Source: Polaromonas sp. JS666 (lineage in GTDB: Bacteria > Pseudomonadota > Gammaproteobacteria > Burkholderiales > Burkholderiaceae_C). Taken from it: 64,000 bases of DNA. The DNA lies in NCBI RefSeq assembly GCF_000013865.1, contig NC_007949.1:1-64000 (forward strand). Reading direction: 5' to 3'. The translations under genes were made by a program, and so were the position numbers. The notes beneath the pieces are model-generated. The model saw nothing but the letters and a program-made list of their open reading frames with translations, did not search any database and had not been told where the DNA came from. Positions 1 through 64,000 of this stretch are shown piece after piece (the first letter of the stretch is position 1; the number at the start of each line of letters is the position of its first letter).

Positions 1-87
1 ACTTATCAGGTCACTGACAAACGGCGAATAGCTAAGCTGCGCCGAAGAGTTTCTGTAACCGAAAACGTCTTGCAACGAAGCTGCCAT
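1..87 (-). CDS. Partial open frame running off the left edge, unknown function
   Basis: On the minus strand the frame that starts at the ATG ending at position 87 stays open to the window edge. An AAGG stands five bases before this ATG. The same frame is also open further upstream (to about 180), so the true start may lie earlier and overlap the next small gene. Visible residues begin MAASLQDVFGYRNSSAQ. I do not recognise the family. Being at the edge, it cannot be judged for length or domain content. Confidence 0.3.
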   Translation of the reverse strand, partial: MAASLQDVFGYRNSSAQLSYSPFVSDLIS

Positions 88-122
88 TGCAGCCTTTAGT
101 GCCTCCAGATTTTCGCGGTCGG

Positions 123-356
123 CTATGGGACGGCCTCCCTCTTCTGGGCGCCAGGGGCGTGCCAAACGCCGCTGCCCGCCTGCAGGGCGTGAGAATAGAG
201 CAGCTCCTTGTCGTCTATGGCCTCGGCGTCCATCGTCGCCCCTAAGCCTTGCAACGTCCTTAAGTGAAATGCCGCCGCGGTCGGAGCGACCTCAATGCCG
301 TCTTCGGGTACCGTGAATCCAAGACAGGCTAAGATTTGAACAGGGGTAAGTTTCAT
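123..356 (-). CDS. Small hypothetical protein (77 aa)
   Basis: The 77-residue product begins MKLTPVQILACLGF and has no signal peptide, membrane segment or motif that I recognise. Its ATG overlaps the TGA of the open frame at 353-544 (ATGA overlap), which suggests translational coupling. It also overlaps the open frame that runs off the left edge. The overlap pattern is the main reason to believe it. No family can be named. Confidence 0.35.
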   Translation of the reverse strand: MKLTPVQILACLGFTVPEDGIEVAPTAAAFHLRTLQGLGATMDAEAIDDKELLYSHALQAGSGVWHAPGAQKREAVP

Positions 357-544
357 TGGAATTCCATTCTTGCGGCCCTGGCATAGGACTGCGCGATTTC
401 CTTGTTTGGTGCGATTTTGGCCAGTAGCCTATTTTGCAGTTGATTTAGCGCAAGGGAAGGGGCCCAAGAATTTAAAGTATCGAGCGCCCTGAAAAATGTT
501 GACTCGATCGCGAAGTCGAGCTGCCTGCCGACGGCCAACCTCAA
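353..544 (-). CDS. Small hypothetical frame, possibly the 3' part of a broken gene
   Basis: A 63-residue frame with a TTG as its only start. Immediately upstream, in the same frame, a TAG interrupts a longer stretch that is otherwise readable to about 665. An adjacent frame (429-662) covers the first half with an ATG. This is what a gene damaged by one nonsense or frameshift mutation would look like, but random open frames could give the same picture. Its stop overlaps the start of the next gene. No family is recognised. Confidence 0.2.
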   Translation of the reverse strand: MRLAVGRQLDFAIESTFFRALDTLNSWAPSLALNQLQNRLLAKIAPNKEIAQSYARAARMEFQ

Positions 545-721
545 AATCTATAAGCCCGCTTCCGAGCACGTCGGCCAGGGCGTTTTGGGGGCTACGCAAT
601 GTTCCACCTGAGTCGCAACACCCTGAGTTAGCTCCAGAAAGTCGCGAACAACGGGCGCACATTTATTGACTAGAAGCTACATTCCGGCAACAATAGAACC
701 GCTTTGCCACCTTGGCGATTC

Positions 722-802
722 GCGCACTCCATGTGCGCCTTCAACAACCTTGACGGTTACTTCCGTCAAGGCGGTACCTGTCAATTCCTCTTAGGAGTTG
801 GT
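722..802 (+). promoter_or_regulatory. Structured leader with masked Shine-Dalgarno (leader A)
   Basis: Three hairpins are visible before the ATG at 803. They are GCGCAC/GTGCGC at 722-738, a perfect 9-bp stem at 748-756/763-771, and AATTCCT (783-789) pairing with AGGAGTT (793-799), which buries the AGGAG ribosome site. The upstream block TTGCCACC followed by TTCAAC is shared with the leader of the gene at 1226. This looks like post-transcriptional control of translation. The regulator is unknown. Confidence 0.5.
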
Positions 803-1030
803 ATGAGTATCATTTCTTGGTTCGCCTTTGTAGCTGCTGCATTGCTGCTCATAGGCATCGTTAAAGGCTCGGCCTCCTCTGGGGGAGGGGCATATGACGA
901 AAACGATCCAAATCAGTTTGTGAAAGATGAGCTAGACCCTAGCAATCCGAACAATCTGATGCTTCGAAATCATCATCACGATGATGGCGAAGACCTTCAC
1001 ATCCATGCGATACGTACCACTGAGGATTAA
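803..1030 (+). CDS. Small single-pass membrane protein (75 aa)
   Basis: The start at 803 (MSIISWFAFVAAALLLIGIV) is chosen because AGGAG lies at 793-797 with proper spacing. The longer frame from 704 reads through the leader hairpins. Residues 4-22 form one hydrophobic segment. The rest is an acidic, Asp/Asn/His-rich soluble tail. There is no cleavable signal, so it is probably an N-in anchored inner-membrane protein. No family is recognised. It belongs to the group of backbone genes with a hairpin leader, as does the next gene. Confidence 0.6.
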   Translation: MSIISWFAFVAAALLLIGIVKGSASSGGGAYDENDPNQFVKDELDPSNPNNLMLRNHHHDDGEDLHIHAIRTTED

Positions 1031-1163
1031 TTCTTCAGCACTGTTGCATGGGTGGAAATTTGACCCTGTTTTGTGTGAAAGCAAAGCAAGTCATTTACTC
1101 GGCCGCGAGGCCATTTCATTGCCACCCTCTTGGTGGCGCACGTCAGGCTATCGCTTGGCGAAT

Positions 1164-1225
1164 TTCAACCCGCGGGGAATACTTCCCCTCGGGGTCGCTT
1201 CCTGCATTTTTCCTGGAGAATTGTT
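1164..1225 (+). promoter_or_regulatory. C/G-run leader (leader B)
   Basis: TTCAACCC (1164-1171) is followed by GGGG (1174-1177), CCCC (1185-1188) and GGGG (1191-1194). The single C-run can pair with either G-run, giving two mutually exclusive stems. GGAG at 1215-1218 then serves the ATG at 1226. A further stem GCCACC/GGTGGC lies just upstream near 1121-1137. The same layout precedes the genes at 4358, 56329 and 56985. Confidence 0.5.
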
Positions 1226-1774
1226 ATGGAAGCGAAAAATAAACTGCGTATGTCCGAAGTTGTGATCAACGTTCTCGCTGTGATCAGCCTCGTGATGGTA
1301 TTTGGGTATGCCCCCGGTGCTCATGCTCAGTCGGGCAATGTGTACGGTAGCAACCAGGTACAGGCCATGTCCTCTGCCGAAGAAGGCGTGGTACTGCAGG
1401 TCTCCCTCAAGAGAGCTGAAGCCTCTTGGCAAGCTCGTACTGGTGGAGCAACTGGTGGCGGTTTGGTGGGCGCTCTCCTTGGCAATAGTCTGGGGGGTAA
1501 CTATCAAACAAAAGCGCTCTTTGGTGCACTCGGTGCACTTGGTGGTGGATTTGCTGGGGAGCGTATGGCGAACGCCGTGGGCGCCAGCGATGCGCAGGAA
1601 ATTGTGATTGGGATACGTGATCCTCGTTCCAATTCTCTTACCCGTGTAGTGACTGTGGTTCAACCAGCGCCATTTGATGCAGTAGCACCAGATGACAACG
1701 TGCTGATTGTGAATACGAATGGCACCATTCGTGTGATCAAGCGGACCTACAACTCAGCGTTTGTTCAACGGTAA
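1226..1774 (+). CDS. Glycine-zipper outer-membrane-type protein, exported
   Basis: The start at 1226 gives 182 residues and has GGAGAA eight bases upstream. A signal peptide ends in AHAQSG at about residue 35, with no lipobox cysteine. The middle (about 70-120) is a glycine-zipper segment (GGATGGGLVGALLG, then GALGALGGGFAGERM) as in SlyB/Pcp-like and glycine-zipper 2TM proteins. Those sit in the outer membrane and influence its integrity. The C-terminal 50 residues look like a soluble beta-rich domain. The bidirectional terminator just after the stop closes the unit. The family-level call is good. The exact role on a plasmid is not known. Confidence 0.65.
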   Translation: MEAKNKLRMSEVVINVLAVISLVMVFGYAPGAHAQSGNVYGSNQVQAMSSAEEGVVLQVSLKRAEASWQARTGGATGGGLVGALLGNSLGGNYQTKALFGALGALGGGFAGERMANAVGASDAQEIVIGIRDPRSNSLTRVVTVVQPAPFDAVAPDDNVLIVNTNGTIRVIKRTYNSAFVQR

Positions 1775-1781
1775 TTGAACA

Positions 1782-1816
1782 AAAAAGGCCGCAAGCATTG
1801 CTTGCGGCCTTTTTCT
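1782..1816. terminator. Bidirectional intrinsic terminator
   Basis: An 11-bp stem (AAGGCCGCAAG with CTTGCGGCCTT) encloses a five-base loop and has A-runs on the left and T-runs on the right. It can therefore stop transcription from both convergent genes, the glycine-zipper gene on plus and the NADAR-like gene on minus. Confidence 0.85.
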
Positions 1817-1832
1817 TTTGGACGAATCCTAA

Positions 1833-2609
1833 TCAATCGATACTTGGTTTCGCCAATTCGGAGGCGACATACAGCTCCAGGCTAACTGAGACCTTCAGTG
1901 CCCGCGCTTTCTGAATGATCGCGTCGGCCTTTTTCCCCCCCTTCAATTCGAAGACCACCAGCTGGTCGGTGCTCTCCAGCAAGGCGTTCAAGACTGACGC
2001 TGACGAGCGCAACTTTGGCTGGCCAACGTATTTGACCGGAATGTAGTGAGACAGAGCCCAGTCGTGAACTCGCCACGCTGTTTGGCTATTGCAGAGTGAG
2101 ACAAGAGTCCAGCTCGGTTTGTTCTGTACAACTTTGCTGAGCTTCTTCCCGACTATGCCATCCGGCGCTGTCAACGCACCAAAGGTCGCTATACGTGGCC
2201 CTTGTCCCCAGGCCTGAAATCGCAAAACGCAGTCAGTGAGAAAACTCGCCGGCGTTTTGAGGCCTGACAGATGGGAAACCAGTGCATCACCAGGTAAGCC
2301 AACCAAATTGAGATCTGGTCGGTCAAGACTCAGAAATCCGAGGCCCGCCACAAGAGCGGAATGGCGTACCAAGCTCCAGTCCGAGCGCCATGCGGCTTGC
2401 CGGGCCCTGGCAAACTTGCGGGCCTCCTTTGCCGATGGGCAGTGCAGTACCGCATCACGCAGGTCTGGTCGCGCCGGCATGAACTTGGCGCTCTCAAACC
2501 AGTGCGCTATGGATAGGTAGTGGTGTTGCACACGATTCTTGGTCCCAGGGATGGGCACCCACGGGCCGAAAAAGGAGGCTTTGAGCAGGTCAATGTCAGG
2601 GATTCCCAT
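1833..2609 (-). CDS. Probable NADAR domain fused to a SLOG-like nucleotide-sensing domain
   Basis: 258 residues. The N-terminal half has the NADAR/YbiA pattern: SIAHWFESAKF (about 33-43), then PSAKEARKFAR, R-SDW (about 75) and a following helix. Known NADAR enzymes act on ADP-ribosyl or NAD-derived nucleotides, and YbiA acts on riboflavin intermediates. The C-terminal half (about 165-245: LVSLCNSQTAWRVHDWAL, IPVKYVG, STDQLVVFELKGG, IIQKARAL) follows a Rossmann-like SLOG/DUF2493 plan used to bind nucleotide-derived ligands. The usual Glu of the EH pair in NADAR is Ala here (AHWF), so activity is uncertain. It stands alone, convergent with the upstream gene. A role in NAD-linked conflict or phage defence is an inference. 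Confidence 0.5.
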   Translation of the reverse strand: MGIPDIDLLKASFFGPWVPIPGTKNRVQHHYLSIAHWFESAKFMPARPDLRDAVLHCPSAKEARKFARARQAAWRSDWSLVRHSALVAGLGFLSLDRPDLNLVGLPGDALVSHLSGLKTPASFLTDCVLRFQAWGQGPRIATFGALTAPDGIVGKKLSKVVQNKPSWTLVSLCNSQTAWRVHDWALSHYIPVKYVGQPKLRSSASVLNALLESTDQLVVFELKGGKKADAIIQKARALKVSVSLELYVASELAKPSID

Positions 2610-3078
2610 CCGGACGATGTTACGGGTTCCAGATGTTGAGGCTGATCGCTTTACGCCCTAAAAAGCGTGCGTTGCCCGGTTTACATCGTGCTAAAGGTCC
2701 GACATCTGCTGCCCTATTGGTCGGCCAGTGAAGCGCACACCTTCTCCGAAGGTCGCATCCAACCGCTGCCGGAATTTTCGCTTGGGTGGATGATGCGAAT
2801 GAGAGCTTGCCAGCCTCTTTTTCTTGTTACGCTGGCCAGAATTACGGTAAACTTCATCCACTAGGTCTTCTGACCTTTTGCTGGCGCAATGCCAGCCTTT
2901 AATTCTGGCCAAGCCAGGAGACTTCTAGCAGAAGTCTCAACAACCCGAAGTCCATCCTGGACTCAGATCACGCAAGTGGCCTGCCTCGGGTAACCAACCA
3001 CCCCAAATAGACCCATTGGCCCGACAGCCTTTGCTCGGTCGCATTTGGCGTATTCACAAGCGCTGCGAAAGGCACGAC
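2610..3078. other. Intergenic region without a supported gene
   Basis: About 470 bases. Short frames occur on both strands (for example 2667-2864 plus and 2691-2912 minus), but they have no ribosome site and no recognisable protein character. It presumably contains the promoters of the divergent NADAR-like gene and the 3079 gene. I cannot point to clear -35/-10 boxes. Confidence 0.4.
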
Positions 3079-3357
3079 ATGAAATTGGACTGCTTTGAGG
3101 TCGTCTATTCGGTGGCCAATGAGTTATTCCTCAAGGGCGAGTCGTTGGTATGCGAGCGTGATGGATCCACCGTTGTCGTTCGTCACATCGAGACTGCAGA
3201 GCAGGAAATCGAGGTGATGTACCTGACTGCTGGAACTCACAACCATCAGACCAAGCGATTCAACGCAAGTAACTACCAAACCAGTGGGCTCGCACAGATG
3301 CAAGTAGCAAGCAGCTACCTGCCGCTGCTCACACAGGGAGAAAACAATGGCAAATAG
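3079..3357 (+). CDS. Hypothetical protein (92 aa)
   Basis: The start MKLDCFEVVYSV at 3079 is preferred over the ATG-less extension from 3016 because the earlier residues do not look coding. The product is a small, soluble, mixed-charge protein. It overlaps the next gene by 11 bases, so the two are probably translated together as the first genes of a three-gene run that ends at the terminator near 4140. I do not recognise the family. Confidence 0.5.
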   Translation: MKLDCFEVVYSVANELFLKGESLVCERDGSTVVVRHIETAEQEIEVMYLTAGTHNHQTKRFNASNYQTSGLAQMQVASSYLPLLTQGENNGK

Positions 3358-3634
3358 CCTATTTCAGATTGAAAGAAGTAGGAAGGTCGAGATCACGATT
3401 CCTGGGTATGACCCGGTGCTCGAGACACAAAAGCTCGGCAAGCGATTCAAGCGGCTTCGTGACAGGCAAAAGAGCAAAGAGGCTCTGGCCGTCAAAAAAC
3501 AGCAGGAGGCCCTGCGTACGGAGTTGAAGGAACAGGAGGCCGCCCTTGATGAGCTCAATAAAGGCGCGGGCCTGGCACAGGCTGTGCCCGAGCAGAGTCG
3601 GCAAGGTGACACAGAAGACAACTTGTTTGAGTAG
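3347..3634 (+). CDS. Small coiled-coil protein (95 aa)
   Basis: The ATG at 3347 is preceded by GGGAGAAAAC, which is also coding in the upstream gene. Residues 30-75 are rich in Lys, Glu, Gln and Leu (KRFKRLRDRQKSKEALAVKK and following) and should form a long charged helix or coiled coil. There is no signal peptide. It could be a structural or nucleic-acid-associated partner of the overlapping upstream gene. The family is unknown. Confidence 0.5.
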   Translation: MANSLFQIERSRKVEITIPGYDPVLETQKLGKRFKRLRDRQKSKEALAVKKQQEALRTELKEQEAALDELNKGAGLAQAVPEQSRQGDTEDNLFE

Positions 3635-3703
3635 GCGGCAATTCGCCGCAAGCAAACAAAGCTCCCATACCCCGGGATGAAAGTCGGGACTGGAGTCTAA
3701 ATC
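3634..3703 (+). promoter_or_regulatory. Leader with CTCC...GGAG masking the ribosome site (leader G)
   Basis: A GGCG/CGCC hairpin (3634-3647) is followed by CTCC (3662-3665), an inner stem CCCG/CGGG (3671-3674/3685-3688) and GGAG (3692-3695). The outer CTCC/GGAG pair would hide the Shine-Dalgarno sequence of the ATG at 3704. This is a looser match to the leader family seen at 1164, 4276, 56257 and 56925. Confidence 0.4.
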
Positions 3704-4123
3704 ATGGATAAAGGAAGAATGAGAGCCAACCATTTGAACTTCGGGCCGGCATCCGCACGGAGAGACCCGCCAGTTCAAGAACCATTTGGCGCAATGATCG
3801 CCAAGGGCAACGCAGTCGATGTCACCGTCCTTGCGGGGAGCCACTTCCCTCAAGACCGTGTAGCCATCGAAGCGTCAGTCTACGAACAGCACGTAGCCTG
3901 GCCCAACAGCGCCATGCGCCAGCACATGATCTACCTGGAAGAAATTGCACGCCTGAACGAACTTCTACGAGCAGCTTCTGACGTTACACGTCACGAGTCA
4001 CCCGCAGAGTTTGTTCACCGCGGCGTGGCCTGTGATGCCAGGATCGACAAAGACGTTCGGCACAGCTTTGTGTTGGAACGGTTTGACCTTCCTGCGTTCA
4101 CAGGCTGGCTAATTCGCCAGTAG
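3704..4123 (+). CDS. Hypothetical protein (139 aa)
   Basis: The ATG at 3704 has GGAG at 3692-3695. The product is soluble with no signal peptide and no motif that I recognise. Residues 70-90 (MRQHMIYLEEIARLNELLRA) form an amphipathic helix. It is the last gene before a strong terminator, and it may be co-transcribed with the two small genes upstream. Its own hairpin leader suggests separate translational control. Confidence 0.5.
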   Translation: MDKGRMRANHLNFGPASARRDPPVQEPFGAMIAKGNAVDVTVLAGSHFPQDRVAIEASVYEQHVAWPNSAMRQHMIYLEEIARLNELLRAASDVTRHESPAEFVHRGVACDARIDKDVRHSFVLERFDLPAFTGWLIRQ

Positions 4124-4136
4124 GAATCTTTAAACA

Positions 4137-4163
4137 CGGGCCCCTCGATGAGGGGCCTTTCTC
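4137..4163 (+). terminator. Intrinsic terminator
   Basis: GGCCCCT (4139-4145) pairs with AGGGGCC (4151-4157) around a five-base loop, followed by TTTCTC. It ends the 3079-4123 gene group and separates it from the large helicase gene. Confidence 0.75.
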
Positions 4164-4275
4164 AAGGGCTTCAATAGTCTTTGCGAAAGGTCGATAGGCC
4201 AAAAAAATCGAAAGGGAGTCTCTGACTTCCACGATGCGTAGCGACGGGCTAGCCCTGTTGGCTGCGCCTTAACAT

Positions 4276-4357
4276 TTTTCCACCAAGCGGGGACACGCAA
4301 ATCCCCGCAAGGGGAAATGCGTGCTCCTTCAATTCCCTACTGAATTGGAGTAACACG
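4276..4357 (+). promoter_or_regulatory. C/G-run leader with masked ribosome site (leader C)
   Basis: CCACC is followed by GGGG (4289-4292), CCCC (4303-4306) and GGGG (4311-4314), so two alternative stems compete for one C-run. Next, CTCC (4324-4327) and CAATTC can pair with GAATTGGAG (4342-4350), which contains the ribosome site for the ATG at 4358. The arrangement resembles a translational switch. What it responds to is unknown. Confidence 0.5.
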
Positions 4358-7300
4358 ATGGGTAATACCCAAATTGCAAACAATGCCAAACAGGCTTCGG
4401 TCTGGTTGGACGGTTTCAGCATCAATGACTTCATGGCACCGTCTGCAAAGACGGAGATTGCAGAGGTCACCAGTGCAGTAGCCACCGTTGTCTTTGAAAT
4501 GGAAGCCAGCATCACTGCCGGCGCAAGTTTCACCTCTGAGGAAGCAAACGAGCAATCGTTTGGCATGGATGAAATCCAGGAATGGGTTTCCACATCCAAC
4601 AATCTGTCTGACTGGACTGACCGCAAGGTTGCCTGGCCACTGATTGATCCTGAAGACTATTCAGCGGAAGCATCGGCAGAAGCACGGATCGCTGACAACC
4701 TCATGGCTGTTAGATTGCTCCGTGAGCTGCAGAGCACCAGGCGGGAAGTCACTGATGAAGATCGCACCACGCTGTTGAAATACTGCGGATGGGGCGGGTT
4801 GGCCCGGCTGTTCACACCAGACGGATCGAAACGTCACAGTCTGGCAGACCAACGCGACGAACTGGAATCGCTCACAAGCGAAAAAGAGTTCACAGGGATG
4901 CGTTCTTCGATTACTTCGGCCTACTTCACAGACCCGGCCGTGGTGACAGCACTCTGGCAAATTGTTCGGCACCTTGGATTCCAGGGCGGCCGGATTCTGG
5001 AGCCAACCGCTGGCGTTGGCCACTTTCTCGCAGGCATGCCCTCGGAACTGGCCATGAAATCGGATGTGACTGCGGTTGAACTGGACACAATCAGTGCCGG
5101 AATGCTGGAGGCCTCGTTTGGCCCCCTCGGTGTTCAGGTGCACGCAAGCGCGCTTGAAAAAGCCCGTTTGCCGGTTGCGTTCTATGACCTGGTGATAGGC
5201 AATGTTCCCTTTGGGGACCATCGCAGCCTGGATACAACTACGGCCGACTATGCAAATTGGTCGATTCACAATTGGGCGATCGGCAAGTCAGTCGACCTGG
5301 TTCGTCCGGGCGGATTGATCGTTCTGATCACTTCACGTCACAGCCTCGACAGCAAAACCGATAGCCACCGCAAGTGGTTGTCGGCGCATGCTGAACTGGT
5401 CGGATCCTACCGTTTGCCGACAATGGCCTTTAAAAGCCAGGCGAACACGGAAGCCGTGACAGACATCCTAGTGCTCAAGCGTCGGGAAACACCTGACTAC
5501 CGAGCCGGCGGATGGGTCGATCTGGGCAAAGCAACACCAGAGATGATCAAAGCGGGCCAGGAACTGACCACGGTCGGCCGCGCGTATGGCAACCGTATTG
5601 AGCGTGACCGCTCGATCAACAGCTACTACGTGCGGAATCCTGAAAACGTGTTGGGCAGGTTGGTGTTTGAATCAACCCAGTTCGGTGAGTCAATGAACCC
5701 TGTGTTCAACGGCACTCCGGCTGATCTACAGGAGCTGCTGCAAAAGCGGATTGAGAGTCTCCCTGCCAACGTCTATACGGCGAAGGCGGACGATTCGACG
5801 TCCACCAGCCGCACAGCAATGCAGCGCTACGAAATGGATAACTACGTGGCGCCTGGATCGATGGTCGTGAAGGACGGACGGATCTGTGTCTCTGAGGGCG
5901 ATGAGCTCTTGGATATTGATTCCCTGTACACCGGAACTGCGCGCAAGCGTGTTCTGGGAATGATCGAGGTGAAGAAGCACGCTGAGGCTGTGATTGAGTT
6001 CCAGGCAAAGTCGCAAGACGATGTGAAGCTGCAGCAGTTGCAGACAGTGTTGAACGGCACCTATGACGCCTACGTAGCGTCTATGGGGTATTTGAGCACC
6101 AGCGCGAATTCAAGGCTGATGCGATCAGACCCTTCATGGCCGTTGATGTTGGCACTGGAAATGTGGGATGACGAAGATCAGAAGGCCGTCAAGGCTGACA
6201 TATTCTTCAAACGTACCGTCGGTCACCGCAAGGTTCCGGACCGGGTTGACAACGTCAAGGACGCAATGTTGATCAGTTTGGCGGAGTTCGGGAAGATCGT
6301 TCTCAAGGATCTTGCAACGCGCACTGGCATGCCGGTGATGCAGGTTGTGAAGGAATTGGGAGCACAGGCGATTGCATTCCGTGACCCGGAGCTGGGTCGT
6401 TGGGTGCCAGCGGATGAATATCTGTCAGGGCATATCCGCGACAAGATTGCAGCAGCGAAAGCCGCTGGACCGGCCTACGCTGAGAACGTGCCGGCACTGG
6501 AAGCCGTGCTGCCCAAGGATCTAGGTCCTTCGGAAGTCGAAGCTCGGATGGGTGCACCGTGGATTCCGGTGGACGTGATTGAACAGTTCGCGTGTGAGCT
6601 GGTTACTGCCAAAGACGATGCCATTACGGTGGAGTTTGAAGCGCAGTCTGCGACGTGGAGTGTGAAACACACGGGCTGGAAGATTGAGTCGGTGGGCGAT
6701 CGGGTGTTGCAGACATCGCAATGGGGAACGGCCAAGCGCTGCGCCCTAACGCTGGTGGAAGCGGCCTTGAACCAGCAACCGCCGAACATCACCTATGAAG
6801 TCGATGGCCGCCGCGTTGTAGACCGGATGGCAACATTGGCCGCCAGAGAGAAGTGGCAGGCAATTCGGGATCATTTCCGAAAATGGGTCTACCAAGATCC
6901 CGCCCGCCGGGACAGGTTGCTGCGCATCTACAACGATGCCTTTAACCAGATCGTCAATCGAAAGTTTGACGGTTCGCATTTGATGCTGCCTGGGATGTCG
7001 TCTGCGGTGGTGCCTTACAGCCACCAGAAAGATGCCATATGGCGTGTGGTGGTCAATGGGAATACCTTGCTGGCGCATTGCGTTGGTGCGGGAAAGACAT
7101 TGGTCATGTGCGCTGCGTCGATGGAACTCCGTCGATTGGGAAAAGCGGTGAAGCCGGTGCACGTGGTTCAGAATTCGTGCCTCGACCAATATTCGGCCGA
7201 GTTTGTTCGTCTGTACCCGCAAGCTCGGGTGCTGATGGCAAGCAAGGACGATCTACACGGTGATAACCGCAGAACCTTTGCAGCGCGCGTAGCGACAGGG

Positions 7301-9478
7301 GACTTTGATGCTGTGGTCCTCACGCAGTCAACCTTCGAGAGATTGATGCTGTCGCCAGATGTTCAGCAAGAGTTCATCCGCAAGATGCTTGCTGAAGCGC
7401 GTGTAGCGGAAAGTATGGCCAGCGATACAGGTGCAAAGCGGTCTCTTAAAGAGATCGAAAAGCGCATGAAAGACTTGGAAGCGCGATTGGAACGGCTGGC
7501 AGCAGCCGGGAAGAAAGATGCAGAGAATGTGTGGTTCGATGAACTGGGAATTGACTATTCGTTCATTGACGAAAGTCATTCGTACAAAAATTTGGCGAGG
7601 ATCTCAAAGATGCCCCGCATTGCCGGCCTGCCGAATGTTTCGTCACAACGGGCGTTCGACGTCTTCATGAAGACGCGAGTCATCATGGAGAAGCATGGAG
7701 GCAGAGAGGAAGGCGTCGTGATGGCGACTGCTACGCCGATCAGCAACAGCCTGGCTGAGCTGCACACGTTTCAGGTTTTCCTGCAGCCGAAGACGCTCAA
7801 GAAGTTCGGCTTGTACGAATTTGATGCATGGAGCGCAAGCTACGGCGAGAGCGTGACAGGCATTGAGTTGGCACCTGATGGTGGAGGATATCGCCTGAAC
7901 ACCAGGTACAGCCGTTTTGTGAATCTACCCGAGCTAATGGGGATTTTTCGTGGGGTTGCAGACATTCGCACCAAGCGGATGTTGAATCTCCCAACTCCTC
8001 AGATCGAGGGCGGAAAAGCACAGACCATGGTTGCGAAACCCAGCGAGGAATTGCTGGCTATCGTGGCGGGGCTGGTAGAGCGCGCCGAGAAGATTCGCGC
8101 GGGATCAGTTAGACCAGATGAAGACAACATGCTCAGCGTTACCAATGACGGCCGCAAGGCGGCATTGGATGTTCGGCTCTTGGACGGCTTCTTGCCGTTC
8201 GATCCAACAGGGAAGCTTGCGCTGGCTGCTGACAACATGGTGCGCGTTTGGAAACAGGCGCATGCCATCAAGGGAACGCAGATGGTGTTTTCCGATCTGG
8301 GAACACCGAACAGCAAGAACTTCAATGTCTACGATGAGGTCAGACGACTTCTGATTGACAAAGGGGTTCCATCCGAGGAAATCGAGTTCATTCACGACCA
8401 CGGCAGCGACAAGGCGAAAGCCAAGTTGTTCAAGCGGGTAAGGGATGGCTCGGTGCGGTTCCTGTTGGGCTCTACGTCCAAGATGGGGACTGGCACCAAC
8501 GTGCAGAAGCGCTTGAAGGCAGTCCACCAGCTGGATGCCCCATGGGTGCCATCTGCAGTGGAACAGCGTGACGGCCGTGCGGATCGTCAGGGCAACCTGA
8601 ACGAAACAATCGAGTTATGGCGCTATGTCACAGAAAAAAGCTTTGACGCCTACAGCTGGAACCTGCTGACAGTCAAGGCCAACTTCATCGAACAGGTGAT
8701 GACGGCCGAGGCTGGACTGCGGACCGTAGAGGATATTTCGATGTCAGCGTTGAGCTACGCGGAGATCAAGGCAATCGCCAGTGGTAACCCACTGGTGATG
8801 GAGAAAGCCACGATTGACGCTGATGTGCAGAAGTTTTCGCTTCTGCGATCGCAATGGGAAGATGAGCGTTGGGCCCTGGGCCGTCGCGAGTCGAACCTTG
8901 TGAGCCGCTTGGCGTACATCGATAAGAACATGGCCAGCATGGAGGTGGAGGCAAAGCTCGCTGAAAAGGCACTTGCTTCAAACCTTGTGTTTGAGCCTGC
9001 GACATCGATCGGTGATAAGGCAGTTGATTCGCTGGGCAATGGTGCTCAAGGATTGGCAGGATCCTTCAGGGCGCACTCCCACAGGGGGTCAACTGGAGGT
9101 GAGGCAGTGGTGCTCGGAAAGTTTGGCGGTTTTACCGTCCAATACTCGAAGGTCCTCGCTGATCCTAACCTGTACTTGGTGGGACCGATTTCAGGCGCAG
9201 CGATGCGTGTGGATCGGCCGCATATCAATGACCTGGAAGGGGTGGGTCTGGCAGTTGTCAGCACTCTCGAACGGATTGTTGAAACACCAGGTGTGCTGCG
9301 AAATGAGTATGGCGAAAGGTCGAATGAACTTGCCACGACACGCAGACTGATGGTCCAGGATTTTGATCACGCGGGAAAGTTGGATGCTTTGCTCCAGCGT
9401 CAACGTGAGATTGAATCTGAGCTGGACCTTGATAAGGACGCAGAGGGATGCCAGAACATGGCTACTGAAGCGGTTTAA
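4358..9478 (+). CDS. DNA N6-adenine methylase-like / SF2 helicase fusion, DarB-type antirestriction protein
   Basis: 1706 residues. A class I methyltransferase core carries motif I EPTAGVGHF near residue 215 and a motif IV variant, GNVPFG, near 280 (the usual form is NPPY/F). A superfamily 2 helicase follows: Walker A HCVGAGKT near 907, DESH near 1070, TATPISNS near 1122 and motif VI QRDGRADRQG near 1402. The same two-part plan is known from phage P1 DarB, which protects incoming DNA from type I restriction, and from large plasmid proteins. A coiled segment lies around 1025-1050 and another near 1500-1530. GGAG lies eight bases before the ATG. The role is inferred: protecting plasmid DNA during transfer, or remodelling it. 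The proline change in motif IV makes true methylation uncertain. Confidence 0.7.
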   Translation: MGNTQIANNAKQASVWLDGFSINDFMAPSAKTEIAEVTSAVATVVFEMEASITAGASFTSEEANEQSFGMDEIQEWVSTSNNLSDWTDRKVAWPLIDPEDYSAEASAEARIADNLMAVRLLRELQSTRREVTDEDRTTLLKYCGWGGLARLFTPDGSKRHSLADQRDELESLTSEKEFTGMRSSITSAYFTDPAVVTALWQIVRHLGFQGGRILEPTAGVGHFLAGMPSELAMKSDVTAVELDTISAGMLEASFGPLGVQVHASALEKARLPVAFYDLVIGNVPFGDHRSLDTTTADYANWSIHNWAIGKSVDLVRPGGLIVLITSRHSLDSKTDSHRKWLSAHAELVGSYRLPTMAFKSQANTEAVTDILVLKRRETPDYRAGGWVDLGKATPEMIKAGQELTTVGRAYGNRIERDRSINSYYVRNPENVLGRLVFESTQFGESMNPVFNGTPADLQELLQKRIESLPANVYTAKADDSTSTSRTAMQRYEMDNYVAPGSMVVKDGRICVSEGDELLDIDSLYTGTARKRVLGMIEVKKHAEAVIEFQAKSQDDVKLQQLQTVLNGTYDAYVASMGYLSTSANSRLMRSDPSWPLMLALEMWDDEDQKAVKADIFFKRTVGHRKVPDRVDNVKDAMLISLAEFGKIVLKDLATRTGMPVMQVVKELGAQAIAFRDPELGRWVPADEYLSGHIRDKIAAAKAAGPAYAENVPALEAVLPKDLGPSEVEARMGAPWIPVDVIEQFACELVTAKDDAITVEFEAQSATWSVKHTGWKIESVGDRVLQTSQWGTAKRCALTLVEAALNQQPPNITYEVDGRRVVDRMATLAAREKWQAIRDHFRKWVYQDPARRDRLLRIYNDAFNQIVNRKFDGSHLMLPGMSSAVVPYSHQKDAIWRVVVNGNTLLAHCVGAGKTLVMCAASMELRRLGKAVKPVHVVQNSCLDQYSAEFVRLYPQARVLMASKDDLHGDNRRTFAARVATGDFDAVVLTQSTFERLMLSPDVQQEFIRKMLAEARVAESMASDTGAKRSLKEIEKRMKDLEARLERLAAAGKKDAENVWFDELGIDYSFIDESHSYKNLARISKMPRIAGLPNVSSQRAFDVFMKTRVIMEKHGGREEGVVMATATPISNSLAELHTFQVFLQPKTLKKFGLYEFDAWSASYGESVTGIELAPDGGGYRLNTRYSRFVNLPELMGIFRGVADIRTKRMLNLPTPQIEGGKAQTMVAKPSEELLAIVAGLVERAEKIRAGSVRPDEDNMLSVTNDGRKAALDVRLLDGFLPFDPTGKLALAADNMVRVWKQAHAIKGTQMVFSDLGTPNSKNFNVYDEVRRLLIDKGVPSEEIEFIHDHGSDKAKAKLFKRVRDGSVRFLLGSTSKMGTGTNVQKRLKAVHQLDAPWVPSAVEQRDGRADRQGNLNETIELWRYVTEKSFDAYSWNLLTVKANFIEQVMTAEAGLRTVEDISMSALSYAEIKAIASGNPLVMEKATIDADVQKFSLLRSQWEDERWALGRRESNLVSRLAYIDKNMASMEVEAKLAEKALASNLVFEPATSIGDKAVDSLGNGAQGLAGSFRAHSHRGSTGGEAVVLGKFGGFTVQYSKVLADPNLYLVGPISGAAMRVDRPHINDLEGVGLAVVSTLERIVETPGVLRNEYGERSNELATTRRLMVQDFDHAGKLDALLQRQREIESELDLDKDAEGCQNMATEAV

Positions 9479-9482
9479 CGCT

Positions 9483-9520
9483 ACGCCCCCCGAGCCATTG
9501 GTTCAGGGGGCGTTTTTTTT
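9483..9520 (+). terminator. Intrinsic terminator after the helicase gene
   Basis: ACGCCCCC (9483-9490) pairs with GGGGGCGT (9506-9513) and is followed by eight T residues. It lies four bases after the stop codon. Confidence 0.9.
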
Positions 9521-9838
9521 GGTCGCGATTGCCTTGGTTGATAATTAGAGGTCCAAACTTGCGATGCGGAAAAGCTGGGCGCATCGCTTGTAAACGGGTT
9601 TGATGGCCTGAAAGTTGGTAATTGTTGGTATCTGAACAATTGCCGCTGCTTAGTTGTTGGAGTAAGGCGATTGTCAGATAAGGTTCATTTTTGGTTGTTC
9701 GTTGCAATCGCTCAAGTCGATATGTATTTTGTTAAAAGTGGCGGTTACCCGACATCCGCGACCTTAAAGGACGCAGTGATGATGCCCCCTTGTGGAGCAT
9801 TTGGGTCACTTCAATTTCGTGAAAAGGGTGAGGCATAG
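9521..9838. other. AT-richer intergenic region upstream of the LuxR-type gene
   Basis: About 320 bases without a credible gene. The base composition is visibly AT-richer than that of its neighbours, which fits a promoter region for the regulator at 9839. I cannot name a specific operator. Confidence 0.4.
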
Positions 9839-10534
9839 ATGCGCTCAGCTCCTTGTTCTGTGGTGAGTAGCGCTTCGTTCACGCAAAGTACGGCATTGAA
9901 AGAGATCCTGTACACCGATCCCAGTGAGTTCCTTGACGGCATGATGGTCGGATGGGCTAAGCGTGGCATTCGGGCGATTGCCATGATTGGGCCAGATCCG
10001 GTTTGTCACGAAAAAAGGGCGACTCTGCTCGTCCGTCCTGTGAGCTATCGGACAGCAGCCGACATATTGGCAGCCAGTGACGCTTATGGGGCTACCTGGA
10101 GTGATAGTGACGCTCCCGGTGTGGCCTGGGTTGATGCAACACGCAATGAACCCTGGCTGGTGCCATGGGTTGAAGCTGGATGCCTTGGCATCGTGCGTGT
10201 GGGCATGGAGATGCCCGGAGACAAGCAGATCGAGGTATTCGCTGCCAGCTGGAATAAGTTGAGCCGCCCGGTGGTGGCGGAGTTTGTTCTGGACTTAGTT
10301 GCAGTATGGCCTCAGATCAAAAGGTATGTTTTACCGCCCTTGTCCGGACTGACCGCTCAGCAGGTGAAGGTTCTGAATCTTTCACTCCATGGCCTCTCTG
10401 CCCGCGAATGTGCCGCGTCTCTGGGGGTGACGGAGCGCACGGTGAATTTCCATTTGGCTACCATTCAGGAAAAATTTGGTACCCAGAATAAGCAGGAGAG
10501 CATTTCCAAGGCGATCTGGCTTGGGGCAATTTGA
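9839..10534 (+). CDS. LuxR-type transcriptional regulator
   Basis: 231 residues. The C-terminal part (about 162-228) is a LuxR/FixJ-type helix-turn-helix: LTAQQVKVLNLSLHGLSA, then ASLGVTERTVNFHLATIQEKF. The N-terminal 150 residues are compatible with an autoinducer-binding domain (Trp- and Tyr-containing, ending FVLDLVAVWPQI), as in LuxR homologues of quorum sensing. No LuxI synthase is in the window, so it would be a solo. The start at 9839 gives the expected family length (about 230-250). It sits directly outside the left IS element and could regulate island or backbone genes, but that is only a positional inference. Confidence 0.75.
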   Translation: MRSAPCSVVSSASFTQSTALKEILYTDPSEFLDGMMVGWAKRGIRAIAMIGPDPVCHEKRATLLVRPVSYRTAADILAASDAYGATWSDSDAPGVAWVDATRNEPWLVPWVEAGCLGIVRVGMEMPGDKQIEVFAASWNKLSRPVVAEFVLDLVAVWPQIKRYVLPPLSGLTAQQVKVLNLSLHGLSARECAASLGVTERTVNFHLATIQEKFGTQNKQESISKAIWLGAI

Positions 10535-10581
10535 TTGAGAATTTTGAGATTTCCCCGGGCAAAGTGCTGGTATGGCCCTCA

Positions 10582-10612
10582 CCCCTGCGCCGTCGCCGGC
10601 AGGGGCTTGTTC
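10582..10612 (+). terminator. Probable intrinsic terminator
   Basis: CCCCTGC (10582-10588) pairs with GCAGGGG (10599-10605) around a GC-rich loop, followed by CTTGTTC. The U-tract is weak. It follows the LuxR-type gene and stands just before the left IS element. Confidence 0.5.
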
Positions 10613-10618
10613 AACTTA

Positions 10619-11556
10619 GAACCTATCCGTAAATTATGTTGACCTTCAACGGCACTTTGCGGAACGCGATGATGGCAGCGGCTATGTGGTTCAGCGCGAC
10701 GAAGCTGCGTTCGAGCTTCTCGTATCGCACGAGCAGCTTGCGAAAGCGGTTGAACCAGCTGTGGCAGACCTCGACCACCCAGCGCCGCGCCTTCCTGGTC
10801 GGGTCGCGCCGCTTGGCATCGGCCTCCTTGGCGCGATCAACGACATGAGCAATGTAGCCGTGCGACTCGATGATCTCCAGGGCAGGCCGGCCACGGTATC
10901 CGGCATCGGCGCACAGGTGCTTGCTGCGCCGCGTGCTGGGCGTCTTGCGTTTGACCATGATGGCCTGCAGCACGGCATCGAGTTGCGTCACGTCATGCTC
11001 ATTGGCCCCGGTCACGACGAGCGACAACGGGACGCCACGGCCGTCCACCAGCAGGTGGCGTTTGCTCCCTTTTTTTTCCCCCGATCGGTCGGGTTGCGTC
11101 CGACCGCCTCTTGCGGCAAGGGCGCCTTGAACATGGCCCCATCGATGCTCTGCCATCGCCAAGCGATGCCTTCCATCTGGTCGTACTCGGCAAGCCCGGC
11201 TTTCCAGATGGCCTCGAACACGCCCGCGGCCTCCCACTCCAGGAATCGCTTGTGCACCGCGCTGGCACTGCCAAAGCGTTCCTTGGGCAGCGCCTTCCAT
11301 TGGCAGCCCGTGCGCAAAACATATACGACTGCCTCGAACACTTGCCGTGCCGGCTTGGGTGGCCGCCCCGCGCCCGCCTTGCGCAGGTACGCCTTGTCCG
11401 CGCTGCGCTCGCGCACCGGGATCAACGGCTCGACGCGCCGCCAAAATTCATCGGTCACCACCCACGATTCGACTCGCTTGCGTGTCGCCATTCCTTCGCC
11501 CTGGCGCCGTGTTAGCTACGGCTCGGAGCAGCAATATACTATTGACGGATAATTTC
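10619..11556 (-). mobile_element. IS5-family (IS427-like) insertion sequence, left copy
   Basis: 938 bp with imperfect inverted ends (GAACCTATCCGTAAAT and, at the other end, GAAATTATCCGTCAAT). It encodes a DDE transposase in two overlapping frames, joined at a run of eight A residues on the coding strand. The flanks are TTA on the left and TAA on the right. The protein is almost identical to that of the copy at 50372. Confidence 0.9.
10623..11491 (-). CDS. IS5-family transposase, two frames joined by programmed -1 frameshift
   Basis: The first frame (start 11491, MATRKRVESWVV) holds the N-terminal DNA-binding part and the first catalytic Asp in QSIDGAMFK. The second frame (to 10623) holds LCADAGYRG with the second Asp, and VVEVCHSWFNRFRKLL with the catalytic Glu and the Arg-containing C-terminal signature. 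The coding strand has G5-A8-G3 at the junction, a classical slippery run. A -1 shift there joins the frames in a way typical of IS427-group elements. This copy appears capable of making full-length transposase. Confidence 0.85.
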
Positions 11557-11626
11557 TAAAACATCCCGGAATAATCGGCGAGTGTCCTTTCCCACTTTCA
11601 GGAGCACCCCGCTTCGGTAGAACAAC

Positions 11627-12829
11627 CTACCGAAAAGGCCGTAGACCGGTGTATCCCGCAATGCTTGCAACGGCCGCAAATCTTTTTTTGAGAGTAACCG
11701 GACCCGCGGTGATTTCAAAGTAGTTGTAGTCATCATGCTTTTCAGTGGCATGCAGGTACTGAAAATGCATTAAATTCTTGTTTCGCTTAAGTTTTTCGTA
11801 AATTACCGGATCGAACAACGCAGCAAAGCGTGGATTCAAAATTTTTAGATTGACGCCATGGGCCTGGCGCCTTGGAATGCCACAAGCTGTCACAGGATCC
11901 GTCAAGGCAAAACAGCATCCGTCAGGCGGTGCGGAGAAATCTGTCCAGGTCAGGCCATCCCCGGCGTCAAGTATCTGCAATTCTTCCCTGAACTGGTAAG
12001 CCATCGGCAAGAGTCCGAGCAAGGGAATACATTGCCCCAGGGTTAGCAAGGAAACTGCGGTTCGGCCGCGAAGTAGATCCGGTGAAAGTTTCAAAGCGCG
12101 GGCCAAAATGATTGTCGCCATGATCGCTCCGGAGCTATGGCCAACGACGAGCACCTCGTCATCCTGCTGGGACTGGATGCGCTCCACCAAACGCTGGGCG
12201 AGTTCGTCGAGCCGGACTTCCAGATCCGGCACTTCCCCGCGCGCTTGCCTGGCAGTAAACGCGTAGCTACGCATCATCCAGTACATGCTATAGCGCGCTT
12301 CAAGCTTTCGGCCACCCGTCCACAAGGCACCAGCGACAAGGCCGGCAACGATCATGCCAGCGGCGGTATGCTCCAGCGCACTAGCCGATACCCATGCAAT
12401 AAAAATCGTCAGCAGCGGAATGCCCAGGAGCATCGCACACACCAACAGGAAAGGTACGAACAAGGCAACAGCGAATGGCCAGGAAAGGCAGAACATCTTC
12501 CACAAAGTGCCGTGCCGCACATAGAAAATCGTCGTGGCGATCGCATCCCACCATATTGTCCAAGTGGTTTTTGGCCAGTGACGGCGCACCACATCGTCCC
12601 AGCTCATGAACTCGTAATGCGTCTGCACGTGTTGCTCGCCGAAACCTGCCTGGACGGACCAGGCTGCCGAGCCTGATGTTTGCTGGCGACGGCGAGGCCC
12701 AACTTCCAGGTGCCAGCCATCCTGCCTGCTTTTCCGGGTGCCTTGGTCCCGATAAAGGGCGTGGTAGTGACTCGCCCCCTTAGGATCGAACCCACTCACA
12801 TAAAACACACAGCGCTTCGAAACAGTCAT
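11627..12829 (-). CDS. Membrane-embedded alpha/beta-hydrolase-like protein, paralogue 1
   Basis: 400 residues. The N-terminus carries VSGFDPKGASHYH. Two or three hydrophobic helices lie at about 110-180. A nucleophile-elbow motif GHSSG sits near 229-233, as in serine hydrolases and lipases. A conserved block LTLGQCIPLLGLLP follows near 265, then RNKNLMHFQYLHA near the C-terminus. The gene at 14567-15787 is a full-length paralogue with the same blocks. It is the last gene of a seven-gene minus-strand operon, ten bases after the 114-residue membrane protein. An esterase, acyltransferase or lipid-processing role at the inner membrane is inferred. I do not know a characterised homologue. Confidence 0.55.
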   Translation of the reverse strand: MTVSKRCVFYVSGFDPKGASHYHALYRDQGTRKSRQDGWHLEVGPRRRQQTSGSAAWSVQAGFGEQHVQTHYEFMSWDDVVRRHWPKTTWTIWWDAIATTIFYVRHGTLWKMFCLSWPFAVALFVPFLLVCAMLLGIPLLTIFIAWVSASALEHTAAGMIVAGLVAGALWTGGRKLEARYSMYWMMRSYAFTARQARGEVPDLEVRLDELAQRLVERIQSQQDDEVLVVGHSSGAIMATIILARALKLSPDLLRGRTAVSLLTLGQCIPLLGLLPMAYQFREELQILDAGDGLTWTDFSAPPDGCCFALTDPVTACGIPRRQAHGVNLKILNPRFAALFDPVIYEKLKRNKNLMHFQYLHATEKHDDYNYFEITAGPVTLKKRFAAVASIAGYTGLRPFR

Positions 12830-12840
12830 GGTTCAGCGCC

Positions 12841-13185
12841 CTAAAAAATTGTCTTCTTGTGCAGCCCTTTCTGCTGCACCAAGTCAACCACCGGTTGCTC
12901 TCGCCTGTTGGCCCTCTGGCAATGATTTTTCTGAAACAAGTCGGTCAGCCATATCACCCCCCTGGCCCAGCGGCGATGACGCTCCCGCCACGCGTGAGAA
13001 GAGACGCTCTCCCACGCGTACCCATTAAATACAGAGGCATTCACAAAGTGGTCAAGCGCACGGACTCCCGGCCGGCCCCGATCGGTTCGTCCCAAGAAGC
13101 CCACCCAGACAATGATCAGATATCCCACCACAGCCAGCGGCACGATACCCGTCATCATGACAAAACCCATGAGTCGTTCTTTCAC
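12841..13185 (-). CDS. Small membrane protein (114 aa)
   Basis: It starts with GTG at 13185, overlapping the P450 stop as GTGA, which indicates translational coupling. One hydrophobic helix (about 8-30: VMMTGIVPLAVVGYLIIVWV) is followed by a basic, Trp/Arg/His-rich cytoplasmic tail (SSHAWRERHRRWARGVIWL, then KNHCQRA). Similar short membrane proteins with SHAYRERHKRW-like tails occur in proteobacteria, but I know of no function. In this operon it could anchor or assist the P450 or the hydrolases. Confidence 0.5.
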   Translation of the reverse strand: MKERLMGFVMMTGIVPLAVVGYLIIVWVGFLGRTDRGRPGVRALDHFVNASVFNGYAWESVSSHAWRERHRRWARGVIWLTDLFQKNHCQRANRREQPVVDLVQQKGLHKKTIF

Positions 13186-14609
13186 TGATCTTCCCGTTTA
13201 AAAATCCGAAGCCGCACCCCATTGTCGGAGCGAATGGTCAGCCGACCCACCGGCATGGGTGTGTGCCCCGTCACAGTTTCCAGGCGAAATGCGCGTATCA
13301 GGCTGGCCAGAATCAACGTTGCCTCTTGCAGCGCAAACGCAGCGCCCAAACACACCCGGGGCCCCATGCCAAACGGCAGATAGGACTGCCTGATTGACTC
13401 CCGGCTAGCGTCGTCGTCGAACCGATCCGGGTTGAACGCATCCGGATCACTCCATCGCTCACGGTGTCGATGAATCAACCACGGTGAAATCATCACCGAA
13501 GCCCCCTTGGGAACCATCTTGTCTCGCATCGGGCAGGTCTGGGCCGACTCGCGCGCCATAAACCCTACCGGCGGAAACAGGCGCAGGGTTTCCCGAAACA
13601 CATTGCGCGTCAGTACCAACGCCTTCATGTCCCGCTGCTCAGGAGTGCGCTGGCCAAACACGCGGCACGTCTCCTGATGCACGCGCTCCTGCACCTCCGG
13701 CACTGCCGACAGCAGGTAGACCGCCCACGTCAGTGCACTGGCCGATGTCTCGTGTCCGGCCAAGAACAGCACGGCCACCTGGTCCACCAACTCGTCGAAC
13801 GAAAACGGCTCGCCTGTTTTTCTATCACGCGACGTCATCAAGGCTGACAAGATATCGTTTTTACCCAAGTCGTCACCGCGCAGCCAAGCCTCGTGACGCG
13901 AACGAATCAGTTTCTCCAGCAACCGGCGGATGTCGGACGCGGCGCGGCGGCTTTGCCACACATTCCAGGGCCAGACCAACCAGCGAACGCCGTACATTGA
14001 GGGCAACATCAACTTGGGAGCCAATGCCTGAAACCGCGCAAACGCATCAAATACCTTATGGGCATCGTCACCGCTCAATGGTTCAGAAAAAATCGTGCGG
14101 TAGATTATGTCTGCCGTCACATGTGTCAGCTCGACCTCAATGTTGAGCTCACTACCTCTCTGGGCGGCCTCAGTCAATCGTTCAACCAGGTCGTCTGCGG
14201 CAGCGCGCATGACGGGAAATGCTACGTCGAGCTTGGCCTGCGCGAAGGCCGGGTTCATCATCTCGCGCTGGCGCTGCCATTGGTCACCGTTAGTCGTTAG
14301 TATGCTGTCGCCGAGCAAAGGCCGAAGGGCATCGGCCAGCAGCGGACTTTTGGGAAACTGATCCGGCTGCCCGGACAACATGCGCCTGACCAATGCCGGG
14401 TCGTTCACCATATACAAGTCCACGCCCGGCAGATGCACTTCTCCCATCTGCATGCTGTAGCTTCGCGCGTACAAAGCGTCTATCCAGGAGTTTCTGGCAC
14501 TTCTGAAAAGAGCCCAGACGGAAGAACGCTTCTCTCTGGGTTTTGGGTAACCGGGGCAGAAATGGCTCAATGCGTACTCCCTCGGCTCAAGCTCCGGCAT
14601 AGGTGCCAT
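13182..14609 (-). CDS. Cytochrome P450 monooxygenase
   Basis: 475 residues with all P450 hallmarks: the I-helix oxygen-activation motif AGHETSASALTW near 285, ExxR in RETLR near 338, and the heme-binding loop FGMGPRVCLGAAFA near 410 with the cysteine ligand at about 418. It has no membrane anchor, so it is a soluble bacterial type that needs ferredoxin or other redox partners, none of which are in the window. The general look (long, CYP110/CYP4-like) favours hydroxylation of a hydrophobic chain, but the substrate cannot be read from sequence. It overlaps the upstream hydrolase gene by 43 bases and the next gene by four. Starting at ATG 14600 would shorten the overlap. Confidence 0.9.
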   Translation of the reverse strand: MAPMPELEPREYALSHFCPGYPKPREKRSSVWALFRSARNSWIDALYARSYSMQMGEVHLPGVDLYMVNDPALVRRMLSGQPDQFPKSPLLADALRPLLGDSILTTNGDQWQRQREMMNPAFAQAKLDVAFPVMRAAADDLVERLTEAAQRGSELNIEVELTHVTADIIYRTIFSEPLSGDDAHKVFDAFARFQALAPKLMLPSMYGVRWLVWPWNVWQSRRAASDIRRLLEKLIRSRHEAWLRGDDLGKNDILSALMTSRDRKTGEPFSFDELVDQVAVLFLAGHETSASALTWAVYLLSAVPEVQERVHQETCRVFGQRTPEQRDMKALVLTRNVFRETLRLFPPVGFMARESAQTCPMRDKMVPKGASVMISPWLIHRHRERWSDPDAFNPDRFDDDASRESIRQSYLPFGMGPRVCLGAAFALQEATLILASLIRAFRLETVTGHTPMPVGRLTIRSDNGVRLRIFKREDQ

Positions 14610-15787
14610 GGCCCCGCCGTCATCAAAAAATAGTCGTATTCCCCCACCTTGGGCGAGGCCATCAGGTATTGCAAATGCAGGTGGCGCTTGTTCTTCCTGA
14701 GCCAGGTATATTCCTCAGCATCGAACAAGGTGTGAAACCTCGGGGACCGCATGGTGGGCATCACCGGGCGTCGTCCCGCAGGCCCGACACGGCAAATTTC
14801 AAGCGGATCGACCAGCGCGAAGCTTCCCCAATCGGTCGGCGAAGAATAATCCACCCAGCACAGATCGGCGGCAGCAGCCAGTACCGCCAGCTCACCACGG
14901 AACCGATGTGCCCTGGGCATCAATCCGAGTAACGGAATGCACTGGCCCAAGGTAAGGAACGACAAACGACAGGCAGCCGACGCGTCGCCTTCGCATTTCT
15001 TTACAACCCTGGCCATAATGCTGGCGGCCAGCATGCTGCCAACGCTGTAACCCACCAGCAGCACTTCGTCGGCGTCCTTGCGCCGCAAGCACTCATACAC
15101 GCGTGACGCCATCGCATCCAGACGTTTTTCCAATTCTGGCAGTTGCCCACGCGCCCAAAGATCCACAAAGCGATAGATGCGCAGCAGCCAGGATGTATGC
15201 AGCTTGCGCTCAATCCGCAGCGCGCCCCACCAGGCGCCAGCACACACCAGCGCCGCCAGGCCCCATGCCAGTGCCCCTGTCTTGCCCGGTGCCCAATCGC
15301 TTGCCAGGCCAACGCGGAACGTCAGCTGCGCCACCAGTTGGCCCAGCAATATCCCGACGATCAAAGCAAGCACCCACAGCAGCGCCGGATAAGCCAGCGC
15401 AATCAGGGTGCGGCGGCTTTGCCGCCACACCCTGAGCAACCCCAGCCCACAAGACCCAGCCGCCACATAAGCGAGTACAGCTCCCCATGCCACCGCTGCA
15501 ACACCCCGCGGCCAATGGGCCCGCACCAAGTCGTCCCACGCCAGGAACTCGATCGTCGTTTCCACCGGCTCAATCGGATCCGATATGTCGCCGCGCCATT
15601 TCGCACACCACCGCTGCACATCAGGGTCTTCCGTTCGCTCCCGGCGACCAACGTCACAGGCATATCCTGAAGTCTTCCCCTGACGACCAGCACCTTCAGC
15701 ATACAGACGGTGGTAATACGAAGCGCCCTTGGGGTCAAACCCGCTCACAAAAAACACGTGGCGCCGACGAACGACTGGCTGGGTCAT
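14567..15787 (-). CDS. Membrane-embedded alpha/beta-hydrolase-like protein, paralogue 2
   Basis: The start at 15787 (MTQPVVRRRHVFFVSG) is chosen because it overlaps the upstream glycosyltransferase stop as ATGA and aligns with the start of the paralogue at 12829. The product has 406 residues: FVSGFDPKGASYYH at the N-terminus, hydrophobic helices at about 110-190, nucleophile elbow GYSVGS near 245, LTLGQCIPLLGLMP near 290, and RNKRHLHLQYLMA near 370. A Ser-containing elbow is kept in both paralogues, so both may be active. Its place between a GT1 glycosyltransferase and a P450 suggests that the three act on one lipid-like substrate (inference). Confidence 0.55.
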   Translation of the reverse strand: MTQPVVRRRHVFFVSGFDPKGASYYHRLYAEGAGRQGKTSGYACDVGRRERTEDPDVQRWCAKWRGDISDPIEPVETTIEFLAWDDLVRAHWPRGVAAVAWGAVLAYVAAGSCGLGLLRVWRQSRRTLIALAYPALLWVLALIVGILLGQLVAQLTFRVGLASDWAPGKTGALAWGLAALVCAGAWWGALRIERKLHTSWLLRIYRFVDLWARGQLPELEKRLDAMASRVYECLRRKDADEVLLVGYSVGSMLAASIMARVVKKCEGDASAACRLSFLTLGQCIPLLGLMPRAHRFRGELAVLAAAADLCWVDYSSPTDWGSFALVDPLEICRVGPAGRRPVMPTMRSPRFHTLFDAEEYTWLRKNKRHLHLQYLMASPKVGEYDYFLMTAGPWHLCRSLSRGSTH

Positions 15788-17091
15788 GCCAGTTGCTCCA
15801 ACCACTGGCAGACTTCGTCCAGCCCAGGTGCAGGCGTCAGCCGACCCGCCCATTGCAGGCAGGCTTGTTGTACCGCCGCGCTGCTCAGCAGTCTGTCGAT
15901 GCCGGCTGCCAGCTCATGGGACGTAACCGGGTCCGCCTTCAGGCTCAGCCCAACCCCCAGCTGTTCCAGTCGCATGGCGTTGTCAAATTGGTCATATGCC
16001 TGTGGCCACACCAGTTGCGCAAGGCCCGCACGCAAAGCCTGCGCACAGGTACCTACACCGCCATGGTGCACGATGGCCCTGGCTCTGGGCAACAGGGAGC
16101 CAAACGGATGGTAAGGAGCCGCCCAAACATAGTCCGGCAGCTTTTTCGCGGCCAACGCTCCCAAGTGTCCAAGCAGCACGCCGCGCACCCCCAAGCGCTG
16201 ACAGGCTTCGATGGCACTCCTGAAAAAGCCCTCGCCCGCCTGCTGGGCTGAGCCCGGCATGAACACCACAGGCGCGGGGCCGGTATCCAAAAACCGCTTG
16301 AGGCCCGCGTCCAAAGCCGTCGGCCCATTCAAGGCTCCAGCGGCTCCCTCAACGATGTCGTCATAGATCGGGAAAGTGCCGCGCATCACCTGCGCGGGCC
16401 AATCGGGTGGAGTAGGCGCAAACCATTTCGGAAACAAGGTCAGCCCACCAAGGGGTGAATGCATCCATCGGTCAAACACCGCACCGGCCGCTGGCCCCAT
16501 GGGCGGCAGGGCTAGCTCCCGGCGCAAGGACTCCAGCGCCGGCTTGACCAATGGGTCGAGTTTGGCCTTGTCCAGCAACTTCCAGACACCCTGACGCACC
16601 CATAGCGGCACCACAGGAGGCACATGCCATTTCGCTATCGTCAAAGGATCTTGCACAGTTCTTAGCAGGGTGGCCGACGTGTAGGCCGTCACAAGCTGGA
16701 TTCCCAATTTTTCTTGCGCCACACGCGCCCCCATGGCCAGGGGGCTGGCTACCACCAGGGGCCCCTTCTTGCCACTGGCAGCTCCGCTGGAAGGCTGACA
16801 CAAACCATGCAGCACGGCATACGTGGGCCGCAACGCCGGGCGCAACAGGTAGCGCCACATCACGCCAAGGCCGTCTATCGGGTGCCACAGCTTGGGATGA
16901 GCGAGCATCTTCCGGTACTCCTCTTCGGTACCCACGGGCACAAAAGCTAGCCCGGCTCGCACCGCCTCCTCGCGAAACACCGGGTTGCTCAACAGCATGG
17001 CCTGATGCCCCCGTGCCTGCAACGCCCGGCCAAGCCCAAGCATGGGGTGCACGTCGCCCCGGCTGCCAAAAGTGACCAACAGTACTTTCAT
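15784..17091 (-). CDS. GT1-family (UGT-like) glycosyltransferase
   Basis: The start at 17091 gives 435 residues. The N-terminal GT28-like Rossmann domain opens with VLLVTFGSRGDVHPMLGL. The C-terminal domain has VFMPGSAQQ and the nucleotide-sugar-binding signature HHGGVGTCAQAL near 341. This is the organisation of sterol and macrolide glucosyltransferases and of RhlB-type rhamnosyltransferases, which glycosylate small lipophilic acceptors rather than growing polysaccharide chains. That acceptor class fits the adjacent P450 and hydrolases. It lies 17 bases after the KpsC-like gene and overlaps the next gene by four bases. Confidence 0.85.
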   Translation of the reverse strand: MKVLLVTFGSRGDVHPMLGLGRALQARGHQAMLLSNPVFREEAVRAGLAFVPVGTEEEYRKMLAHPKLWHPIDGLGVMWRYLLRPALRPTYAVLHGLCQPSSGAASGKKGPLVVASPLAMGARVAQEKLGIQLVTAYTSATLLRTVQDPLTIAKWHVPPVVPLWVRQGVWKLLDKAKLDPLVKPALESLRRELALPPMGPAAGAVFDRWMHSPLGGLTLFPKWFAPTPPDWPAQVMRGTFPIYDDIVEGAAGALNGPTALDAGLKRFLDTGPAPVVFMPGSAQQAGEGFFRSAIEACQRLGVRGVLLGHLGALAAKKLPDYVWAAPYHPFGSLLPRARAIVHHGGVGTCAQALRAGLAQLVWPQAYDQFDNAMRLEQLGVGLSLKADPVTSHELAAGIDRLLSSAAVQQACLQWAGRLTPAPGLDEVCQWLEQLA

Positions 17092-17108
17092 GTCACGCGC
17101 CTGCCTTC

Positions 17109-18176
17109 TCAGGGCCTGGCCAGCAATGGCCGCAGCAGACGGCGCCACCACGGTAACTGACCCTGGGTCTGGCCCCGCCAAGCCACAAGTTCCAGCAGGG
17201 CCTGCTCCGGCGTGCAGCGCCTGCGGGATTGACCGCCGACATACACCGGGTAAAGCAGCAGCGCACCCGCCACCAGTTCATCCAGCGTCAGGCGCCGGGT
17301 TCGTCGGGGGTGAGGGTGTATATCTTGCGTCAGTCCCCACCCTGCGTAAAACGGCTGGCCGTAGCAAAAAACAGCCTTATGGCGCAACAATGCCTCAAAC
17401 CCGGTGAGCGATGTCATCACATGCACCTCATCCACCAGAGGAAACAGCTGTGCAGGAGAGCCTTGCGTCAGCACCTCGTCGGCCCACTGGCCAGCCCGGT
17501 CTTCCCTGGCCCCACTGCGGCGCAGCCCAGCTACCACGTCCGGGTGCGGCTTGTAAACCACCCAGGCGTCCGGCCGGGTTTGCCGTACCGTTTGCAGCAA
17601 CGCCATATTGGTTCGCACATCCAGCGCACCGGTGGCAATTGACGCGTCGCTCTCAACCTGGCCAACCACCAGCACTACCTGGCCCCTCACATCTGGCCGT
17701 TGCCATAATGCGCCGCTCAGGTTGTACTTGCTCAGACCTGACTGCACCACCTGCTGTCGGAAGGCCTTCGCACGCTCTACCAGCGACGGACTGATCGATG
17801 CAGTTTGCAGTAAGCTTTCCAGGTCATTGGGTGTGCGTGCGTCGTAATAAATTCCCAGCGTATCCACCACCCAGGAGACAGGGCGGATCAAGTCGGCACC
17901 CAATCCAACAGAGCGCAAAAATCCGTCCTCGAGCCGCACCACGCGCACATCTCCCGGCATCCCCACTGGCACGGCAGCACTGCCCCACAGCAGCAGGTCC
18001 GCCCCCTCAGGCACGTCAGCGCCCCGGGACACAAAGCGCACGTCAGGTCGCCCAGCAAAGTCGCGCACCAGCGCCCGCTTGCGCCAGGAAAAACCATGGG
18101 CCGCCACGACCGGCCGCCACGCAACACCAGCATCGCACGCGGTGGCGGAACGATCAACGGGGAGCCCGGGCGTCAT
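17109..18176 (-). CDS. Single-domain KpsC-type beta-Kdo transferase
   Basis: 355 residues, about half the length of KpsC (about 675). It matches one KpsC repeat: VVLVVGQVESDASIATG near 167, VYKPHPDVVAG near 207, DEVHVMTSLTGFEALLRHK near 250, and GQPFYAGWGLTQDIHP near 275. In group 2 capsules, KpsC and KpsS build the short beta-Kdo linker on lyso-phosphatidylglycerol before chain attachment. Only one transferase domain remains here. The KpsS-like partner lies 31 kb away at 48966. The gene overlaps the upstream GT4 gene... its ATG overlaps that stop (ATGA). It may make a shortened linker or act on another acceptor. Confidence 0.85.
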   Translation of the reverse strand: MTPGLPVDRSATACDAGVAWRPVVAAHGFSWRKRALVRDFAGRPDVRFVSRGADVPEGADLLLWGSAAVPVGMPGDVRVVRLEDGFLRSVGLGADLIRPVSWVVDTLGIYYDARTPNDLESLLQTASISPSLVERAKAFRQQVVQSGLSKYNLSGALWQRPDVRGQVVLVVGQVESDASIATGALDVRTNMALLQTVRQTRPDAWVVYKPHPDVVAGLRRSGAREDRAGQWADEVLTQGSPAQLFPLVDEVHVMTSLTGFEALLRHKAVFCYGQPFYAGWGLTQDIHPHPRRTRRLTLDELVAGALLLYPVYVGGQSRRRCTPEQALLELVAWRGQTQGQLPWWRRLLRPLLARP

Positions 18177-19333
18177 GCCACACTCTCCAGCAAACGTTCC
18201 GCCTGGGTGAAGTGGTCTTTCCAGGTCGGTACCCTGAAGCCCTGTAGCCGCTGCAACTGCGCCTGGCGCCTCGTGCCGGAGGTTGCCGCATAGTCCAGCA
18301 CCACCTGCATCCAGCCGAGGCCGTCAAGCGGACTCAGAAAGTCCGGAATGTCGCCCGCGATTTCCCGAAAGACCGGCAAATCGCTTGCCACTACCGGCGT
18401 GCCCAACAGCAAGGCTTCAACCAGCGGCATCCCGTAGCCCTCCACGAACGACGGAAACAGCAAGGCACGCGCGTGCCGAAGGTAACAAGCCAGTTCAGCG
18501 TCCGGACAGGCGGCGATCTCATGCACAAACGGCCGAACGGTTTCGCAGCGCTCCAGCATGTCCACCACGTTCTCGCACTCCCAGCCGCGCTGGCCGATCA
18601 CGACCAGGTGCGGGCAAGCACCGCCCAAACGCTGCACCAACTCGCGCCAAACCTTGAGCAGCAGCAGGTGGTTCTTGCGCGGCTCGATCGTGCCCAGGAC
18701 CACAAAGTAAGGTCGGTTGAGCGGCGACTCAACGCCACGGCTCCCATTCAAAGGGGCGGGCGCCAGGGGTGCCACCACGGCGGGTGGCATCGGCAAGCCG
18801 CGACTGTCGGCAAATATTTTCAACGCATCGAGCGTGAACTGTGAATTTCCGATCAAGCCAGCCCCGGTGCGCAGCATGGCCGTCATCCGCTCTATATGAG
18901 CGGATCGCTCCCCCTCGCGGCAATATTCGGCATGGCTGATCGGAATCAGGTCGTGCACAAAATAAACCGGCTTTTGCCGCGTTGCATGAACCCATGCGGC
19001 AAACCCGGGCATCTCTATACCCGAATGTCCAAGGTAAAAGCCTGGCTTGCCAGCAGCATCCTGCGATGGCCATGGCGGCACACAGGCCCTGGCGATGGCC
19101 CAGTTCACCTGACGCGCAAAGCCAGGCAGCGGGGCCAGCAGCAGCGAGAACAATTCCTGGGACGCCTTGTAGGGAAGAATGCGCCGCCAAGTGCCTTTTT
19201 GAACGACAGCCTGCGCACGACCACCCCAGTGCTGCACATAGGCCAGGCAAACCCGGTCAACCCCCGTGGGCAGACGCCCTTGCGACGCGCGGCCCAACAA
19301 GCGACTGATGTCGATGAGAATATCAGCCCTCAC
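18173..19333 (-). CDS. GT4-family glycosyltransferase
   Basis: 386 residues from a GTG at 19333, as no nearby in-frame ATG fits better. The C-terminal GT-B domain has VVLGTIEPRKNHLLLLKVW near 206, and SFVEGYGMPLVEALLLGTPVV near 292 with the catalytic-site Glu residues of the EX7E motif. VYFVHDLIPI near 138 marks the N-terminal domain, as in mannosyl- and fucosyltransferases of exopolysaccharide loci. It is the first gene of the seven-gene operon. About 260 non-coding bases upstream (19334-19594) should hold the promoter, but no clear boxes are seen. Confidence 0.85.
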   Translation of the reverse strand: MRADILIDISRLLGRASQGRLPTGVDRVCLAYVQHWGGRAQAVVQKGTWRRILPYKASQELFSLLLAPLPGFARQVNWAIARACVPPWPSQDAAGKPGFYLGHSGIEMPGFAAWVHATRQKPVYFVHDLIPISHAEYCREGERSAHIERMTAMLRTGAGLIGNSQFTLDALKIFADSRGLPMPPAVVAPLAPAPLNGSRGVESPLNRPYFVVLGTIEPRKNHLLLLKVWRELVQRLGGACPHLVVIGQRGWECENVVDMLERCETVRPFVHEIAACPDAELACYLRHARALLFPSFVEGYGMPLVEALLLGTPVVASDLPVFREIAGDIPDFLSPLDGLGWMQVVLDYAATSGTRRQAQLQRLQGFRVPTWKDHFTQAERLLESVA

Positions 19334-19594
19334 ACGCCGACCAAGTCTTACTGCGTCACATTACGAACAGCGATTACTGGAAACACCACAGACCCAACGA
19401 TGTTCAGAAACCCACCAGTGCAGTAATTCCCCAATATGCTCAAAGCGACACTCCCTTTTGTAACTTTTGTATTCTACGGGCGCTCAAGCACCAGCCACCT
19501 GTAGCGGCGACCGGATTCACCACAACACCACACTCACCGGAAAGCAACGCGCGATAAATCAGTTTTCGCAAAGGAGTGACACACCAACCTCAGC

Positions 19595-20824
19595 TCAGCC
19601 GGCGTTGGTCACAAATCGCAGCTGTGCCGGCAGGCAATGGCGTTGCAAGTCGTACTTATCGGTAATGGTCTGCCGTGCAGCCTGACGCAAAGGGGCGAGC
19701 GCCGGCCCCTGCGCCAGCGCCTGCGCCACTGTTTCAGCCAGGTCCCCTGGGTCAAAAAAGTCGGTCAGCAGACCGTTTCGGCCGTGCTCGATCAATTCCT
19801 CCACCGGCGCGGTGCGCGAGCCTATGACCAGGGCGCCTATGCTCATCGCCTCCATCAGCGACCACGACAGCACAAACGGGTAGCTCAAGTACACATGGGC
19901 TGCCGACACCTGCAGCAGCTGCGTGAGCACCTCATGCGGCAGCGTTCCAACAAAATGGACCCGCTGGCGATCCAGCTGCGGCGCAACCTCATCCAGGAAA
20001 ATCTGCTTCCAGCTGCCTCCGGCCGCAGGCGCGGAGCCATAGCTCACACCGTCCCCGCCCACCAGCACCACCCGCGCCCGCGGGCGCAGCCGCAATAGCG
20101 CGGGGAGCGCCCGCATGAAGGTGTGATACCCCCGGTAAGGCTCCAGTTGCCGGGCCACAAAAGTCACCACTTCGTCGCCCGGGCGCAGCGTCAGCCCGCT
20201 CACGCCCAGCCGCACCGAGGCTTGCGGGTCTGGACGAAAGCGGTCGGTATCGATGCCATCGTGGATCACCTTGATCCGGTCCTGACTCCAGGCCGGGTGC
20301 TGGCCACGCTGAAACTCGGTTGGCGACAGCGCGGCATCGGCCGCATGCAGGGCATGCAGCAGGTGCGTGTTTTTGATCCGCGTCGCCTGCGAGGCTTCTA
20401 GCGTGACGCGTGAAAACTCAGGGTCAAACGCCACATCCCCGCCCGCCGCGCCATAAAAGTACTCGGCATACACCAGCAGCCGCGCCTTGGGAAACACATC
20501 TTTCACGTACCAGGCTTCGCCCCAGCCGGGGTGGGCAAACACCACATCCGGCACAAAACCCTGAGCCGCGAGCGCTGCCAGGCAGCGCGCCGCCGACTGC
20601 CCGCGCACCATCTTGCCGTATAACTCCCGCAGGGCGGCGGGCGTCTGGCCTGTCACGGCGCCGGGCTGCGGCTCGGGCTGGTACAACAGGTGCCGCACGC
20701 CCGGTAGCGGGGTCTTGGCCGGGTTAACGCCAAGCGCCACCACAGTGTGCCCCTGCGCGGCCAACGCGGGGGCAAGGTGCCTGAACTGGCCCGGAAAATT
20801 CTGATGAATGAAGAGGATGTTCAT
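19595..20824 (-). CDS. GT4-family glycosyltransferase at the end of the type I secretion operon
   Basis: 409 residues. The N-terminus (ILFIHQNFPGQFRHLAPALA) and the C-terminal donor domain (VVTFVARQLEPYRGYHTF near 220, and YPFVLSWSLMEAMSIGALVIGS near 315) match retaining GT-B glycosyltransferases of a type found beside exopolysaccharide and type I secretion genes. The start overlaps the TolC-family stop as ATGA, so it is translated with the secretion apparatus. It may glycosylate the RTX protein or a polysaccharide co-produced with it. Neither can be told from sequence. Confidence 0.85.
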   Translation of the reverse strand: MNILFIHQNFPGQFRHLAPALAAQGHTVVALGVNPAKTPLPGVRHLLYQPEPQPGAVTGQTPAALRELYGKMVRGQSAARCLAALAAQGFVPDVVFAHPGWGEAWYVKDVFPKARLLVYAEYFYGAAGGDVAFDPEFSRVTLEASQATRIKNTHLLHALHAADAALSPTEFQRGQHPAWSQDRIKVIHDGIDTDRFRPDPQASVRLGVSGLTLRPGDEVVTFVARQLEPYRGYHTFMRALPALLRLRPRARVVLVGGDGVSYGSAPAAGGSWKQIFLDEVAPQLDRQRVHFVGTLPHEVLTQLLQVSAAHVYLSYPFVLSWSLMEAMSIGALVIGSRTAPVEELIEHGRNGLLTDFFDPGDLAETVAQALAQGPALAPLRQAARQTITDKYDLQRHCLPAQLRFVTNAG

Positions 20825-22152
20825 TTCAGTTGCTGGTCAATCAGCAGCAGGTCCGACACGTCCAGCACGCCGGCGGCGGCGCGCAAGCGGAACCAGGCCT
20901 TGAAGTAATTGAAGCGCGCCTGCGTCAGCTCCTGCTGCACTGTGAACCGCTGCGTCTGCGCATTCAGCACGTCGAGCGTCACACGAATGCCCCCCTTCAC
21001 GCTCTGTCGCGTGGCCTGGACCTGCAGGGTGGCGGCGTCAAGTGCCTCGGAGTAGGCGCTGACTTTCTGCGCCTGGCTGAGCAGGACTCGGTACTGCTTG
21101 CGCAACTCAGTGAGCACGGTTTCACGGGCGTCGTCCAGCATGGCTTGAGCCGAACCCATGGCCGCCGCCGCCTGCCGGGCTTGCGACGCGTTACGCCCAT
21201 TGTCAAACACCGGCATGTTGAGTTGCACCCCAACGGAGCGCTGAAAACTGGATTGATTGACCGTGTTGATCGAGTCCGAGTCCGCCCGGGACACGCTGGC
21301 TACCGCATCCAGCCGCGGCCGCCATACCGCGTCACTGCGGTCCAGCACCTCACGCGCGGCCTGTAGGGCGTGGCGGCGCACCTCAATGGTCGGGTTGCGC
21401 GCCAGAGCCAGAAGCTCCCAGGCTGCCAGGTCGGCGGGCTGCAGCGGCAGACGGGTGAACATCGCGTCCAACTTGCGGGGCTCCGGACGAACGGTCGGGC
21501 CCAGCATCATGACCAGGCGACCGATTGCATCCTCGCGGACGTCACGAGCCTCGAGCAGTCGGGCCTCGGCCACCGCCAGCCGTGAGCGAGCCTCCAACTC
21601 ATCGGTCACCGTACCTTCGCCCCGCGCACGCATGTTTTGAGCGCTGCGCAATTGTTCGCCCAGGGCAGCAACCTCGGCCGTTGCCGTGGCCAGCAGCTCG
21701 TCGGCCAGCGGAACGTTTGTGTAGGCCTCCAGCAGGCGCACCATCAACTGGCTGGTTTGATCGGCCAGCGCCGCTTCGCCCTGTCGAGAGCGGGCCTCCC
21801 CCTCGCGACCGCGTGCCCGCAACTCCGCGTTGTACAACGGTTGTCGCAGCTGTAGCAGCAAGTTACTGCTTTGGTAGCTCGTCGTGCGTGACGCCGTGCC
21901 CACTGACTGGTCCAGCTGGTTCTGCGCCAGCGACGCCCCCAGCGACACCTCGGGGCCGAGCGCAGCTCTCCCGTAAACACCATATTCCCTGCTGGCTTCA
22001 AAGTCCCGCAAGGCGGACTGGTATTTGGGGTCGTAGGCACGCGCCGCATCGAGTGCAGCCGTCAGGCTCAAACCGCCCGCCAGCCCACCCTGAGCGAAGC
22101 ACATCAACGCGACCGTCGCCAGCGTTCGACGCACGAAGCCTTTAATTCTCAC
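20821..22152 (-). CDS. TolC-family outer-membrane channel of a type I secretion system
   Basis: 443 residues from a GTG at 22152, overlapping the HlyD gene by 11 bases. A signal peptide (about 1-25) precedes the repeated TolC architecture: SLTAALDAARAYDPKY near 28, long helices with internal twofold repeat, and a second block starting near residue 245 (ARNPTIEVRRHALQAAREVL). The family forms a trimeric outer-membrane duct that docks on the HlyD adaptor. The local gene order (ABC, HlyD, TolC) is the classic PrtDEF-like order. Confidence 0.9.
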   Translation of the reverse strand: MRIKGFVRRTLATVALMCFAQGGLAGGLSLTAALDAARAYDPKYQSALRDFEASREYGVYGRAALGPEVSLGASLAQNQLDQSVGTASRTTSYQSSNLLLQLRQPLYNAELRARGREGEARSRQGEAALADQTSQLMVRLLEAYTNVPLADELLATATAEVAALGEQLRSAQNMRARGEGTVTDELEARSRLAVAEARLLEARDVREDAIGRLVMMLGPTVRPEPRKLDAMFTRLPLQPADLAAWELLALARNPTIEVRRHALQAAREVLDRSDAVWRPRLDAVASVSRADSDSINTVNQSSFQRSVGVQLNMPVFDNGRNASQARQAAAAMGSAQAMLDDARETVLTELRKQYRVLLSQAQKVSAYSEALDAATLQVQATRQSVKGGIRVTLDVLNAQTQRFTVQQELTQARFNYFKAWFRLRAAAGVLDVSDLLLIDQQLK

Positions 22153-23191
22153 GCAAGCCGCCGTGGAAACGGTCCAGCAAAGGTTTGAAAAGGTAGTTCA
22201 TCAAGGTGCGCTCGCCGGTCTTGATAAACAGCTCCACCGGCATTCCTGGGCGCAGCGACAGTCCCGTGAGCATCGCCATGCCTTCGGGCGTGACTTCCGC
22301 CTTCAGCTTGAAGTAAGGCGTGCCCGACCGCTCGTCCACAAAGCGGTCTGGCGACACCAGGGTGACATGGGCAGGAATATGCGGCGTGCTGGCCTGGTTG
22401 AAAGCCGTAAACATCAGCTCCACACCCAGCCCCGGCGCGACACGGTCAATCAGGTGCGTCGGTACCTGGCCTTCCACCACCAGGGCAACGCCCTGCGGCA
22501 CGATCTCGAACAACTTGTGCCCAGGCCCGATCACCGCACCCGGGTTGAAAACAGTCAGGCCCTGCACGACGCCGGCTGCGGTCGTCTTCACGGCGGCGTT
22601 GGCAATCTCGAATTCGTAGGCCACCAGGCGCTGCTGAATTTCGTTGATCTGCCGCTCCGCGCGTCCCAGGTTACCCTCATCCTCAGCCATGCCGCCCTGC
22701 AGTTGCGCGGCCTGGCGCTGCAATTCCAGCAAACGGTTGCGGGGCACAAAACCGTCACGCACCAAGTCGTCCAGGCCACCGATCTGCTGCCCCAGCAACC
22801 GCGCTTGCAGCACTTTGGACTCCCGCGAGGCCCGCAGGCCACGAATCTGCATCTGCAGGCCCAGCACCGTCTCCCGCGAGGCATTCAAGTTGGCCGTGGC
22901 CTGGGTCGTGTTCAGGCGGGCCACCAGCTGACCTTCAGTCACGGTATCGCCTTCCTTCACCAGCATCTGGTCCACAATGCCGCCGGTCGGGTGCTGCACG
23001 CTCTTGCGGTTACCGTCGGAAATCACCGTGCCGCTCACCGGAACGCCCTTATCGAGCGGCGCAATCGAGGCCCATAGCAAAAACCCTCCCACACCAAGCA
23101 GCACCACCAGCCAACCAAGCCTGGTGTACCCTGCCACCGGGCGCTGCGATGGCGTCAAATCGTGCATGTGGTTGCCAGTGTCACGGCTCAT
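22142..23191 (-). CDS. HlyD/PrtE-type membrane fusion protein
   Basis: 349 residues with one inner-membrane helix at about 26-44 (LGWLVVLLGVGGFLLWASI). A barrel-sandwich half-motif (GTVISDGNRKSVQHPTGGIV), a coiled-coil hairpin (about 95-210) and the returning beta domain with the C-terminal RxGMPVELFIKTGERT signature follow. It bridges the ABC transporter and the TolC channel. Its start overlaps the ABC stop as ATGA. The length is short for HlyD (about 440) but typical of this subgroup. Confidence 0.9.
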   Translation of the reverse strand: MSRDTGNHMHDLTPSQRPVAGYTRLGWLVVLLGVGGFLLWASIAPLDKGVPVSGTVISDGNRKSVQHPTGGIVDQMLVKEGDTVTEGQLVARLNTTQATANLNASRETVLGLQMQIRGLRASRESKVLQARLLGQQIGGLDDLVRDGFVPRNRLLELQRQAAQLQGGMAEDEGNLGRAERQINEIQQRLVAYEFEIANAAVKTTAAGVVQGLTVFNPGAVIGPGHKLFEIVPQGVALVVEGQVPTHLIDRVAPGLGVELMFTAFNQASTPHIPAHVTLVSPDRFVDERSGTPYFKLKAEVTPEGMAMLTGLSLRPGMPVELFIKTGERTLMNYLFKPLLDRFHGGLREN

Positions 23192-24945
23192 GCGCTGACG
23201 GCGGCAAGCGGGCGCGCAGACACTTTCGCGTCACCAGCCTTGTCAGCTGATTCACGGGCAGCCTGGGCGAGCGCCTGTAGCACACCATCGCGCGGGCCGA
23301 ACAACTGCACCACGCCGTCGCGCAACACCAGCAGCTTGCTGGTGGTTTTGAGAATCTGGCCCCTGTGCGCCACCAGCACGACCGTACTGCCGGCCTCGCG
23401 CATGCGTGCAATCGCCTGAACCAGCGCATTTTCGCCCGCGTCGTCCAGGTTGGAGTTGGGCTCGTCCAGGACCAGCAAGGCCGGCTGCCCGTACAAGGCA
23501 CGCGCCAGCCCGATGCGCTGCTTCTGCCCTCCCGACAGGCCCGCGCCCCCATCACCCAGGGGCGTGTCGTAGCCCTGCGGCAACTTCAGGATCAGCTCAT
23601 GCACGCCCGCCAGTTGGGCGGCCTCAATTACCTGCGGGCCGTTCACCTCACCAAACCGGGCAATGTTTTCGCTAATCGTGCCGGCAAACAGCTCAATATC
23701 TTGCGGCAAGTAACCCACCGACGGACCGAGCTCTTGCTTGTTCCAGAGGTACACGTCGGCTCCATCCAGCCGCACCTTGCCGGCCGAGGCCGGCCACACA
23801 CCCACCAGCAGCCGCGCCAGGGTGGACTTGCCCGAGGCGCTCGGCCCCACCACGCCCAGCACGTCTCCCCGGACCAGCTCAAAACTGACATTGCGCAGCA
23901 CCGGCACTTGCGCGCCCGGAGGTGCGGCGGTTACGGATTCCAGCGTCAGTCGGCCTCGTGGCGCCGGCAGCGCCATGCCCGTCGGCTGCTCCGGGTAAGT
24001 GGCCAGCAGCGTCGCCATGCGGCCGTAGGCGCTTTTAACGGCGCTCCATTGGCGCCATGCGCCGATCAACTGCTCCACCGGACTCAAGGCGCGGCCGACG
24101 AGAATGGACGCCGCGATCATCATGCCCGCCGAAATGCTTCCCTCGATCACCAGCAAGGCACCCAGACCCAACACCAGCGACTGCTGCCCCGTGCGAACAA
24201 ATCGCGTAAATGCGGCAATCACCGCCGCCCGCTGGCTGGCGTCCGACTGCAGGCGCACGAAGCGCTGGTGCAATTCATACCAGCGGCGCTGTAGCCCCGG
24301 CAGCATGCCCATGGCCTGAATCACCTCCGCGTTTCGCAGGCTGTTGGTAGCCAGGTTGCCCGACGCCACGGCCGCACTGCTGGCGTCTGCCATCAGGCCG
24401 CGCGTGGCCGCTTCGTTCACCCAGGCCAACGTCACCAGCAGCAACGTGCCCGCCAGCGCAAACAAGCCCAGCGTTGTGTTGAAAATGAAAATCAGCACCA
24501 GGTAGATCGGAAACCACGGGGCGTCAAAAAAGGCAAACAGGCTGTTGCCGGTCACAAATTGGCGTAGCGTGGTCAGGTCCTGAATCGACTGCCCCGCGTT
24601 GCCCCCCGCCTGGCGCAAGTTGTGTTCGAACGCCGCGGTATGCAGCCGGCGGCTCAGTTGGGCATCCATGCGCTCCCCGAGACGTATCACCACCAGGCTA
24701 CGCACATACTCCAGCGCCCCCGAGAAAACATACAGGCCCAAAACAATGCCCGTCAGCATCAACAGCGTATATTCATTGCGGCTTGGCAATACACGGTCAT
24801 ACACTTGTAACATATAGACCGACGGCACCAGGAATAGCAGGTTGACCACCATGCTAAAGAACCCCACTGAACGAATTGCCCCGGCATAGCTGGTCAAAAC
24901 CGCTCGTATCTCGTTGCGCGGTGCTACCGCTGTGTTTTGACCCAT
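23188..24945 (-). CDS. Type I secretion ABC transporter (PrtD-like permease/ATPase)
   Basis: The start at 24945 (MGQNTAVAPRNEIR) gives 585 residues, the normal length for PrtD-type exporters without a C39-like domain. Six membrane helices span about 25-320. The ATPase has Walker A GPSASGKST near 363, signature LSGGQKQRIGLARAL near 472, Walker B LLVLDEPNSNLD and the switch His in VLVAHR. The longer frame to 25110 runs through the promoter region and is rejected. It is divergent from the RTX gene, which is its likely substrate. Confidence 0.9.
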   Translation of the reverse strand: MGQNTAVAPRNEIRAVLTSYAGAIRSVGFFSMVVNLLFLVPSVYMLQVYDRVLPSRNEYTLLMLTGIVLGLYVFSGALEYVRSLVVIRLGERMDAQLSRRLHTAAFEHNLRQAGGNAGQSIQDLTTLRQFVTGNSLFAFFDAPWFPIYLVLIFIFNTTLGLFALAGTLLLVTLAWVNEAATRGLMADASSAAVASGNLATNSLRNAEVIQAMGMLPGLQRRWYELHQRFVRLQSDASQRAAVIAAFTRFVRTGQQSLVLGLGALLVIEGSISAGMMIAASILVGRALSPVEQLIGAWRQWSAVKSAYGRMATLLATYPEQPTGMALPAPRGRLTLESVTAAPPGAQVPVLRNVSFELVRGDVLGVVGPSASGKSTLARLLVGVWPASAGKVRLDGADVYLWNKQELGPSVGYLPQDIELFAGTISENIARFGEVNGPQVIEAAQLAGVHELILKLPQGYDTPLGDGGAGLSGGQKQRIGLARALYGQPALLVLDEPNSNLDDAGENALVQAIARMREAGSTVVLVAHRGQILKTTSKLLVLRDGVVQLFGPRDGVLQALAQAARESADKAGDAKVSARPLAAVSA

Positions 24946-25139
24946 AGCACACATTCTATACAGCGGGATAGCGACGGCCTGGGCAATATTCACTGCCGCA
25001 TCGCGGCTCCAAATAACCCTAAGTTGCGCTGGAATTCTATGTATACTAATTTTTACATAAGTAACTTTTGATGGGTTGCTGACTTCCGCGGCCACCGGTG
25101 GGCGCCGCATTTTTCAATTCACGATTGAGGATACGGCAC
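24946..25139. promoter_or_regulatory. Divergent promoter region between secretion operon and RTX gene
   Basis: This stretch separates the two oppositely transcribed units. On the plus strand TATACT at about 25042 is a reasonable -10 box, but the expected -35 position is poor, which suggests an activator. GAGG about 12 bases before the ATG at 25140 acts as ribosome site. The region is clearly AT-richer than either gene. Confidence 0.45.
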
Positions 25140-28100
25140 ATGGCAACAATCAACGGCACCAGCGGAAACGACGATCTGATAGGTACTGCGAGTGACGACA
25201 CCATCAATGGCCTTGCTGGCAATGACACGTTAATCGGCGGGGCGGGCAATGACAGTCTGGATGGGGGGCTCGGCACCCAAGACTGGGCAAATTATTCGGA
25301 CGCAATAGCCCCTGTGACCGTTAACCTGGCCACCGGCGCCGCCATAGGAGGCTCCGGAAACGATACGTTGACCGGTCTGGAAAATATTTTCGGATCGGCT
25401 TTTAATGACAGCCTGACAGGCGATGCGAACTCCAATGCCCTGCGTGGCGAGGTAGGCGACGACACTCTGGACGGGGACGCGGGGGACGACTACCTCACCG
25501 GCGGCGCCGGCAATGACAGCCTGACAGGCGGTATCGGCAACGACACAGCCGACTACTTCTACAGCAACGCAGTGGCAGGAATCAATGCGAGCCTGGCCAC
25601 TGGTGTCGTGACGGGTGGAGATGGCAGCGACACCCTTACAGGCATTGAGAATATCAACGGCACAAACTTCAGCGATAACATTGTGGGCGATAGCAACGCC
25701 AACGTCCTTCAGGGCCAGGGCGGCGACGACACGCTCAACGGTGGCGGCGGCAACGACACCCTGCTCGGCGGTGCCGGCGCAGACGTCATCACAGGCGGCG
25801 CTGGCGACGACAGCCTGGACGGCGGCCTGCAGACCGATGCCATCAACTTCAGCGACTACAACACGCTGAACTACAACGGCACCACCAGCGCGCTCACCAT
25901 CAACACCGCAGCCGGCACAGCCTCCAGCAGCACCGACGGCAATGACACCTTTGTCAACTTCTACCGGATTCGGGGCGGCTCCGGCAACGACACCATCACC
26001 GGCGACTCCGCTTTGCACTTCGAGCAGTTTGAAGGCGGCGCCGGCAATGACTCGCTTGACGGCGGCGCCATCACCGACACGCTCAACGGCACCAACGTCA
26101 ACCGCTTGACCTACCAGAACGCCACGGCCGGCGTCACTGTCGATTTGCTGGCCGGCACAGCCGTCACCACCAACAGCACCCTGGCCGGAAACTCCGGCAC
26201 CGACACCCTGGCCAACTTCAACCAGGTGCGCGGCTCCAGTTTCAACGACACCCTGCTGGGCAGCAACACCACGGCGTTGACCGAGCAGTTTGAAGGCGGG
26301 CTGGGTGACGACTACATCGATGGCCTCGGCGGCTTTGACATCGTGCGATTTGTAAATTCTGCCTCTGGCGTCACCGCCAGCCTGGCGGATGGCGCGGCCA
26401 CCGGTGCGGGGACTGACACCTTCGTCAACGTCGAGGGGCTGTTTGGCTCCGATTTCAACGACTCCCTGACGGGCGGCCTGGCCGCCAACGGCGTCACCGT
26501 CTCCGACGGGCTCCTCGAAGTCTTCCGCGGCGGCGCCGGCAACGACACCATCGACGGTGGCCAGGGCTACGACCGGGTTCACTACGACACCAGCACGTCC
26601 GGCGTCACCGTCACCCTCAACGACACCGCCGACGGCAGCGCCAGCGACGGCCTGGGCGGCACCGACGTGCTGCGCAGTATTGAAGGCGTGCGCGGCTCCG
26701 ATTTCAATGACATCATCATCGGCAACTCGGGCAATAACAAGCTCGAAGGCCTGGGTGGAAATGACTCCTTGCTAGGTGGTGCCGGCGCAGATACCTTGCT
26801 AGGTGGTGCCGGCAATGATTGGTTGGTCGGTGGGGGCGGGAATGATTTTATCGATGGCGGGACCGGGAGTGACCTTGCGTACTTTGAGGATGCAGCTTCG
26901 GGGGTAGTGATTGACCTTTCGACCGGAGTTGTTTCAAACAATGGTGAAGGGCAAGTCGAGACAATCATCAATGTTGAGAACCTACACGGCTCCCACTTCA
27001 ACGATGTGATCCAGCTGTCTTCTGTCGGTGGCTATGTATTTGGGCGCGCAGGCAATGACAGCCTGACTGGTGGTGTTGGGAACGACAACTTTATTGGAGG
27101 AAGTAGCAACGACACCGTCAACGGTGGTGGTGGCGTCGATTTTGTGGATTTCTTTGATGATGGGTTTGACAGCGCTGGTTCCGGCATTCAAGGAGCTTTC
27201 GTAAACCTAGCAGTTGGGACAGCCACAGACAGCTGGGGTGGCACCGATACGTTGAGCAACATCGAAAATGTTGGTGGCTCCGCCTTTGGCGACACCATCA
27301 CTGGTGACGATGCCAACAACTTCCTGGACGGCCGGGCCGGCAACGACACCCTGCTTGGCGATGCCGGTGCAGACACCATCACAGGCGGCGCGGGCGACGA
27401 CAGCCTGGACGGCGGCCTGCAGATCGATGCCCTCAACTACAGCGACTACAACACGCTGAGCTACAACGGCACCACCGGTGCGCTCACCATCAATACCGCA
27501 GCCGGCACGGCCTCCAGCAGCACCGACGGCAATGACACCTTTGCCAATTTCTACCGAATTCGGGGCGGCTCCGGCAACGACACCATCACCGGCGACTCCG
27601 CTTTGCACTTCGAGCAGTTTGAAGGCGGCGCCGGCAATGACTCGCTTGACGGCGGCGCCATCACCGACACGCTCAACGTCAACCGCTTGACCTACCAGAA
27701 CGCCACGGCCGGTGTCACTGTCGATTTGCTGGCCGGCACGGCCGTCACCACCAACAGCACCTTGGCCGGAAACTCCGGCACCGACACCCTGGCCAACTTC
27801 AACCAGGTGCGCGGCTCCAATTTCAACGACACCTTGCTGGGCAGCAACACCACGGCATTGACCGAGCAGTTTGAAGGCGGGCTGGGTGACGACAGCATCG
27901 ACGGCCGCGGCGGCTTTGACCTCGTGCGCTTCAACTCCTCCAGCGTCGCTGGCGTCACCGCCAGCCTGGCGACTGGCACGGCCACCGGTGCGGGGAATGA
28001 CACCTTCGTCAACGTCGAAGGTCTGATTGGCTCCGACTTCAACGACTCCCTGACGGGCGGCCTGGCCGCCAACGGCGTCACCGTCTCCGACGGGCTCCTC

Positions 28101-31100
28101 GAAGTCTTCCGCGGCGGCGCCGGCAACGACACCATCGATGGCGGCCAGGGCTACGACCGGGTTCACTACGACAGCAGCACGTCCGGCGTCACCGTCACCC
28201 TCAACGACACCGCCGACGGCAGCGCCAGCGACGGCCTGGGCGGCACCGACGTGCTGCGCAATATTGAGGGCGTGCGCGGCTCCGACTTCAGCGATAGCAT
28301 CACTGGCGACGCAGGCAATAACAGGCTCGAAGGCCTGGGTGGAAATGACACGCTCAATGGCGGCGACGGCAACGACACGCTCGACGGCGGCGCGGGCGAT
28401 GACACGTTGCTGGGTGGTGCTGGCGCAGACACCCTGATTGGAGGCGCAGGCAACGACCTCATTGATGGTGGCCTGGTGCTGGACCGCATCAATGGCACCG
28501 ATTACAACTTTGTCGACTACGTTTCTGCAACGGCAGGCGTCAACATCAGTCTCTCCGGCATTACCGGCGACGGCAGCACTGGCAGCGGCGCAGCTACTGG
28601 TGACGCTTCGGTTGGAGTCGACACCCTGATGAACGTCAACCAGATACGGGGCTCAAACTTCAATGACACCATTACCGGCAGCACCGCGCTGATCTTCGAG
28701 CAGTTTGAAGGCGGTGCCGGCAACGATATCCTTGACGGCGGTGCCATCACCGATACGCTTAACGGTGACAACGACAACCGCGTTACCTACCACAATGCCA
28801 CCGGCGCTGGCGTCGCGGTTGATTTCATCGCCGGCACAGCCGTTGGTGCAGCAGGCAGCAATATCGGTAGCGATACCCTTGCCAATTTCAACCACGTACG
28901 CGGCAGCAACTTTGACGACACCTTGCTCGGCTCCGATCGAACCGATCTTACAGAGCAGTTTGAAGGCCGAGCCGGCAACGACACCATCGACGGTCGGGGT
29001 GGTTTTGACATCGTTCGCTACGGCAGTGCCACCGCTGGTGTCACGGTCAACCTGGTCACGGGCACAGCCACTGGTGCGGGCGTCGGCACCGACACATTGC
29101 TCAACATTGAAGGTGTGCGTGGCTCGGCGTTTGATGACGTTCTGACCGGTGGTAACGCTGCCAATGGTGTAACGATCGGTGATGGACTGAGCGAAGTTTT
29201 CCGTGGCGAGGCTGGCAACGACACCATCGATGGCGGCCAGGGTTACGACCGAGTCGACTACACCAGCAGCACGGCCGGTGTTACCGTAACCCTCAATGAC
29301 ACCGCCGACGGCTCTGCCAATGACGGCCTGGGCGGCACGGACATGCTGCGCAATATTGAGGGCGTACGCGGCTCCGCTTTCAACGACTCGCTGACAGGCA
29401 GCGACACGGCGGCCTTTGAATCTTTCGAGGGGCGCGAAGGCGACGACACCATCAATGGCATGGGCGGCGTTGACCGGGCGGACTATCAAAACTCCAGGGC
29501 CGGGGTAACGGTCAACCTGGCCAACAACACCGCCAGCGATGATGGTTACGGCGGAACAGATACGCTACTCAACATCGAGAACGTGCGCGGTTCACGCGAC
29601 TTTAATGACTCAATCACTGGCAGCGCAGCAGATAACCGGCTGGAAGGTCTCGGCGGCAACGACACCCTCGATGGTGGCAATGGCAACGACACACTAATCG
29701 GTGGCTTCGGCAACGATAGCCTGGTTGGCGGCGCTGGCATTGATACGGCCACCTACGCAGATGCCAGCGGCGCTGTGGTGGTAAGCATCAGCGGCACCGG
29801 GAGTGCAAGCGGCGGCTCAGGTAACGACACACTGTCAGGGATCGAGAACCTCATCGGCAGCGCCTATAACGACACGCTCACAGGCAACACATCTGCCAAC
29901 CGTATTGAAGGCGGCGCTGGGAATGACAGCTTGAATGGCGGCACTGGCGCCGACACCCTGCTAGGGGGTGCTGGTGATGACCAGTACACCATAGACAACC
30001 TGGGCGACGTGGTCATCGAAGACGCGTCGGCTGGAACGGACACCATCGTGAGCAGCGTGGATTACGTGCTGGGCGTTAACCAGGAGAATCTGCGTCTTAC
30101 GGCTGCAGTAGGCGGCAACGGCACGGGCAACAACCTGGCCAATCTGATTTTGGCCTCAGCAGGAGACAACATTCTGGATGGCAGTACGGGTAACGATACC
30201 GTTTCCTACGCTTACAGTGGTGCCGGTGTTACTGCCAGCCTCACCAGCCGCACTGCGACCGGTGGCTCCGGCAACGACAGCGTCACCAACTTCGAGAACA
30301 TCATCGGCTCGAACTACGCCGACAGCCTGATCGGCAACACGCTGGCCAACCGACTCGAAGGCGCGGGAGGTGCCGACAGCCTCAATGGCGGCACAGGCGC
30401 TGACACCCTGATTGGTGGCAGCGGCTCCGACCAGTTCTACGTCGAAAATGTCGGCGACATCGTCATCGAGACCGGCTCGGATGCCCTGAGTGGCACCGAC
30501 ATCGTTTTTGCCGCCATCAGTTACGCCCTCACTGCCAACGTCGAAAACCTGCGCATCAACACCACTGGCAACGTCAACGCAACCGGCAATGAACTGGACA
30601 ATGTGCTGTTTGCCGGTGCCGGCAACAACACTCTCGACGGTGGCGATGGCATTGATACCGCCAACTATGGGTTCACTAGTGGCGGAGTCAATGTCAGCCT
30701 GGCCATCGCATCGGCCCAGGCAACCGGCAACTCCGGCAGCGACACGCTGCTCAATATCGAAAACCTGACCGGCTCCAACTACAACGACACCCTGCAAGGC
30801 AACTCTGCCGACAACGTGATCGAAGGCGGGGTTGGCATTGACACCCTGACCTACGCGGCGGCATCCGCTGCTGTCAACGCGAGCCTGTCCACCAAGACCG
30901 CCAGCGGAGGCGAAGGCAATGACACCATTCTGCGCATAGAGAACCTGATTGGCTCGGCTTTCAACGATCTGCTGACCGGCAGCAGCGTGGCCAACATGCT
31001 TGATGGGGGCGAGGGCAACGATACCCTGAACGGCTCTAGCGGAAACGACACACTGAGCGGAGGCGGCGGGAATGATCGACTGCTCGGCGGGGCGGGTCAG

Positions 31101-31433
31101 GACAGTGTGTCCGGCGGTAGCGGAGCAGACACCTTTGACTTCAACGCCTTGGCCGAAACGGGCATTACGTCACTGACCTGGGACAGCATCAGCGACTTCA
31201 GCGCTGCCGCAGGAGACAAGATTGACCTGTCCACGCTGGATGCCAATACGGCACTGGCAGGCAATCAAGCCTTCAGCTTTATTGGCACTGCCAATTTTTC
31301 CGCTGCCGGGCAAGTGCGTTATGATGCCGCCGCCGGCATGGTCTACGGCAGCGTCGATGCAGACGCAGATGCAGAATTCGCCATTCAACTCGTCGGAGCG
31401 CCTGCTATTGTTTCAGCTGACCTGATCCTTTGA
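25140..31433 (+). CDS. Giant RTX-repeat protein, type I secreted (2097 aa)
   Basis: It starts MATINGTSGNDDLIG without a signal peptide. It is built from calcium-binding nonapeptide repeats (GGAGNDTLxGG-like) from the first residues to about 2000, interleaved with TAGVTVNLATGTA-like beta segments and ENLxGSxFNDxLTG spacers. The last 120 residues form a typical type I secretion target domain: GADTFDFNALAETG, ISDFSAAAGDKIDLS, a hydrophobic tail ending ADLIL. No enzymatic domain (protease, lipase, adenylate cyclase) is visible, so an adhesin or surface-layer role is more likely than a toxin. Three tandem modules of about 310 residues make up much of the middle. The adjacent divergent secretion operon is the presumed exporter. 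Confidence 0.9.
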   Translation: MATINGTSGNDDLIGTASDDTINGLAGNDTLIGGAGNDSLDGGLGTQDWANYSDAIAPVTVNLATGAAIGGSGNDTLTGLENIFGSAFNDSLTGDANSNALRGEVGDDTLDGDAGDDYLTGGAGNDSLTGGIGNDTADYFYSNAVAGINASLATGVVTGGDGSDTLTGIENINGTNFSDNIVGDSNANVLQGQGGDDTLNGGGGNDTLLGGAGADVITGGAGDDSLDGGLQTDAINFSDYNTLNYNGTTSALTINTAAGTASSSTDGNDTFVNFYRIRGGSGNDTITGDSALHFEQFEGGAGNDSLDGGAITDTLNGTNVNRLTYQNATAGVTVDLLAGTAVTTNSTLAGNSGTDTLANFNQVRGSSFNDTLLGSNTTALTEQFEGGLGDDYIDGLGGFDIVRFVNSASGVTASLADGAATGAGTDTFVNVEGLFGSDFNDSLTGGLAANGVTVSDGLLEVFRGGAGNDTIDGGQGYDRVHYDTSTSGVTVTLNDTADGSASDGLGGTDVLRSIEGVRGSDFNDIIIGNSGNNKLEGLGGNDSLLGGAGADTLLGGAGNDWLVGGGGNDFIDGGTGSDLAYFEDAASGVVIDLSTGVVSNNGEGQVETIINVENLHGSHFNDVIQLSSVGGYVFGRAGNDSLTGGVGNDNFIGGSSNDTVNGGGGVDFVDFFDDGFDSAGSGIQGAFVNLAVGTATDSWGGTDTLSNIENVGGSAFGDTITGDDANNFLDGRAGNDTLLGDAGADTITGGAGDDSLDGGLQIDALNYSDYNTLSYNGTTGALTINTAAGTASSSTDGNDTFANFYRIRGGSGNDTITGDSALHFEQFEGGAGNDSLDGGAITDTLNVNRLTYQNATAGVTVDLLAGTAVTTNSTLAGNSGTDTLANFNQVRGSNFNDTLLGSNTTALTEQFEGGLGDDSIDGRGGFDLVRFNSSSVAGVTASLATGTATGAGNDTFVNVEGLIGSDFNDSLTGGLAANGVTVSDGLLEVFRGGAGNDTIDGGQGYDRVHYDSSTSGVTVTLNDTADGSASDGLGGTDVLRNIEGVRGSDFSDSITGDAGNNRLEGLGGNDTLNGGDGNDTLDGGAGDDTLLGGAGADTLIGGAGNDLIDGGLVLDRINGTDYNFVDYVSATAGVNISLSGITGDGSTGSGAATGDASVGVDTLMNVNQIRGSNFNDTITGSTALIFEQFEGGAGNDILDGGAITDTLNGDNDNRVTYHNATGAGVAVDFIAGTAVGAAGSNIGSDTLANFNHVRGSNFDDTLLGSDRTDLTEQFEGRAGNDTIDGRGGFDIVRYGSATAGVTVNLVTGTATGAGVGTDTLLNIEGVRGSAFDDVLTGGNAANGVTIGDGLSEVFRGEAGNDTIDGGQGYDRVDYTSSTAGVTVTLNDTADGSANDGLGGTDMLRNIEGVRGSAFNDSLTGSDTAAFESFEGREGDDTINGMGGVDRADYQNSRAGVTVNLANNTASDDGYGGTDTLLNIENVRGSRDFNDSITGSAADNRLEGLGGNDTLDGGNGNDTLIGGFGNDSLVGGAGIDTATYADASGAVVVSISGTGSASGGSGNDTLSGIENLIGSAYNDTLTGNTSANRIEGGAGNDSLNGGTGADTLLGGAGDDQYTIDNLGDVVIEDASAGTDTIVSSVDYVLGVNQENLRLTAAVGGNGTGNNLANLILASAGDNILDGSTGNDTVSYAYSGAGVTASLTSRTATGGSGNDSVTNFENIIGSNYADSLIGNTLANRLEGAGGADSLNGGTGADTLIGGSGSDQFYVENVGDIVIETGSDALSGTDIVFAAISYALTANVENLRINTTGNVNATGNELDNVLFAGAGNNTLDGGDGIDTANYGFTSGGVNVSLAIASAQATGNSGSDTLLNIENLTGSNYNDTLQGNSADNVIEGGVGIDTLTYAAASAAVNASLSTKTASGGEGNDTILRIENLIGSAFNDLLTGSSVANMLDGGEGNDTLNGSSGNDTLSGGGGNDRLLGGAGQDSVSGGSGADTFDFNALAETGITSLTWDSISDFSAAAGDKIDLSTLDANTALAGNQAFSFIGTANFSAAGQVRYDAAAGMVYGSVDADADAEFAIQLVGAPAIVSADLIL
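25790..29410 (+). repeat. Three tandem modules of about 0.95 kb within the RTX gene
   Basis: Modules at roughly 25790-26735, 27385-28325 and 28480-29410 share the same order of segments: FEQFEGGAGND, ITDTLN, the NRxTYxNATAGV block, TLANFNxVRGS, GGFDxVRF, the VSDGLLEVFRGGAGND block, and VTVTLNDTADGSASDG. The first two are nearly identical at DNA level, which indicates a recent duplication or gene conversion. The third is diverged. Confidence 0.85.
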
Positions 31434-31469
31434 TCAAACCAGCCTCAACGAGATGCAATTGATTCCCCA

Positions 31470-32330
31470 ATGAGATTCGAATCAAAGCATATGGTCGCCC
31501 ATAAGCGACCGACACGGGCGTTGTTTTGGACATTAGTGCTTGTCATTACTGTGGCTTGCGGATTGGCTCAAGCAGGCCCAAAGAAAGGAGTGGCTATCGG
31601 CCAGGTCACGGATCGGAGTGGGATCAAGTTGGCGAGTCTGCACGTAGGCTGGTACTACAACTGGACACTACGGCCAAGTTCGCTGTCGTCGCGCCATTGC
31701 TTCGTCCCCATGTACTGGGGGAAGCGCGGACAACTCGCCACTTTGAAGCAAACGCAGCCCGAATGGTCACCTATGCTACTTGTCTACAACGAGCCTGACT
31801 TCGCTCGGCAGTCCAACCGCACAGTCGATGAGGTTTTGCAGGAGTGGCCAGACCTATTGCAATTCACGGAGCGTATCAGTGCACCCGCGGCGGGTAGGCC
31901 TTTCGATCCCTGGATGCGCGAGTTCATGACGCGTGCTAAAGACGCAGGGACCCGTCTCGACGTGCTACCTGTGCACTGGTACGGTGCGCCCGACAGCAAG
32001 AAGTTCCTAGCCTTCCTCGACAAACTGCATGCTTTATATGGCTTACCGATGTGGATTACCGAGTTTGCTGTTGCAGACTGGCACTCCAGCAAATATGGGT
32101 CTACAAACCGCTTCACGCAGGTAGACGTCGTTCGCTTCATCGAAGAGGTTCTACCCGAACTCGAAAACCGCGAATACGTCCAACGCTATGCATGGCTTGT
32201 AGCGGATACGACCAAAGAGTCGTTGCGACCGTCGCTGCTATTCGACTCTAGCGGACGTTTGACTACGGTGGGCCAAGCCTACGCGGCTTTCGGCGCATCT
32301 GAAGGGTGCGGCAATGTGCGTGAGCCATGA
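31470..32330 (+). CDS. Exported GH128-like glycanase
   Basis: 286 residues. A signal-type hydrophobic stretch (about 20-35) is followed by a TIM-barrel of the glycosyl hydrolase catalytic core family (GH128/Asl1-like): HVGWYYNWTL near 58, VYNEPDFA near 104 with the putative acid/base Glu, VHWYGAP near 168, and WITEFAVADW near 194 with the putative nucleophile Glu. Known GH128 enzymes cut beta-1,3-glucan. In a capsule island it may trim or release the polysaccharide. An alternative start is ATG 31491 (MVAHKRP). It lies 36 bases after the RTX gene on the same strand, so they may be co-transcribed. Confidence 0.75.
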   Translation: MRFESKHMVAHKRPTRALFWTLVLVITVACGLAQAGPKKGVAIGQVTDRSGIKLASLHVGWYYNWTLRPSSLSSRHCFVPMYWGKRGQLATLKQTQPEWSPMLLVYNEPDFARQSNRTVDEVLQEWPDLLQFTERISAPAAGRPFDPWMREFMTRAKDAGTRLDVLPVHWYGAPDSKKFLAFLDKLHALYGLPMWITEFAVADWHSSKYGSTNRFTQVDVVRFIEEVLPELENREYVQRYAWLVADTTKESLRPSLLFDSSGRLTTVGQAYAAFGASEGCGNVREP

Positions 32331-32548
32331 AATGCATTGTTTCACTAGAACTCGTACCGCGGTAGAGTGGCACTGACTGATTCTGGAAGCACCGATGCCA
32401 AGTTCTGTTTGAACTTTGGCGAGCTGGGTACGATGTACGAACTCCGTTGGCAAGTCAGGTGATTTCCAGAAAAATTCGTTCGCCTGTAGAGTTAACACAT
32501 CTTGAATATTTACCGGTGGTGCCAGCTCCTCTGTGTGTAAAGTGAGAC

Positions 32549-34024
32549 ATGGCAAAAATAATAAAATCACCGCACGATGATCGTCTTACCCAGGATGAGC
32601 GCTGTTTTCCGAAGCGGAGCGAAGAGATAGATCGTGCTTGCATTGAGTCTGAGGCACCCCTCCTGGATCGCATAGAAGAGACGCTGTCGGCAAGTGGATA
32701 CAGCCCGAGTGCGCTTAACCAATGGCTAGATGCCGCTCATGCGGCGGGCGCGCTTGTGGCCGATCACCATTTAGTAAAGCCGCTGCTGGCCAGCGCGCGC
32801 AGATCGCCAGCATTTCACGAAAAATTGCGACGTAAGGCGATTCAGTGGGAAGTTGGCTGGCTACTGTCCGACCTGCGACTTATTCAGATCGCATCCAATC
32901 CGTCGAAGTTTAGTTTGGTAGGACACCATCTAGCATGGCTCAAGAAACGCGCACTTTTGGAGGAAGCTACACAGTTTCTCGTACAGGTTGCGCAGATCGA
33001 AGTTTTCGATCAGACCGACATAGCGTCGTTGCGCCGACTGCTGGTGAGAGAGGCCAACTGGCAATCGCTGGTTGGACTTTTACAGCGAGAGTTGAAATCG
33101 ACGCCTGACGCGACAAATCTCCTGCTGGAACTGGCTATGGCAACCGAGCAGCTTGGTGATGACAAGACAGCCGCGCAGCTTTTCAGCCAGGTACGTGAAC
33201 TCATGATGCATGATAAAACGGTAGCGCCATTGACATCAAATCAGCATCGGGTAACCCTGCACTGGATTCAACGTGGACCGGATGTTTCGCTAGCCAATCG
33301 CATCGACGCCTTGTCCAAGGGCCGTCAACCGCCACGCTTCGCCCCCTTGATTAACCATCTCGCAGCGCGTACACAACGCCTTGGCGCGAGCGATATATGG
33401 TCGGGCTATAAGACCCGCGACCTCAAGTCATCAAGTCGGCGACGCCTGCCCAACGACATACGGGTTAGTAGTCGCGCAGCCACTTTTGAGGCTGCATTGG
33501 CGCGAATGGTGGTACCCGGGCTGGTTGTGGAAATTGGTTCGGGATTCGGGGTGTCAGGCATGTATTGGCTCAGCGCTCTTGATGAAATGGGCGCGGGCCG
33601 TTTCATCTCTTTCGAGCCCAACCTGCTATGGCACGGCGTGGCCGCCCAAAATTACAGTTTCGTCTCGGCTCGAGGCCAGACCGTGCAGGGCACCTTTGAA
33701 GAGAATGCTTACGGCACAATACCCTGCAGTGCGGTGGATATCCTCTCGATTGATGCCATCCACACCCCCGAGGCGGTGTCGCGCCAAATTTCGCTGGCAT
33801 TGCCGTTACTACGAGACGACTCGTGGGTGTTGATCGACGACATCAGGTTCTCGTCACAAATGTACGATTATTGGCGACGGCTAGCGCAATCCCCATCGGT
33901 AATGAGTTTTGAAATCGACACTCGCGTCGGCGTGCTGAGAGGGCTGCCCCGCGTAGGGCTGACGCAACAACAATTACATATAATTACTGATGCCTACAAA
34001 TTCCAACATGCCGATCGTGATTAG
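32549..34024 (+). CDS. TPR-like protein with C-terminal class I methyltransferase domain
   Basis: 491 residues. The N-terminal 260 are helical repeats of TPR-like character (LLVREANWQSLVGLLQREL, LLLELAMATEQLGDDKTAAQ). From about 320 a SAM-dependent methyltransferase of the Methyltransf_24 type follows: VVEIGSGFGVSGMYWL (motif I), FISFEPN, VDILSIDAIHTPEAV, and LLRDDSWVLIDDI. Such domains modify sugars in polysaccharide loci, for example by O-methylation. The start at 32549 follows a weak ribosome site. The stop overlaps the next gene by 35 bases. Confidence 0.7.
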   Translation: MAKIIKSPHDDRLTQDERCFPKRSEEIDRACIESEAPLLDRIEETLSASGYSPSALNQWLDAAHAAGALVADHHLVKPLLASARRSPAFHEKLRRKAIQWEVGWLLSDLRLIQIASNPSKFSLVGHHLAWLKKRALLEEATQFLVQVAQIEVFDQTDIASLRRLLVREANWQSLVGLLQRELKSTPDATNLLLELAMATEQLGDDKTAAQLFSQVRELMMHDKTVAPLTSNQHRVTLHWIQRGPDVSLANRIDALSKGRQPPRFAPLINHLAARTQRLGASDIWSGYKTRDLKSSSRRRLPNDIRVSSRAATFEAALARMVVPGLVVEIGSGFGVSGMYWLSALDEMGAGRFISFEPNLLWHGVAAQNYSFVSARGQTVQGTFEENAYGTIPCSAVDILSIDAIHTPEAVSRQISLALPLLRDDSWVLIDDIRFSSQMYDYWRRLAQSPSVMSFEIDTRVGVLRGLPRVGLTQQQLHIITDAYKFQHADRD

Positions 34025-35894
34025 TTTTTACAGCGGCGACAGGTACTATTACGACGCTGCTGACAATCTGCGAGCCGACTGTGAGAAGTTTGGCCTTGAC
34101 TGTGACATCGTGGAACTGGAGAAGAAGCCCGAAGAAACCTGGCTGGATCTATGCCGCAAGAAGGTACCCTTCTACTTGGCGATGCAGCGCAAGCACAAGC
34201 GTCCGCTGCTGTGGATAGATGTTGACTGTCGCCTGTTACAGCGGCCCGACTTCCTCGAAGGCTTGCGCTGCGACATGGCTGGGTATTTACGCGGATTCAA
34301 ATACATCAAGGGCTTCGACCCCATGTCTTTCGCGCGCTTCTTTCAGCCGTCAATACTCCTTTTCAACCACACACCTCGCGCTTGCGCCTTCGTAGAGCTG
34401 ATGGCTCGGCTTGAAGAGGAAAGCACGGTGCCGGGAACTGACGATTACTTCCTGCAGGAGGCCTGGGAAAAATTCGAGGACCAACTTTCGTTATTTCTGC
34501 TCCCACCTGCGACCATTAGCTTCGACTGGCCCGCCCTCGGAGAACAAACATTCTATTTTGGCCGAAGTGGTAACGTAGCCGAGTTCAAGGGCAAGGCCCA
34601 GCAACACGACGTTGACCTCTACACACCGACGCGACGCAAGGCGGTGTTTCTCAGAGAAGCACTGGAGCTGGGTAAGGCCAAAAAACCGATGGAGGCGCTG
34701 CAGATGCTGCGCAAGGCGTTCCACATTGATCCCACCGATGAAGCACTCGCGTACCGCATGGCGCGCCTGCTCCGCCGCGAGGGAAAGCTTAAGGCTGCTT
34801 TGCTGTTTCTTCGGCGTTTCCAAGGAGGCAATAGCGGAGTAAATCACGCTCGACGTTTTCTGGCAGATTCCGAGCTTGAAGCAGGCAACGTCGAGCGCGC
34901 AAACGAGCTTGTGCGCGACCTGGTGGCCCGCGGATCGGCGCAAGACATTGCGTGGGCACAAAGCAGACTGCTGCGCATCGGACTTGAGCAGCGAGCATCA
35001 GCTACTCAATTGCAATCAGCACAACGCCCGGCACTCTGGTGGATGGAGTCGCCATACCCAGGCAACTTCGGCGATATCCTCAACCCCTACATCGTCGAGA
35101 AACTGAGCGGCAAGCCACCGCGCCTTGTTCCCAAGGGAAAGGGCATGCTCGCCATCGGCTCCATCATCAAGTTCGCGGTTGAAGGCACTGCCGTTTGGGG
35201 ATCAGGAACACCCCGAATGAGCGACCGCCTCAATCCAAAGGCGGACTACCGTGCGGTGCGCGGACCTTTGACGCGGCAGCTGGCACTTGAGTCTGGCGGT
35301 ACATGCCCAGAGGTATACGGCGACGTGGCCTGGTTTCTGCCGCGTTTGTATCAGCCTAATCCAGCAGCGCGACGCTACAAGCTCGGGCTTATCCGCCACT
35401 TTGCCAATGACGAAGATCTAGGCGTTGGCGAAGGGGTCAAAATAATCTCGGTCATTCGCTCTGGGTACGAGGGTATCGAACAGTTCATCGACGAACTGCA
35501 CGAGTGCGAATGCATTTTGACCACCTCTCTGCATGGCCTGATTGTGAGCCACGCCTACGGTATTCCGGCACGTTGGTGCGAGGTGCCTGATTCTTTGGCA
35601 GGCCTGCCTGGCGACGGCACCAAGTTTTACGACTACATGCTTTCGGTCGGTATGGACCAGGAGCCCCCGCTCGCGCTACCGCGTGGAAGTGTCGTTGGTG
35701 TGGAATTGGTGTCTGAGGCGCAGCGCTTGCCGATTCGGCAAATCGATCTTGAGGCGTTAAGTGCAGCAGCGCCATTCGAGATAGTCTACCCTTGGCGTGA
35801 CTGCGAAGCGGCCCGCCAACACATGTTGACACCGCTAGACAACAAGCTGACGGTCAGCCGGCGGGCTTCCACAGATGCGGCAACAATTCCGTAG
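33990..35894 (+). CDS. Glycosyltransferase-like / TPR / polysaccharide pyruvyltransferase fusion
   Basis: 634 residues in three parts. Residues 1-200 resemble a nucleotide-sugar transferase domain with a DVD metal-binding motif (WIDVDCRLL near 76). Residues 205-325 are TPR-like (ALELGKAKKPMEALQMLRKA). Residues 345-600 match the polysaccharide pyruvyltransferase family: PGNFGDILNPYIVEK, GTAVWGSGT, AVRGPLTRQLALESGG, PEVYGDVAW, and LTTSLHGLIVSHAY. The product could add a sugar and then pyruvate to it. The start at 34008 (MPIVISFY) is an alternative. It overlaps the methyltransferase gene, so the two probably work on the same chain. Confidence 0.75.
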   Translation: MPTNSNMPIVISFYSGDRYYYDAADNLRADCEKFGLDCDIVELEKKPEETWLDLCRKKVPFYLAMQRKHKRPLLWIDVDCRLLQRPDFLEGLRCDMAGYLRGFKYIKGFDPMSFARFFQPSILLFNHTPRACAFVELMARLEEESTVPGTDDYFLQEAWEKFEDQLSLFLLPPATISFDWPALGEQTFYFGRSGNVAEFKGKAQQHDVDLYTPTRRKAVFLREALELGKAKKPMEALQMLRKAFHIDPTDEALAYRMARLLRREGKLKAALLFLRRFQGGNSGVNHARRFLADSELEAGNVERANELVRDLVARGSAQDIAWAQSRLLRIGLEQRASATQLQSAQRPALWWMESPYPGNFGDILNPYIVEKLSGKPPRLVPKGKGMLAIGSIIKFAVEGTAVWGSGTPRMSDRLNPKADYRAVRGPLTRQLALESGGTCPEVYGDVAWFLPRLYQPNPAARRYKLGLIRHFANDEDLGVGEGVKIISVIRSGYEGIEQFIDELHECECILTTSLHGLIVSHAYGIPARWCEVPDSLAGLPGDGTKFYDYMLSVGMDQEPPLALPRGSVVGVELVSEAQRLPIRQIDLEALSAAAPFEIVYPWRDCEAARQHMLTPLDNKLTVSRRASTDAATIP

Positions 35895-35939
35895 GGTGAA
35901 TTTCGCGGTCTTGCAGGTGAGACAGGGAATCACTATTGA

Positions 35940-36354
35940 CGAACCTGTCGCTCAGGCTCCTGGGCGATATTTCGGCCTTGAATCAGCTTTTGGCAAAGCT
36001 TGATAGCTACCGGAAGCCGTACTCGTTTATCAGAATGCTTTTTTAAATGCGCCTCAAATCAAGCCCAGTTGGATCACCTCGGGTCTTGCATTGGCGCGAT
36101 GCCTGCGTAGGGAGAATAAGATCGACCAGGCGCTCTCAACCGTCGATACGGTTTTGGCTGCGAAGCCGGACAGTGCTCCAGCCTGGAAGCTCAAAGCGAA
36201 TTGCCTGAACGACATCAAGCAGTATGAAGGAGCCCTGGATGCGTGCCGTAAAGCACTGGCGTTGTCGCGTGAAGATGACTCTTTAAAGCGACTCATCGTC
36301 AAGTTGGAGGAGCGACTATCGAGCTCCGTCCTCCGATCAGACTTGATCGGCTGA
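35940..36354 (+). pseudogene. Remnant of a TPR-repeat protein
   Basis: Two frames continue one protein-like reading: LGDISALNQLLAKLDSYRK in one, then NAPQIKPSWITSGLALARC and clear TPR units (KIDQALSTVDTVLAAKPDSA, then LNDIKQYEGALDACRKALAL) in the next. A frameshift near 36030 and the lack of a start codon mark it as broken. It may be a relic of a gene like its upstream neighbour. The following stretch to 36610 has only a 63-codon frame without support. Confidence 0.55.
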
Positions 36355-36610
36355 AGCGCTTTCTGTTGGATCCGTTGGGGGGGTTTCTGCCAATTTTTGA
36401 TAGGCCATCAATGAAATGGGAGTGGCGATCAACGCGGGCGGAGTCTTGGTCGATCTTGGCACCCAAGCAAAGACTCCCGAACTTCTTGAAATTTTCCAGC
36501 ACCAGCCTAAGTGCTTAATGCGGTATATCCTGTCAGCGCCGATGATCCCCCGCGTGATGGAGGACGGGACCCGTGCGTCAATCCGCCGGGGATTCCGCTA
36601 CACGTGAGCA

Positions 36611-37735
36611 TCATTCACGCCAGTACGCACGATTAAGTGTGGTGCCCCAGTCCACAGCAGCTTGACCGTTCGGTCGAGCGACCGGCTTCGAGAAGTCGTT
36701 GCACGCAGTCATCACCCAGTCCTCAAAATCACCCTTCTCTATGCGTTGTTGTTCGAGGTAGATATCCTGATTGGAGCGTACGCTGCGCACTTCAAACTCG
36801 CCGTTGACCCGAACGGGTAACGTCGCGGGTGGCGAGCATCTGCCGGAATTTCGCAGATTGCTCGCCATATCAGTTGCCGGCTTCTTGTTCCGCGGATGTA
36901 TCCAATCTTTTCGTGCCCATTTCTCCCATCTTACAAAGCCAAATTCCCGAGTCCAATACGTCCGTTCAACCTGTTCCGCTTTGCCCGGGCTTAGTCCGGA
37001 GACAGACGCACGGGAATAGTGGCTGGACACAATAGCGCCCAGACTCATCCCATTGGTAAACTTCATCTCAGATGGAAACCAGTAGGTGAATGAACGATTG
37101 AAGCGACTAGGGCATGCGCCTACGCCGTCTTTTGGGGTCGAAAGTACAAGCTTTGACTCTGCAGTTACATAGCCGGCCTTACCATCGGCACTGCCAATGA
37201 TCCAGCCTCTGAAGAAGCGCCGCGAATCATTGAGGTGGTTGCGACAAAGAGGTGTTACCCAGTGCGCTTCGGTTACCGGGCTCCAGCTTCCGAGGATGAA
37301 CGCATACTGGTTATCGACCCATTGAATCGATGCCCCCTCTTGCTGAGCATCGAAATCACCGAAGCGCTGGGAAGCTACGCCTTCTTTCCCGCATTCGGGT
37401 GCACGTCCCTTGTCATAACTGCTGATAATGCGCGTCACCTTGTTGATCACGACGGGCAAATTTTCTTTTGCCACGTTGCCAAGGCGGGCGTCACAACCCT
37501 TGCCCAGGCCAACGTGATTGTGCAGCGAATACGGAGAAACTTCGCCCGCCCTGATATCGCGCTGTCGAGTACACGACGCATTGCCGGGAAAAATGCCCGC
37601 AAGCGGGCGGTCCTGGCTGTCAACACAGACATTCATGATCATGAAATCAAGGATCGGCGGTGACTGCGCAGATCGATCCTGCGCCAATGCGCTTGTGGCA
37701 GCAAGAACGAGAACAGCTGTTGAGGAATACCTCAT
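36611..37735 (-). CDS. Secreted hypothetical protein (374 aa)
   Basis: A signal peptide (MRYSSTAVLVLAATSALAQ) is cleaved at about residue 19. The mature part has many Trp, Tyr and Cys residues and no motif that I recognise. Six or more cysteines in the mature region suggest disulfides in the periplasm. It is the last gene of the long minus-strand capsule operon, 31 bases after the GSCFA gene, so an exported role in polysaccharide handling is possible. No family is named. Confidence 0.6.
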   Translation of the reverse strand: MRYSSTAVLVLAATSALAQDRSAQSPPILDFMIMNVCVDSQDRPLAGIFPGNASCTRQRDIRAGEVSPYSLHNHVGLGKGCDARLGNVAKENLPVVINKVTRIISSYDKGRAPECGKEGVASQRFGDFDAQQEGASIQWVDNQYAFILGSWSPVTEAHWVTPLCRNHLNDSRRFFRGWIIGSADGKAGYVTAESKLVLSTPKDGVGACPSRFNRSFTYWFPSEMKFTNGMSLGAIVSSHYSRASVSGLSPGKAEQVERTYWTREFGFVRWEKWARKDWIHPRNKKPATDMASNLRNSGRCSPPATLPVRVNGEFEVRSVRSNQDIYLEQQRIEKGDFEDWVMTACNDFSKPVARPNGQAAVDWGTTLNRAYWRE

Positions 37736-37766
37736 GATCGGTAGGCCACTATTTCAGCGATTGCAC

Positions 37767-38927
37767 TCACTCGTTTTCAATGGCGGCCAATTTGGTTCGG
37801 CGCCGCGCAGCGATCCTCTCCGCGACGCGCTTGGCAACGCGATCCGCAAGACGCTCATCCTTGGTTAACTTACGCGCCGCAGTTTTTTTGATGGCATCGA
37901 TAGGTGTCAGCCCCTGCGGGTGAGATACGGCCTCATGGCCTCCGCGCGCCACTTTCCTGTCGAGCTCCAGAGCGCGCTTGTACGCTTTTTCGAGCGCCGA
38001 CGCATCCATTTTGGATTGGCAAAAATGTGTCTCGAACACTTTCATGTTGAAATCGAGCACATGAGGGTAAACATGGCGACGGTCCTCTGTCCACTGGTTG
38101 TCAAAGGCATACATCACAACGTCATAACTTGGAAAGTAATAAATATTGGAATCCGTCGGTTGCACTTCACGCATCACTTCGTCAACAGCCACCCGCAAGA
38201 CCGCTTTCGACACCGCATTGGCGGCAATGCAGGTTTCAGGACGAAATGTGGCAGTTAGCGGAATCGGCGACACGGTGATCACAATTTTGGCGTCCGGCCG
38301 AAACCGCCTGATCAGGCTATGTATCTCCAAGAGGTTGCGCTTGTTTTCTTCGACGGTGGAAATCCGAAATTTATGACGCTCAGCGTCGTATCTGTCTTGT
38401 GGCACTGCCCGCCAGAACACCTCACCCGTGGGTTCGTCGTACCATATCTCCGACAATCCTAAGGTGATGACAAAAACATCGGCTTCGTCAAAAAGAGCTT
38501 TGGTTTCGAGTCGGATTTCCTCGTCATAGCCAAACTCTTCAGCCTCATAGCCATGCCAAAAAGTGCCTTCCGGCACGTAATTCAGCCAAGCCCACTTGAA
38601 CTGCTGGAGAATGGCAAACGTGTTGACAATCCCATCGCCCATGCTGGTGACGTATGAGCGGCCCTCGCGCTTGGTCAAAACGTTATAGCCCCGCTTGTGC
38701 AAATAGTTACTGATATTGGAGGCAAAACAGGAGCCGAAGGCAACCAGGGGTGTTGCCTTATCCACAAACGCCTCCTTGGGCATCCAGCCATGAGTCATAT
38801 ACCTTGCCACAGCACGATCCGTGTCAAGAGACCGGTCGGTAGGATAGAAATTAGTTGTTTTACCGCGAAAGAAAGTCGCGCTGGTCTTACGAATTTGGCC
38901 GTCCTGCTCGATCAAAATAGTTGCCAC
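37767..38927 (-). CDS. GSCFA-family protein
   Basis: The start is a GTG at 38927 with AAGGAG seven bases upstream, giving 386 residues. The longer frame to 39035 begins with TTG. The name-giving motif GSCFA occurs in VAFGSCFASNISNYL near residue 65, followed by FVITLGLSEIWYD and IVITVSPIPLTATFR. This is an SGNH-hydrolase-like fold seen in polysaccharide loci, where it may add or remove acyl groups. The position after a glycosyltransferase and before a secreted protein supports a surface-polysaccharide role. Confidence 0.8.
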   Translation of the reverse strand: MATILIEQDGQIRKTSATFFRGKTTNFYPTDRSLDTDRAVARYMTHGWMPKEAFVDKATPLVAFGSCFASNISNYLHKRGYNVLTKREGRSYVTSMGDGIVNTFAILQQFKWAWLNYVPEGTFWHGYEAEEFGYDEEIRLETKALFDEADVFVITLGLSEIWYDEPTGEVFWRAVPQDRYDAERHKFRISTVEENKRNLLEIHSLIRRFRPDAKIVITVSPIPLTATFRPETCIAANAVSKAVLRVAVDEVMREVQPTDSNIYYFPSYDVVMYAFDNQWTEDRRHVYPHVLDFNMKVFETHFCQSKMDASALEKAYKRALELDRKVARGGHEAVSHPQGLTPIDAIKKTAARKLTKDERLADRVAKRVAERIAARRRTKLAAIENE

Positions 38928-39031
38928 AAAATACTCCTTACTTAGAGAGACGCCAAAAACGGTAGGCTTGTCAAGCCTAGTCTGGACCGTGTTGGTTGAA
39001 AATGAGAAGTTTGAATTCGCCAATCTACGCG

Positions 39032-40363
39032 TCAACGCACCATCAACTGCTTGTATAAAGCACCAAGCCGTTTTTCATATGCGGCTTCATTGAATTTCTG
39101 AGCCTGCCGCAACCCCTTGGCAACTAATTCATCCCTCAATCCCTCGTTGCTATCGATCGCACGAATCGCTTCCGCCATGGCGCGCGTATCGTACGGGTCA
39201 ATCAGCAAGGCCGCGTCCTCGGTGACTTCAGGAATCGAACTGACGTTGGAACTCACCACCGGCGTTCCCAGCAACATAGACTCGAGGACGGGCAAACCAA
39301 ATCCCTCGTAAATTGACGGGAAAAGAACGGCCTTTGCGCCGCGGATCAGGCTGACCAACAACGGGAAAGGCGCGTATTCAAGTTGGACCACACGCCGTCT
39401 AACCCGGGTTTCAGCGCCGACCTTTACAAGCGACCGGATGTGATCGTCATACAGCAGGCGCAGCTCCTCTTCGGATTTCCAGGCCTGCGCGCCAACAATC
39501 ACCAACTGGGTCTCGACACCGCTGCCGAGATAAGCCTCGATCATCCGGCCAATATTCTTTTTAGGTTCAATCGAGCCGAAGAAAAGCAGGTAGTTTTTGT
39601 ATTGCAGGCCAAATGTTCCCTCCACCTCGTTGCGGACAATATCAACCGGCTTGTTCTTGTATTTGTCCGGAATCGTGACGGCCTGATAGGTATTGGTAAT
39701 GCGGCTTTCATCGACACCGAGCAGGTTGACGATATCCCTTTTGGACGTCTCCGAAACAGTCACGATGTGGTCTGCCGACTTGCAAATCTTTTTGACGAGC
39801 TGGTAGTAGCGGCGCTTGTTGTCGAGCGTGGTGTAAGGCAGCCTGAGCGGCACCAGGTCGTGCAGGGTGTAGATATTTTTTGTGCCGTTCATCTTCACCG
39901 GTATCGGATAAGTCCAGTGAAAGATATCCGGCGGCTGCGCGCTTTTGACCTGCGTCATCATTTTGAGCAAGGAGAACTTGGAGTTCGCTTTCTTAAACAG
40001 ATCGAGTGAATTCCACAGCGTGTCGTAATGCGGCATTTTCGACTTGAGTCCGTCGTAAACCACCACTCCGCTCATCGGAATTTCACTGGCAAGCTCCGAA
40101 AACGGGTTGAAGATGGAGTTCATGGCCCTGCGCAACGCAAGCAAGCGGGTTTCCGCATAGGCACGGGTATCGAAAAAAGAGATCTCCTGAATCATTTTTT
40201 CGGTCCACGGATTAACTCGCCCACCGTACAGGACACCAACGTCATAGTTCAATGCACCCAGAGAATACGAAAGGTTTCGCGCATAGGTCGCCACCCCCGT
40301 GCCTTTTTCAAGACTCAGGTTCATCCCGTCGATCATGATTCGGGGTTTTGTATTTCTTGTCAT
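39032..40363 (-). CDS. GT4-family glycosyltransferase
   Basis: The start ATG at 40363 gives 443 residues, and the frame extends only to a TTG before that. Features are the N-terminal IMIDGMNLSLEKGTGVATYA, central YTLHDLVPLRLPY, GSIEPKKNIGRMIEAY near 265, and FPSIYEGFGLPVLESMLLGT with the EX7E catalytic pair near 355. It belongs with mannosyltransferase-like enzymes of capsule loci. The coding start lies three bases from the stop of the pyruvyltransferase gene, so translation is likely coupled. Confidence 0.85.
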   Translation of the reverse strand: MTRNTKPRIMIDGMNLSLEKGTGVATYARNLSYSLGALNYDVGVLYGGRVNPWTEKMIQEISFFDTRAYAETRLLALRRAMNSIFNPFSELASEIPMSGVVVYDGLKSKMPHYDTLWNSLDLFKKANSKFSLLKMMTQVKSAQPPDIFHWTYPIPVKMNGTKNIYTLHDLVPLRLPYTTLDNKRRYYQLVKKICKSADHIVTVSETSKRDIVNLLGVDESRITNTYQAVTIPDKYKNKPVDIVRNEVEGTFGLQYKNYLLFFGSIEPKKNIGRMIEAYLGSGVETQLVIVGAQAWKSEEELRLLYDDHIRSLVKVGAETRVRRRVVQLEYAPFPLLVSLIRGAKAVLFPSIYEGFGLPVLESMLLGTPVVSSNVSSIPEVTEDAALLIDPYDTRAMAEAIRAIDSNEGLRDELVAKGLRQAQKFNEAAYEKRLGALYKQLMVR

Positions 40364-40365
40364 AT

Positions 40366-42873
40366 TCAAAATTTAATGGCGCGGACAGGCTCGAGATTGG
40401 GACATGCTTCGCGAAGCGGGTCGTAAGCAAGCGGCAAGGGAAATGCATCGATCAACGGCTGCAGGTCAACACCATTGATCGGTTGCCATTCCCTGTCTAT
40501 GGATTCGATGATGCTGCCCCAATCGCTGGCGCTGTCGCGGCGCTGCGTGTAAGTCAGAAATGACTTCACACCGGCTGCTTTATAAAACTCGTAGATGCGC
40601 GGATCGGTCGCGCATTCGGCTTCGGTTGATATCTTTATCAAGCCTGTCGGTTTGCCCGGAATATGCCGAAAGTTCACGGCTGGAATCCTGTAGGTCTCGC
40701 CGATCACGACGCCGTGGAAGCTTTGGGACAGGATTCTTTTGCACGAGAGAATCAACCGGAGTTTCGCGACTATGCCCTGCCAGGTTGGCTCATGCCAGGT
40801 GTTGATCACCTTCACGCGATCACTCCATTCCGGCGGAACGATGTAGCGCATCGAGTCGGCCTTGGGCGGCGAATCAGGGCTAAACCCGTCGATATCCTGG
40901 ATGTGAGGTATTACGCCCAGTTCGTATTTCTTCTCGATCGGCTCGTCAAAAATCGACGGCAACAGCCAAACAGGATCGCCGTAACATTCCGGAACGGAAA
41001 CACCGAATCCAGCAAGGTGAGAGGCGCTGATCGGTCCGCGTAGCGCACGGACGTCGTACTCGGTGACCTTGACATGATCGGCCAGCGCACCGCCACGAAT
41101 CGAAACACCTGGTCCCCACATAACCGCCTTGCCGCCCTTGATCGTATGCGCAATGCTGCCGACGGCGACGAGTTTTTCACCTGGCGCATCAAAATTTGTG
41201 TGCTGAACCGGCAGGCCAGACAGCGCACCGACCACCACGGCGCTCAGCGAGTCGCCAAGATTGGCAAAGCCGTGGCTCTCGGGTGACGATGCAGCCCAGC
41301 ACAGGCGCACTTGCGCCTGCCCGTCGATAAGTTCGATCAGTTCGGAGGGGGGGGCGGGAAGATGCTCCGTATTCGTCATTTTTCTCTGGTGCAATTGATT
41401 TAATGTCTCCGTCACAACGTTTTGATGAAGTGCCGCCAGCTGGGCAAGTTGCCGCACGGCTTCAGGCGATGCAACATAACCCGCTCGCTGCTGCGCCATT
41501 GCGCTCATCAGCATGAGTGGACCTTCTGTTTCATGCGGGTCTGTCGCGTCATCGATCAGGCAAAACGACCGGTCAGAGGTAAGCGATTGAGCAAGGCGAT
41601 GTTTTTTTCCGTTGCGCCGGTCTGCGACAACAAAAGGGACCCGACAGAGCATGGCCAACACCATCGCATGAAAGCGCGTGGTGATCAGCAGGTTGTAGCC
41701 CTTGAGCATATAGCAGAGACGCTCGATCGATTTGTCCCGACAGTCCAGGATAGACACGGAATGTCCGGCCAGATCGAGTTCCGTCCGCAAACGAGATGTG
41801 TGGGAAACATCGTCGTCCGAAAAAATTAGCACCTGGAAGTCATAGCCGCCGGTCATCTCAACGCCAGAGTCGCGGCACAACAGGTCAGACAACTGTTTCA
41901 GCCGCTCATAGTCGTACCATTCGCCGCACAAAGCAACGCGCATAGCGCCGGCTTGCACCGGAGCGGGAACCACGGAGGCCAGCTTCCAGAGATCAAAGAC
42001 CAGGTCCTGCGCCGCGACGACGCGCTGCACGCCACTGGATCTCAACAAATCAGCGGTGCCCAGATCCCGCGTCGTGGCAAGCTGGCAAAGTCGTAGAGCG
42101 GCCAGCCAGAAGGTGCTGACAGCCACAGGCATTTTCACAAGGGGCAAACCTTGCTGGTCACCAACACCGACAAGCCAGAACGCGGCACCGTGGTCTTTAG
42201 CAATGAACGCAAATTTGAGGTAATTGACCAGGTTCCGGTATTCGGCGCGCCCTTCACGGTCGGCATAAACAATTCCGCCCGGCCCTGCAACAATCACGTC
42301 GAACCCACTGCAGGCTAGCGGGTCAATGTCGGCGTCGGCGAAAGCCACATCAGCAATACCCGTCTGCTCCAGCAAGTCCCCCAGGCGGTCCGCCAACAGG
42401 TCGTCACCGACATTACCCATGCGCGACGCGCCGACGACAAGAATCTTCAGTGTCACGGTGCGCTGATTGACCGCCGGAGGGGCTGTACGCCACGATATTG
42501 CGTGGATGCGGCTTGTCACGCATCCGAGTTTGCGCGCTGCGACCAGGTGCCACCAGGATTGCAAGTGCAATTCGCTTGCTGGCGTCGGCAGTCTCACTGG
42601 CAGTTGATGCCCGACAGAGCCGATCACAAAAACTTCGTTGGCCCACCAATAGGACGGCCCAGGTGCGCTGAACAGCCAGGGCGCGAGCCGGTGGATATCG
42701 TCCTTGGATGCGCAGAAAAAAAATGCCTGGCCTTCCATCGCCCAGCTGAATTCAAGCGGCCAAAGCTCGGTAACAAAAGCCTCGAGCCCGGCCGAGCCCA
42801 GGACGACTGTGCCTTCGCCTCGCACCGATTCGAGCACGTTGATTGCGTCTGTCCAGAAAGAGTCGACCGGCAT
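40366..42873 (-). CDS. Tandem polysaccharide pyruvyltransferase fusion (835 aa)
   Basis: Two pyruvyltransferase-type domains occur in one chain. The first, about 140-470, has LVVGASRMGNVGDDLLADRL, FDVIVAGPGGIVY and ITTRFHAMVLAML. The second, about 515-790, has FANLGDSLSAVVVG, VMWGPGVSIRG, VRALRGPISAS, PECYGDPVWLL and LSQSFHGVVIGE. The first 135 residues are an unrelated soluble domain. Such enzymes place ketal pyruvates on sugars and give acidic capsules. The ATG at 42873 is chosen. A TTG at 42894 would add seven residues. Confidence 0.75.
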   Translation of the reverse strand: MPVDSFWTDAINVLESVRGEGTVVLGSAGLEAFVTELWPLEFSWAMEGQAFFFCASKDDIHRLAPWLFSAPGPSYWWANEVFVIGSVGHQLPVRLPTPASELHLQSWWHLVAARKLGCVTSRIHAISWRTAPPAVNQRTVTLKILVVGASRMGNVGDDLLADRLGDLLEQTGIADVAFADADIDPLACSGFDVIVAGPGGIVYADREGRAEYRNLVNYLKFAFIAKDHGAAFWLVGVGDQQGLPLVKMPVAVSTFWLAALRLCQLATTRDLGTADLLRSSGVQRVVAAQDLVFDLWKLASVVPAPVQAGAMRVALCGEWYDYERLKQLSDLLCRDSGVEMTGGYDFQVLIFSDDDVSHTSRLRTELDLAGHSVSILDCRDKSIERLCYMLKGYNLLITTRFHAMVLAMLCRVPFVVADRRNGKKHRLAQSLTSDRSFCLIDDATDPHETEGPLMLMSAMAQQRAGYVASPEAVRQLAQLAALHQNVVTETLNQLHQRKMTNTEHLPAPPSELIELIDGQAQVRLCWAASSPESHGFANLGDSLSAVVVGALSGLPVQHTNFDAPGEKLVAVGSIAHTIKGGKAVMWGPGVSIRGGALADHVKVTEYDVRALRGPISASHLAGFGVSVPECYGDPVWLLPSIFDEPIEKKYELGVIPHIQDIDGFSPDSPPKADSMRYIVPPEWSDRVKVINTWHEPTWQGIVAKLRLILSCKRILSQSFHGVVIGETYRIPAVNFRHIPGKPTGLIKISTEAECATDPRIYEFYKAAGVKSFLTYTQRRDSASDWGSIIESIDREWQPINGVDLQPLIDAFPLPLAYDPLREACPNLEPVRAIKF

Positions 42874-42924
42874 TTTAGGAGTCACGACAACCAAGGCACT
42901 TCTGTGGAGGAATACCCATGCCTA

Positions 42925-44736
42925 CTACAGCCCAAGCACCACTTTGGCACTTAGCGCTGTCTGGAAGATGATCTGCATCATGTCCTTCCAGAATTGGCGC
43001 TGCTTTTCATCCACCTTTGGCAGCACCAGAACCTGGTCGCCGGCATGCACAAATAAGCTCTCTGGTACTTTCTTACTATCGACTTGCTCATAACTACCGT
43101 CGGTCCTTGCGATTACGATTCTTGAGTTATCTGCGGTCTGCGTGTAACCACCAGCACGATCAATATAACCACTGAGATTGAGACCTGATTCGTAGGCGAT
43201 GGCATTCGGGAACAGCACTTCACCGCTGATCAATACGAGGCCGTCTCGGGTTGGAACACGAACAATATCGCCATTCTCCAATAACAGTTCATCGCGCTTG
43301 CTGGTCTGCGCTATAACTACCTGCCCAAGCGGATCGATCTTTTTTGCCCTGTCCACCCACTGCAGGGTAAGTTCAGCTTCATCTTTGCGCAGTTTTGCCT
43401 CATCGCTGCTACCACTACGAGCCGTCAACAATGCGGCCTCGAGACTGCGCAGCGAGGTGGCCAGCATCTGGCGCTGCCGTTCCTTGACCGAAAGGCGGAA
43501 CAGCTGAACACTCTCACTCTCCGATCTCTCGTTTAATTTGATCTGGCTCATCAAGCCTCCCAGGCGCGTGCCATAAGGCAGCACATACTCCTGCGGACTC
43601 AAATGTTCACCCTCGACGCGCACGCTGATGGTGCCCTGCTTTTTATCTGCGGTAAATTCGATTTCGTCACCATTCTCAAGCATCACGCCGCTGGCTGTCT
43701 CGATCGGGAAGTATTCGGTGTTCTTCGAATTACCGCTGTTGCGTACTACCCGCACATGGGTCGCAAACGCGCGCGGCTTTGAGAGTGCAATTAGCTCGGA
43801 CACCTTGATATTTCTTCCTGACGCGCGTGCGAACTCAAAACGTTTTGCGTTTTCCGCGAGCCCGTTAACTTTAATCGTCGCTTGGCGCGATTGGACAAAA
43901 ATTACGTCGCCATCGCTGAGCTGGATCATTGGCAAACGGCCTTCTAGAAGGAAGTCGTAAAGATTGACCGCGACGCGTAACTGGTTGCCCCGCCTCACCT
44001 CCACAGCTAGAAATGAGCCGCGCTCGGGATCGATGCCGCCAGCTTGGTCAAGATAACGTAGCAGGCTATCCATGCTGGTGCCTGCATACAGACCGGGACG
44101 ATAAACATTGCCACCAACAAAGACCCTTACCGGCTGGGCGGCCACAAGGCTTGCATAACTGTTGACGTTGGCGCGGAATATTCTCCGGACAGCCGAGTCA
44201 ACAACACGCTGGAGATCGGCATTTCGAACGCCCCGAACCTGAACCGGGCCAACATGTGGCAAAAAAATATTGCCTTGGGGATCGACCGGGAGCTGGGCAT
44301 CAAATTCAAAGGCTCCCCAAAGACGAACCTGGAGTGTGTCTCCCGCCGCAACAAGATAGTCGGGGTTGAAGTACGACGACCCTTGATAGGCAAATGCGCC
44401 GGTAAATAACTGGGTGCCAAAAACATCGCTCGCCTGGTTGGCCCGATAGTCCTGGGCCTGCGGAGCCTGCGCTGCGCCACCCTGTTCGGTTGTATAGCCC
44501 GGCGGCCGCAGCATGGAAGGCTGCGCTGATGGGGATTGCGACGTCGCCTGGGGTGTTGTGGACGACTCTGTACGCAACGGCTGTTGCGGTGCGACGGTCG
44601 CCGGAGGCTGCGGTTGTTGCGATGCGGCGGGGGAGGCGAATTGTGCAAACACCGAAGCCGACAAAGCAAAGGCCAGCCCGACGCAAAACTGCGGAATGAG
44701 TGACCGCAACAAAACAATACGTGATCGCGTCTTCAT
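42925..44736 (-). CDS. kpsD: Outer-membrane polysaccharide export protein, KpsD/Wza-like
   Basis: 603 residues. A signal peptide (to about residue 32) is followed by a Pro/Gln/Ser-rich linker, a poly-export domain (YLVAAGDTLQVRLWGAFEF near 122) and several SLBB domains (VRVFVGGNVYRPGLYAG near 200, VRVEGEHLSPQEYVLPYG near 380, and VLISGEVLFPNAIAYESG near 500). There is no lipobox cysteine, as in KpsD. It forms the outer-membrane part of an ABC-dependent capsule exporter. It lies three bases after the KpsE-like gene. Confidence 0.9.
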   Translation of the reverse strand: MKTRSRIVLLRSLIPQFCVGLAFALSASVFAQFASPAASQQPQPPATVAPQQPLRTESSTTPQATSQSPSAQPSMLRPPGYTTEQGGAAQAPQAQDYRANQASDVFGTQLFTGAFAYQGSSYFNPDYLVAAGDTLQVRLWGAFEFDAQLPVDPQGNIFLPHVGPVQVRGVRNADLQRVVDSAVRRIFRANVNSYASLVAAQPVRVFVGGNVYRPGLYAGTSMDSLLRYLDQAGGIDPERGSFLAVEVRRGNQLRVAVNLYDFLLEGRLPMIQLSDGDVIFVQSRQATIKVNGLAENAKRFEFARASGRNIKVSELIALSKPRAFATHVRVVRNSGNSKNTEYFPIETASGVMLENGDEIEFTADKKQGTISVRVEGEHLSPQEYVLPYGTRLGGLMSQIKLNERSESESVQLFRLSVKERQRQMLATSLRSLEAALLTARSGSSDEAKLRKDEAELTLQWVDRAKKIDPLGQVVIAQTSKRDELLLENGDIVRVPTRDGLVLISGEVLFPNAIAYESGLNLSGYIDRAGGYTQTADNSRIVIARTDGSYEQVDSKKVPESLFVHAGDQVLVLPKVDEKQRQFWKDMMQIIFQTALSAKVVLGL

Positions 44737-44739
44737 AGC

Positions 44740-45906
44740 TTAGTCCTGGTGATCTCGAATGATGGCGATGAAAAGACTGGAGATTCCAAGCAGCATGAGC
44801 AGGCCTATCGCAACAATCAGAATGTTATAGATTCTCTGCGGTTCAACCGGGTATTCGGCCAAAGTGGGAGATTGCAGGATCGACAGCTTTTTAAGCATGC
44901 GTACTGCTTCGAGACGACCTCTTTCAAGCGCGACGAGCGACGTCCTGTAAACATCTTGTGCAAAAGCAACTTCCGCCTCAAGACGCTGGAATTCCTCGAT
45001 GTTTCGATTCAATGTATTGCCAGCAGGCGAGGCCAATCGACCTTGATCCAGTGCCGCCTGACGCTCGAGTGCAGCGATCTGGAGATTGATTTGCGCAACA
45101 TCCGGGGCATCTGGACTGAGATAGCCGAGCATGCCAGCCCTGCGTGCCTTGAGATCAGATATTTGCCCTTCAAAGCGGGCGGCAATGGCGGTCAGGCTCT
45201 CCGCCTTTGACGCGGGCGAGATCATGCCAGTTGAGTTCTGGTAGTTGATGAGCGCCCTGCGTGATACGACGGCTCTTTGGCTGCTTTGAGCGACCTGTTG
45301 CTCCAGAAAAATCACCTGCTCTCTGGCCAACTGGTGGGCCATGTTGTTCAGAAATGCTTCGCCTTCCTGCATCAAGGCAGCCGCGATTTTTTGCGCAGTC
45401 GCAGCGTCGTAGGCTTGGGCGCGAATGACCAGGACACCGGCCTGATCGTCCATCTCGATGCTGGTCCGGCTCAGGTAGTGCTGGTAAAACCTTTCCTGGG
45501 ATGCGTCAGCCGACCAGAGCCGGGAAAGCGGATCTCTTTGCCTGTCGCTGTAATGCGCACGCAAATTGAGGCGCCCATGGAGCTTGTTCAACATATCTAC
45601 GGAACGCAAATGATCCCGAAGAAGAAGGAGATCATGATTGTTGCGCCCTCCGGTGATCAGGCTGCTGAAATCGACGGTTGTGCTGCTTTGCAGATCGGTT
45701 TTGTCGACGACTACATGCGCTTCGCTGATATAGCGGTCTGAAGCAATCAATCCCCAATAAAACGCGGCAACCAAAAAAACTAACAACGCGGCCAGCAAGC
45801 TTCGGCGACCCGACGAGCGCTTCCAACCCGACCAAGCCAGAGATGGCAGACGACTAAAAAAGTTTTGGGGGCCAAGTCCTACGTCCGACGGCACTTCACT
45901 CATCAT
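44740..45906 (-). CDS. kpsE: Inner-membrane capsule export protein, KpsE/CtrB/BexC-like
   Basis: The start is among two adjacent ATGs (45906, 45903) that overlap the kpsT end. The product has about 388 residues with one membrane helix near 30-50 (LLAALLVFLVAAFYWGL), a periplasmic region with extended coiled coils (about 160-330), and a C-terminal membrane helix (ILIVAIGLLMLLGISSLFIA). This is the polysaccharide co-polymerase-like protein that links the KpsMT transporter to KpsD. Confidence 0.85.
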   Translation of the reverse strand: MMSEVPSDVGLGPQNFFSRLPSLAWSGWKRSSGRRSLLAALLVFLVAAFYWGLIASDRYISEAHVVVDKTDLQSSTTVDFSSLITGGRNNHDLLLLRDHLRSVDMLNKLHGRLNLRAHYSDRQRDPLSRLWSADASQERFYQHYLSRTSIEMDDQAGVLVIRAQAYDAATAQKIAAALMQEGEAFLNNMAHQLAREQVIFLEQQVAQSSQRAVVSRRALINYQNSTGMISPASKAESLTAIAARFEGQISDLKARRAGMLGYLSPDAPDVAQINLQIAALERQAALDQGRLASPAGNTLNRNIEEFQRLEAEVAFAQDVYRTSLVALERGRLEAVRMLKKLSILQSPTLAEYPVEPQRIYNILIVAIGLLMLLGISSLFIAIIRDHQD

Positions 45907-46588
45907 TAACCACTGTCGTGTCCATTTTGTTTCCAACTTCCTTGAAATCCCTGAGGGCGTCGTCGATTTTTTCGTACCATTTGGCCCCACCATCGTCAAG
46001 CCAGATGCAACTCTCGCAGTGCTTTTTCAGTGTGGCAATGCCATTCGATGCCAGAATCAGCCCGCCTTTGTTTGTTTTCTCGATGAATTTGGCTGCTGCT
46101 TTTTTGCGAAATTCTCCCAGTCCAGCCGCCGTCGTACCGTCTGAAATATAAATGTCAAAGTCAAACGCCAGGGAAAGTGCCATTTGCAATTTAGCGCGCA
46201 TGCCGCCTGAGTAGGACCCGACGGGACCGTTAAACGCATCACCGAGCTCGGAAAAGCTTTCGATAAATGCCAGCCGCTCGCGATGCTCATCCACATGGCA
46301 AAAAAGCCTGCAAACAAAAATTGCATTCTGGCGACCGGTCATGCTGCCCTGGAGTCCTGTGCCTTTGCCTACCAGCCAGGAAACAGTAGAGTTTCGGATG
46401 ATGACACCCCGGCTGGGCTTGTCCATTCCGCCGATCAAGTTTAAGAACGTAGTTTTTCCAGCACCCAGCGTACCGATCACGCCTATATTGCGTTTAGCCG
46501 GAAGCATGAGTGAAACGTCTTGAAGAACCCACGGCCCGACACCCCTGCGCGACTGGTATCGTTTGGAAACATTTTTGAATTCGATCAT
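45896..46588 (-). CDS. kpsT: Capsule ABC transporter ATP-binding protein, KpsT-like, with altered catalytic residues
   Basis: 230 residues of KpsT length. Walker A is GTLGAGKTTFL near 39. The signature is YSGGMRAKLQMA near 124. However, the Walker B segment reads FDIYISDGTTAAG, so the Glu normally following the Asp is Gly, and the usual switch His (SHS) is replaced by SNG in LILASNGIATL. Both residues drive ATP hydrolysis in known members. It could hydrolyse slowly, rely on other residues, or be decayed. No second KpsT is present in the window. It lies five bases after kpsM and overlaps kpsE. Confidence 0.85.
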   Translation of the reverse strand: MIEFKNVSKRYQSRRGVGPWVLQDVSLMLPAKRNIGVIGTLGAGKTTFLNLIGGMDKPSRGVIIRNSTVSWLVGKGTGLQGSMTGRQNAIFVCRLFCHVDEHRERLAFIESFSELGDAFNGPVGSYSGGMRAKLQMALSLAFDFDIYISDGTTAAGLGEFRKKAAAKFIEKTNKGGLILASNGIATLKKHCESCIWLDDGGAKWYEKIDDALRDFKEVGNKMDTTVVNDE

Positions 46589-46593
46589 GGTGC

Positions 46594-47397
46594 TTATCGG
46601 ACTCCAAGACGGTCTTCAAAACGGCGTTGCAGCACAAGTCCCGTCAACAAAGCTCCCGCTGTCCACCATGCGAGATAACCGGCGCTCACGCCTTCGACGA
46701 GGTGATAGCCCGGGAAAAAGGCACTCCGCGCCAGCTCAAGCCCGTGAACAATCGGGTTGTACAAAAGAACCTCCCGAAACTTCGGAGGAATGTTGACTGG
46801 TGAAAAAAGTACGCCGGACAAAAAATAGAGTGGCGTGAACGCCAGCCCGACGACCTTTCCAACCTCGGGAGAGAGGGTATTAACGACGGACAGGATCAGC
46901 CCCAAGCCCGCGCCCATCAGCCAAAGCATTCCGTACGCTTCAATGAGCTTCAGCGGGTCATCAGGCAAAACGTGAAACCCGAACAGCGATGCGCCTGTGA
47001 GCAGAACAAAGGTCACGAATGCCAACAGCAGGCCCTCAACCACGGCGCGCACGAGTACTGTGTCTACAGGCAGAACCTGCCTGTAGGCGAGCAGCGCCGT
47101 ATTGGCCGAAACAGCCTGGGCACTGCGCAAGGCCGTACCCGTAAATTGTTTAAAGCCCATCACCCCGATCGCCAGAAACAACGCGAACTCTACGCCTGAA
47201 ACATTGCGTTCCCGGATAGTGGAGAACAGGACCATTGCAAAAACAACGTGCGCCAAAGGGTCCACCAGCAACCAAAACCAGGCTGCACGCTGCGTCAAAA
47301 GACGGCTCAATATCTCACGGATGAAGAGCGCGTGCCACACGGCTAACGTAACTTGTAGCCCACTCCGATGATCAAGAGGGCGAATAGGCGAGTTCAA
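46594..47397 (-). CDS. kpsM: Capsule ABC transporter permease, KpsM-like
   Basis: 267 residues with six predicted membrane helices and the ABC-2 permease pattern (REILSRLLTQRAAWFWLLVDPL at the N-terminus, FLSGVLFSPVNIPPKFREVLLYNPI near 200). With KpsT it moves lipid-linked capsule across the inner membrane. The start is a TTG at 47397, because no in-frame ATG exists before an upstream stop; GGGGGC nearby may act as ribosome site. 122 bases separate it from manC. Confidence 0.85.
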   Translation of the reverse strand: MNSPIRPLDHRSGLQVTLAVWHALFIREILSRLLTQRAAWFWLLVDPLAHVVFAMVLFSTIRERNVSGVEFALFLAIGVMGFKQFTGTALRSAQAVSANTALLAYRQVLPVDTVLVRAVVEGLLLAFVTFVLLTGASLFGFHVLPDDPLKLIEAYGMLWLMGAGLGLILSVVNTLSPEVGKVVGLAFTPLYFLSGVLFSPVNIPPKFREVLLYNPIVHGLELARSAFFPGYHLVEGVSAGYLAWWTAGALLTGLVLQRRFEDRLGVR

Positions 47398-47519
47398 ATA
47401 TGCCCCCGAAAATAATGATTACATTGTCTTCGTGACATCGCTGTAGGTTTTGCAGACAAGGAACGACAAATGGCCGTCCCTGCATATTTTTTAGCTACCC
47501 AATTCATTCTTTAACGGGG

Positions 47520-48932
47520 TTAAACGCGTCCGTAGTCATCTTCGAATCTCACTATATCGTCCTCGCCAAGGTACGCACCGCTCTGCACTTCGATCATCAC
47601 CAGATCAATCACACCGGGATTAATGAGGCGATGTTTATGGCCGGCGGGAATGTAGGTGGACTGGTTGGTCAGCAGCAAGATGTCTTGCTCGCCGTTAACA
47701 ATGCTGGCCGTTCCGCTCACAACAATCCAATGCTCGCTTCGGTGGTGGTGCATTTGCAGGCTGAGAGCCGCACCAGGCTTTACCTCAATACGCTTAATCT
47801 TGAATTGCGGCCCTTCTTCGAGCACGGTATAGGTACCCCAAGGGCGGTGCACGGTACGGTGCACTTTGTGCGCATCGTGCCCGAGTGTTTTGAGTTGCGC
47901 GTAAATCTGTTTGACGTTCTGGCTGGAGTGGCGGTTAGCGACCAGCAAGGCGTCAGGGGTGTCGATGATGATGAGATCAGCCACCCCCACAGTACCTACC
48001 AACCGGTCTTGGCTTTGAATGTAGCAGTCTGTTGTGTCGTGCATCAGCGCGTGGCCCTGCACCCGGTTGCCGCACCCGTCGGCCTCCGACAGTTCACCCA
48101 CGGCTGTCCATGACCCGATATCGCTCCAGCCCAATGCGCAGGGCACCATGGAGATGCGCCGGGTTTTCTCCATGACGGCGTAATCAATTGAGTCGTCAGG
48201 CACCTCTGCAAAACTTTCTGCGTCGAGCTCGGTCTGCTGCAGGCCCTTGCCAGTGGCGGTGCGCGACTGCTCAAGACACTTTCGCGCGGCAGCCAGAATT
48301 CGCGGGCAGTGCTGCTCCAGTTCGGCAAGCATCGCCCCTGCAGTAAAGCAGAACATGCCCGAATTCCACCAATAGCGGCCGCTGGCCAGATATTGACGGG
48401 CGGTTTCGAGGTCGGGCTTCTCGACAAAGCGCTTGACGTCGTGGCCCTCGGCCTCGATATAGCCAAAGCCTGTCTCTGGGCCTTCAGGCCTGATGCCAAA
48501 GGTCACAACACGGCCCTGCTCGGCCAAGGCCCTTGCCTGAACCACGGCATCGGCAAAGGCCGCTTGGTCGGCGATCAGATGATCGGCGGGCAGCACCAGC
48601 AGCACAGCACCGTCTCCATGAGTGCGCTGCACCTGCAAGGCTGCGGCGGCAACGGCGGCGGCGGTGTTGCGACCGAATGGTTCAAGCAAAAAACTGGTAA
48701 GCAAGCCTCGTGGATTGACCGGGCGATACTCGTCTTCTGTCTTGAAGAAGAGTTCGCGGTTGGTCACCGTCAGGATTTCCTTGACCCCAGGCAAGTGGGC
48801 GCCACGCTGAAAGGCTTTTTGCAGCAGGCTCTGCCCGTCCGCCAGGCGCATGAAGGGTTTGGGGTGCAACTCGCGCGACACAGGCCAGAGCCGGGAGCCG
48901 GCGCCGCCGCAGAGAATGACAGGAATAAGCAT
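47520..48932 (-). CDS. manC: Mannose-1-phosphate guanylyltransferase / mannose-6-phosphate isomerase
   Basis: 470 residues, the standard length of the bifunctional ManC/AlgA/CpsB type. The GDP-mannose pyrophosphorylase part has PVILCGGAGSRLWPVSRE (3-20), VEKPD near 172 and NSGMFCF near 192. The C-terminal cupin isomerase has RPWGTYTVLEEG near 355, QMHHHRSEHWIVVSG with metal-binding histidines near 385, and IPAGHKHRLINPG. It makes GDP-mannose for capsule or glycolipid. The gene is 33 bases downstream of kpsS. Confidence 0.92.
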   Translation of the reverse strand: MLIPVILCGGAGSRLWPVSRELHPKPFMRLADGQSLLQKAFQRGAHLPGVKEILTVTNRELFFKTEDEYRPVNPRGLLTSFLLEPFGRNTAAAVAAAALQVQRTHGDGAVLLVLPADHLIADQAAFADAVVQARALAEQGRVVTFGIRPEGPETGFGYIEAEGHDVKRFVEKPDLETARQYLASGRYWWNSGMFCFTAGAMLAELEQHCPRILAAARKCLEQSRTATGKGLQQTELDAESFAEVPDDSIDYAVMEKTRRISMVPCALGWSDIGSWTAVGELSEADGCGNRVQGHALMHDTTDCYIQSQDRLVGTVGVADLIIIDTPDALLVANRHSSQNVKQIYAQLKTLGHDAHKVHRTVHRPWGTYTVLEEGPQFKIKRIEVKPGAALSLQMHHHRSEHWIVVSGTASIVNGEQDILLLTNQSTYIPAGHKHRLINPGVIDLVMIEVQSGAYLGEDDIVRFEDDYGRV

Positions 48933-48965
48933 GGGAAACTCAAAGAAAGACGAACAGGCGTTGGG

Positions 48966-50282
48966 TCAAGGGTGACCCCAACGCAGGGGCTCGTCTCTTA
49001 AGGCATAGACGCTGGCAGAGGCTTGCGTGAGGTTTTTCATTTGCGCCAGAAATGCCGCAGTGACCACTTTGTCAGCAGGGCGGGCATGGTGCCAAAACTC
49101 ATCGAGCTCGCCCCAAAAGGTGAGATGCGGCTGCTTGTAAAGTGCCTCGCCCAGTGCCATGAGGGGGGCACCCCGCTCCAGTGCCTGCAAGCCGACGGTG
49201 CTATTGATGAGCACCACACCAGCGGACCGCTGGGCCAGGTCGGGCGTGTCGCCCTCTACCATGTGGCGCACACGGCCCGTGATGCCCAGTTCAGCCGCGA
49301 GGCTGGAAATGAGGCTCACATGCCCGGGTCCCCCTCGGGAATGAGGGTGTTGGCGAAACACCAGCCAGGAGTCTTTGGGTGCGCGCCACGCAAAGGAGCG
49401 CATGACGCGGATGATGAAGGCAGTGTTTTCTGCGAACGGGCTGTGGTGGGTGATTTGGGCGTCGCCATCGTGCTGCAGTGGCACAAGGAAATAGTGCCGA
49501 CTGCCCTGAAACAACCGGGCTTGAAACCGGCGGTCCACAGACTGATGCAGCCATTTGCGTCGCCACGAGTGCAGCCAATAAGCGGCATATTGGTAGGGGT
49601 TGTCGCCGCGGTGGTGCTGATAGTGCGGGAAGTCTGCGCGCGATTTGTACAAGGCCATGTAATGCTGAACCGCATGCCAGGCCATTTTTTGAAAATGCCG
49701 CGGCGATATGTCGGGCAGAAGATTATTCGGGCGCCGCTTGGCACGGCCTTCGCTGTTCACCAATGCCACGGGTTGCCAGCAGTAACGCTGCAGCGTTGTG
49801 GAATAGCCATTGACACCGCCCAACTCCATGGTCAAGTAGCCTGGGCGAAAGTAGCCTTCTTCCAGAACCACAACAGGCAGGTCTTGAGCACGCGCGACCT
49901 CCCTGGCCTTTTCGTGGTAGCGGCGCGATTGGCCAAACAACACGACGCAGTCAATACCCAACCGGTGAATCTGACTTTCGAGAAAGGCGGACCACCCCTC
50001 AAGCGTACCCCGGTAGGCGATAGGCTGGAGCAACTTGCAGTCGTGCTGGTCTCCACCCTGGAGGGCAATACGGTGGACTTCAGCGCCACAGGTGTGCAGC
50101 CAGCGGGTCAGCCGGTCGTAAAAAGGCCCCACCGGCCCCTGCAGCAGCAAGACTTTTCGGGACTTGGCGAGCTGAATCTGAGCCGGGTTGTACGGTACGT
50201 GGCGACGGCCTTCGTCGGGATGTGCCGAAAATTGATTTTCCGCGCGCGGCTCATTCCCAGCTTTTAGCGAAACGACTGACAT
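48966..50282 (-). CDS. kpsS: Capsule export/Kdo transferase, KpsS-like
   Basis: The ATG at 50282 has GGGAG five bases upstream and gives 438 residues. KpsS features are VLLLQGPVGPFYDRLTRWL near 48, VVLEEGYFRPGYLTMELGGVN near 145, FRQHPHSRGGPG near 315, and VLINSTVGLQALERG near 360. KpsS puts the first Kdo on lyso-phosphatidylglycerol in group 2 capsule systems. It is the first gene of the minus-strand capsule operon that runs down to about 36.6 kb. The right IS element lies about 90 bases upstream, so expression could depend on an IS-borne promoter. Confidence 0.88.
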   Translation of the reverse strand: MSVVSLKAGNEPRAENQFSAHPDEGRRHVPYNPAQIQLAKSRKVLLLQGPVGPFYDRLTRWLHTCGAEVHRIALQGGDQHDCKLLQPIAYRGTLEGWSAFLESQIHRLGIDCVVLFGQSRRYHEKAREVARAQDLPVVVLEEGYFRPGYLTMELGGVNGYSTTLQRYCWQPVALVNSEGRAKRRPNNLLPDISPRHFQKMAWHAVQHYMALYKSRADFPHYQHHRGDNPYQYAAYWLHSWRRKWLHQSVDRRFQARLFQGSRHYFLVPLQHDGDAQITHHSPFAENTAFIIRVMRSFAWRAPKDSWLVFRQHPHSRGGPGHVSLISSLAAELGITGRVRHMVEGDTPDLAQRSAGVVLINSTVGLQALERGAPLMALGEALYKQPHLTFWGELDEFWHHARPADKVVTAAFLAQMKNLTQASASVYALRDEPLRWGHP

Positions 50283-50371
50283 CAACTCCCTTGCTTTTTG
50301 CTTTTGTCTTTTTATTTACACTTATCGAATAATCATAACACCCGGTTACAGCAATGAACTGCTGACATTTA

Positions 50372-51308
50372 GAGCCTATCCGTAAATTATGTTGATCTTC
50401 AACGGCACCTTGCGCAGCGCGATGATGGCGGCGGCTATGTGGTTCAGCGCAACGAAGCTGCGTTTGAGCTTCTCGTATCGCACCAGCAGCTTGCGGAAGC
50501 GATTGAACCAGCTGTGGCAGACCTCGACCACCCAACGCCGAGCCTTCTTTGTGGGATCGCGCCGCTTGGCATCGGCCTCCTTGCCACGATCAACGACGTG
50601 AGGAATGTAGCCGTGGGACTCGATGATCTCCAACGCGCGCCGGCCTCGGTAACCGGCATCGGCGCACAGATGCTTGCTGCGCCGCGCGCCTGGTGTCTTG
50701 CGCTTGACCATGATGGTCTGCAGCACGGCATCGAGTTGCGTCACGTCATGCTCATTGGCTCCGGTCACGACGAGCGACAACGGGACGCCACGGCCGTCCA
50801 CCAGCAGGTGGCGCTTGCTCCCCTTTTTTCCCCCGATCGGTCGGGTTGCGTCCGACCGCCTCTTGCGCTAATGGAGCCTTGAACATGGCCCCGTCGATAC
50901 TCTGCCAACGCCAAGCGATGCCTTCCATCTGGTCGTACTCGGCAAGCCCGGCTTTCCAGATGGCCTCGAACACGCCAGCGGCCTCCCACTCCAGGAACCG
51001 CTTGTGCACCGCACTGGCACTGCCGAAGCGCTCCTTGGGCAGCGCCTTCCATTGGCAGCCCGTGCGCAACACGTACACGACCGCCTCGAACACTTGTCGT
51101 GCTGGCTTGGGTGGCCGCCCAGCTCCCGCCTTGCGCAGGTACTCCTTGTCCGCGCTGCGCTCGCGCACCGGAATCAACGGCTCGACGCGCCGCCAAAATT
51201 CATCGGTCACCACCCACGATTCGACTCGCTTGCGTGTCGCCATGCATTCGCCCCGACGCCGTGTGAACTACGGCTCAGGACCAGAGTGTACTATTTACGG
51301 ATAACTTC
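50372..51308 (-). mobile_element. IS5-family (IS427-like) insertion sequence, right copy
   Basis: 937 bp, one base shorter than the left copy, with ends GAGCCTATCCGTAAAT and GAAGTTATCCGTAAAT. It is flanked by TTA on both sides. The junction between the two transposase frames is changed relative to the left copy (see its CDS). Confidence 0.9.
50376..51243 (-). CDS. IS5-family transposase, frameshift site altered (probably inactive)
   Basis: The first frame starts at 51243 (MATRKRVESWVV) and the second ends at 50376 (LKINIIYG). All catalytic residues seen in the left copy are present. On the coding strand the junction is G5-A6-G4, against G5-A8-G3 in the left copy. With one base lost, a -1 shift no longer joins the first frame to the second. 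A +1 or -2 shift would be needed, so full-length transposase is unlikely from this copy. Confidence 0.75.
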
Positions 51309-51370
51309 TTAATAGAGTTCACAACATACGCTTCATCTTGAATGGAGCGTACTTAATAGAGTTCACAACA
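51309..51370 (+). repeat. 18-bp direct repeat beside the right IS end
   Basis: TTAATAGAGTTCACAACA occurs at 51309-51326, starting with the TTA target triplet, and again at 51353-51370. The spacing is 44 bases. The IS inserted next to a pre-existing repeat, or the repeat is a relic of an earlier event. No gene lies here. Confidence 0.7.
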
Positions 51371-51435
51371 GCCGCGTATTCGACGCAAGAATGATGAATG
51401 GACAACCGTAGTGGCTTGACCCGCTCCCTGCGAGG

Positions 51436-52020
51436 TCACTTTTGGACGGAGCTTTTGCCCATGGCGATCTCCTGCTTGATTTCGGATACCGAAGCTTCGC
51501 CGTTGATGAATCGACCGCCGAGGAAAGCCATTGCCGGCACAGCGCGCCATGCCGGAAGTTGACGGAGTCTGGCGCGGAGGTTGTCGATCACCTCCGTATT
51601 GCAGCTGACTTCCGAGAGGCTGCCCGCGCCGCCGCTCCAGGCGGTTTCGTAGGCCGCAACCCTGTTGGGCGAGCACCAGACTTTTCGGTTGATCTCAGCG
51701 CTTTTTGGTCCCAGGCTATTGACCATCAAGACGTATATGGTCACATTGTCCAGGCCTTTCATGGTGTTATGCATCGAACGGCAGTAAGGGCACTGCGGAT
51801 CAGTAATCAGCACCATGACATCACCGTAACCGGGCTTTCCCTTGACGACTTTGATGGCGCTTGAGAAATCCGCGATCTTCATCACATCGGTTAGCGCGAG
51901 CTTTGATTCGCCCATATCAACCTCCGCAGCGTCGCTTGATGCCTGAGCAGATGCTCCAGCCGACGTGAAGCTTAAAACGGCGGCAAGCGCTGCGCTCAGA
52001 AAATATTGGGTGATGTTCAT
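51436..52020 (-). CDS. Periplasmic DsbC-like thiol:disulfide isomerase
   Basis: The start at 52020 (MNITQYFLSAALAAVLSF) gives 194 residues with a signal peptide ending in ASAQA near 27. The thioredoxin-fold core has VMVLITDPQCPYCRSMHNTM with the CPYC active site near 75-78, the conserved cis-Pro in WRAVPAMAFLGG near 165, and two further cysteines. It lacks the long N-terminal dimerisation domain of DsbC. Similar proteins occur with plasmid transfer genes and repair disulfides in exported proteins. No transfer genes are in view. Neighbours are the IS element and the HA-repeat gene. Confidence 0.75.
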   Translation of the reverse strand: MNITQYFLSAALAAVLSFTSAGASAQASSDAAEVDMGESKLALTDVMKIADFSSAIKVVKGKPGYGDVMVLITDPQCPYCRSMHNTMKGLDNVTIYVLMVNSLGPKSAEINRKVWCSPNRVAAYETAWSGGAGSLSEVSCNTEVIDNLRARLRQLPAWRAVPAMAFLGGRFINGEASVSEIKQEIAMGKSSVQK

Positions 52021-52187
52021 TTTTGTCTTTGGTGCGAATGGTACTAGCGGTACTGTAACAATCGAATCGAAACCCAAGCTTCGACTGATCGGGATAAACA
52101 CAAATTTAGCTCCACCTCAGGACACGCCTCAGGCACATGCATTCTTCTCGGTAACACCAGGGGCTTGTATAGATCGCCATGCGTCCC

Positions 52188-53528
52188 TCAATGCGTTTGC
52201 TCCGCATCGGTACGCACCAGGTCCTGGCGGACATTGATACGGCGCATCGCGTCCCGAACCTGCACGATGACGCTGGCCAGCTGCTCGATGCGCTTGGCTT
52301 GTGTCGGCCGCAACGTCTCGTACACGGCGCCTGGCAACTCGCCTACGCGCTGCAACGCTTCGAATTCCTCGTTGAAGTTGCGGTAGATCTTGCGCAGGGT
52401 GTTGAGGTTAGTTTTGGTGCTGAGGCCGACGATCTGCAGCATCAATGGGGCCAGTTCATCGCGCATCCGGGCGAACTGGGCCGGCGCAATGCACAAGGTT
52501 CCGTACATCGTGGTCAGTTCAGCGTTGCTGCGCAGCAGGTGAGCCAGCAAGGTCGCGCCAAGAAACGTTTTCAGGTCGCGCTCACGCTTGCCAAAATGCT
52601 GTGTCCCGTTGTGAGTTCCCCGGGCCACGGCCAGTGCCGCGGACTTTTGCTGGCTCAAGCGATGTTCCGCGCGAGTGATGAGGTTCAATGTCATCATTTC
52701 GCCGCGCTGGCGGGGGCTGAGCTTGCGCTTCCCTGCCAAACCAATCTGCTCTGACGCCCATTCACGCAAATGGGCGGGGGTTGCCAGGTCAATGCGGCCG
52801 CGAAAAGCCGGGCAGTCCTGTGTCGCGATTCGGAACTCGGCAGCCCAGGCCCACCAGCTGTACTGATTGCTGGGGACAGGTGCCTCGCCAGGACGCAGCC
52901 ATTGGCCATAAGTGAACCCCTGCAGCTGCAGGGCGATAGTGCGCATGCGTGTGGACGTGCCGCCGGCGCGGTAGCTGTCAAGCAAGCGGGTCTGCCATTT
53001 CAGCAAATCAGGGCTGCAGTCTGCGTTCAGGTCGTAAGTGCCGTGGTTGGCATGGTGCTGCCGCAATGTCTGGATGAAAAAGGCGTCATCCATGCGGTGG
53101 CCACGGCCGGTTTTATCGGCACGGTACTTCGACAGGTCGATCTTGTGCTTGGCCAACAGGCCGCGGGACTTCTCGCTGAGCTTGTTCTTTTTGTGCATGT
53201 TCACCTGGTAGCAGAACCAGTTTCGCAATCCTCGGTAGTAGGAGGAGTCGGGGGGCAGGGTGACGCCGTTTTCGCTGACCCAGTGCGCGGCCCACTCCCA
53301 TGCGTTGGCGAACTCGGCCGGGACGCCTTGGGAGCTGGTCTGCAAGGCCTTGTTGATGTGCCTGGCCAGCACCGGCGGCAATTCAGCACCAGTTGCGTCC
53401 AGATCCAGCGCATGTGCTGCGCGCTCGGCCGGCGGGCGCGCGCTCAGACTGTCAAAGTTTTTCAGCGCCTGGTCCAGGGCGGCGAATGGTTGTGGTGCGG
53501 ATTTGGCACGCGAGGTAGATGCAGGCAT
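52188..53528 (-). CDS. Protein with three helicase-associated (HA)-like repeats, possible DNA-binding plasmid protein
   Basis: The start at 53528 (MPASTSRAKSAPQPF) follows GGAG. The product has 446 residues. Three segments follow the Trp-centred helicase-associated repeat plan: LRNWFCYQVNMHKKNKLSEK near 120, LLKWQTRLLDSYRAGGTSTR near 200, and LREWASEQIGLAGKRKLSP near 280. HA repeats bind DNA in other proteins. The C-terminal 170 residues are helical. No helicase motor is present. It is divergent from the 54163 gene across 630 bases with marked palindromes, an arrangement that would suit a replication or copy-control gene, but that is speculation. Confidence 0.5.
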   Translation of the reverse strand: MPASTSRAKSAPQPFAALDQALKNFDSLSARPPAERAAHALDLDATGAELPPVLARHINKALQTSSQGVPAEFANAWEWAAHWVSENGVTLPPDSSYYRGLRNWFCYQVNMHKKNKLSEKSRGLLAKHKIDLSKYRADKTGRGHRMDDAFFIQTLRQHHANHGTYDLNADCSPDLLKWQTRLLDSYRAGGTSTRMRTIALQLQGFTYGQWLRPGEAPVPSNQYSWWAWAAEFRIATQDCPAFRGRIDLATPAHLREWASEQIGLAGKRKLSPRQRGEMMTLNLITRAEHRLSQQKSAALAVARGTHNGTQHFGKRERDLKTFLGATLLAHLLRSNAELTTMYGTLCIAPAQFARMRDELAPLMLQIVGLSTKTNLNTLRKIYRNFNEEFEALQRVGELPGAVYETLRPTQAKRIEQLASVIVQVRDAMRRINVRQDLVRTDAEQTH

Positions 53529-53549
53529 GGGAGCTCTCCAGGGTTTAGT

Positions 53550-53604
53550 GAATCGACCGTCGATTCCCAAAGCACTGGCAGGCGTGGGCGTGCCAATGCT
53601 TTGG
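53550..53604. promoter_or_regulatory. Two adjacent palindromes upstream of the HA-repeat gene
   Basis: GAATCGAC-C-GTCGATTC (53550-53566) is a perfect palindrome with one central base. It is followed at once by CCAAAGCAcTGGCA (53567-53580) pairing with TGCCAaTGCTTTGG (53591-53604) with one mismatch. They lie 22-76 bases upstream of the start, fitting operator sites or, if transcribed, a leader hairpin. The ribosome site itself is inside GGAGAGCTCC, which is also self-complementary. Confidence 0.65.
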
Positions 53605-54162
53605 GGATCGGCCCAGGGCAGGGCAGACGTCGCGAACGAAAGGGGAAGGTGGCCAGCAGACGTGGCAATGCGCACGCGAGGAGCCGCGGGGCGCACAAGT
53701 TCAGAAAGAGATACCGACAGACGCACGAAAGCGCGTCAAGACAGACCAAAGATTCAATGAGGGATCAAGTCCGGACCAGAACGGCACGGATGCAATTGGC
53801 GCGATCGTGGAACGCGTTAAATGCTGAGTTGAAGGCGGGCACTGGACCCGCGGACCCTTGCTTGGCGGCCATACGGCCATGGGCAAAAGAACGGGTATGA
53901 GTTTACATCAGCCCGGCACAGGAGCGCAACACCCCCTCAATATCAATCGTTCGATCTACACCAAAGCGGCCATTTTAGGCCCGTTTCAAGCACCGCTAAT
54001 TTTCGACCCTCCCCCACCTTGTTAAGCCTTCCCTTCTTCCTTAATCCCACCTAACACACGGGCCACGGCGCATGCGACAGCGCGAATTCGGCGGTCGAAA
54101 AATACCGGCTTATCAAGGGGGCGGGGGGTTGCAGAAATAATGCCATGGTGTAGATTGAACGA
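53605..54162. other. Long intergenic region between divergent genes
   Basis: About 560 bases without a credible gene. It contains the presumed promoters of the 52188 and 54163 genes. A C/T-rich stretch (54000-54050) and a G-run near 54116-54130 are notable. A replication origin could sit here, but no iteron series or DnaA boxes are evident by eye. Confidence 0.35.
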
Positions 54163-54795
54163 ATGAATAAACAGCGCCACAACCCCTCCGAGCCGCCTCC
54201 GCATCAGCTTGCCGACTGGCTGCACCAGCAGTTTCTGCGCCGTCCAGCGCCGCCGGATTTCCACGGAACAAGCCCCTGGGCTGACTCCAACCTCGCCAGC
54301 GCGCTCACGCGCGCCGTTCTGCCGGCCATCGACTTGACGTTCACGCGCCAGGACGTGGAAAGCGCTCGCATAGGCTCCGCGGTGGACCGCCTGATGTCGC
54401 TAACCGATACGCCGCAGGCCTGCGCCCGGAACCTGAGCCGCCTGCGCCTGGCATTCAGCGGCTACAACCGGGAACCCCACGAAATCGCCCAAATGCGCGA
54501 GATCGCGCACTACTTCCAGGCGATCACCTGCCACTGGCCCTACTGGATGCATTTTTTAAGCCCCCAAGCGGACAACATGGCTACACTGCTGAGCCTGACC
54601 TTCACCCCCCTGATCGTCAAAGTGGACGGACAGCGCGTGAACTCGCACATCGAGCTCTCTGAGCCGGCCATTGCAAACTTCCAGAACATGGCCCGCGCCA
54701 CCATCCACCTGCACAACGCCATGGCCGCGCCCCAGCACATCACCCAAACGATGGGTTCGCAATTGCGCCATGCGCTGTGCATGGTGCTGGCATAG
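54163..54795 (+). CDS. Hypothetical protein (210 aa)
   Basis: The product is soluble, without signal peptide. The first 80 residues have Pro/His-rich and Arg-rich segments (HQLADWLHQQFLRRPAPPD). Residues 95-150 are helical with several aromatic residues (AHYFQAITCHWPYWMHFL). No ribosome site is obvious before the ATG at 54163. It precedes the recombinase-like gene by about 110 bases on the same strand. I do not recognise the family. Context suggests a plasmid-maintenance function. Confidence 0.5.
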   Translation: MNKQRHNPSEPPPHQLADWLHQQFLRRPAPPDFHGTSPWADSNLASALTRAVLPAIDLTFTRQDVESARIGSAVDRLMSLTDTPQACARNLSRLRLAFSGYNREPHEIAQMREIAHYFQAITCHWPYWMHFLSPQADNMATLLSLTFTPLIVKVDGQRVNSHIELSEPAIANFQNMARATIHLHNAMAAPQHITQTMGSQLRHALCMVLA

Positions 54796-54904
54796 TCTCC
54801 GCTGTGGCCACCACCTACCAACTCCCTTCAGAAAACACCGCACGCAAGCGGCAGTGGTTTTTCGCTTCCAACGCGGCGGGCCACTCGGTTACCAAGGAAA
54901 TGCA

Positions 54905-56020
54905 GTGAAAACCACGCCTAAATCAACTCCTCCCGCCGGCGTCCTGCCTTCCGAGCAGGCATTTCATGTTTGGGCAAATGTCCAGAAGGCCCTTGGGGAG
55001 TTGTCAGACGCCTCCATCGGCAAATACAAACCGCTGTGGATGGCCTGGCTCTCTTGGGGCCTTCAACGTGGCATTCCATGGGATGCCATACAGGTCGAGG
55101 ACATCCAGACCTTCTTGCAAGGCTCGGCGCCGGGCCAAGGCGTCTCGCGCCGGCGAGCCATCAATCCCGATCGCATGTCCTCCTACACGCGCCAGCGCTA
55201 CTACCGCCTGCTGAAGGGGGTCTACACCACGGCCAACAAAGTCGAATTGATCAAACACAATCCAGCTCTGGCAATGGATGAGAAGGATCGACCGGCTATT
55301 TCAGAGACTGACCGCCTGTCACAGGTGTTGGAGCCGTTCTTGTTCAGGGAACTGGTGAAGCCCGAAAGGATCAAGGAAATCTTTCCGGAAAAAACAAAAG
55401 CCAACTGGTGGCATGCACGTGACCGGGCCATCATCGCCGTGCTGGTGGAAACCGGTATCACCGTTACCGAGTTGATCGCCCTGCGCGGAATGGATCTTGT
55501 GGAGGCTGCACAGGGTAGGGGAGTTGCCACGCCCAATGTGCAGAAATCCATTTTTGCGACACCCAACGCGGAACTGTTGCTCGATGTCATGCACACCAGT
55601 AGCGAAGTCGGCCGAACACTGTCCATCGGCCCCCAACTGGCGCCTCTTGTGCGCGCCTGGCTGGCATGGCGGCATCGCCTCCTGGTGGAGCGCAGTGCTG
55701 TCACTGAGCCGTTGAGCCGCCGTGACCAGTTCATGGCCACCCATGGTCTGAATGGCCCACTCTTTGTGGCACTCCGCGCCCGGTCCGGCACGGAAATCTT
55801 CCCGCTGATGGACTCCACCAGCGTTTATCACACGGTCAGCCAAGCCCTCAAGCGGCTGCGCCAAATGCAACAACAGGAGAGCCTGACCTACGTTGCCAAA
55901 GGGCCAGCTGTAGTGCGCAACAGCGTGATTCGGCGCTGGATTGATGAGTACGGCCCCGAAGAAGCGGCCGCCATGGCTGGACTCAAAAACATTCTTTCGT
56001 TGCGACTCAAAGCAACTTGA
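54905..56020 (+). CDS. Tyrosine-recombinase-like protein lacking catalytic residues
   Basis: A GTG at 54905 with AAGGAA upstream gives 371 residues. The N-terminal 100 residues resemble a SAM-like core-binding domain (SIGKYKPLWMAWLSWGLQRG). From about 165 the integrase fold is recognisable: ARDRAIIAVLVETGITVTELIALRGMD matches the box around Arg I, but the catalytic Arg is Thr. Near 340 VVRNSVIRRWIDEYGPEEAAAM matches box II but without its His pair, and the chain ends ILSLRLKAT with no catalytic Tyr. It probably binds DNA without cutting it, for example at a plasmid site. Confidence 0.6.
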   Translation: MKTTPKSTPPAGVLPSEQAFHVWANVQKALGELSDASIGKYKPLWMAWLSWGLQRGIPWDAIQVEDIQTFLQGSAPGQGVSRRRAINPDRMSSYTRQRYYRLLKGVYTTANKVELIKHNPALAMDEKDRPAISETDRLSQVLEPFLFRELVKPERIKEIFPEKTKANWWHARDRAIIAVLVETGITVTELIALRGMDLVEAAQGRGVATPNVQKSIFATPNAELLLDVMHTSSEVGRTLSIGPQLAPLVRAWLAWRHRLLVERSAVTEPLSRRDQFMATHGLNGPLFVALRARSGTEIFPLMDSTSVYHTVSQALKRLRQMQQQESLTYVAKGPAVVRNSVIRRWIDEYGPEEAAAMAGLKNILSLRLKAT

Positions 56021-56256
56021 ATCGCATCGGGCGCGGATATTGGCTCGGCGGGCCCGCAGACTCATAACCTCGCGCCGGTTCATTCGCCTTCAGTGCGAGG
56101 AACAGTTGCGCCAGCAGCTTTGCAATGAACGCCTGGCAATCGTTCACCAACTGCCTGCGACATTGCCAGAAATCGCACACGGTAAATCAGCCGTGCACAG
56201 TAAAATACACCTACTTCGCTTCATGCGATTTGCGTGTCGTGTACACGCCGAAACCA

Positions 56257-56328
56257 AACCCGACTGGGGCTCTCCAGTTGGGGGACTCCCTGGTTGGTTA
56301 TTTCCAAATAACTAGAAAGGGAGCAATC
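56257..56328 (+). promoter_or_regulatory. C/G-run leader with masked ribosome site (leader F)
   Basis: AACCC (56257-56261) is followed by GGGG (56266-56269), a CCAGT that pairs with ACTGG (56263-56267/56274-56278), and GGGGG (56280-56284). CTCCC (56286-56290) can pair with GGGAG (56319-56323), enclosing a GTTATTT/AAATAAC hairpin, and hides the ribosome site of the ATG at 56329. Confidence 0.55.
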
Positions 56329-56598
56329 ATGACCATGAAAGCCATCGTTGATGGCTTAATCAATGCACTCAACAAACGACTGGACAGCGAAGCATGGCTT
56401 GAGAATTTTCTCAACTATGCCAACACCTCTTCGACCTTAGGTGCTGTTGTCGCCGGTGCTTTCGGCATAGCTGAAAGCTCGCATATCACTACCGCCATGG
56501 CAGTCGTTATGTTCGTGGTTTTCTACAGAATCAGCCTCGTGCTGAGGATACGCCTGGAAGCCTTGAAAGAGCGCAAAGAGCATGAACTTGCCGGATAG
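56329..56598 (+). CDS. Small membrane protein (89 aa)
   Basis: The start ATG at 56329 has GGGAG six bases upstream. Residues 33-70 contain two hydrophobic segments (TLGAVVAGAFGIAES and TAMAVVMFVVFYRISLVL). The C-terminus is charged (RLEALKERKEHELAG). Phage holin-like or small-inhibitor-like size, but no family is recognised. It is in the group with hairpin leaders. Confidence 0.5.
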   Translation: MTMKAIVDGLINALNKRLDSEAWLENFLNYANTSSTLGAVVAGAFGIAESSHITTAMAVVMFVVFYRISLVLRIRLEALKERKEHELAG

Positions 56599-56731
56599 AT
56601 AGTGAAAGCACTCGTTGCCGAACTGGAAAAAGACGCAGGTTCTGCTTAAAATATAAGCAAGAAATCCACAGGGGTGACAACACCTTTTTGGAGCTGTACC
56701 ATTAAGAAACACAATGATTACAGGAAATACC

Positions 56732-56860
56732 ATGGACCCGATCACCATTGTCCAAATTGCACTTGGCGTAGTGATCGTTGTGGGGATTTTTTTCAGCGTT
56801 TACGTTGCTCGCAAGAACAGGGTATTGCTGGATGAGAATCAAGACTGGTTGAAACACTAG
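56732..56860 (+). CDS. Very small membrane protein (42 aa)
   Basis: MDPITIVQIALGVVIVVGIF and a basic tail VARKNRVLLDENQDWLKH make one membrane helix with a positive-inside tail. AGGAAAT stands about seven bases before the ATG. An ATG at 56714 would add six residues. A 6-bp inverted repeat TGCTTA-AAATA-TAAGCA lies upstream at 56643-56659. Followed by a terminator. Confidence 0.5.
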   Translation: MDPITIVQIALGVVIVVGIFFSVYVARKNRVLLDENQDWLKH

Positions 56861-56892
56861 TCAGCGACCGCAAGGAAAACCATCAGGACAAA

Positions 56893-56916
56893 GAGGGAGC
56901 GTGAGCTCCCTTTTTT
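56893..56916 (+). terminator. Intrinsic terminator
   Basis: GGGAGC (56895-56900) pairs with GCTCCC (56905-56910) around GTGA, followed by six T residues. Confidence 0.85.
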
Positions 56917-56924
56917 CCATCACA

Positions 56925-56984
56925 TTCAACCCATCGGGGCATCTAGCCCCGTAGGGGAAGGTGCCTCCAAATCGGAGAAACACC
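56925..56984 (+). promoter_or_regulatory. C/G-run leader with masked ribosome site (leader D)
   Basis: TTCAACCC (56925-56932), GGGG (56936-56939), CCCC (56947-56950), GGGG (56954-56957), then CTCC (56965-56968) facing GGAG (56974-56977), with GGTG/CACC as an outer clamp (56960-56963/56981-56984). The ATG is at 56985. It begins only nine bases after a terminator, so a promoter must lie within or just before it. Confidence 0.55.
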
Positions 56985-57524
56985 ATGCCCACCACACCTA
57001 CGGTGGAATTCAAGATGCTCGATGTATCCTCCGCGCATCTTTCCCCCCAAACCCGCCAACGCTTGGAGACATTCGATGTCGAGGGCGTTCTGTTCTACCC
57101 TAAAGGCCCCTGGGGCTGGTTCGTGAACGTGCCCGCACGTGAAGACGGATTGGTTGTTGGCGAAGAAGTCCCTACTGACCTCAAAGCTTGCATTCAATTT
57201 GCCCAGACCCTGGAGAAAGAGTGGATCATGTTCGACTGCGACGGTACCGTTATTCAAGACCTGCCGAAATTCAATGATAAAGAAGTGCCATGCTGCGCCA
57301 ATCACCACGCATTGCAGCAGCTCGCGCAGGCCTACGCCCGCCACCTCAGCGTCCGACACAACCGGAAGTTCAAGGCAACGGTCACCAGCAATGGAAAGAT
57401 CAGCGTCAAAGACGACCTGGAAGACGGCATGTTTGCGCTGCTATCAGCAGAATTCGTGCAAACGATTGTGATGCAGCGCCTGCCTGTCATTGAAATGGAC
57501 AAGCTCCAGGCAGTGGCTGCATGA
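56985..57524 (+). CDS. Hypothetical protein (179 aa), possibly DUF5983-like
   Basis: The start is at 56985, eight bases after GGAG; a GTG at 56961 lies inside the leader and is rejected. The opening VEFKMLDVSSAHLSPQTRQR has the form of a family found on plasmids and prophages (DUF5983-like, tentative). FDCDGTVIQDLP near 85 superficially recalls the haloacid-dehalogenase motif DxDGT, but no other HAD motifs follow. It overlaps the next gene by ATGA. Confidence 0.5.
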   Translation: MPTTPTVEFKMLDVSSAHLSPQTRQRLETFDVEGVLFYPKGPWGWFVNVPAREDGLVVGEEVPTDLKACIQFAQTLEKEWIMFDCDGTVIQDLPKFNDKEVPCCANHHALQQLAQAYARHLSVRHNRKFKATVTSNGKISVKDDLEDGMFALLSAEFVQTIVMQRLPVIEMDKLQAVAA

Positions 57525-57793
57525 CTTTGGCAGCAATCAATTCCCTGTCAGTCAATGGACTCTTACTGAGTAGCCTGACACGGGCGCTCTTGATCTCCGA
57601 TGTCGCGGGCTGCGTCCAGCTGGAAGCCGACGACACCGTGCTGATTAAGGTGCTCTGTCCTACCCAGGAAACATGTATCTACCCGCTAGACCTGCAGGCC
57701 GCCCTTGAACAGGCGCGCTCTGAAGGCGCCAGTTGGTTGACGATCAGCAATATGGATGGCCATCTCATTCCCGAAAACGAGACCATCCACTGA
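57521..57793 (+). CDS. Hypothetical protein (90 aa)
   Basis: Its ATG overlaps the stop of the preceding gene (ATGA). The product is a small, acidic, soluble protein with alternating beta-like segments (VQLEADDTVLIKVLC). No family is recognised. The pair is closed by a strong terminator ten bases downstream. Confidence 0.55.
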   Translation: MTLAAINSLSVNGLLLSSLTRALLISDVAGCVQLEADDTVLIKVLCPTQETCIYPLDLQAALEQARSEGASWLTISNMDGHLIPENETIH

Positions 57794-57803
57794 TATCGTA
57801 TGA

Positions 57804-57838
57804 GGGCCCGCACCTGAAAAGGTAGCGGGCTTTTTTTT
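57804..57838 (+). terminator. Intrinsic terminator
   Basis: GCCCGC (57806-57811) pairs with GCGGGC (57825-57830), with an additional ACCT/AGGT extension in the loop, followed by eight T residues. The next 360 bases to the following gene hold no supported feature. Confidence 0.9.
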
Positions 57839-58199
57839 GGCCAAAAAGGGGTCAACGCACGGGTTCTGCGGCGTTGCGCGGGATTAATAAACGCCTGCAG
57901 TCCATAGCATTGGTACGCCAGTGCACGCTCAAATCTTTCGCAATGAATTTCATGCTTCATCGAAACGAAGCCAGTTATCGGAAGCTCCTGCGGAAGCAGG
58001 GCGTAACACTGCGCACCCCGGGTCATCGATTTACTCCGGCCAATTCCCAGGCACAGCTCTAGCGTGTCGCAAAACTAGAAGGCCACCAACGTGCAAATTG
58101 ATGCTGGCCCTGAAGGAAAACCGGGCTCGGGATGGCGCAGCAGCACTGAACCGATGGCCGAGGAGTTATCGAATCTGTAATGCAAAAAGGGAACTCATC

Positions 58200-58817
58200 A
58201 TGCAAACACTCACATCCATCCGCCACGCCCTCGGCACATCACTTGTTGGTATCCTCCTGGCGACCGGTGGCCACGCATTTGCGGCCGGTGCCGGTGCAGC
58301 TTTTATTGACATCTGTGCCAATGGTCAACAGGGGCCACACCCCTACAACTGCGAGTCTGAAACGAATGAATTGGTCAAGCAACGCGTGATCGTGTCCATC
58401 ACACCGGACTCGCAGCATGGCGGTCGGATTGGTGCGTTCTATGTGGGTCTACGCACCGATGGCCAAATCCGCGGCAACTTCACCTCCAAAGGCTGGTCGG
58501 GCTGGAGTGGAGGGCTGTTCGAGCCTGTTGCCCTGTTTGAATCCATGCCGGGAAGCGCCCAACAATATGTGGTTCTTGACGGTGGCCTCTTGTGCCCTCA
58601 AATCGGCGGTGGCACCTCCGAGCTGTGGGCTGGCTATGGCATCCTCAATGACAACGGCGAAGTGATGGTCAAGAACTACAAGAACTATCTGAGCAAGGGC
58701 ATCACATACGAACACCTGGTTCGCACCTATGTTCAACGAGAAATGTCTGAGAGCGAACGCGCGTGGAAAGTTTTGGAAATCACTTGTCCTGTCGGTAACA
58801 GCGCCGGCGACAATTGA
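58200..58817 (+). CDS. Exported hypothetical protein (205 aa)
   Basis: The ATG at 58200 has AAAGGGA upstream. The longer frame from 57921 lacks protein character. A signal peptide MQTLTSIRHALGTSLVGILL continues to AHAFAAG near 30. The mature protein has glycine-rich beta segments (RIGAFYVGLRTDGQIRG, SKGWSGWSGGLFEPV) and four cysteines. In type IV secretion or pilus systems some accessory plasmid proteins look like this, but I cannot assign it. Confidence 0.55.
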   Translation: MQTLTSIRHALGTSLVGILLATGGHAFAAGAGAAFIDICANGQQGPHPYNCESETNELVKQRVIVSITPDSQHGGRIGAFYVGLRTDGQIRGNFTSKGWSGWSGGLFEPVALFESMPGSAQQYVVLDGGLLCPQIGGGTSELWAGYGILNDNGEVMVKNYKNYLSKGITYEHLVRTYVQREMSESERAWKVLEITCPVGNSAGDN

Positions 58818-59034
58818 CGTATTGCCTCGTTCACACCTTTCACTTCAGTTCATGGACCTCTATGGGCTGCTTTCGCGCATAGGTATTGCAGGCTTGGCTG
58901 GCGTCACAGAAGAGATTTATAGTGGCAATCCCGCCACCGGTGTGCCCTCTACAAAAGCGACGTAAGATTCAAGCATGTGCAGCCGTCAGCAGGCTGAAAG
59001 TTTCTGGTGCCAGCGAATTTTTTGAGGACGACTG

Positions 59035-59421
59035 ATGTCTGAAAAGTCTCCAGCCGAGGTCGGCTTTGATTCTGTGGTCATCCGCACCTGGATGGTTGAA
59101 GGTTCTGGCGAGGGTGGGGCCAACCCGCGCTGGTTGTCGAGCTATGCGCTCCGTGGGGCCCCTGCAGTCGACATGCGTGGCCCGGGTGTCGAATCGCAAG
59201 AGGCTGCAATGCTAGCCGCCCTCGATGCGGTCCGGGCGATCGTGCATGCGGACGAATGGAGACGTGTCTTCGAGTGGACTATCTATGACGCCGTCGGAGA
59301 AAAGTCCGATACGTCGTGGGTTTATGGGCGTGGCGCCCAATTGCAGCCGGCCAATGGTCACCGCGATGCGGCGGAGGTGGCCAGGGAAGAGATGGCGAAG
59401 CCCTCACACCACGACAGTTGA
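59035..59421 (+). CDS. Hypothetical protein (128 aa), paired with the next gene
   Basis: ATG at 59035 preceded by GAGGACG. The product is soluble and has no known motif. The C-terminal segment GHRDAAEVAREEMAK reappears in variant form at the end of the next gene, so the two are related in their last 20 residues. They lie six bases apart and are likely translated together. Confidence 0.5.
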   Translation: MSEKSPAEVGFDSVVIRTWMVEGSGEGGANPRWLSSYALRGAPAVDMRGPGVESQEAAMLAALDAVRAIVHADEWRRVFEWTIYDAVGEKSDTSWVYGRGAQLQPANGHRDAAEVAREEMAKPSHHDS

Positions 59422-59426
59422 AAGTG

Positions 59427-59639
59427 ATGAGTGCGATGGGACCCAAAACCGAAACCCATCCCGGCGAGACTCCCGAGATCATCTGGGCGGTGATTTTCGC
59501 CAACGTCTACCTTTCTCTCAGCCAAGGCGAGGGTGACATTCATCACCTTATCGATCTGGGCTACGAACTTTGGCCAATGCACGGCAACCGAGCTGCCGCT
59601 GACGTGGCGAGAGAAGAGTTCGCCAAAGCCAATTCTTGA
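59427..59639 (+). CDS. Hypothetical protein (70 aa)
   Basis: Begins MSAMGPKTETHPGETP and contains IIWAVIFANVYLSLSQGEGD. It ends with GNRAAADVAREEFAK, parallel to the end of the upstream gene. The common tail may be a dimerisation or interaction helix. An ATG inside a short spacer after the previous stop suggests coupling. Unknown function. Confidence 0.45.
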   Translation: MSAMGPKTETHPGETPEIIWAVIFANVYLSLSQGEGDIHHLIDLGYELWPMHGNRAAADVAREEFAKANS

Positions 59640-59832
59640 TTTTTGGGGCCTGCCATCACCCGGATGTGCCCGCGCGGTGGTGTGGGGAGGCAAATGCAAA
59701 CGTCCCGCCAGCGCTGGCAAGGCAAGGGTATTCGGCGGAAGTGACCTGCCTCTGCAGCCCTACCAGAGGAATATCCCCAGTGGGCCGTTCTTCAGGTGAA
59801 TGGCTCATTCAGTCGGCCATTATCTGAAAGCC

Positions 59833-60030
59833 TCACTCTCGAGCATGCGGCGTTTCTCGCAGCGCGTCCCAAAGGAACTGCGTAGGCGAGCTCAACGTCA
59901 CATCGCGTCGGCGGATGAGGTGGACGGCGCGCTGGATGCGCGGCCCCTCGAGCGCGACGCACGCCAGGTGCTCGCCGAATGCCATGGCGAGAGCCGGCAG
60001 CACGGCGACCACGTCGCCTCCTGACGATAT
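59833..60030 (-). pseudogene. Fragment of a LysR-type regulator C-terminus
   Basis: The minus-strand reading GGDVVAVLPALAMAFGEHLA, then RAVHLIRRRDVTLSSPTQFLWDAL matches the end of the LysR substrate-binding domain (a VAVLPALA strand followed by LxRRRDxxLSPAAxxLWDAL). The DNA-binding part and most of the effector domain are absent, and upstream readings are in mixed frames. It is a relic of another insertion. The surrounding 59640-60275 holds no intact gene. Confidence 0.55.
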
Positions 60031-60275
60031 GTTTCTGGCCCTGCTGCACACCAGTGACTGGGCGCACTGCCTGCTGTCACCCGCCGACGACCACGCCCCG
60101 AGCATGGAGTGGCTCGATGTGGTCAAGCGCTGAAGGCGTTCACAGCCGCGTCCGTCTTGGGCATCAACCCTTTTCCCTGCAGCACGGCATTGATGCTGGC
60201 CATGATCTATTCGCATCAGTTGATGCGCTTCAAGCAACTGGTGCCCAGGGCGGCCTGCCCCAAAACAGAGATTGT

Positions 60276-60608
60276 TTAGGACAGGCCAAACTGGACAGCA
60301 GCCATCATTTTGACCAGCTGGAAATTGACCCTCAGAACATCCAGGGGGAGTTCGGGTTTGGTGAGATCCCGCAGGTTCAGCTCGTCCACCATACGGTTCA
60401 GGTGGCCATCGCACTCTTTACCTTCGCCCCAAAGAGACACATCAGAGCGATGGTCCAGCTTGAGTAGCTTCAACTTGAGCAGATCGCGACCTGCAGGGCT
60501 GTCCAGAAGCCAGTGGCGGTTCGGGCCATCAACAGCCATTGCTGGCTCAGGAACGTAGTTCTGGCGAAAGTCTTCTGCGGTCAGCTCTTTATCAACACGA
60601 GTAGTCAT
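60276..60608 (-). CDS. Hypothetical protein (110 aa)
   Basis: The ATG at 60608 has GAGAGG upstream. A good -35-like TTGACG lies about 55 bases further upstream, although the -10 is poor. The product is soluble and has no recognised motif (begins MTTRVDKELTAEDFRQNYV). It is downstream of HU on the same strand but separated from it by a terminator. Confidence 0.5.
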   Translation of the reverse strand: MTTRVDKELTAEDFRQNYVPEPAMAVDGPNRHWLLDSPAGRDLLKLKLLKLDHRSDVSLWGEGKECDGHLNRMVDELNLRDLTKPELPLDVLRVNFQLVKMMAAVQFGLS

Positions 60609-60690
60609 ATGTACCTCTCAATTTGCGTTTGACACGTACAGAATCTCACAGAAACTGCCTACGTCAACCCCCCAAAATGCAACGGGCAAA

Positions 60691-60724
60691 AGAAAACCGC
60701 CTTAGGCTAATCACCCGAGGCGGC
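60691..60724 (-). terminator. Intrinsic terminator after the HU gene
   Basis: On the minus strand GCCGCCTCGGG pairs with CCTAAGGCGG (CCGCCT with AGGCGG as core) and is followed by TTTTCTTTT. Confidence 0.75.
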
Positions 60725-60740
60725 TGTCAGCCAGTCCAGA

Positions 60741-61052
60741 TTATTTGGCAGCTTTTGCGGCTTTGCGCTGCGCTGCCTTGGGGTCCACCACTGCCTTGAA
60801 CTTTGCGCCAGCCACAAACTTCGGCACCGTAGTGGCCGGGATCTTCACTGCTTCGCCCGTGCGTGGATTTTTCCCGGTGCGTGCCGCGCGTTTAGTTGAC
60901 TTGAAGGTGCCAAATCCAACCAGCTGCACGCCATCACCTTTCTTCACTGCTTTCTGGATAGTCTCAAGCAGCACCTCCAGCACGCGTCCAGTGGCGGCTT
61001 TGGAAAGGTCAGTTTCTGCGGCGATGGTATCGATCAGTTCGGCACGGTTCAT
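60741..61052 (-). CDS. hupB: HU-family nucleoid protein
   Basis: 103 residues: [20 protein letters not shown] is the HU N-terminus, [20 protein letters not shown] carries the beta-arm region (normally VxxRAARxGRNPxTG), and the last 15 residues are a Lys/Ala tail typical of betaproteobacterial homologues. HU bends and wraps DNA. On a plasmid it can compensate for the effects of extra DNA on host nucleoid proteins. It lies just downstream of the parMR operon, beyond its own terminator. Confidence 0.92.
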
Positions 61053-61176
61053 AGTGAGAAATTTCTTAAAGTAAAAGGAGTCGCAATTCTATAGGCGCGC
61101 GAATTTCGACATATCGCGCAGGGTACAGCTACCGTGCATAGGCCTGTCTCAGCCATGCCCGCGGCTTTCTACACCT

Positions 61177-61205
61177 AAAAAAAAATGGCCGGAATTATCC
61201 GGCCA
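61177..61205 (-). terminator. Intrinsic terminator after parMR
   Basis: TGGCCGG and CCGGCCA (61186-61192/61199-61205) form the stem. On the minus strand it is followed by nine T residues. Confidence 0.9.
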
Positions 61206-61231
61206 CTCCTGCATCTGATCTCAAACTCGCT

Positions 61232-61585
61232 CTAGTCAGAGTACGCGATTGGAGCACCTTCAAAGTAGCCAGCATCCAATCCAGTCATCTCTGCGAAGTC
61301 ACCACCAAATGGAATATCGGCTGGGGTACCCGTCGCCGAAACCTGAGCCGGTACCGGTGCTGCCGGCGCGGGCGCCCGATTCAATGACGATGCGCCCCCA
61401 TCAGAAACAATTCCAACCATTGGCAGCTTACCGTTGAGCATCATTTCCATTTGCAACCCAAGTCGCAGCAGGTGAACAATTTCGCGCGCCTGACGCTTCG
61501 AACCAGTCAACCGCGTCACCAACTCCGGGGTGTCACTATCGAGAGTCACGCGAACGCGTACTCCAGCGGGGCTTGCATCGCTCAT
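61232..61585 (-). CDS. ParR-like partition adaptor / repressor
   Basis: 117 residues immediately (14 bases) after the ParM-like gene. The N-terminal VRVRVTLDSDTPELVTRL and the following helices (SKRQAREIVHLLRLGLQMEM) suit a ribbon-helix-helix DNA-binding domain. The C-terminus is Pro/Ala-rich and acidic (GDFAEMTGLDAGYFEGAPIA), a plausible peptide for contacting the filament. In R1-type systems ParR binds centromere repeats, caps ParM filaments and represses the operon. The call is mainly from position and size. Confidence 0.65.
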   Translation of the reverse strand: MSDASPAGVRVRVTLDSDTPELVTRLTGSKRQAREIVHLLRLGLQMEMMLNGKLPMVGIVSDGGASSLNRAPAPAAPVPAQVSATGTPADIPFGGDFAEMTGLDAGYFEGAPIAYSD

Positions 61586-61599
61586 GGCTCAACTCCCAA

Positions 61600-62784
61600 T
61601 TAGATAGTCCTGGACTTCGACATGATTTCGCCCGCCACGTGGAAACCCTTCACGTTGGAAAAAACGGGGTCGTCATCCATGAACATGATGTTGGTCAACT
61701 TGGGGTTGCGCGACTTGAAGAAGTCGAAGTACACCTTGGCACCACCACCAGTGAACAAGATCAGGTCGAGATTGTCCAGCGAACCGAGGCGAGCAACCAT
61801 CTTGTCAGTGGATTCCTTCAAGACGGCCTCGATGGCGCTGGTGTAAGGAGCCAACTCATAGGTATTGCCGGCGGTCATGAAAGACGGGGCCTTGTCACGG
61901 ATTGCCTTGTCAATTCGCTCGATGATCTCGAAGTTATCACGCCAGGTGGGGTCAATCCGGTCAGCCACCGCGTAGGCGCAGGCCAGCATGCTTTTCGGAT
62001 ATGCACCTGAACGCTGCCAGTTCGGGAGGCGACCGCGGGCAACGTACCAGTCGAGCGTACCGCCTCCCGGATCCACCACCAACACCCACCCTTCTTTGAA
62101 AATCTCCCTATGCGTTGTACCGTAGCTCACCAATGCGCCCTGGGGTTGAACAATGACTGAGGCCTTTTCAACCGTGATCCGGCGCATGGAGCCAGGATTG
62201 GACGGATCAGGCAACAGGTGCTCACCAGTTGCGCGAGCGGCCAATCGGTCACGGTTCTCACCAAAGGTGTTCAATGGCAGACCCATAACGAGGTGTCGAA
62301 TCACCAACTCGCTGGTAGCCTTGGCATCCTGGGCAATGTAGTGGAACGCACCGCGCATTAGTGCGTGGTACTTGTCGGTCATGCTGTAGTCGGCCAGCAC
62401 TTCGCGGGGTTCGCGACCGCTGCTGTACAGAATGGCATCACGTCCAACAAAGTAGTTCACGTCATCCACGTCGACCACGGAGCCATCAGGCTTGCCGTGC
62501 AACGCTGTCTGCATACTCATGCTGGCAGGCAGTCGGGGTGCCAGGCTGGGGAAGAGGGCGGTAGCAATAGTGCTGGCGTTACCCACCAACTTACGGCCCA
62601 GAGTCAGTTTGGTAGAGAAATAACCAATGTCCACCGCGCGAACGTCCACCACCACAGGGGTTTCAGGTTTCATAGAAGCAATAGTGCTGGCGTTACCCTC
62701 CAGGTTACGGGCCAGAGTCAGTTTTGTAGAGAAATAGCCAACGTCCACCGCGCGAACGTCCACCATAGGGGTTTCAGGTTTCAT
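61600..62784 (-). CDS. ParM/StbA-like actin-family plasmid partition ATPase with N-terminal duplication
   Basis: The ATG at 62784 has GGAGAG upstream and gives 394 residues. The actin-fold phosphate-1 loop is VDIGYFSTKLTL. Phosphate 2 is VLVVDPGGGTLDWYV near 220, and the adenosine loop ILFTGGGAKVYF near 338. Plasmid StbA/ParM proteins polymerise with ATP and push plasmids apart. Here the first 37 residues, MKPETPMVDVRAVDVGYFST and on, are repeated in tandem (second copy from 62673), so the product has two phosphate-1 strands. The second ATG lacks a ribosome site. Confidence 0.85.
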   Translation of the reverse strand: MKPETPMVDVRAVDVGYFSTKLTLARNLEGNASTIASMKPETPVVVDVRAVDIGYFSTKLTLGRKLVGNASTIATALFPSLAPRLPASMSMQTALHGKPDGSVVDVDDVNYFVGRDAILYSSGREPREVLADYSMTDKYHALMRGAFHYIAQDAKATSELVIRHLVMGLPLNTFGENRDRLAARATGEHLLPDPSNPGSMRRITVEKASVIVQPQGALVSYGTTHREIFKEGWVLVVDPGGGTLDWYVARGRLPNWQRSGAYPKSMLACAYAVADRIDPTWRDNFEIIERIDKAIRDKAPSFMTAGNTYELAPYTSAIEAVLKESTDKMVARLGSLDNLDLILFTGGGAKVYFDFFKSRNPKLTNIMFMDDDPVFSNVKGFHVAGEIMSKSRTI

Positions 62785-62804
62785 AGAAGCTCTCCAGTTA
62801 AATG

Positions 62805-62821
62805 CAACACAAGGTGTGTTG
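62805..62821. promoter_or_regulatory. Perfect short palindrome before parM
   Basis: CAACACA-AGG-TGTGTTG lies 21 bases before the parM start. It is an operator candidate, or a leader hairpin. Confidence 0.45.
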
Positions 62822-62863
62822 ATAAAAATTCTAGGTGAACAAGTAGCTTCTGTGTGGAGGTCT

Positions 62864-62958
62864 GGACAGAAAAGTCCATAGACAGGACATTTCTGTCCAA
62901 TCAAGTAGCGCCGTCGGGAGGTTGGACAGAAATGTCCAGCTTGTGGACTTTTCTGTCC
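62864..62958. promoter_or_regulatory. Symmetric four-box array, probable parC/operator
   Basis: Four 14-bp boxes of the form GGACAGAAAWGTCC lie at 62864-62877, 62885-62898, 62924-62937 and 62945-62958. Boxes 1 and 3 face one way, 2 and 4 the other. Box 1 equals box 4 and box 2 equals box 3 after inversion, making the whole 95 bp one large dyad. Within each pair the starts are 21 bp apart, about two helical turns, so the boxes lie on one face. Such arrays are bound by ParR-type proteins. Confidence 0.8.
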
Positions 62959-62960
62959 AC

Positions 62961-62986
62961 TGAATCACGCCTGTTTTGAATCACGC
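62961..62986. repeat. 10-bp direct repeat beside the parC-like array
   Basis: TGAATCACGC at 62961-62970 and 62977-62986, starts 16 bp apart. It lies just outside the box array, in a likely promoter/operator region. Confidence 0.6.
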
Positions 62987-62989
62987 AGT

Positions 62990-63593
62990 GAGCTATTCAG
63001 TGATTCCAAATAAGAGGGCACAAGCAGGTACTCGAATGTGCATGTGCGAGGTCCAGCATCGCAATGCCCAGCCCCACTAGCCACCTTCCAAAGCCTTGCC
63101 CTTGGCTGTATATCCACAGCTCATCTTGGAACCGAATCAAGAGGATTATTAAAGCCTGAGTGATGGGGAAACCCGCGCCACCACTGACTCTCCATTGAAC
63201 CCTAAAACCCTGTAACTGCGCCTGAGAGAAAAGTTGAACCCATGGACAACACAAACACCACCACGATTTATCCACAGTCCGCTTGCAACGCAAAACACAT
63301 TGCATTAAACTCGCGGCTGTGTCGGCCCCGTGCCGCTCGCAGTTCAACTGACTGCATTCAACAAGCCCAGATACGCATACGTGATTTGGCCCTTCAAACG
63401 AAGGAACTCCAGGTAGTTGAACTACCGCCGCCGTTTCGGCATGCCGCGAGGCAAAAACGCTCACAAGAGCAGTCCCTTTTTGAGTTTTGGTTGGCGTTTC
63501 GCTAATCAAAGTCACACTGAGGCATTCAGGTTATGAGTCTTGATACTCATAGAGCCGCGAAACAAGTCACCGACTCTGTTGTCGTCGGAAGTG
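62990..63593. other. Region without a supported gene
   Basis: About 600 bases. Open frames on both strands (62997-63515 minus, 63242-63505 plus) have unusual composition, no ribosome site and no family character. A region next to parC could hold an origin, but nothing specific is seen. Confidence 0.35.
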
Positions 63594-64000
63594 GTGCGCC
63601 TCGTTTTGAGGTCGGCCCGTTAGCAAACTCTTTATGTGCTGGTACCCCCAGCCTGCCTGTCTTAGTTCCTCTGGTGAGGGCGAAGCGGGAGCCGCGCAAG
63701 CGGCACGCGAATAGACACCTACGTTCCATGCTTCTGCTCTTCCCCCCTCAAAGGCACTGCCTTGTAAGAAGCGGGTATGAGACAACCGATCCGCCTGTCC
63801 GCTTGAGGATGGGAGCCCACAGGGGCCTACAAAGGGATTTGGTCGTAAAACAGAAGTATTGGGGTCTCCACGTCAGAAGGAGATCAAGTAGGTGATAGAC
63901 ACCGGCGACGAGCCGAGTGAAGCGTGGTCCTCTTAAAGGACTCTGGAGAGATCCAGCAACCCCTTGCGCCCTCCCATCACGGGGCGCAGGAGACTCAGCA
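63594..64000 (+). ncRNA. Possible 5' part of a group II intron (domain I)
   Basis: The stretch starts GTGCG, the standard group II intron 5' end, followed by a tight hairpin GCCTC/GAGGT and then a series of further hairpins (for example GGAGCCGCGCAAGCGGC, and one around 63769-63800). No open frame of coding character runs through it. The intron-encoded protein would lie in domain IV, beyond the window edge. The shape and start suit a bacterial intron, but domains V and VI are not visible. Confidence 0.45.

Follow-up and report, generated by a model that had tools for sequence, protein, structure and literature searches.

A seven-gene operon of Polaromonas sp. JS666, lying in the first 64,000 nucleotides of contig NC_007949.1 (hereafter the window), carried a three-gene core that recurred with capsule genes in very different bacteria. 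The core consisted of a membrane alpha/beta hydrolase (HYD), a cytochrome P450 and a 114-residue protein named SMALL, and its association with capsule-anchor genes across such distances points to an undescribed step tying the capsule to the cell. In our judgement, the chances are even that the operon serves the ABC-transporter-dependent (KpsS/KpsC/KpsMT) capsule pathway as a lipid-tailoring annex, working by the steps proposed below. Two accounts, in their available parts, describe the lipid and Kdo terminus of capsules exported by ABC transporters as conserved among species (PMC11666461, PMC10148158). That a dedicated oxygenase, a lipase-like enzyme and SMALL accompany KpsC/KpsS in Beta- and Gammaproteobacteria as well as in Campylobacterota suggests an unstudied tailoring step at this end.

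As the sequence-only reading had stated, all seven open reading frames were present on a single strand, here the minus strand, and they formed one operon running from 19333 to 11627. The operon began with GT4a (18173..19333), a GT4-family glycosyltransferase with a GTG start and a match to Pfam PF00534 (Glycos_transf_1), followed by a half-size KpsC (17109..18176; Capsule_synth), which a match to 6mgd and a tree assigned to the C-terminal beta-(2->7)-Kdo module (GT107). The next genes encoded a GT1-family glycosyltransferase (15784..17091) matched by Pfam EryCIII-like_C and Glyco_transf_28, the membrane alpha/beta hydrolase HYD1 (14567..15787) with a GYSVG nucleophile motif, and the P450 (13182..14609; PF00067, E 1.6e-83). 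SMALL (12841..13185), for which alignments and hydropathy predicted one membrane helix, and HYD2 (11627..12829), a second membrane alpha/beta hydrolase with a GHSSG motif that went with GT1, completed the operon. The two hydrolases shared 39% identity, in agreement with their earlier description as paralogues. The starts listed for GT1 (TTG, 17181) and HYD1 (15853) were probably too early, and 17091 and 15787 were the likely ones. Overlapping starts had been claimed at four junctions; such overlaps existed, but at three, namely the four-base ATGA overlaps of GT4/KpsC (18176-18173) and GT1/HYD1 (15787-15784) and the four-base GTGA overlap of P450/SMALL (13185-13182). HYD1 and the P450 overlapped by at most 43 nt, the gap from KpsC to GT1 was 17 nt, given the GT1 start at 17091, and that from SMALL to HYD2 was 11 nt.

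In group 2 type capsules, poly-Kdo is carried on (lyso)phosphatidylglycerol. Components of such a pathway were found in the window on the same strand as the operon, with KpsS (48966..50285), the enzyme for the first Kdo on lipid, together with KpsM (46594-47397) and KpsT (45896-46588) about 27-30 kb upstream. KpsS matched PF05159 over its full length (E 7.7e-63), as expected of the monofunctional first Kdo transferase. KpsM, KpsT and a KpsD-like protein (42925-44736, minus strand) were recognized by Pfam, and the KpsE-like protein (44740-45999, minus strand), which had no Pfam match, was assigned by its position and its matches to counterparts in other capsule loci. These five components are shared with the E. 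coli group 2 pathway, which uses KpsS, a bifunctional KpsC and KpsMTED. In contrast to that pathway, the KpsC of the window was the (2->7) module alone, a bifunctional KpsC with (2->4) and (2->7) modules was not found in the genome, and a lipid-enzyme operon was added, which included the half KpsC and had the gene order HYD-P450-SMALL.

To survey recurrence, the best 80 of 150 SMALL relatives were scanned using mechanical open reading frames matched by BLAST at chosen bit-score limits; since these were the best matches, remote forms are under-sampled. P450 was present in 78 of these 80 loci and HYD in 76, with both in 75. KpsS or KpsC occurred in 46 loci and any kps gene in 48; a kps gene was found in 32 of the 42 full-length stretches, the other 38 being below 20.3 kb in length. 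Where the stretch carried no kps gene, PF05159 (the KpsC/KpsS family) was present elsewhere in 29 of the 32 genomes and was not found in the other three (L090, L133 and L137, all MAGs). The module was separate from kps genes in the Ideonella-type loci. GT1 appeared in 20 of the 80 loci and a pair of hydrolases in 19, and the seven-gene set is therefore one elaborated form of a hydrolase-P450-SMALL core, to which GT1, the paired hydrolases and the half KpsC are add-ons. The sequence-only reading had taken the seven genes as the linked unit and the 114-residue protein as minor; the unit that travelled with capsule genes was instead the three-gene core, in which SMALL was the most strongly conserved protein (62-77% identity among 12). 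The combination of GT4, KpsC, GT1, P450 and hydrolase around SMALL was found in 10 of the 80 loci, which is more than chance. Beyond the module and the capsule core, no neighbour family exceeded 8 of the 80 loci except GT4a (12), and because no serotype-type neighbour recurred often, the probable target of the module is the conserved glycolipid terminus and not the serotype-specific chain. Decoration of the chain itself, by sugar oxidation or by acylation or deacylation of the polysaccharide, is quite improbable: although parts of the module often adjoined export and sugar genes, and GT1 and GT4 might use sugars, the same SMALL, P450 and hydrolase occurred with unrelated cargo (no unlabelled family in more than 8 of the best 80 of 150 loci), and membrane helices were predicted within the hydrolase fold. 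A natural-product or catabolic operon placed near capsule genes by accident is already disfavoured and appeared very improbable, given the repeated co-occurrence with capsule genes in different classes and phyla and the finding that none of the window proteins searched against Pfam matched an assembly-line gene. The resemblance that brings it up is to macrolide pathways, which combine P450-derived activators with EryCIII-type glycosyltransferases; the window likewise had a P450 gene and an EryCIII-like GT1 in one operon, recalling tailoring of this type, and the operon lay on a 360-kb contig with an insertion-sequence-like ORF pair at the downstream end.

The association with capsule genes also held between genomes. 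Among 299 genomes from the window's family, 47 had PF05159, and these included all 15 with a strong SMALL (hypergeometric 1e-13 counting genomes and 4e-8 counting 11 genera, uncorrected for kinship). Ten of 25 genomes had a weak SMALL relative and were left out of the carriers; none of the ten had PF05159, nor did the three genomes with a strong hydrolase and no SMALL. SMALL was lacking in 32 of the 47 PF05159-positive genomes, and capsules of this kind therefore do not generally require the module. Outside the family, SMALL was present in 39 of 120 sampled Campylobacteraceae genomes. In all 20 of the 39 loci that were read, HYD-P450-SMALL lay beside kps genes, with KpsS adjoining or one gene off in 16 and KpsD nearby in the other 4. 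The P450 of these loci (451-468 residues) sat between HYD and SMALL in 20 of 20 and grouped with the window P450. The link of operon and capsule proposed from the window was thus strong and reached far beyond it. Relevant C. jejuni names are Cj1413c for kpsS, Cj1410c for the small protein and the P450 name CYP172A1.

According to the available part of its published account, Cj1411c of Campylobacter jejuni is a P450 of about 453 residues at the downstream end of the kps region, and its deletion lowers capsule and also reduces LOS staining (PMC3784454). The same part of that account presents a P450 without close homologues and mentions neither Cj1412, Cj1410, a hydrolase nor a small protein (PMC3784454). 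The module P450 is likened to Cj1411c by position and length, not by the Cj1411c sequence, and the window operon differs from that region in its additional GT1, second hydrolase, GT4 and half KpsC. No description of the HYD-P450-SMALL module was found in the open-licence literature, subscription journals being outside the scope. The earlier statement that no described pathway has this gene set held for the set, whereas the P450 alone has a counterpart in Cj1411c, as the partial source depicts it (PMC3784454). The C. jejuni finding that normal capsule depends on a P450, which had stood alone, thereby appears to gain a partner set and a testable pathway (PMC3784454). The reduced LOS staining would fit a general envelope effect, in which the module leaves the anchor unchanged and alters phospholipids, LPS/LOS lipid A or some free glycolipid, enabling the outer membrane to hold or export the capsule. 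Relatives without SMALL are also consistent with such an effect: related hydrolase-P450 pairs were found in six plasmid records and a hydrolase-GT1 pair in one record, without capsule genes where the surroundings were annotated, which implied that the hydrolase and P450 can serve other lipids. The sequence-only reading had named homologous operons that regularly lack capsule genes and have a known natural product as evidence against a capsule role; this was found in part, as gene pairs without SMALL. The loci in which the module stood apart from kps genes, with PF05159 elsewhere in the genome, point the same way. We consider the envelope-lipid explanation unlikely, since KpsS or KpsC was present in 46 of the best 80 of 150 SMALL loci and PF05159 in every SMALL genome of the window's family.

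The motifs of the P450 were intact, with the heme Cys in FGMGPRVCLG, AGHETS (AGxET, I-helix) and ExxR, and from these motifs it looks like an active oxygenase. A P450-derived glycosyltransferase activator of the DesVIII/EryCII type was disfavoured by the retained heme-binding Cys. Against NCBIfam TIGR04515 the protein scored 34.8 bits (cut-off 343). A P450 tree was built from 89 of 111 rows after dropping same-genome repeats and two thirds of the Campylobacteraceae rows, and a branch with SH-aLRT 94 set apart the SMALL-linked rows, labelled by hand, as a group of 69 that included the window and Campylobacteraceae. Eight loci in which HYD stood between SMALL and P450, and two from Methylophilaceae, had separate labels and fell outside this group. 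The hydrolases had a nucleophile elbow and a Ser-Asp-His set, and the family alignment, from which four ORFs without the start motif were excluded, conserved Ser in 118, Asp in 120 and His in 119 of 120. The HYD2 model (pLDDT 96.4) showed the alpha/beta-hydrolase fold with membrane helices inside it; by Z, the nearest folds were thioesterases and the phospholipase PlaB, in a superfamily spanning many activities. No Foldseek match was found for HYD at E 0.001, and its sequence profile gave weak lipase/thioesterase matches at E 0.01. HYD2, which fell in a clade of downstream hydrolase copies, matched lipase/thioesterase models alone in Pfam, below their cut-offs, and neither HYD1 nor SMALL had a Pfam match at E 0.01. 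SMALL contained the conserved block RALDHFVNAxxFNGYAWESxSSHAWR, its model had a pLDDT of 78, and it weakly matched phrog_3342. GT1 had a C-terminal donor-binding domain with HHGGVGT (HHGGxGT), and among its many GT1 matches in the PDB the best was the sterol 3-beta-glucosyltransferase 5xvm (E 1.5e-17), with the rhamnosyltransferase 9ke1 at E 1.9e-13. In rhamnolipid synthesis, an RhlA-type acyltransferase is paired with the GT1 enzyme RhlB, which offers an analogy. In the proposed capsule-anchor step, common to Beta- and Gammaproteobacteria and Campylobacterota, HYD, P450 and SMALL would act together on the capsule's conserved glycolipid terminus or on its lipid precursor. As a membrane-bound serine hydrolase, HYD would remove or transfer an acyl group, and the P450 would oxidize an acyl chain, placing the capsule on a remodelled lipid, while SMALL would probably be a scaffold or electron-transfer adaptor; here the substrate, the order of reactions and the role of SMALL are what we infer. 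In the expanded form in the window, GT1 and the second hydrolase would attach a sugar to the lipid, for which the hydroxyl introduced by the P450 would be the simplest site, and an oxidized, glycosylated lipid, as predicted earlier, is a plausible product.

The half KpsC contained QVESD at residue 173 (the QXXXD nucleophile motif) and matched 6mgd best in the PDB (E 7.9e-76). In a KpsC tree of 67 of 77 rows, from which unsplit full-length rows were dropped, it belonged to a clade of 16 rows nested among the C modules (support 100/98). The protein was thus a single-domain half, as had been read from the sequence, and belonged to the (2->7) modules. The (2->4) module was absent from the genome, in which the sole other PF05159 gene was KpsS and no second PF05159 Kdo-transferase module was found, and KpsC-N was not found in four other window-type genomes examined (G039, G053, G064 and G113). 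In the available part of the biochemical account, KpsC-C adds (2->7)-Kdo first and KpsC-N adds (2->4)-Kdo afterwards (PMC10148158). KpsS and the half KpsC would then build Kdo-(2->7)-Kdo only, and GT4 would replace the lost (2->4) module by capping or extending this short linker. GT4a weakly matched MshA/PimA-type enzymes in the PDB (E 1.4e-6 and weaker) and occurred with the KpsC half in 11 of 11 GT4a loci. Transition transferases such as CpsA and CpsC, as described in the accessible portion of the source, join the Kdo glycolipid of group 2 capsules to the chain (PMC11666461); a similar role is proposed for GT4a, which belongs to PF00534, in contrast to the PF04464 and LicD-type families of those enzymes. 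It is possible, though doubtful, that the half KpsC pairs with an unrecognized (2->4)-Kdo transferase, GT4a or another gene, to give the usual poly-Kdo. Separate halves do occur: the N and C modules are both kept as separate proteins in Thermosulfurimonas dismutans, as far as the partial source shows (PMC10148158), and were on separate genes in L056 and L127. Unlike T. dismutans (6MGD and a separate N module), the window had GT4 in place of the second module, and the searches of this genome and the four others argue against a hidden partner of the PF05159 family. Taken more widely, we tentatively suggest, at well below even confidence, that ABC-type capsules in three major groups have an unrecognized oxidized lipid anchor made with a membrane hydrolase, a P450 and a one-helix protein, and that a Burkholderiales clade adds a GT1-glycosylated anchor with GT4-capped di-Kdo replacing poly-Kdo. 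If so, both halves of the "conserved" glycolipid terminus would have been re-invented in that clade. How much of the poly-Kdo linker is required could be tested directly with the half KpsC and GT4, which in one Polaromonas MAG (L084) were fused into one protein.

The operon comprised seven genes on the minus strand, running from 19333 to 11627 and encoding GT4a, a half-size KpsC, GT1, a membrane alpha/beta hydrolase (HYD1), a P450, the 114-aa protein SMALL and a second hydrolase (HYD2). Direct reading of the junctions revealed four-base overlaps at three of them, the others being short gaps or one longer overlap. The sequence-only reading had described the operon correctly, except that it had counted four ATGA or GTGA junctions instead of three. 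KpsS and the KpsM, KpsT, KpsD and KpsE-like export genes were located on the same strand, approximately 27 to 30 kb upstream. The P450 kept the heme Cys, ExxR and AGxET motifs, and judged by these intact motifs it looks competent.

To find related loci, a SMALL-based scan was run with one genome per species, and the best 80 of 150 relatives were kept. Among these 80 stretches, a P450 was found in 78, a hydrolase in 76 and both in 75; 46 contained KpsS or KpsC, and 48 had at least one kps gene. PF05159, the KpsC/KpsS family, was found elsewhere in the genome for 29 of the 32 loci whose stretch had no kps genes, and was not found in the genomes of the other three (L090, L133 and L137), which were all MAGs; two loci with export genes (L116 and L145) were outside this count. 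Outside the module and the core capsule genes, neighbour families seldom recurred (GT4a in 12, ManC in 7 and the commonest unlabelled family in 8 of the 80). Synthesis of an unrelated natural product is a less likely explanation of the gene set, which recurs with capsule genes in distant bacteria. In a quick tree, one branch (SH-aLRT 94) separated the SMALL-linked P450s, including those of the window and of Campylobacteraceae, as a group of 69 rows. Where the gene order was SMALL-HYD-P450, the P450s formed a neighbouring group, and P450s from hydrolase-P450 pairs without SMALL fell outside the 69 rows. Three loci (L056, L059 and L122) showed a further variant of the module, with two adjacent P450s beside KpsC, one SMALL-linked and one from another clade.

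In the window's own family, PF05159 was present in 47 of 299 genomes and strong SMALL (E below 1e-60) in 15, all of which were among the 47. The chance value, with kinship ignored, was 1e-13 when genomes were counted; when genera were counted (11/11 vs 34/141), it was 4e-8. PF05159 was not found in the ten family genomes with only weak SMALL relatives, nor in the three with a strong hydrolase but without SMALL. Because 32 of the 47 capsule-type genomes had no SMALL, the module is an optional annex.

SMALL was also found in 39 of 120 sampled Campylobacteraceae genomes. All 20 of the 39 loci that were read contained HYD-P450-SMALL; KpsS adjoined the hydrolase or was one gene off in 16, and KpsD was near in the remaining four. 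The P450s of these modules were 451 to 468 aa long. Matched by place and length rather than by sequence, Cj1411c of Campylobacter jejuni, which has about 453 aa and lies at the downstream end of a kps region, is probably the P450 of this module. One published study describes Cj1411c as membrane-associated, and its deletion as lowering capsular polysaccharide staining, LOS staining and serum survival (PMC3784454). The main alternative to the proposed role in the capsule lipid is a general role of the module in envelope lipids, which the lower LOS staining would fit.

Relatives of the hydrolase, regarded as older, were found in other settings, with 24 matches in plasmid records. The hydrolase adjoined a P450 in six records (five Paracoccus and one Pseudorhodobacter) and a GT1 in Methylorubrum extorquens CM4; in Bradyrhizobium sp. 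CB82 and Pararhizobium qamdonense, its neighbour carried the annotation isoprenylcysteine methyltransferase. The hydrolase is therefore a partner of different lipid-modifying enzymes. No capsule genes were annotated around it in four annotated plasmid stretches, and SMALL was not found in the plasmid-record collection. SMALL thus marks the recruitment of the hydrolase to capsule work. Another lipid context was seen in genus g139, which had neither SMALL nor PF05159: at 14385-17450 of locus L055, the hydrolase adjoined an ORF that by eye resembled an acyl-CoA ligase. SMALL itself (12841-13185) resembled the phage protein family phrog_3342, which has no assigned function (E 6.6e-5). Among short chromosomal ORFs (loci L067 and L069), some, like the one in L069, shared an LDQLxNTLLGGxxDETLSSRAWR-like block with SMALL and had no capsule-type N-terminal helix. 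SMALL may consist of a phage-type domain joined to a membrane helix.

The window carried an expanded form of the module. Of the 80 SMALL stretches, 20 had GT1 and 19 had two hydrolases, with GT1 also present in 18 of the 19; the combination of GT4, KpsC, GT1, P450 and hydrolase was found in 10. The downstream hydrolases of the HYD2 type, which accompany GT1, formed one clade (22 rows, SH-aLRT 97). The nearest solved structures to GT1 by sequence were sterol glucosyltransferases, which is compatible with a lipid acceptor. The best match of the half KpsC among solved structures was 6MGD, the KpsC-C module from Thermosulfurimonas dismutans (PMC10148158). In a careful tree, the half KpsC belonged to a 16-row clade (100/98) inside the C modules, and the N modules formed a separate clade (100/100). 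No PF05159 gene besides the half KpsC and KpsS was found in the window genome, and likewise no further one in four other window-type genomes (G039, G053, G064 and G113). The bifunctional KpsC was the one tested feature in which the locus differed from the group 2 capsule kind. A published study describes KpsC-C as attaching the first (2->7)-Kdo, after which KpsC-N attaches the (2->4)-Kdo (PMC10148158); therefore, in the absence of KpsC-N, KpsS and KpsC-C would be expected to go no further than Kdo-(2->7)-Kdo. All 11 GT4a loci also contained the half KpsC, approximately 3 kb or less from GT4a. In a Polaromonas MAG (L084, 10422-12704, on the same contig as L051), they were naturally fused in frame, GT4a first, into a protein of 760 aa with the layout of KpsC but with the (2->4) module swapped for a GT4. 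This layout hints at the di-Kdo product as the substrate of GT4a.

With this gene content, these motifs and this linkage, we infer the following substrates and order. KpsS would transfer Kdo onto a phospholipid, the half KpsC would add one (2->7)-Kdo, and GT4a would cap or extend it. HYD1, the P450 and SMALL would remodel and oxidize the acyl part, GT1 and HYD2 would add a sugar to the lipid, and KpsMT would carry out the export.

Two polysaccharide pyruvyl-transferase-type proteins (within 32549-35894 and 40366-42894), one (33990-35894) with TPR repeats and the other of 842 aa, together with a methyltransferase (32549-34024) and a GSCFA protein beside them, suggest that the capsule chain is pyruvylated or modified. 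Decoration of the chain by the operon enzymes themselves is less likely than the proposed action on the lipid. The operon was separated from the remaining capsule genes by a full set of type I secretion genes (TolC-, HlyD- and PrtD-like), accompanied by a gene for an RTX-repeat protein of 2111 aa (20821-31433). The contig (C2) was 360,405 bp long in a genome of 5.9 Mb, and a 1706-aa methyltransferase-helicase-like ORF (4358-9478) and an actin-like ALP/ParM-type protein (61600-62904) suggest that it is a plasmid or chromid; therefore, the capsule locus may be mobile. Two overlapping transposase-like ORFs (10623-11491), IS5-like by eye, abutted the downstream end of the operon. In a Ramlibacter locus (L076, 0-3 kb), PrtD- and HlyD-like genes adjoined GT4a.
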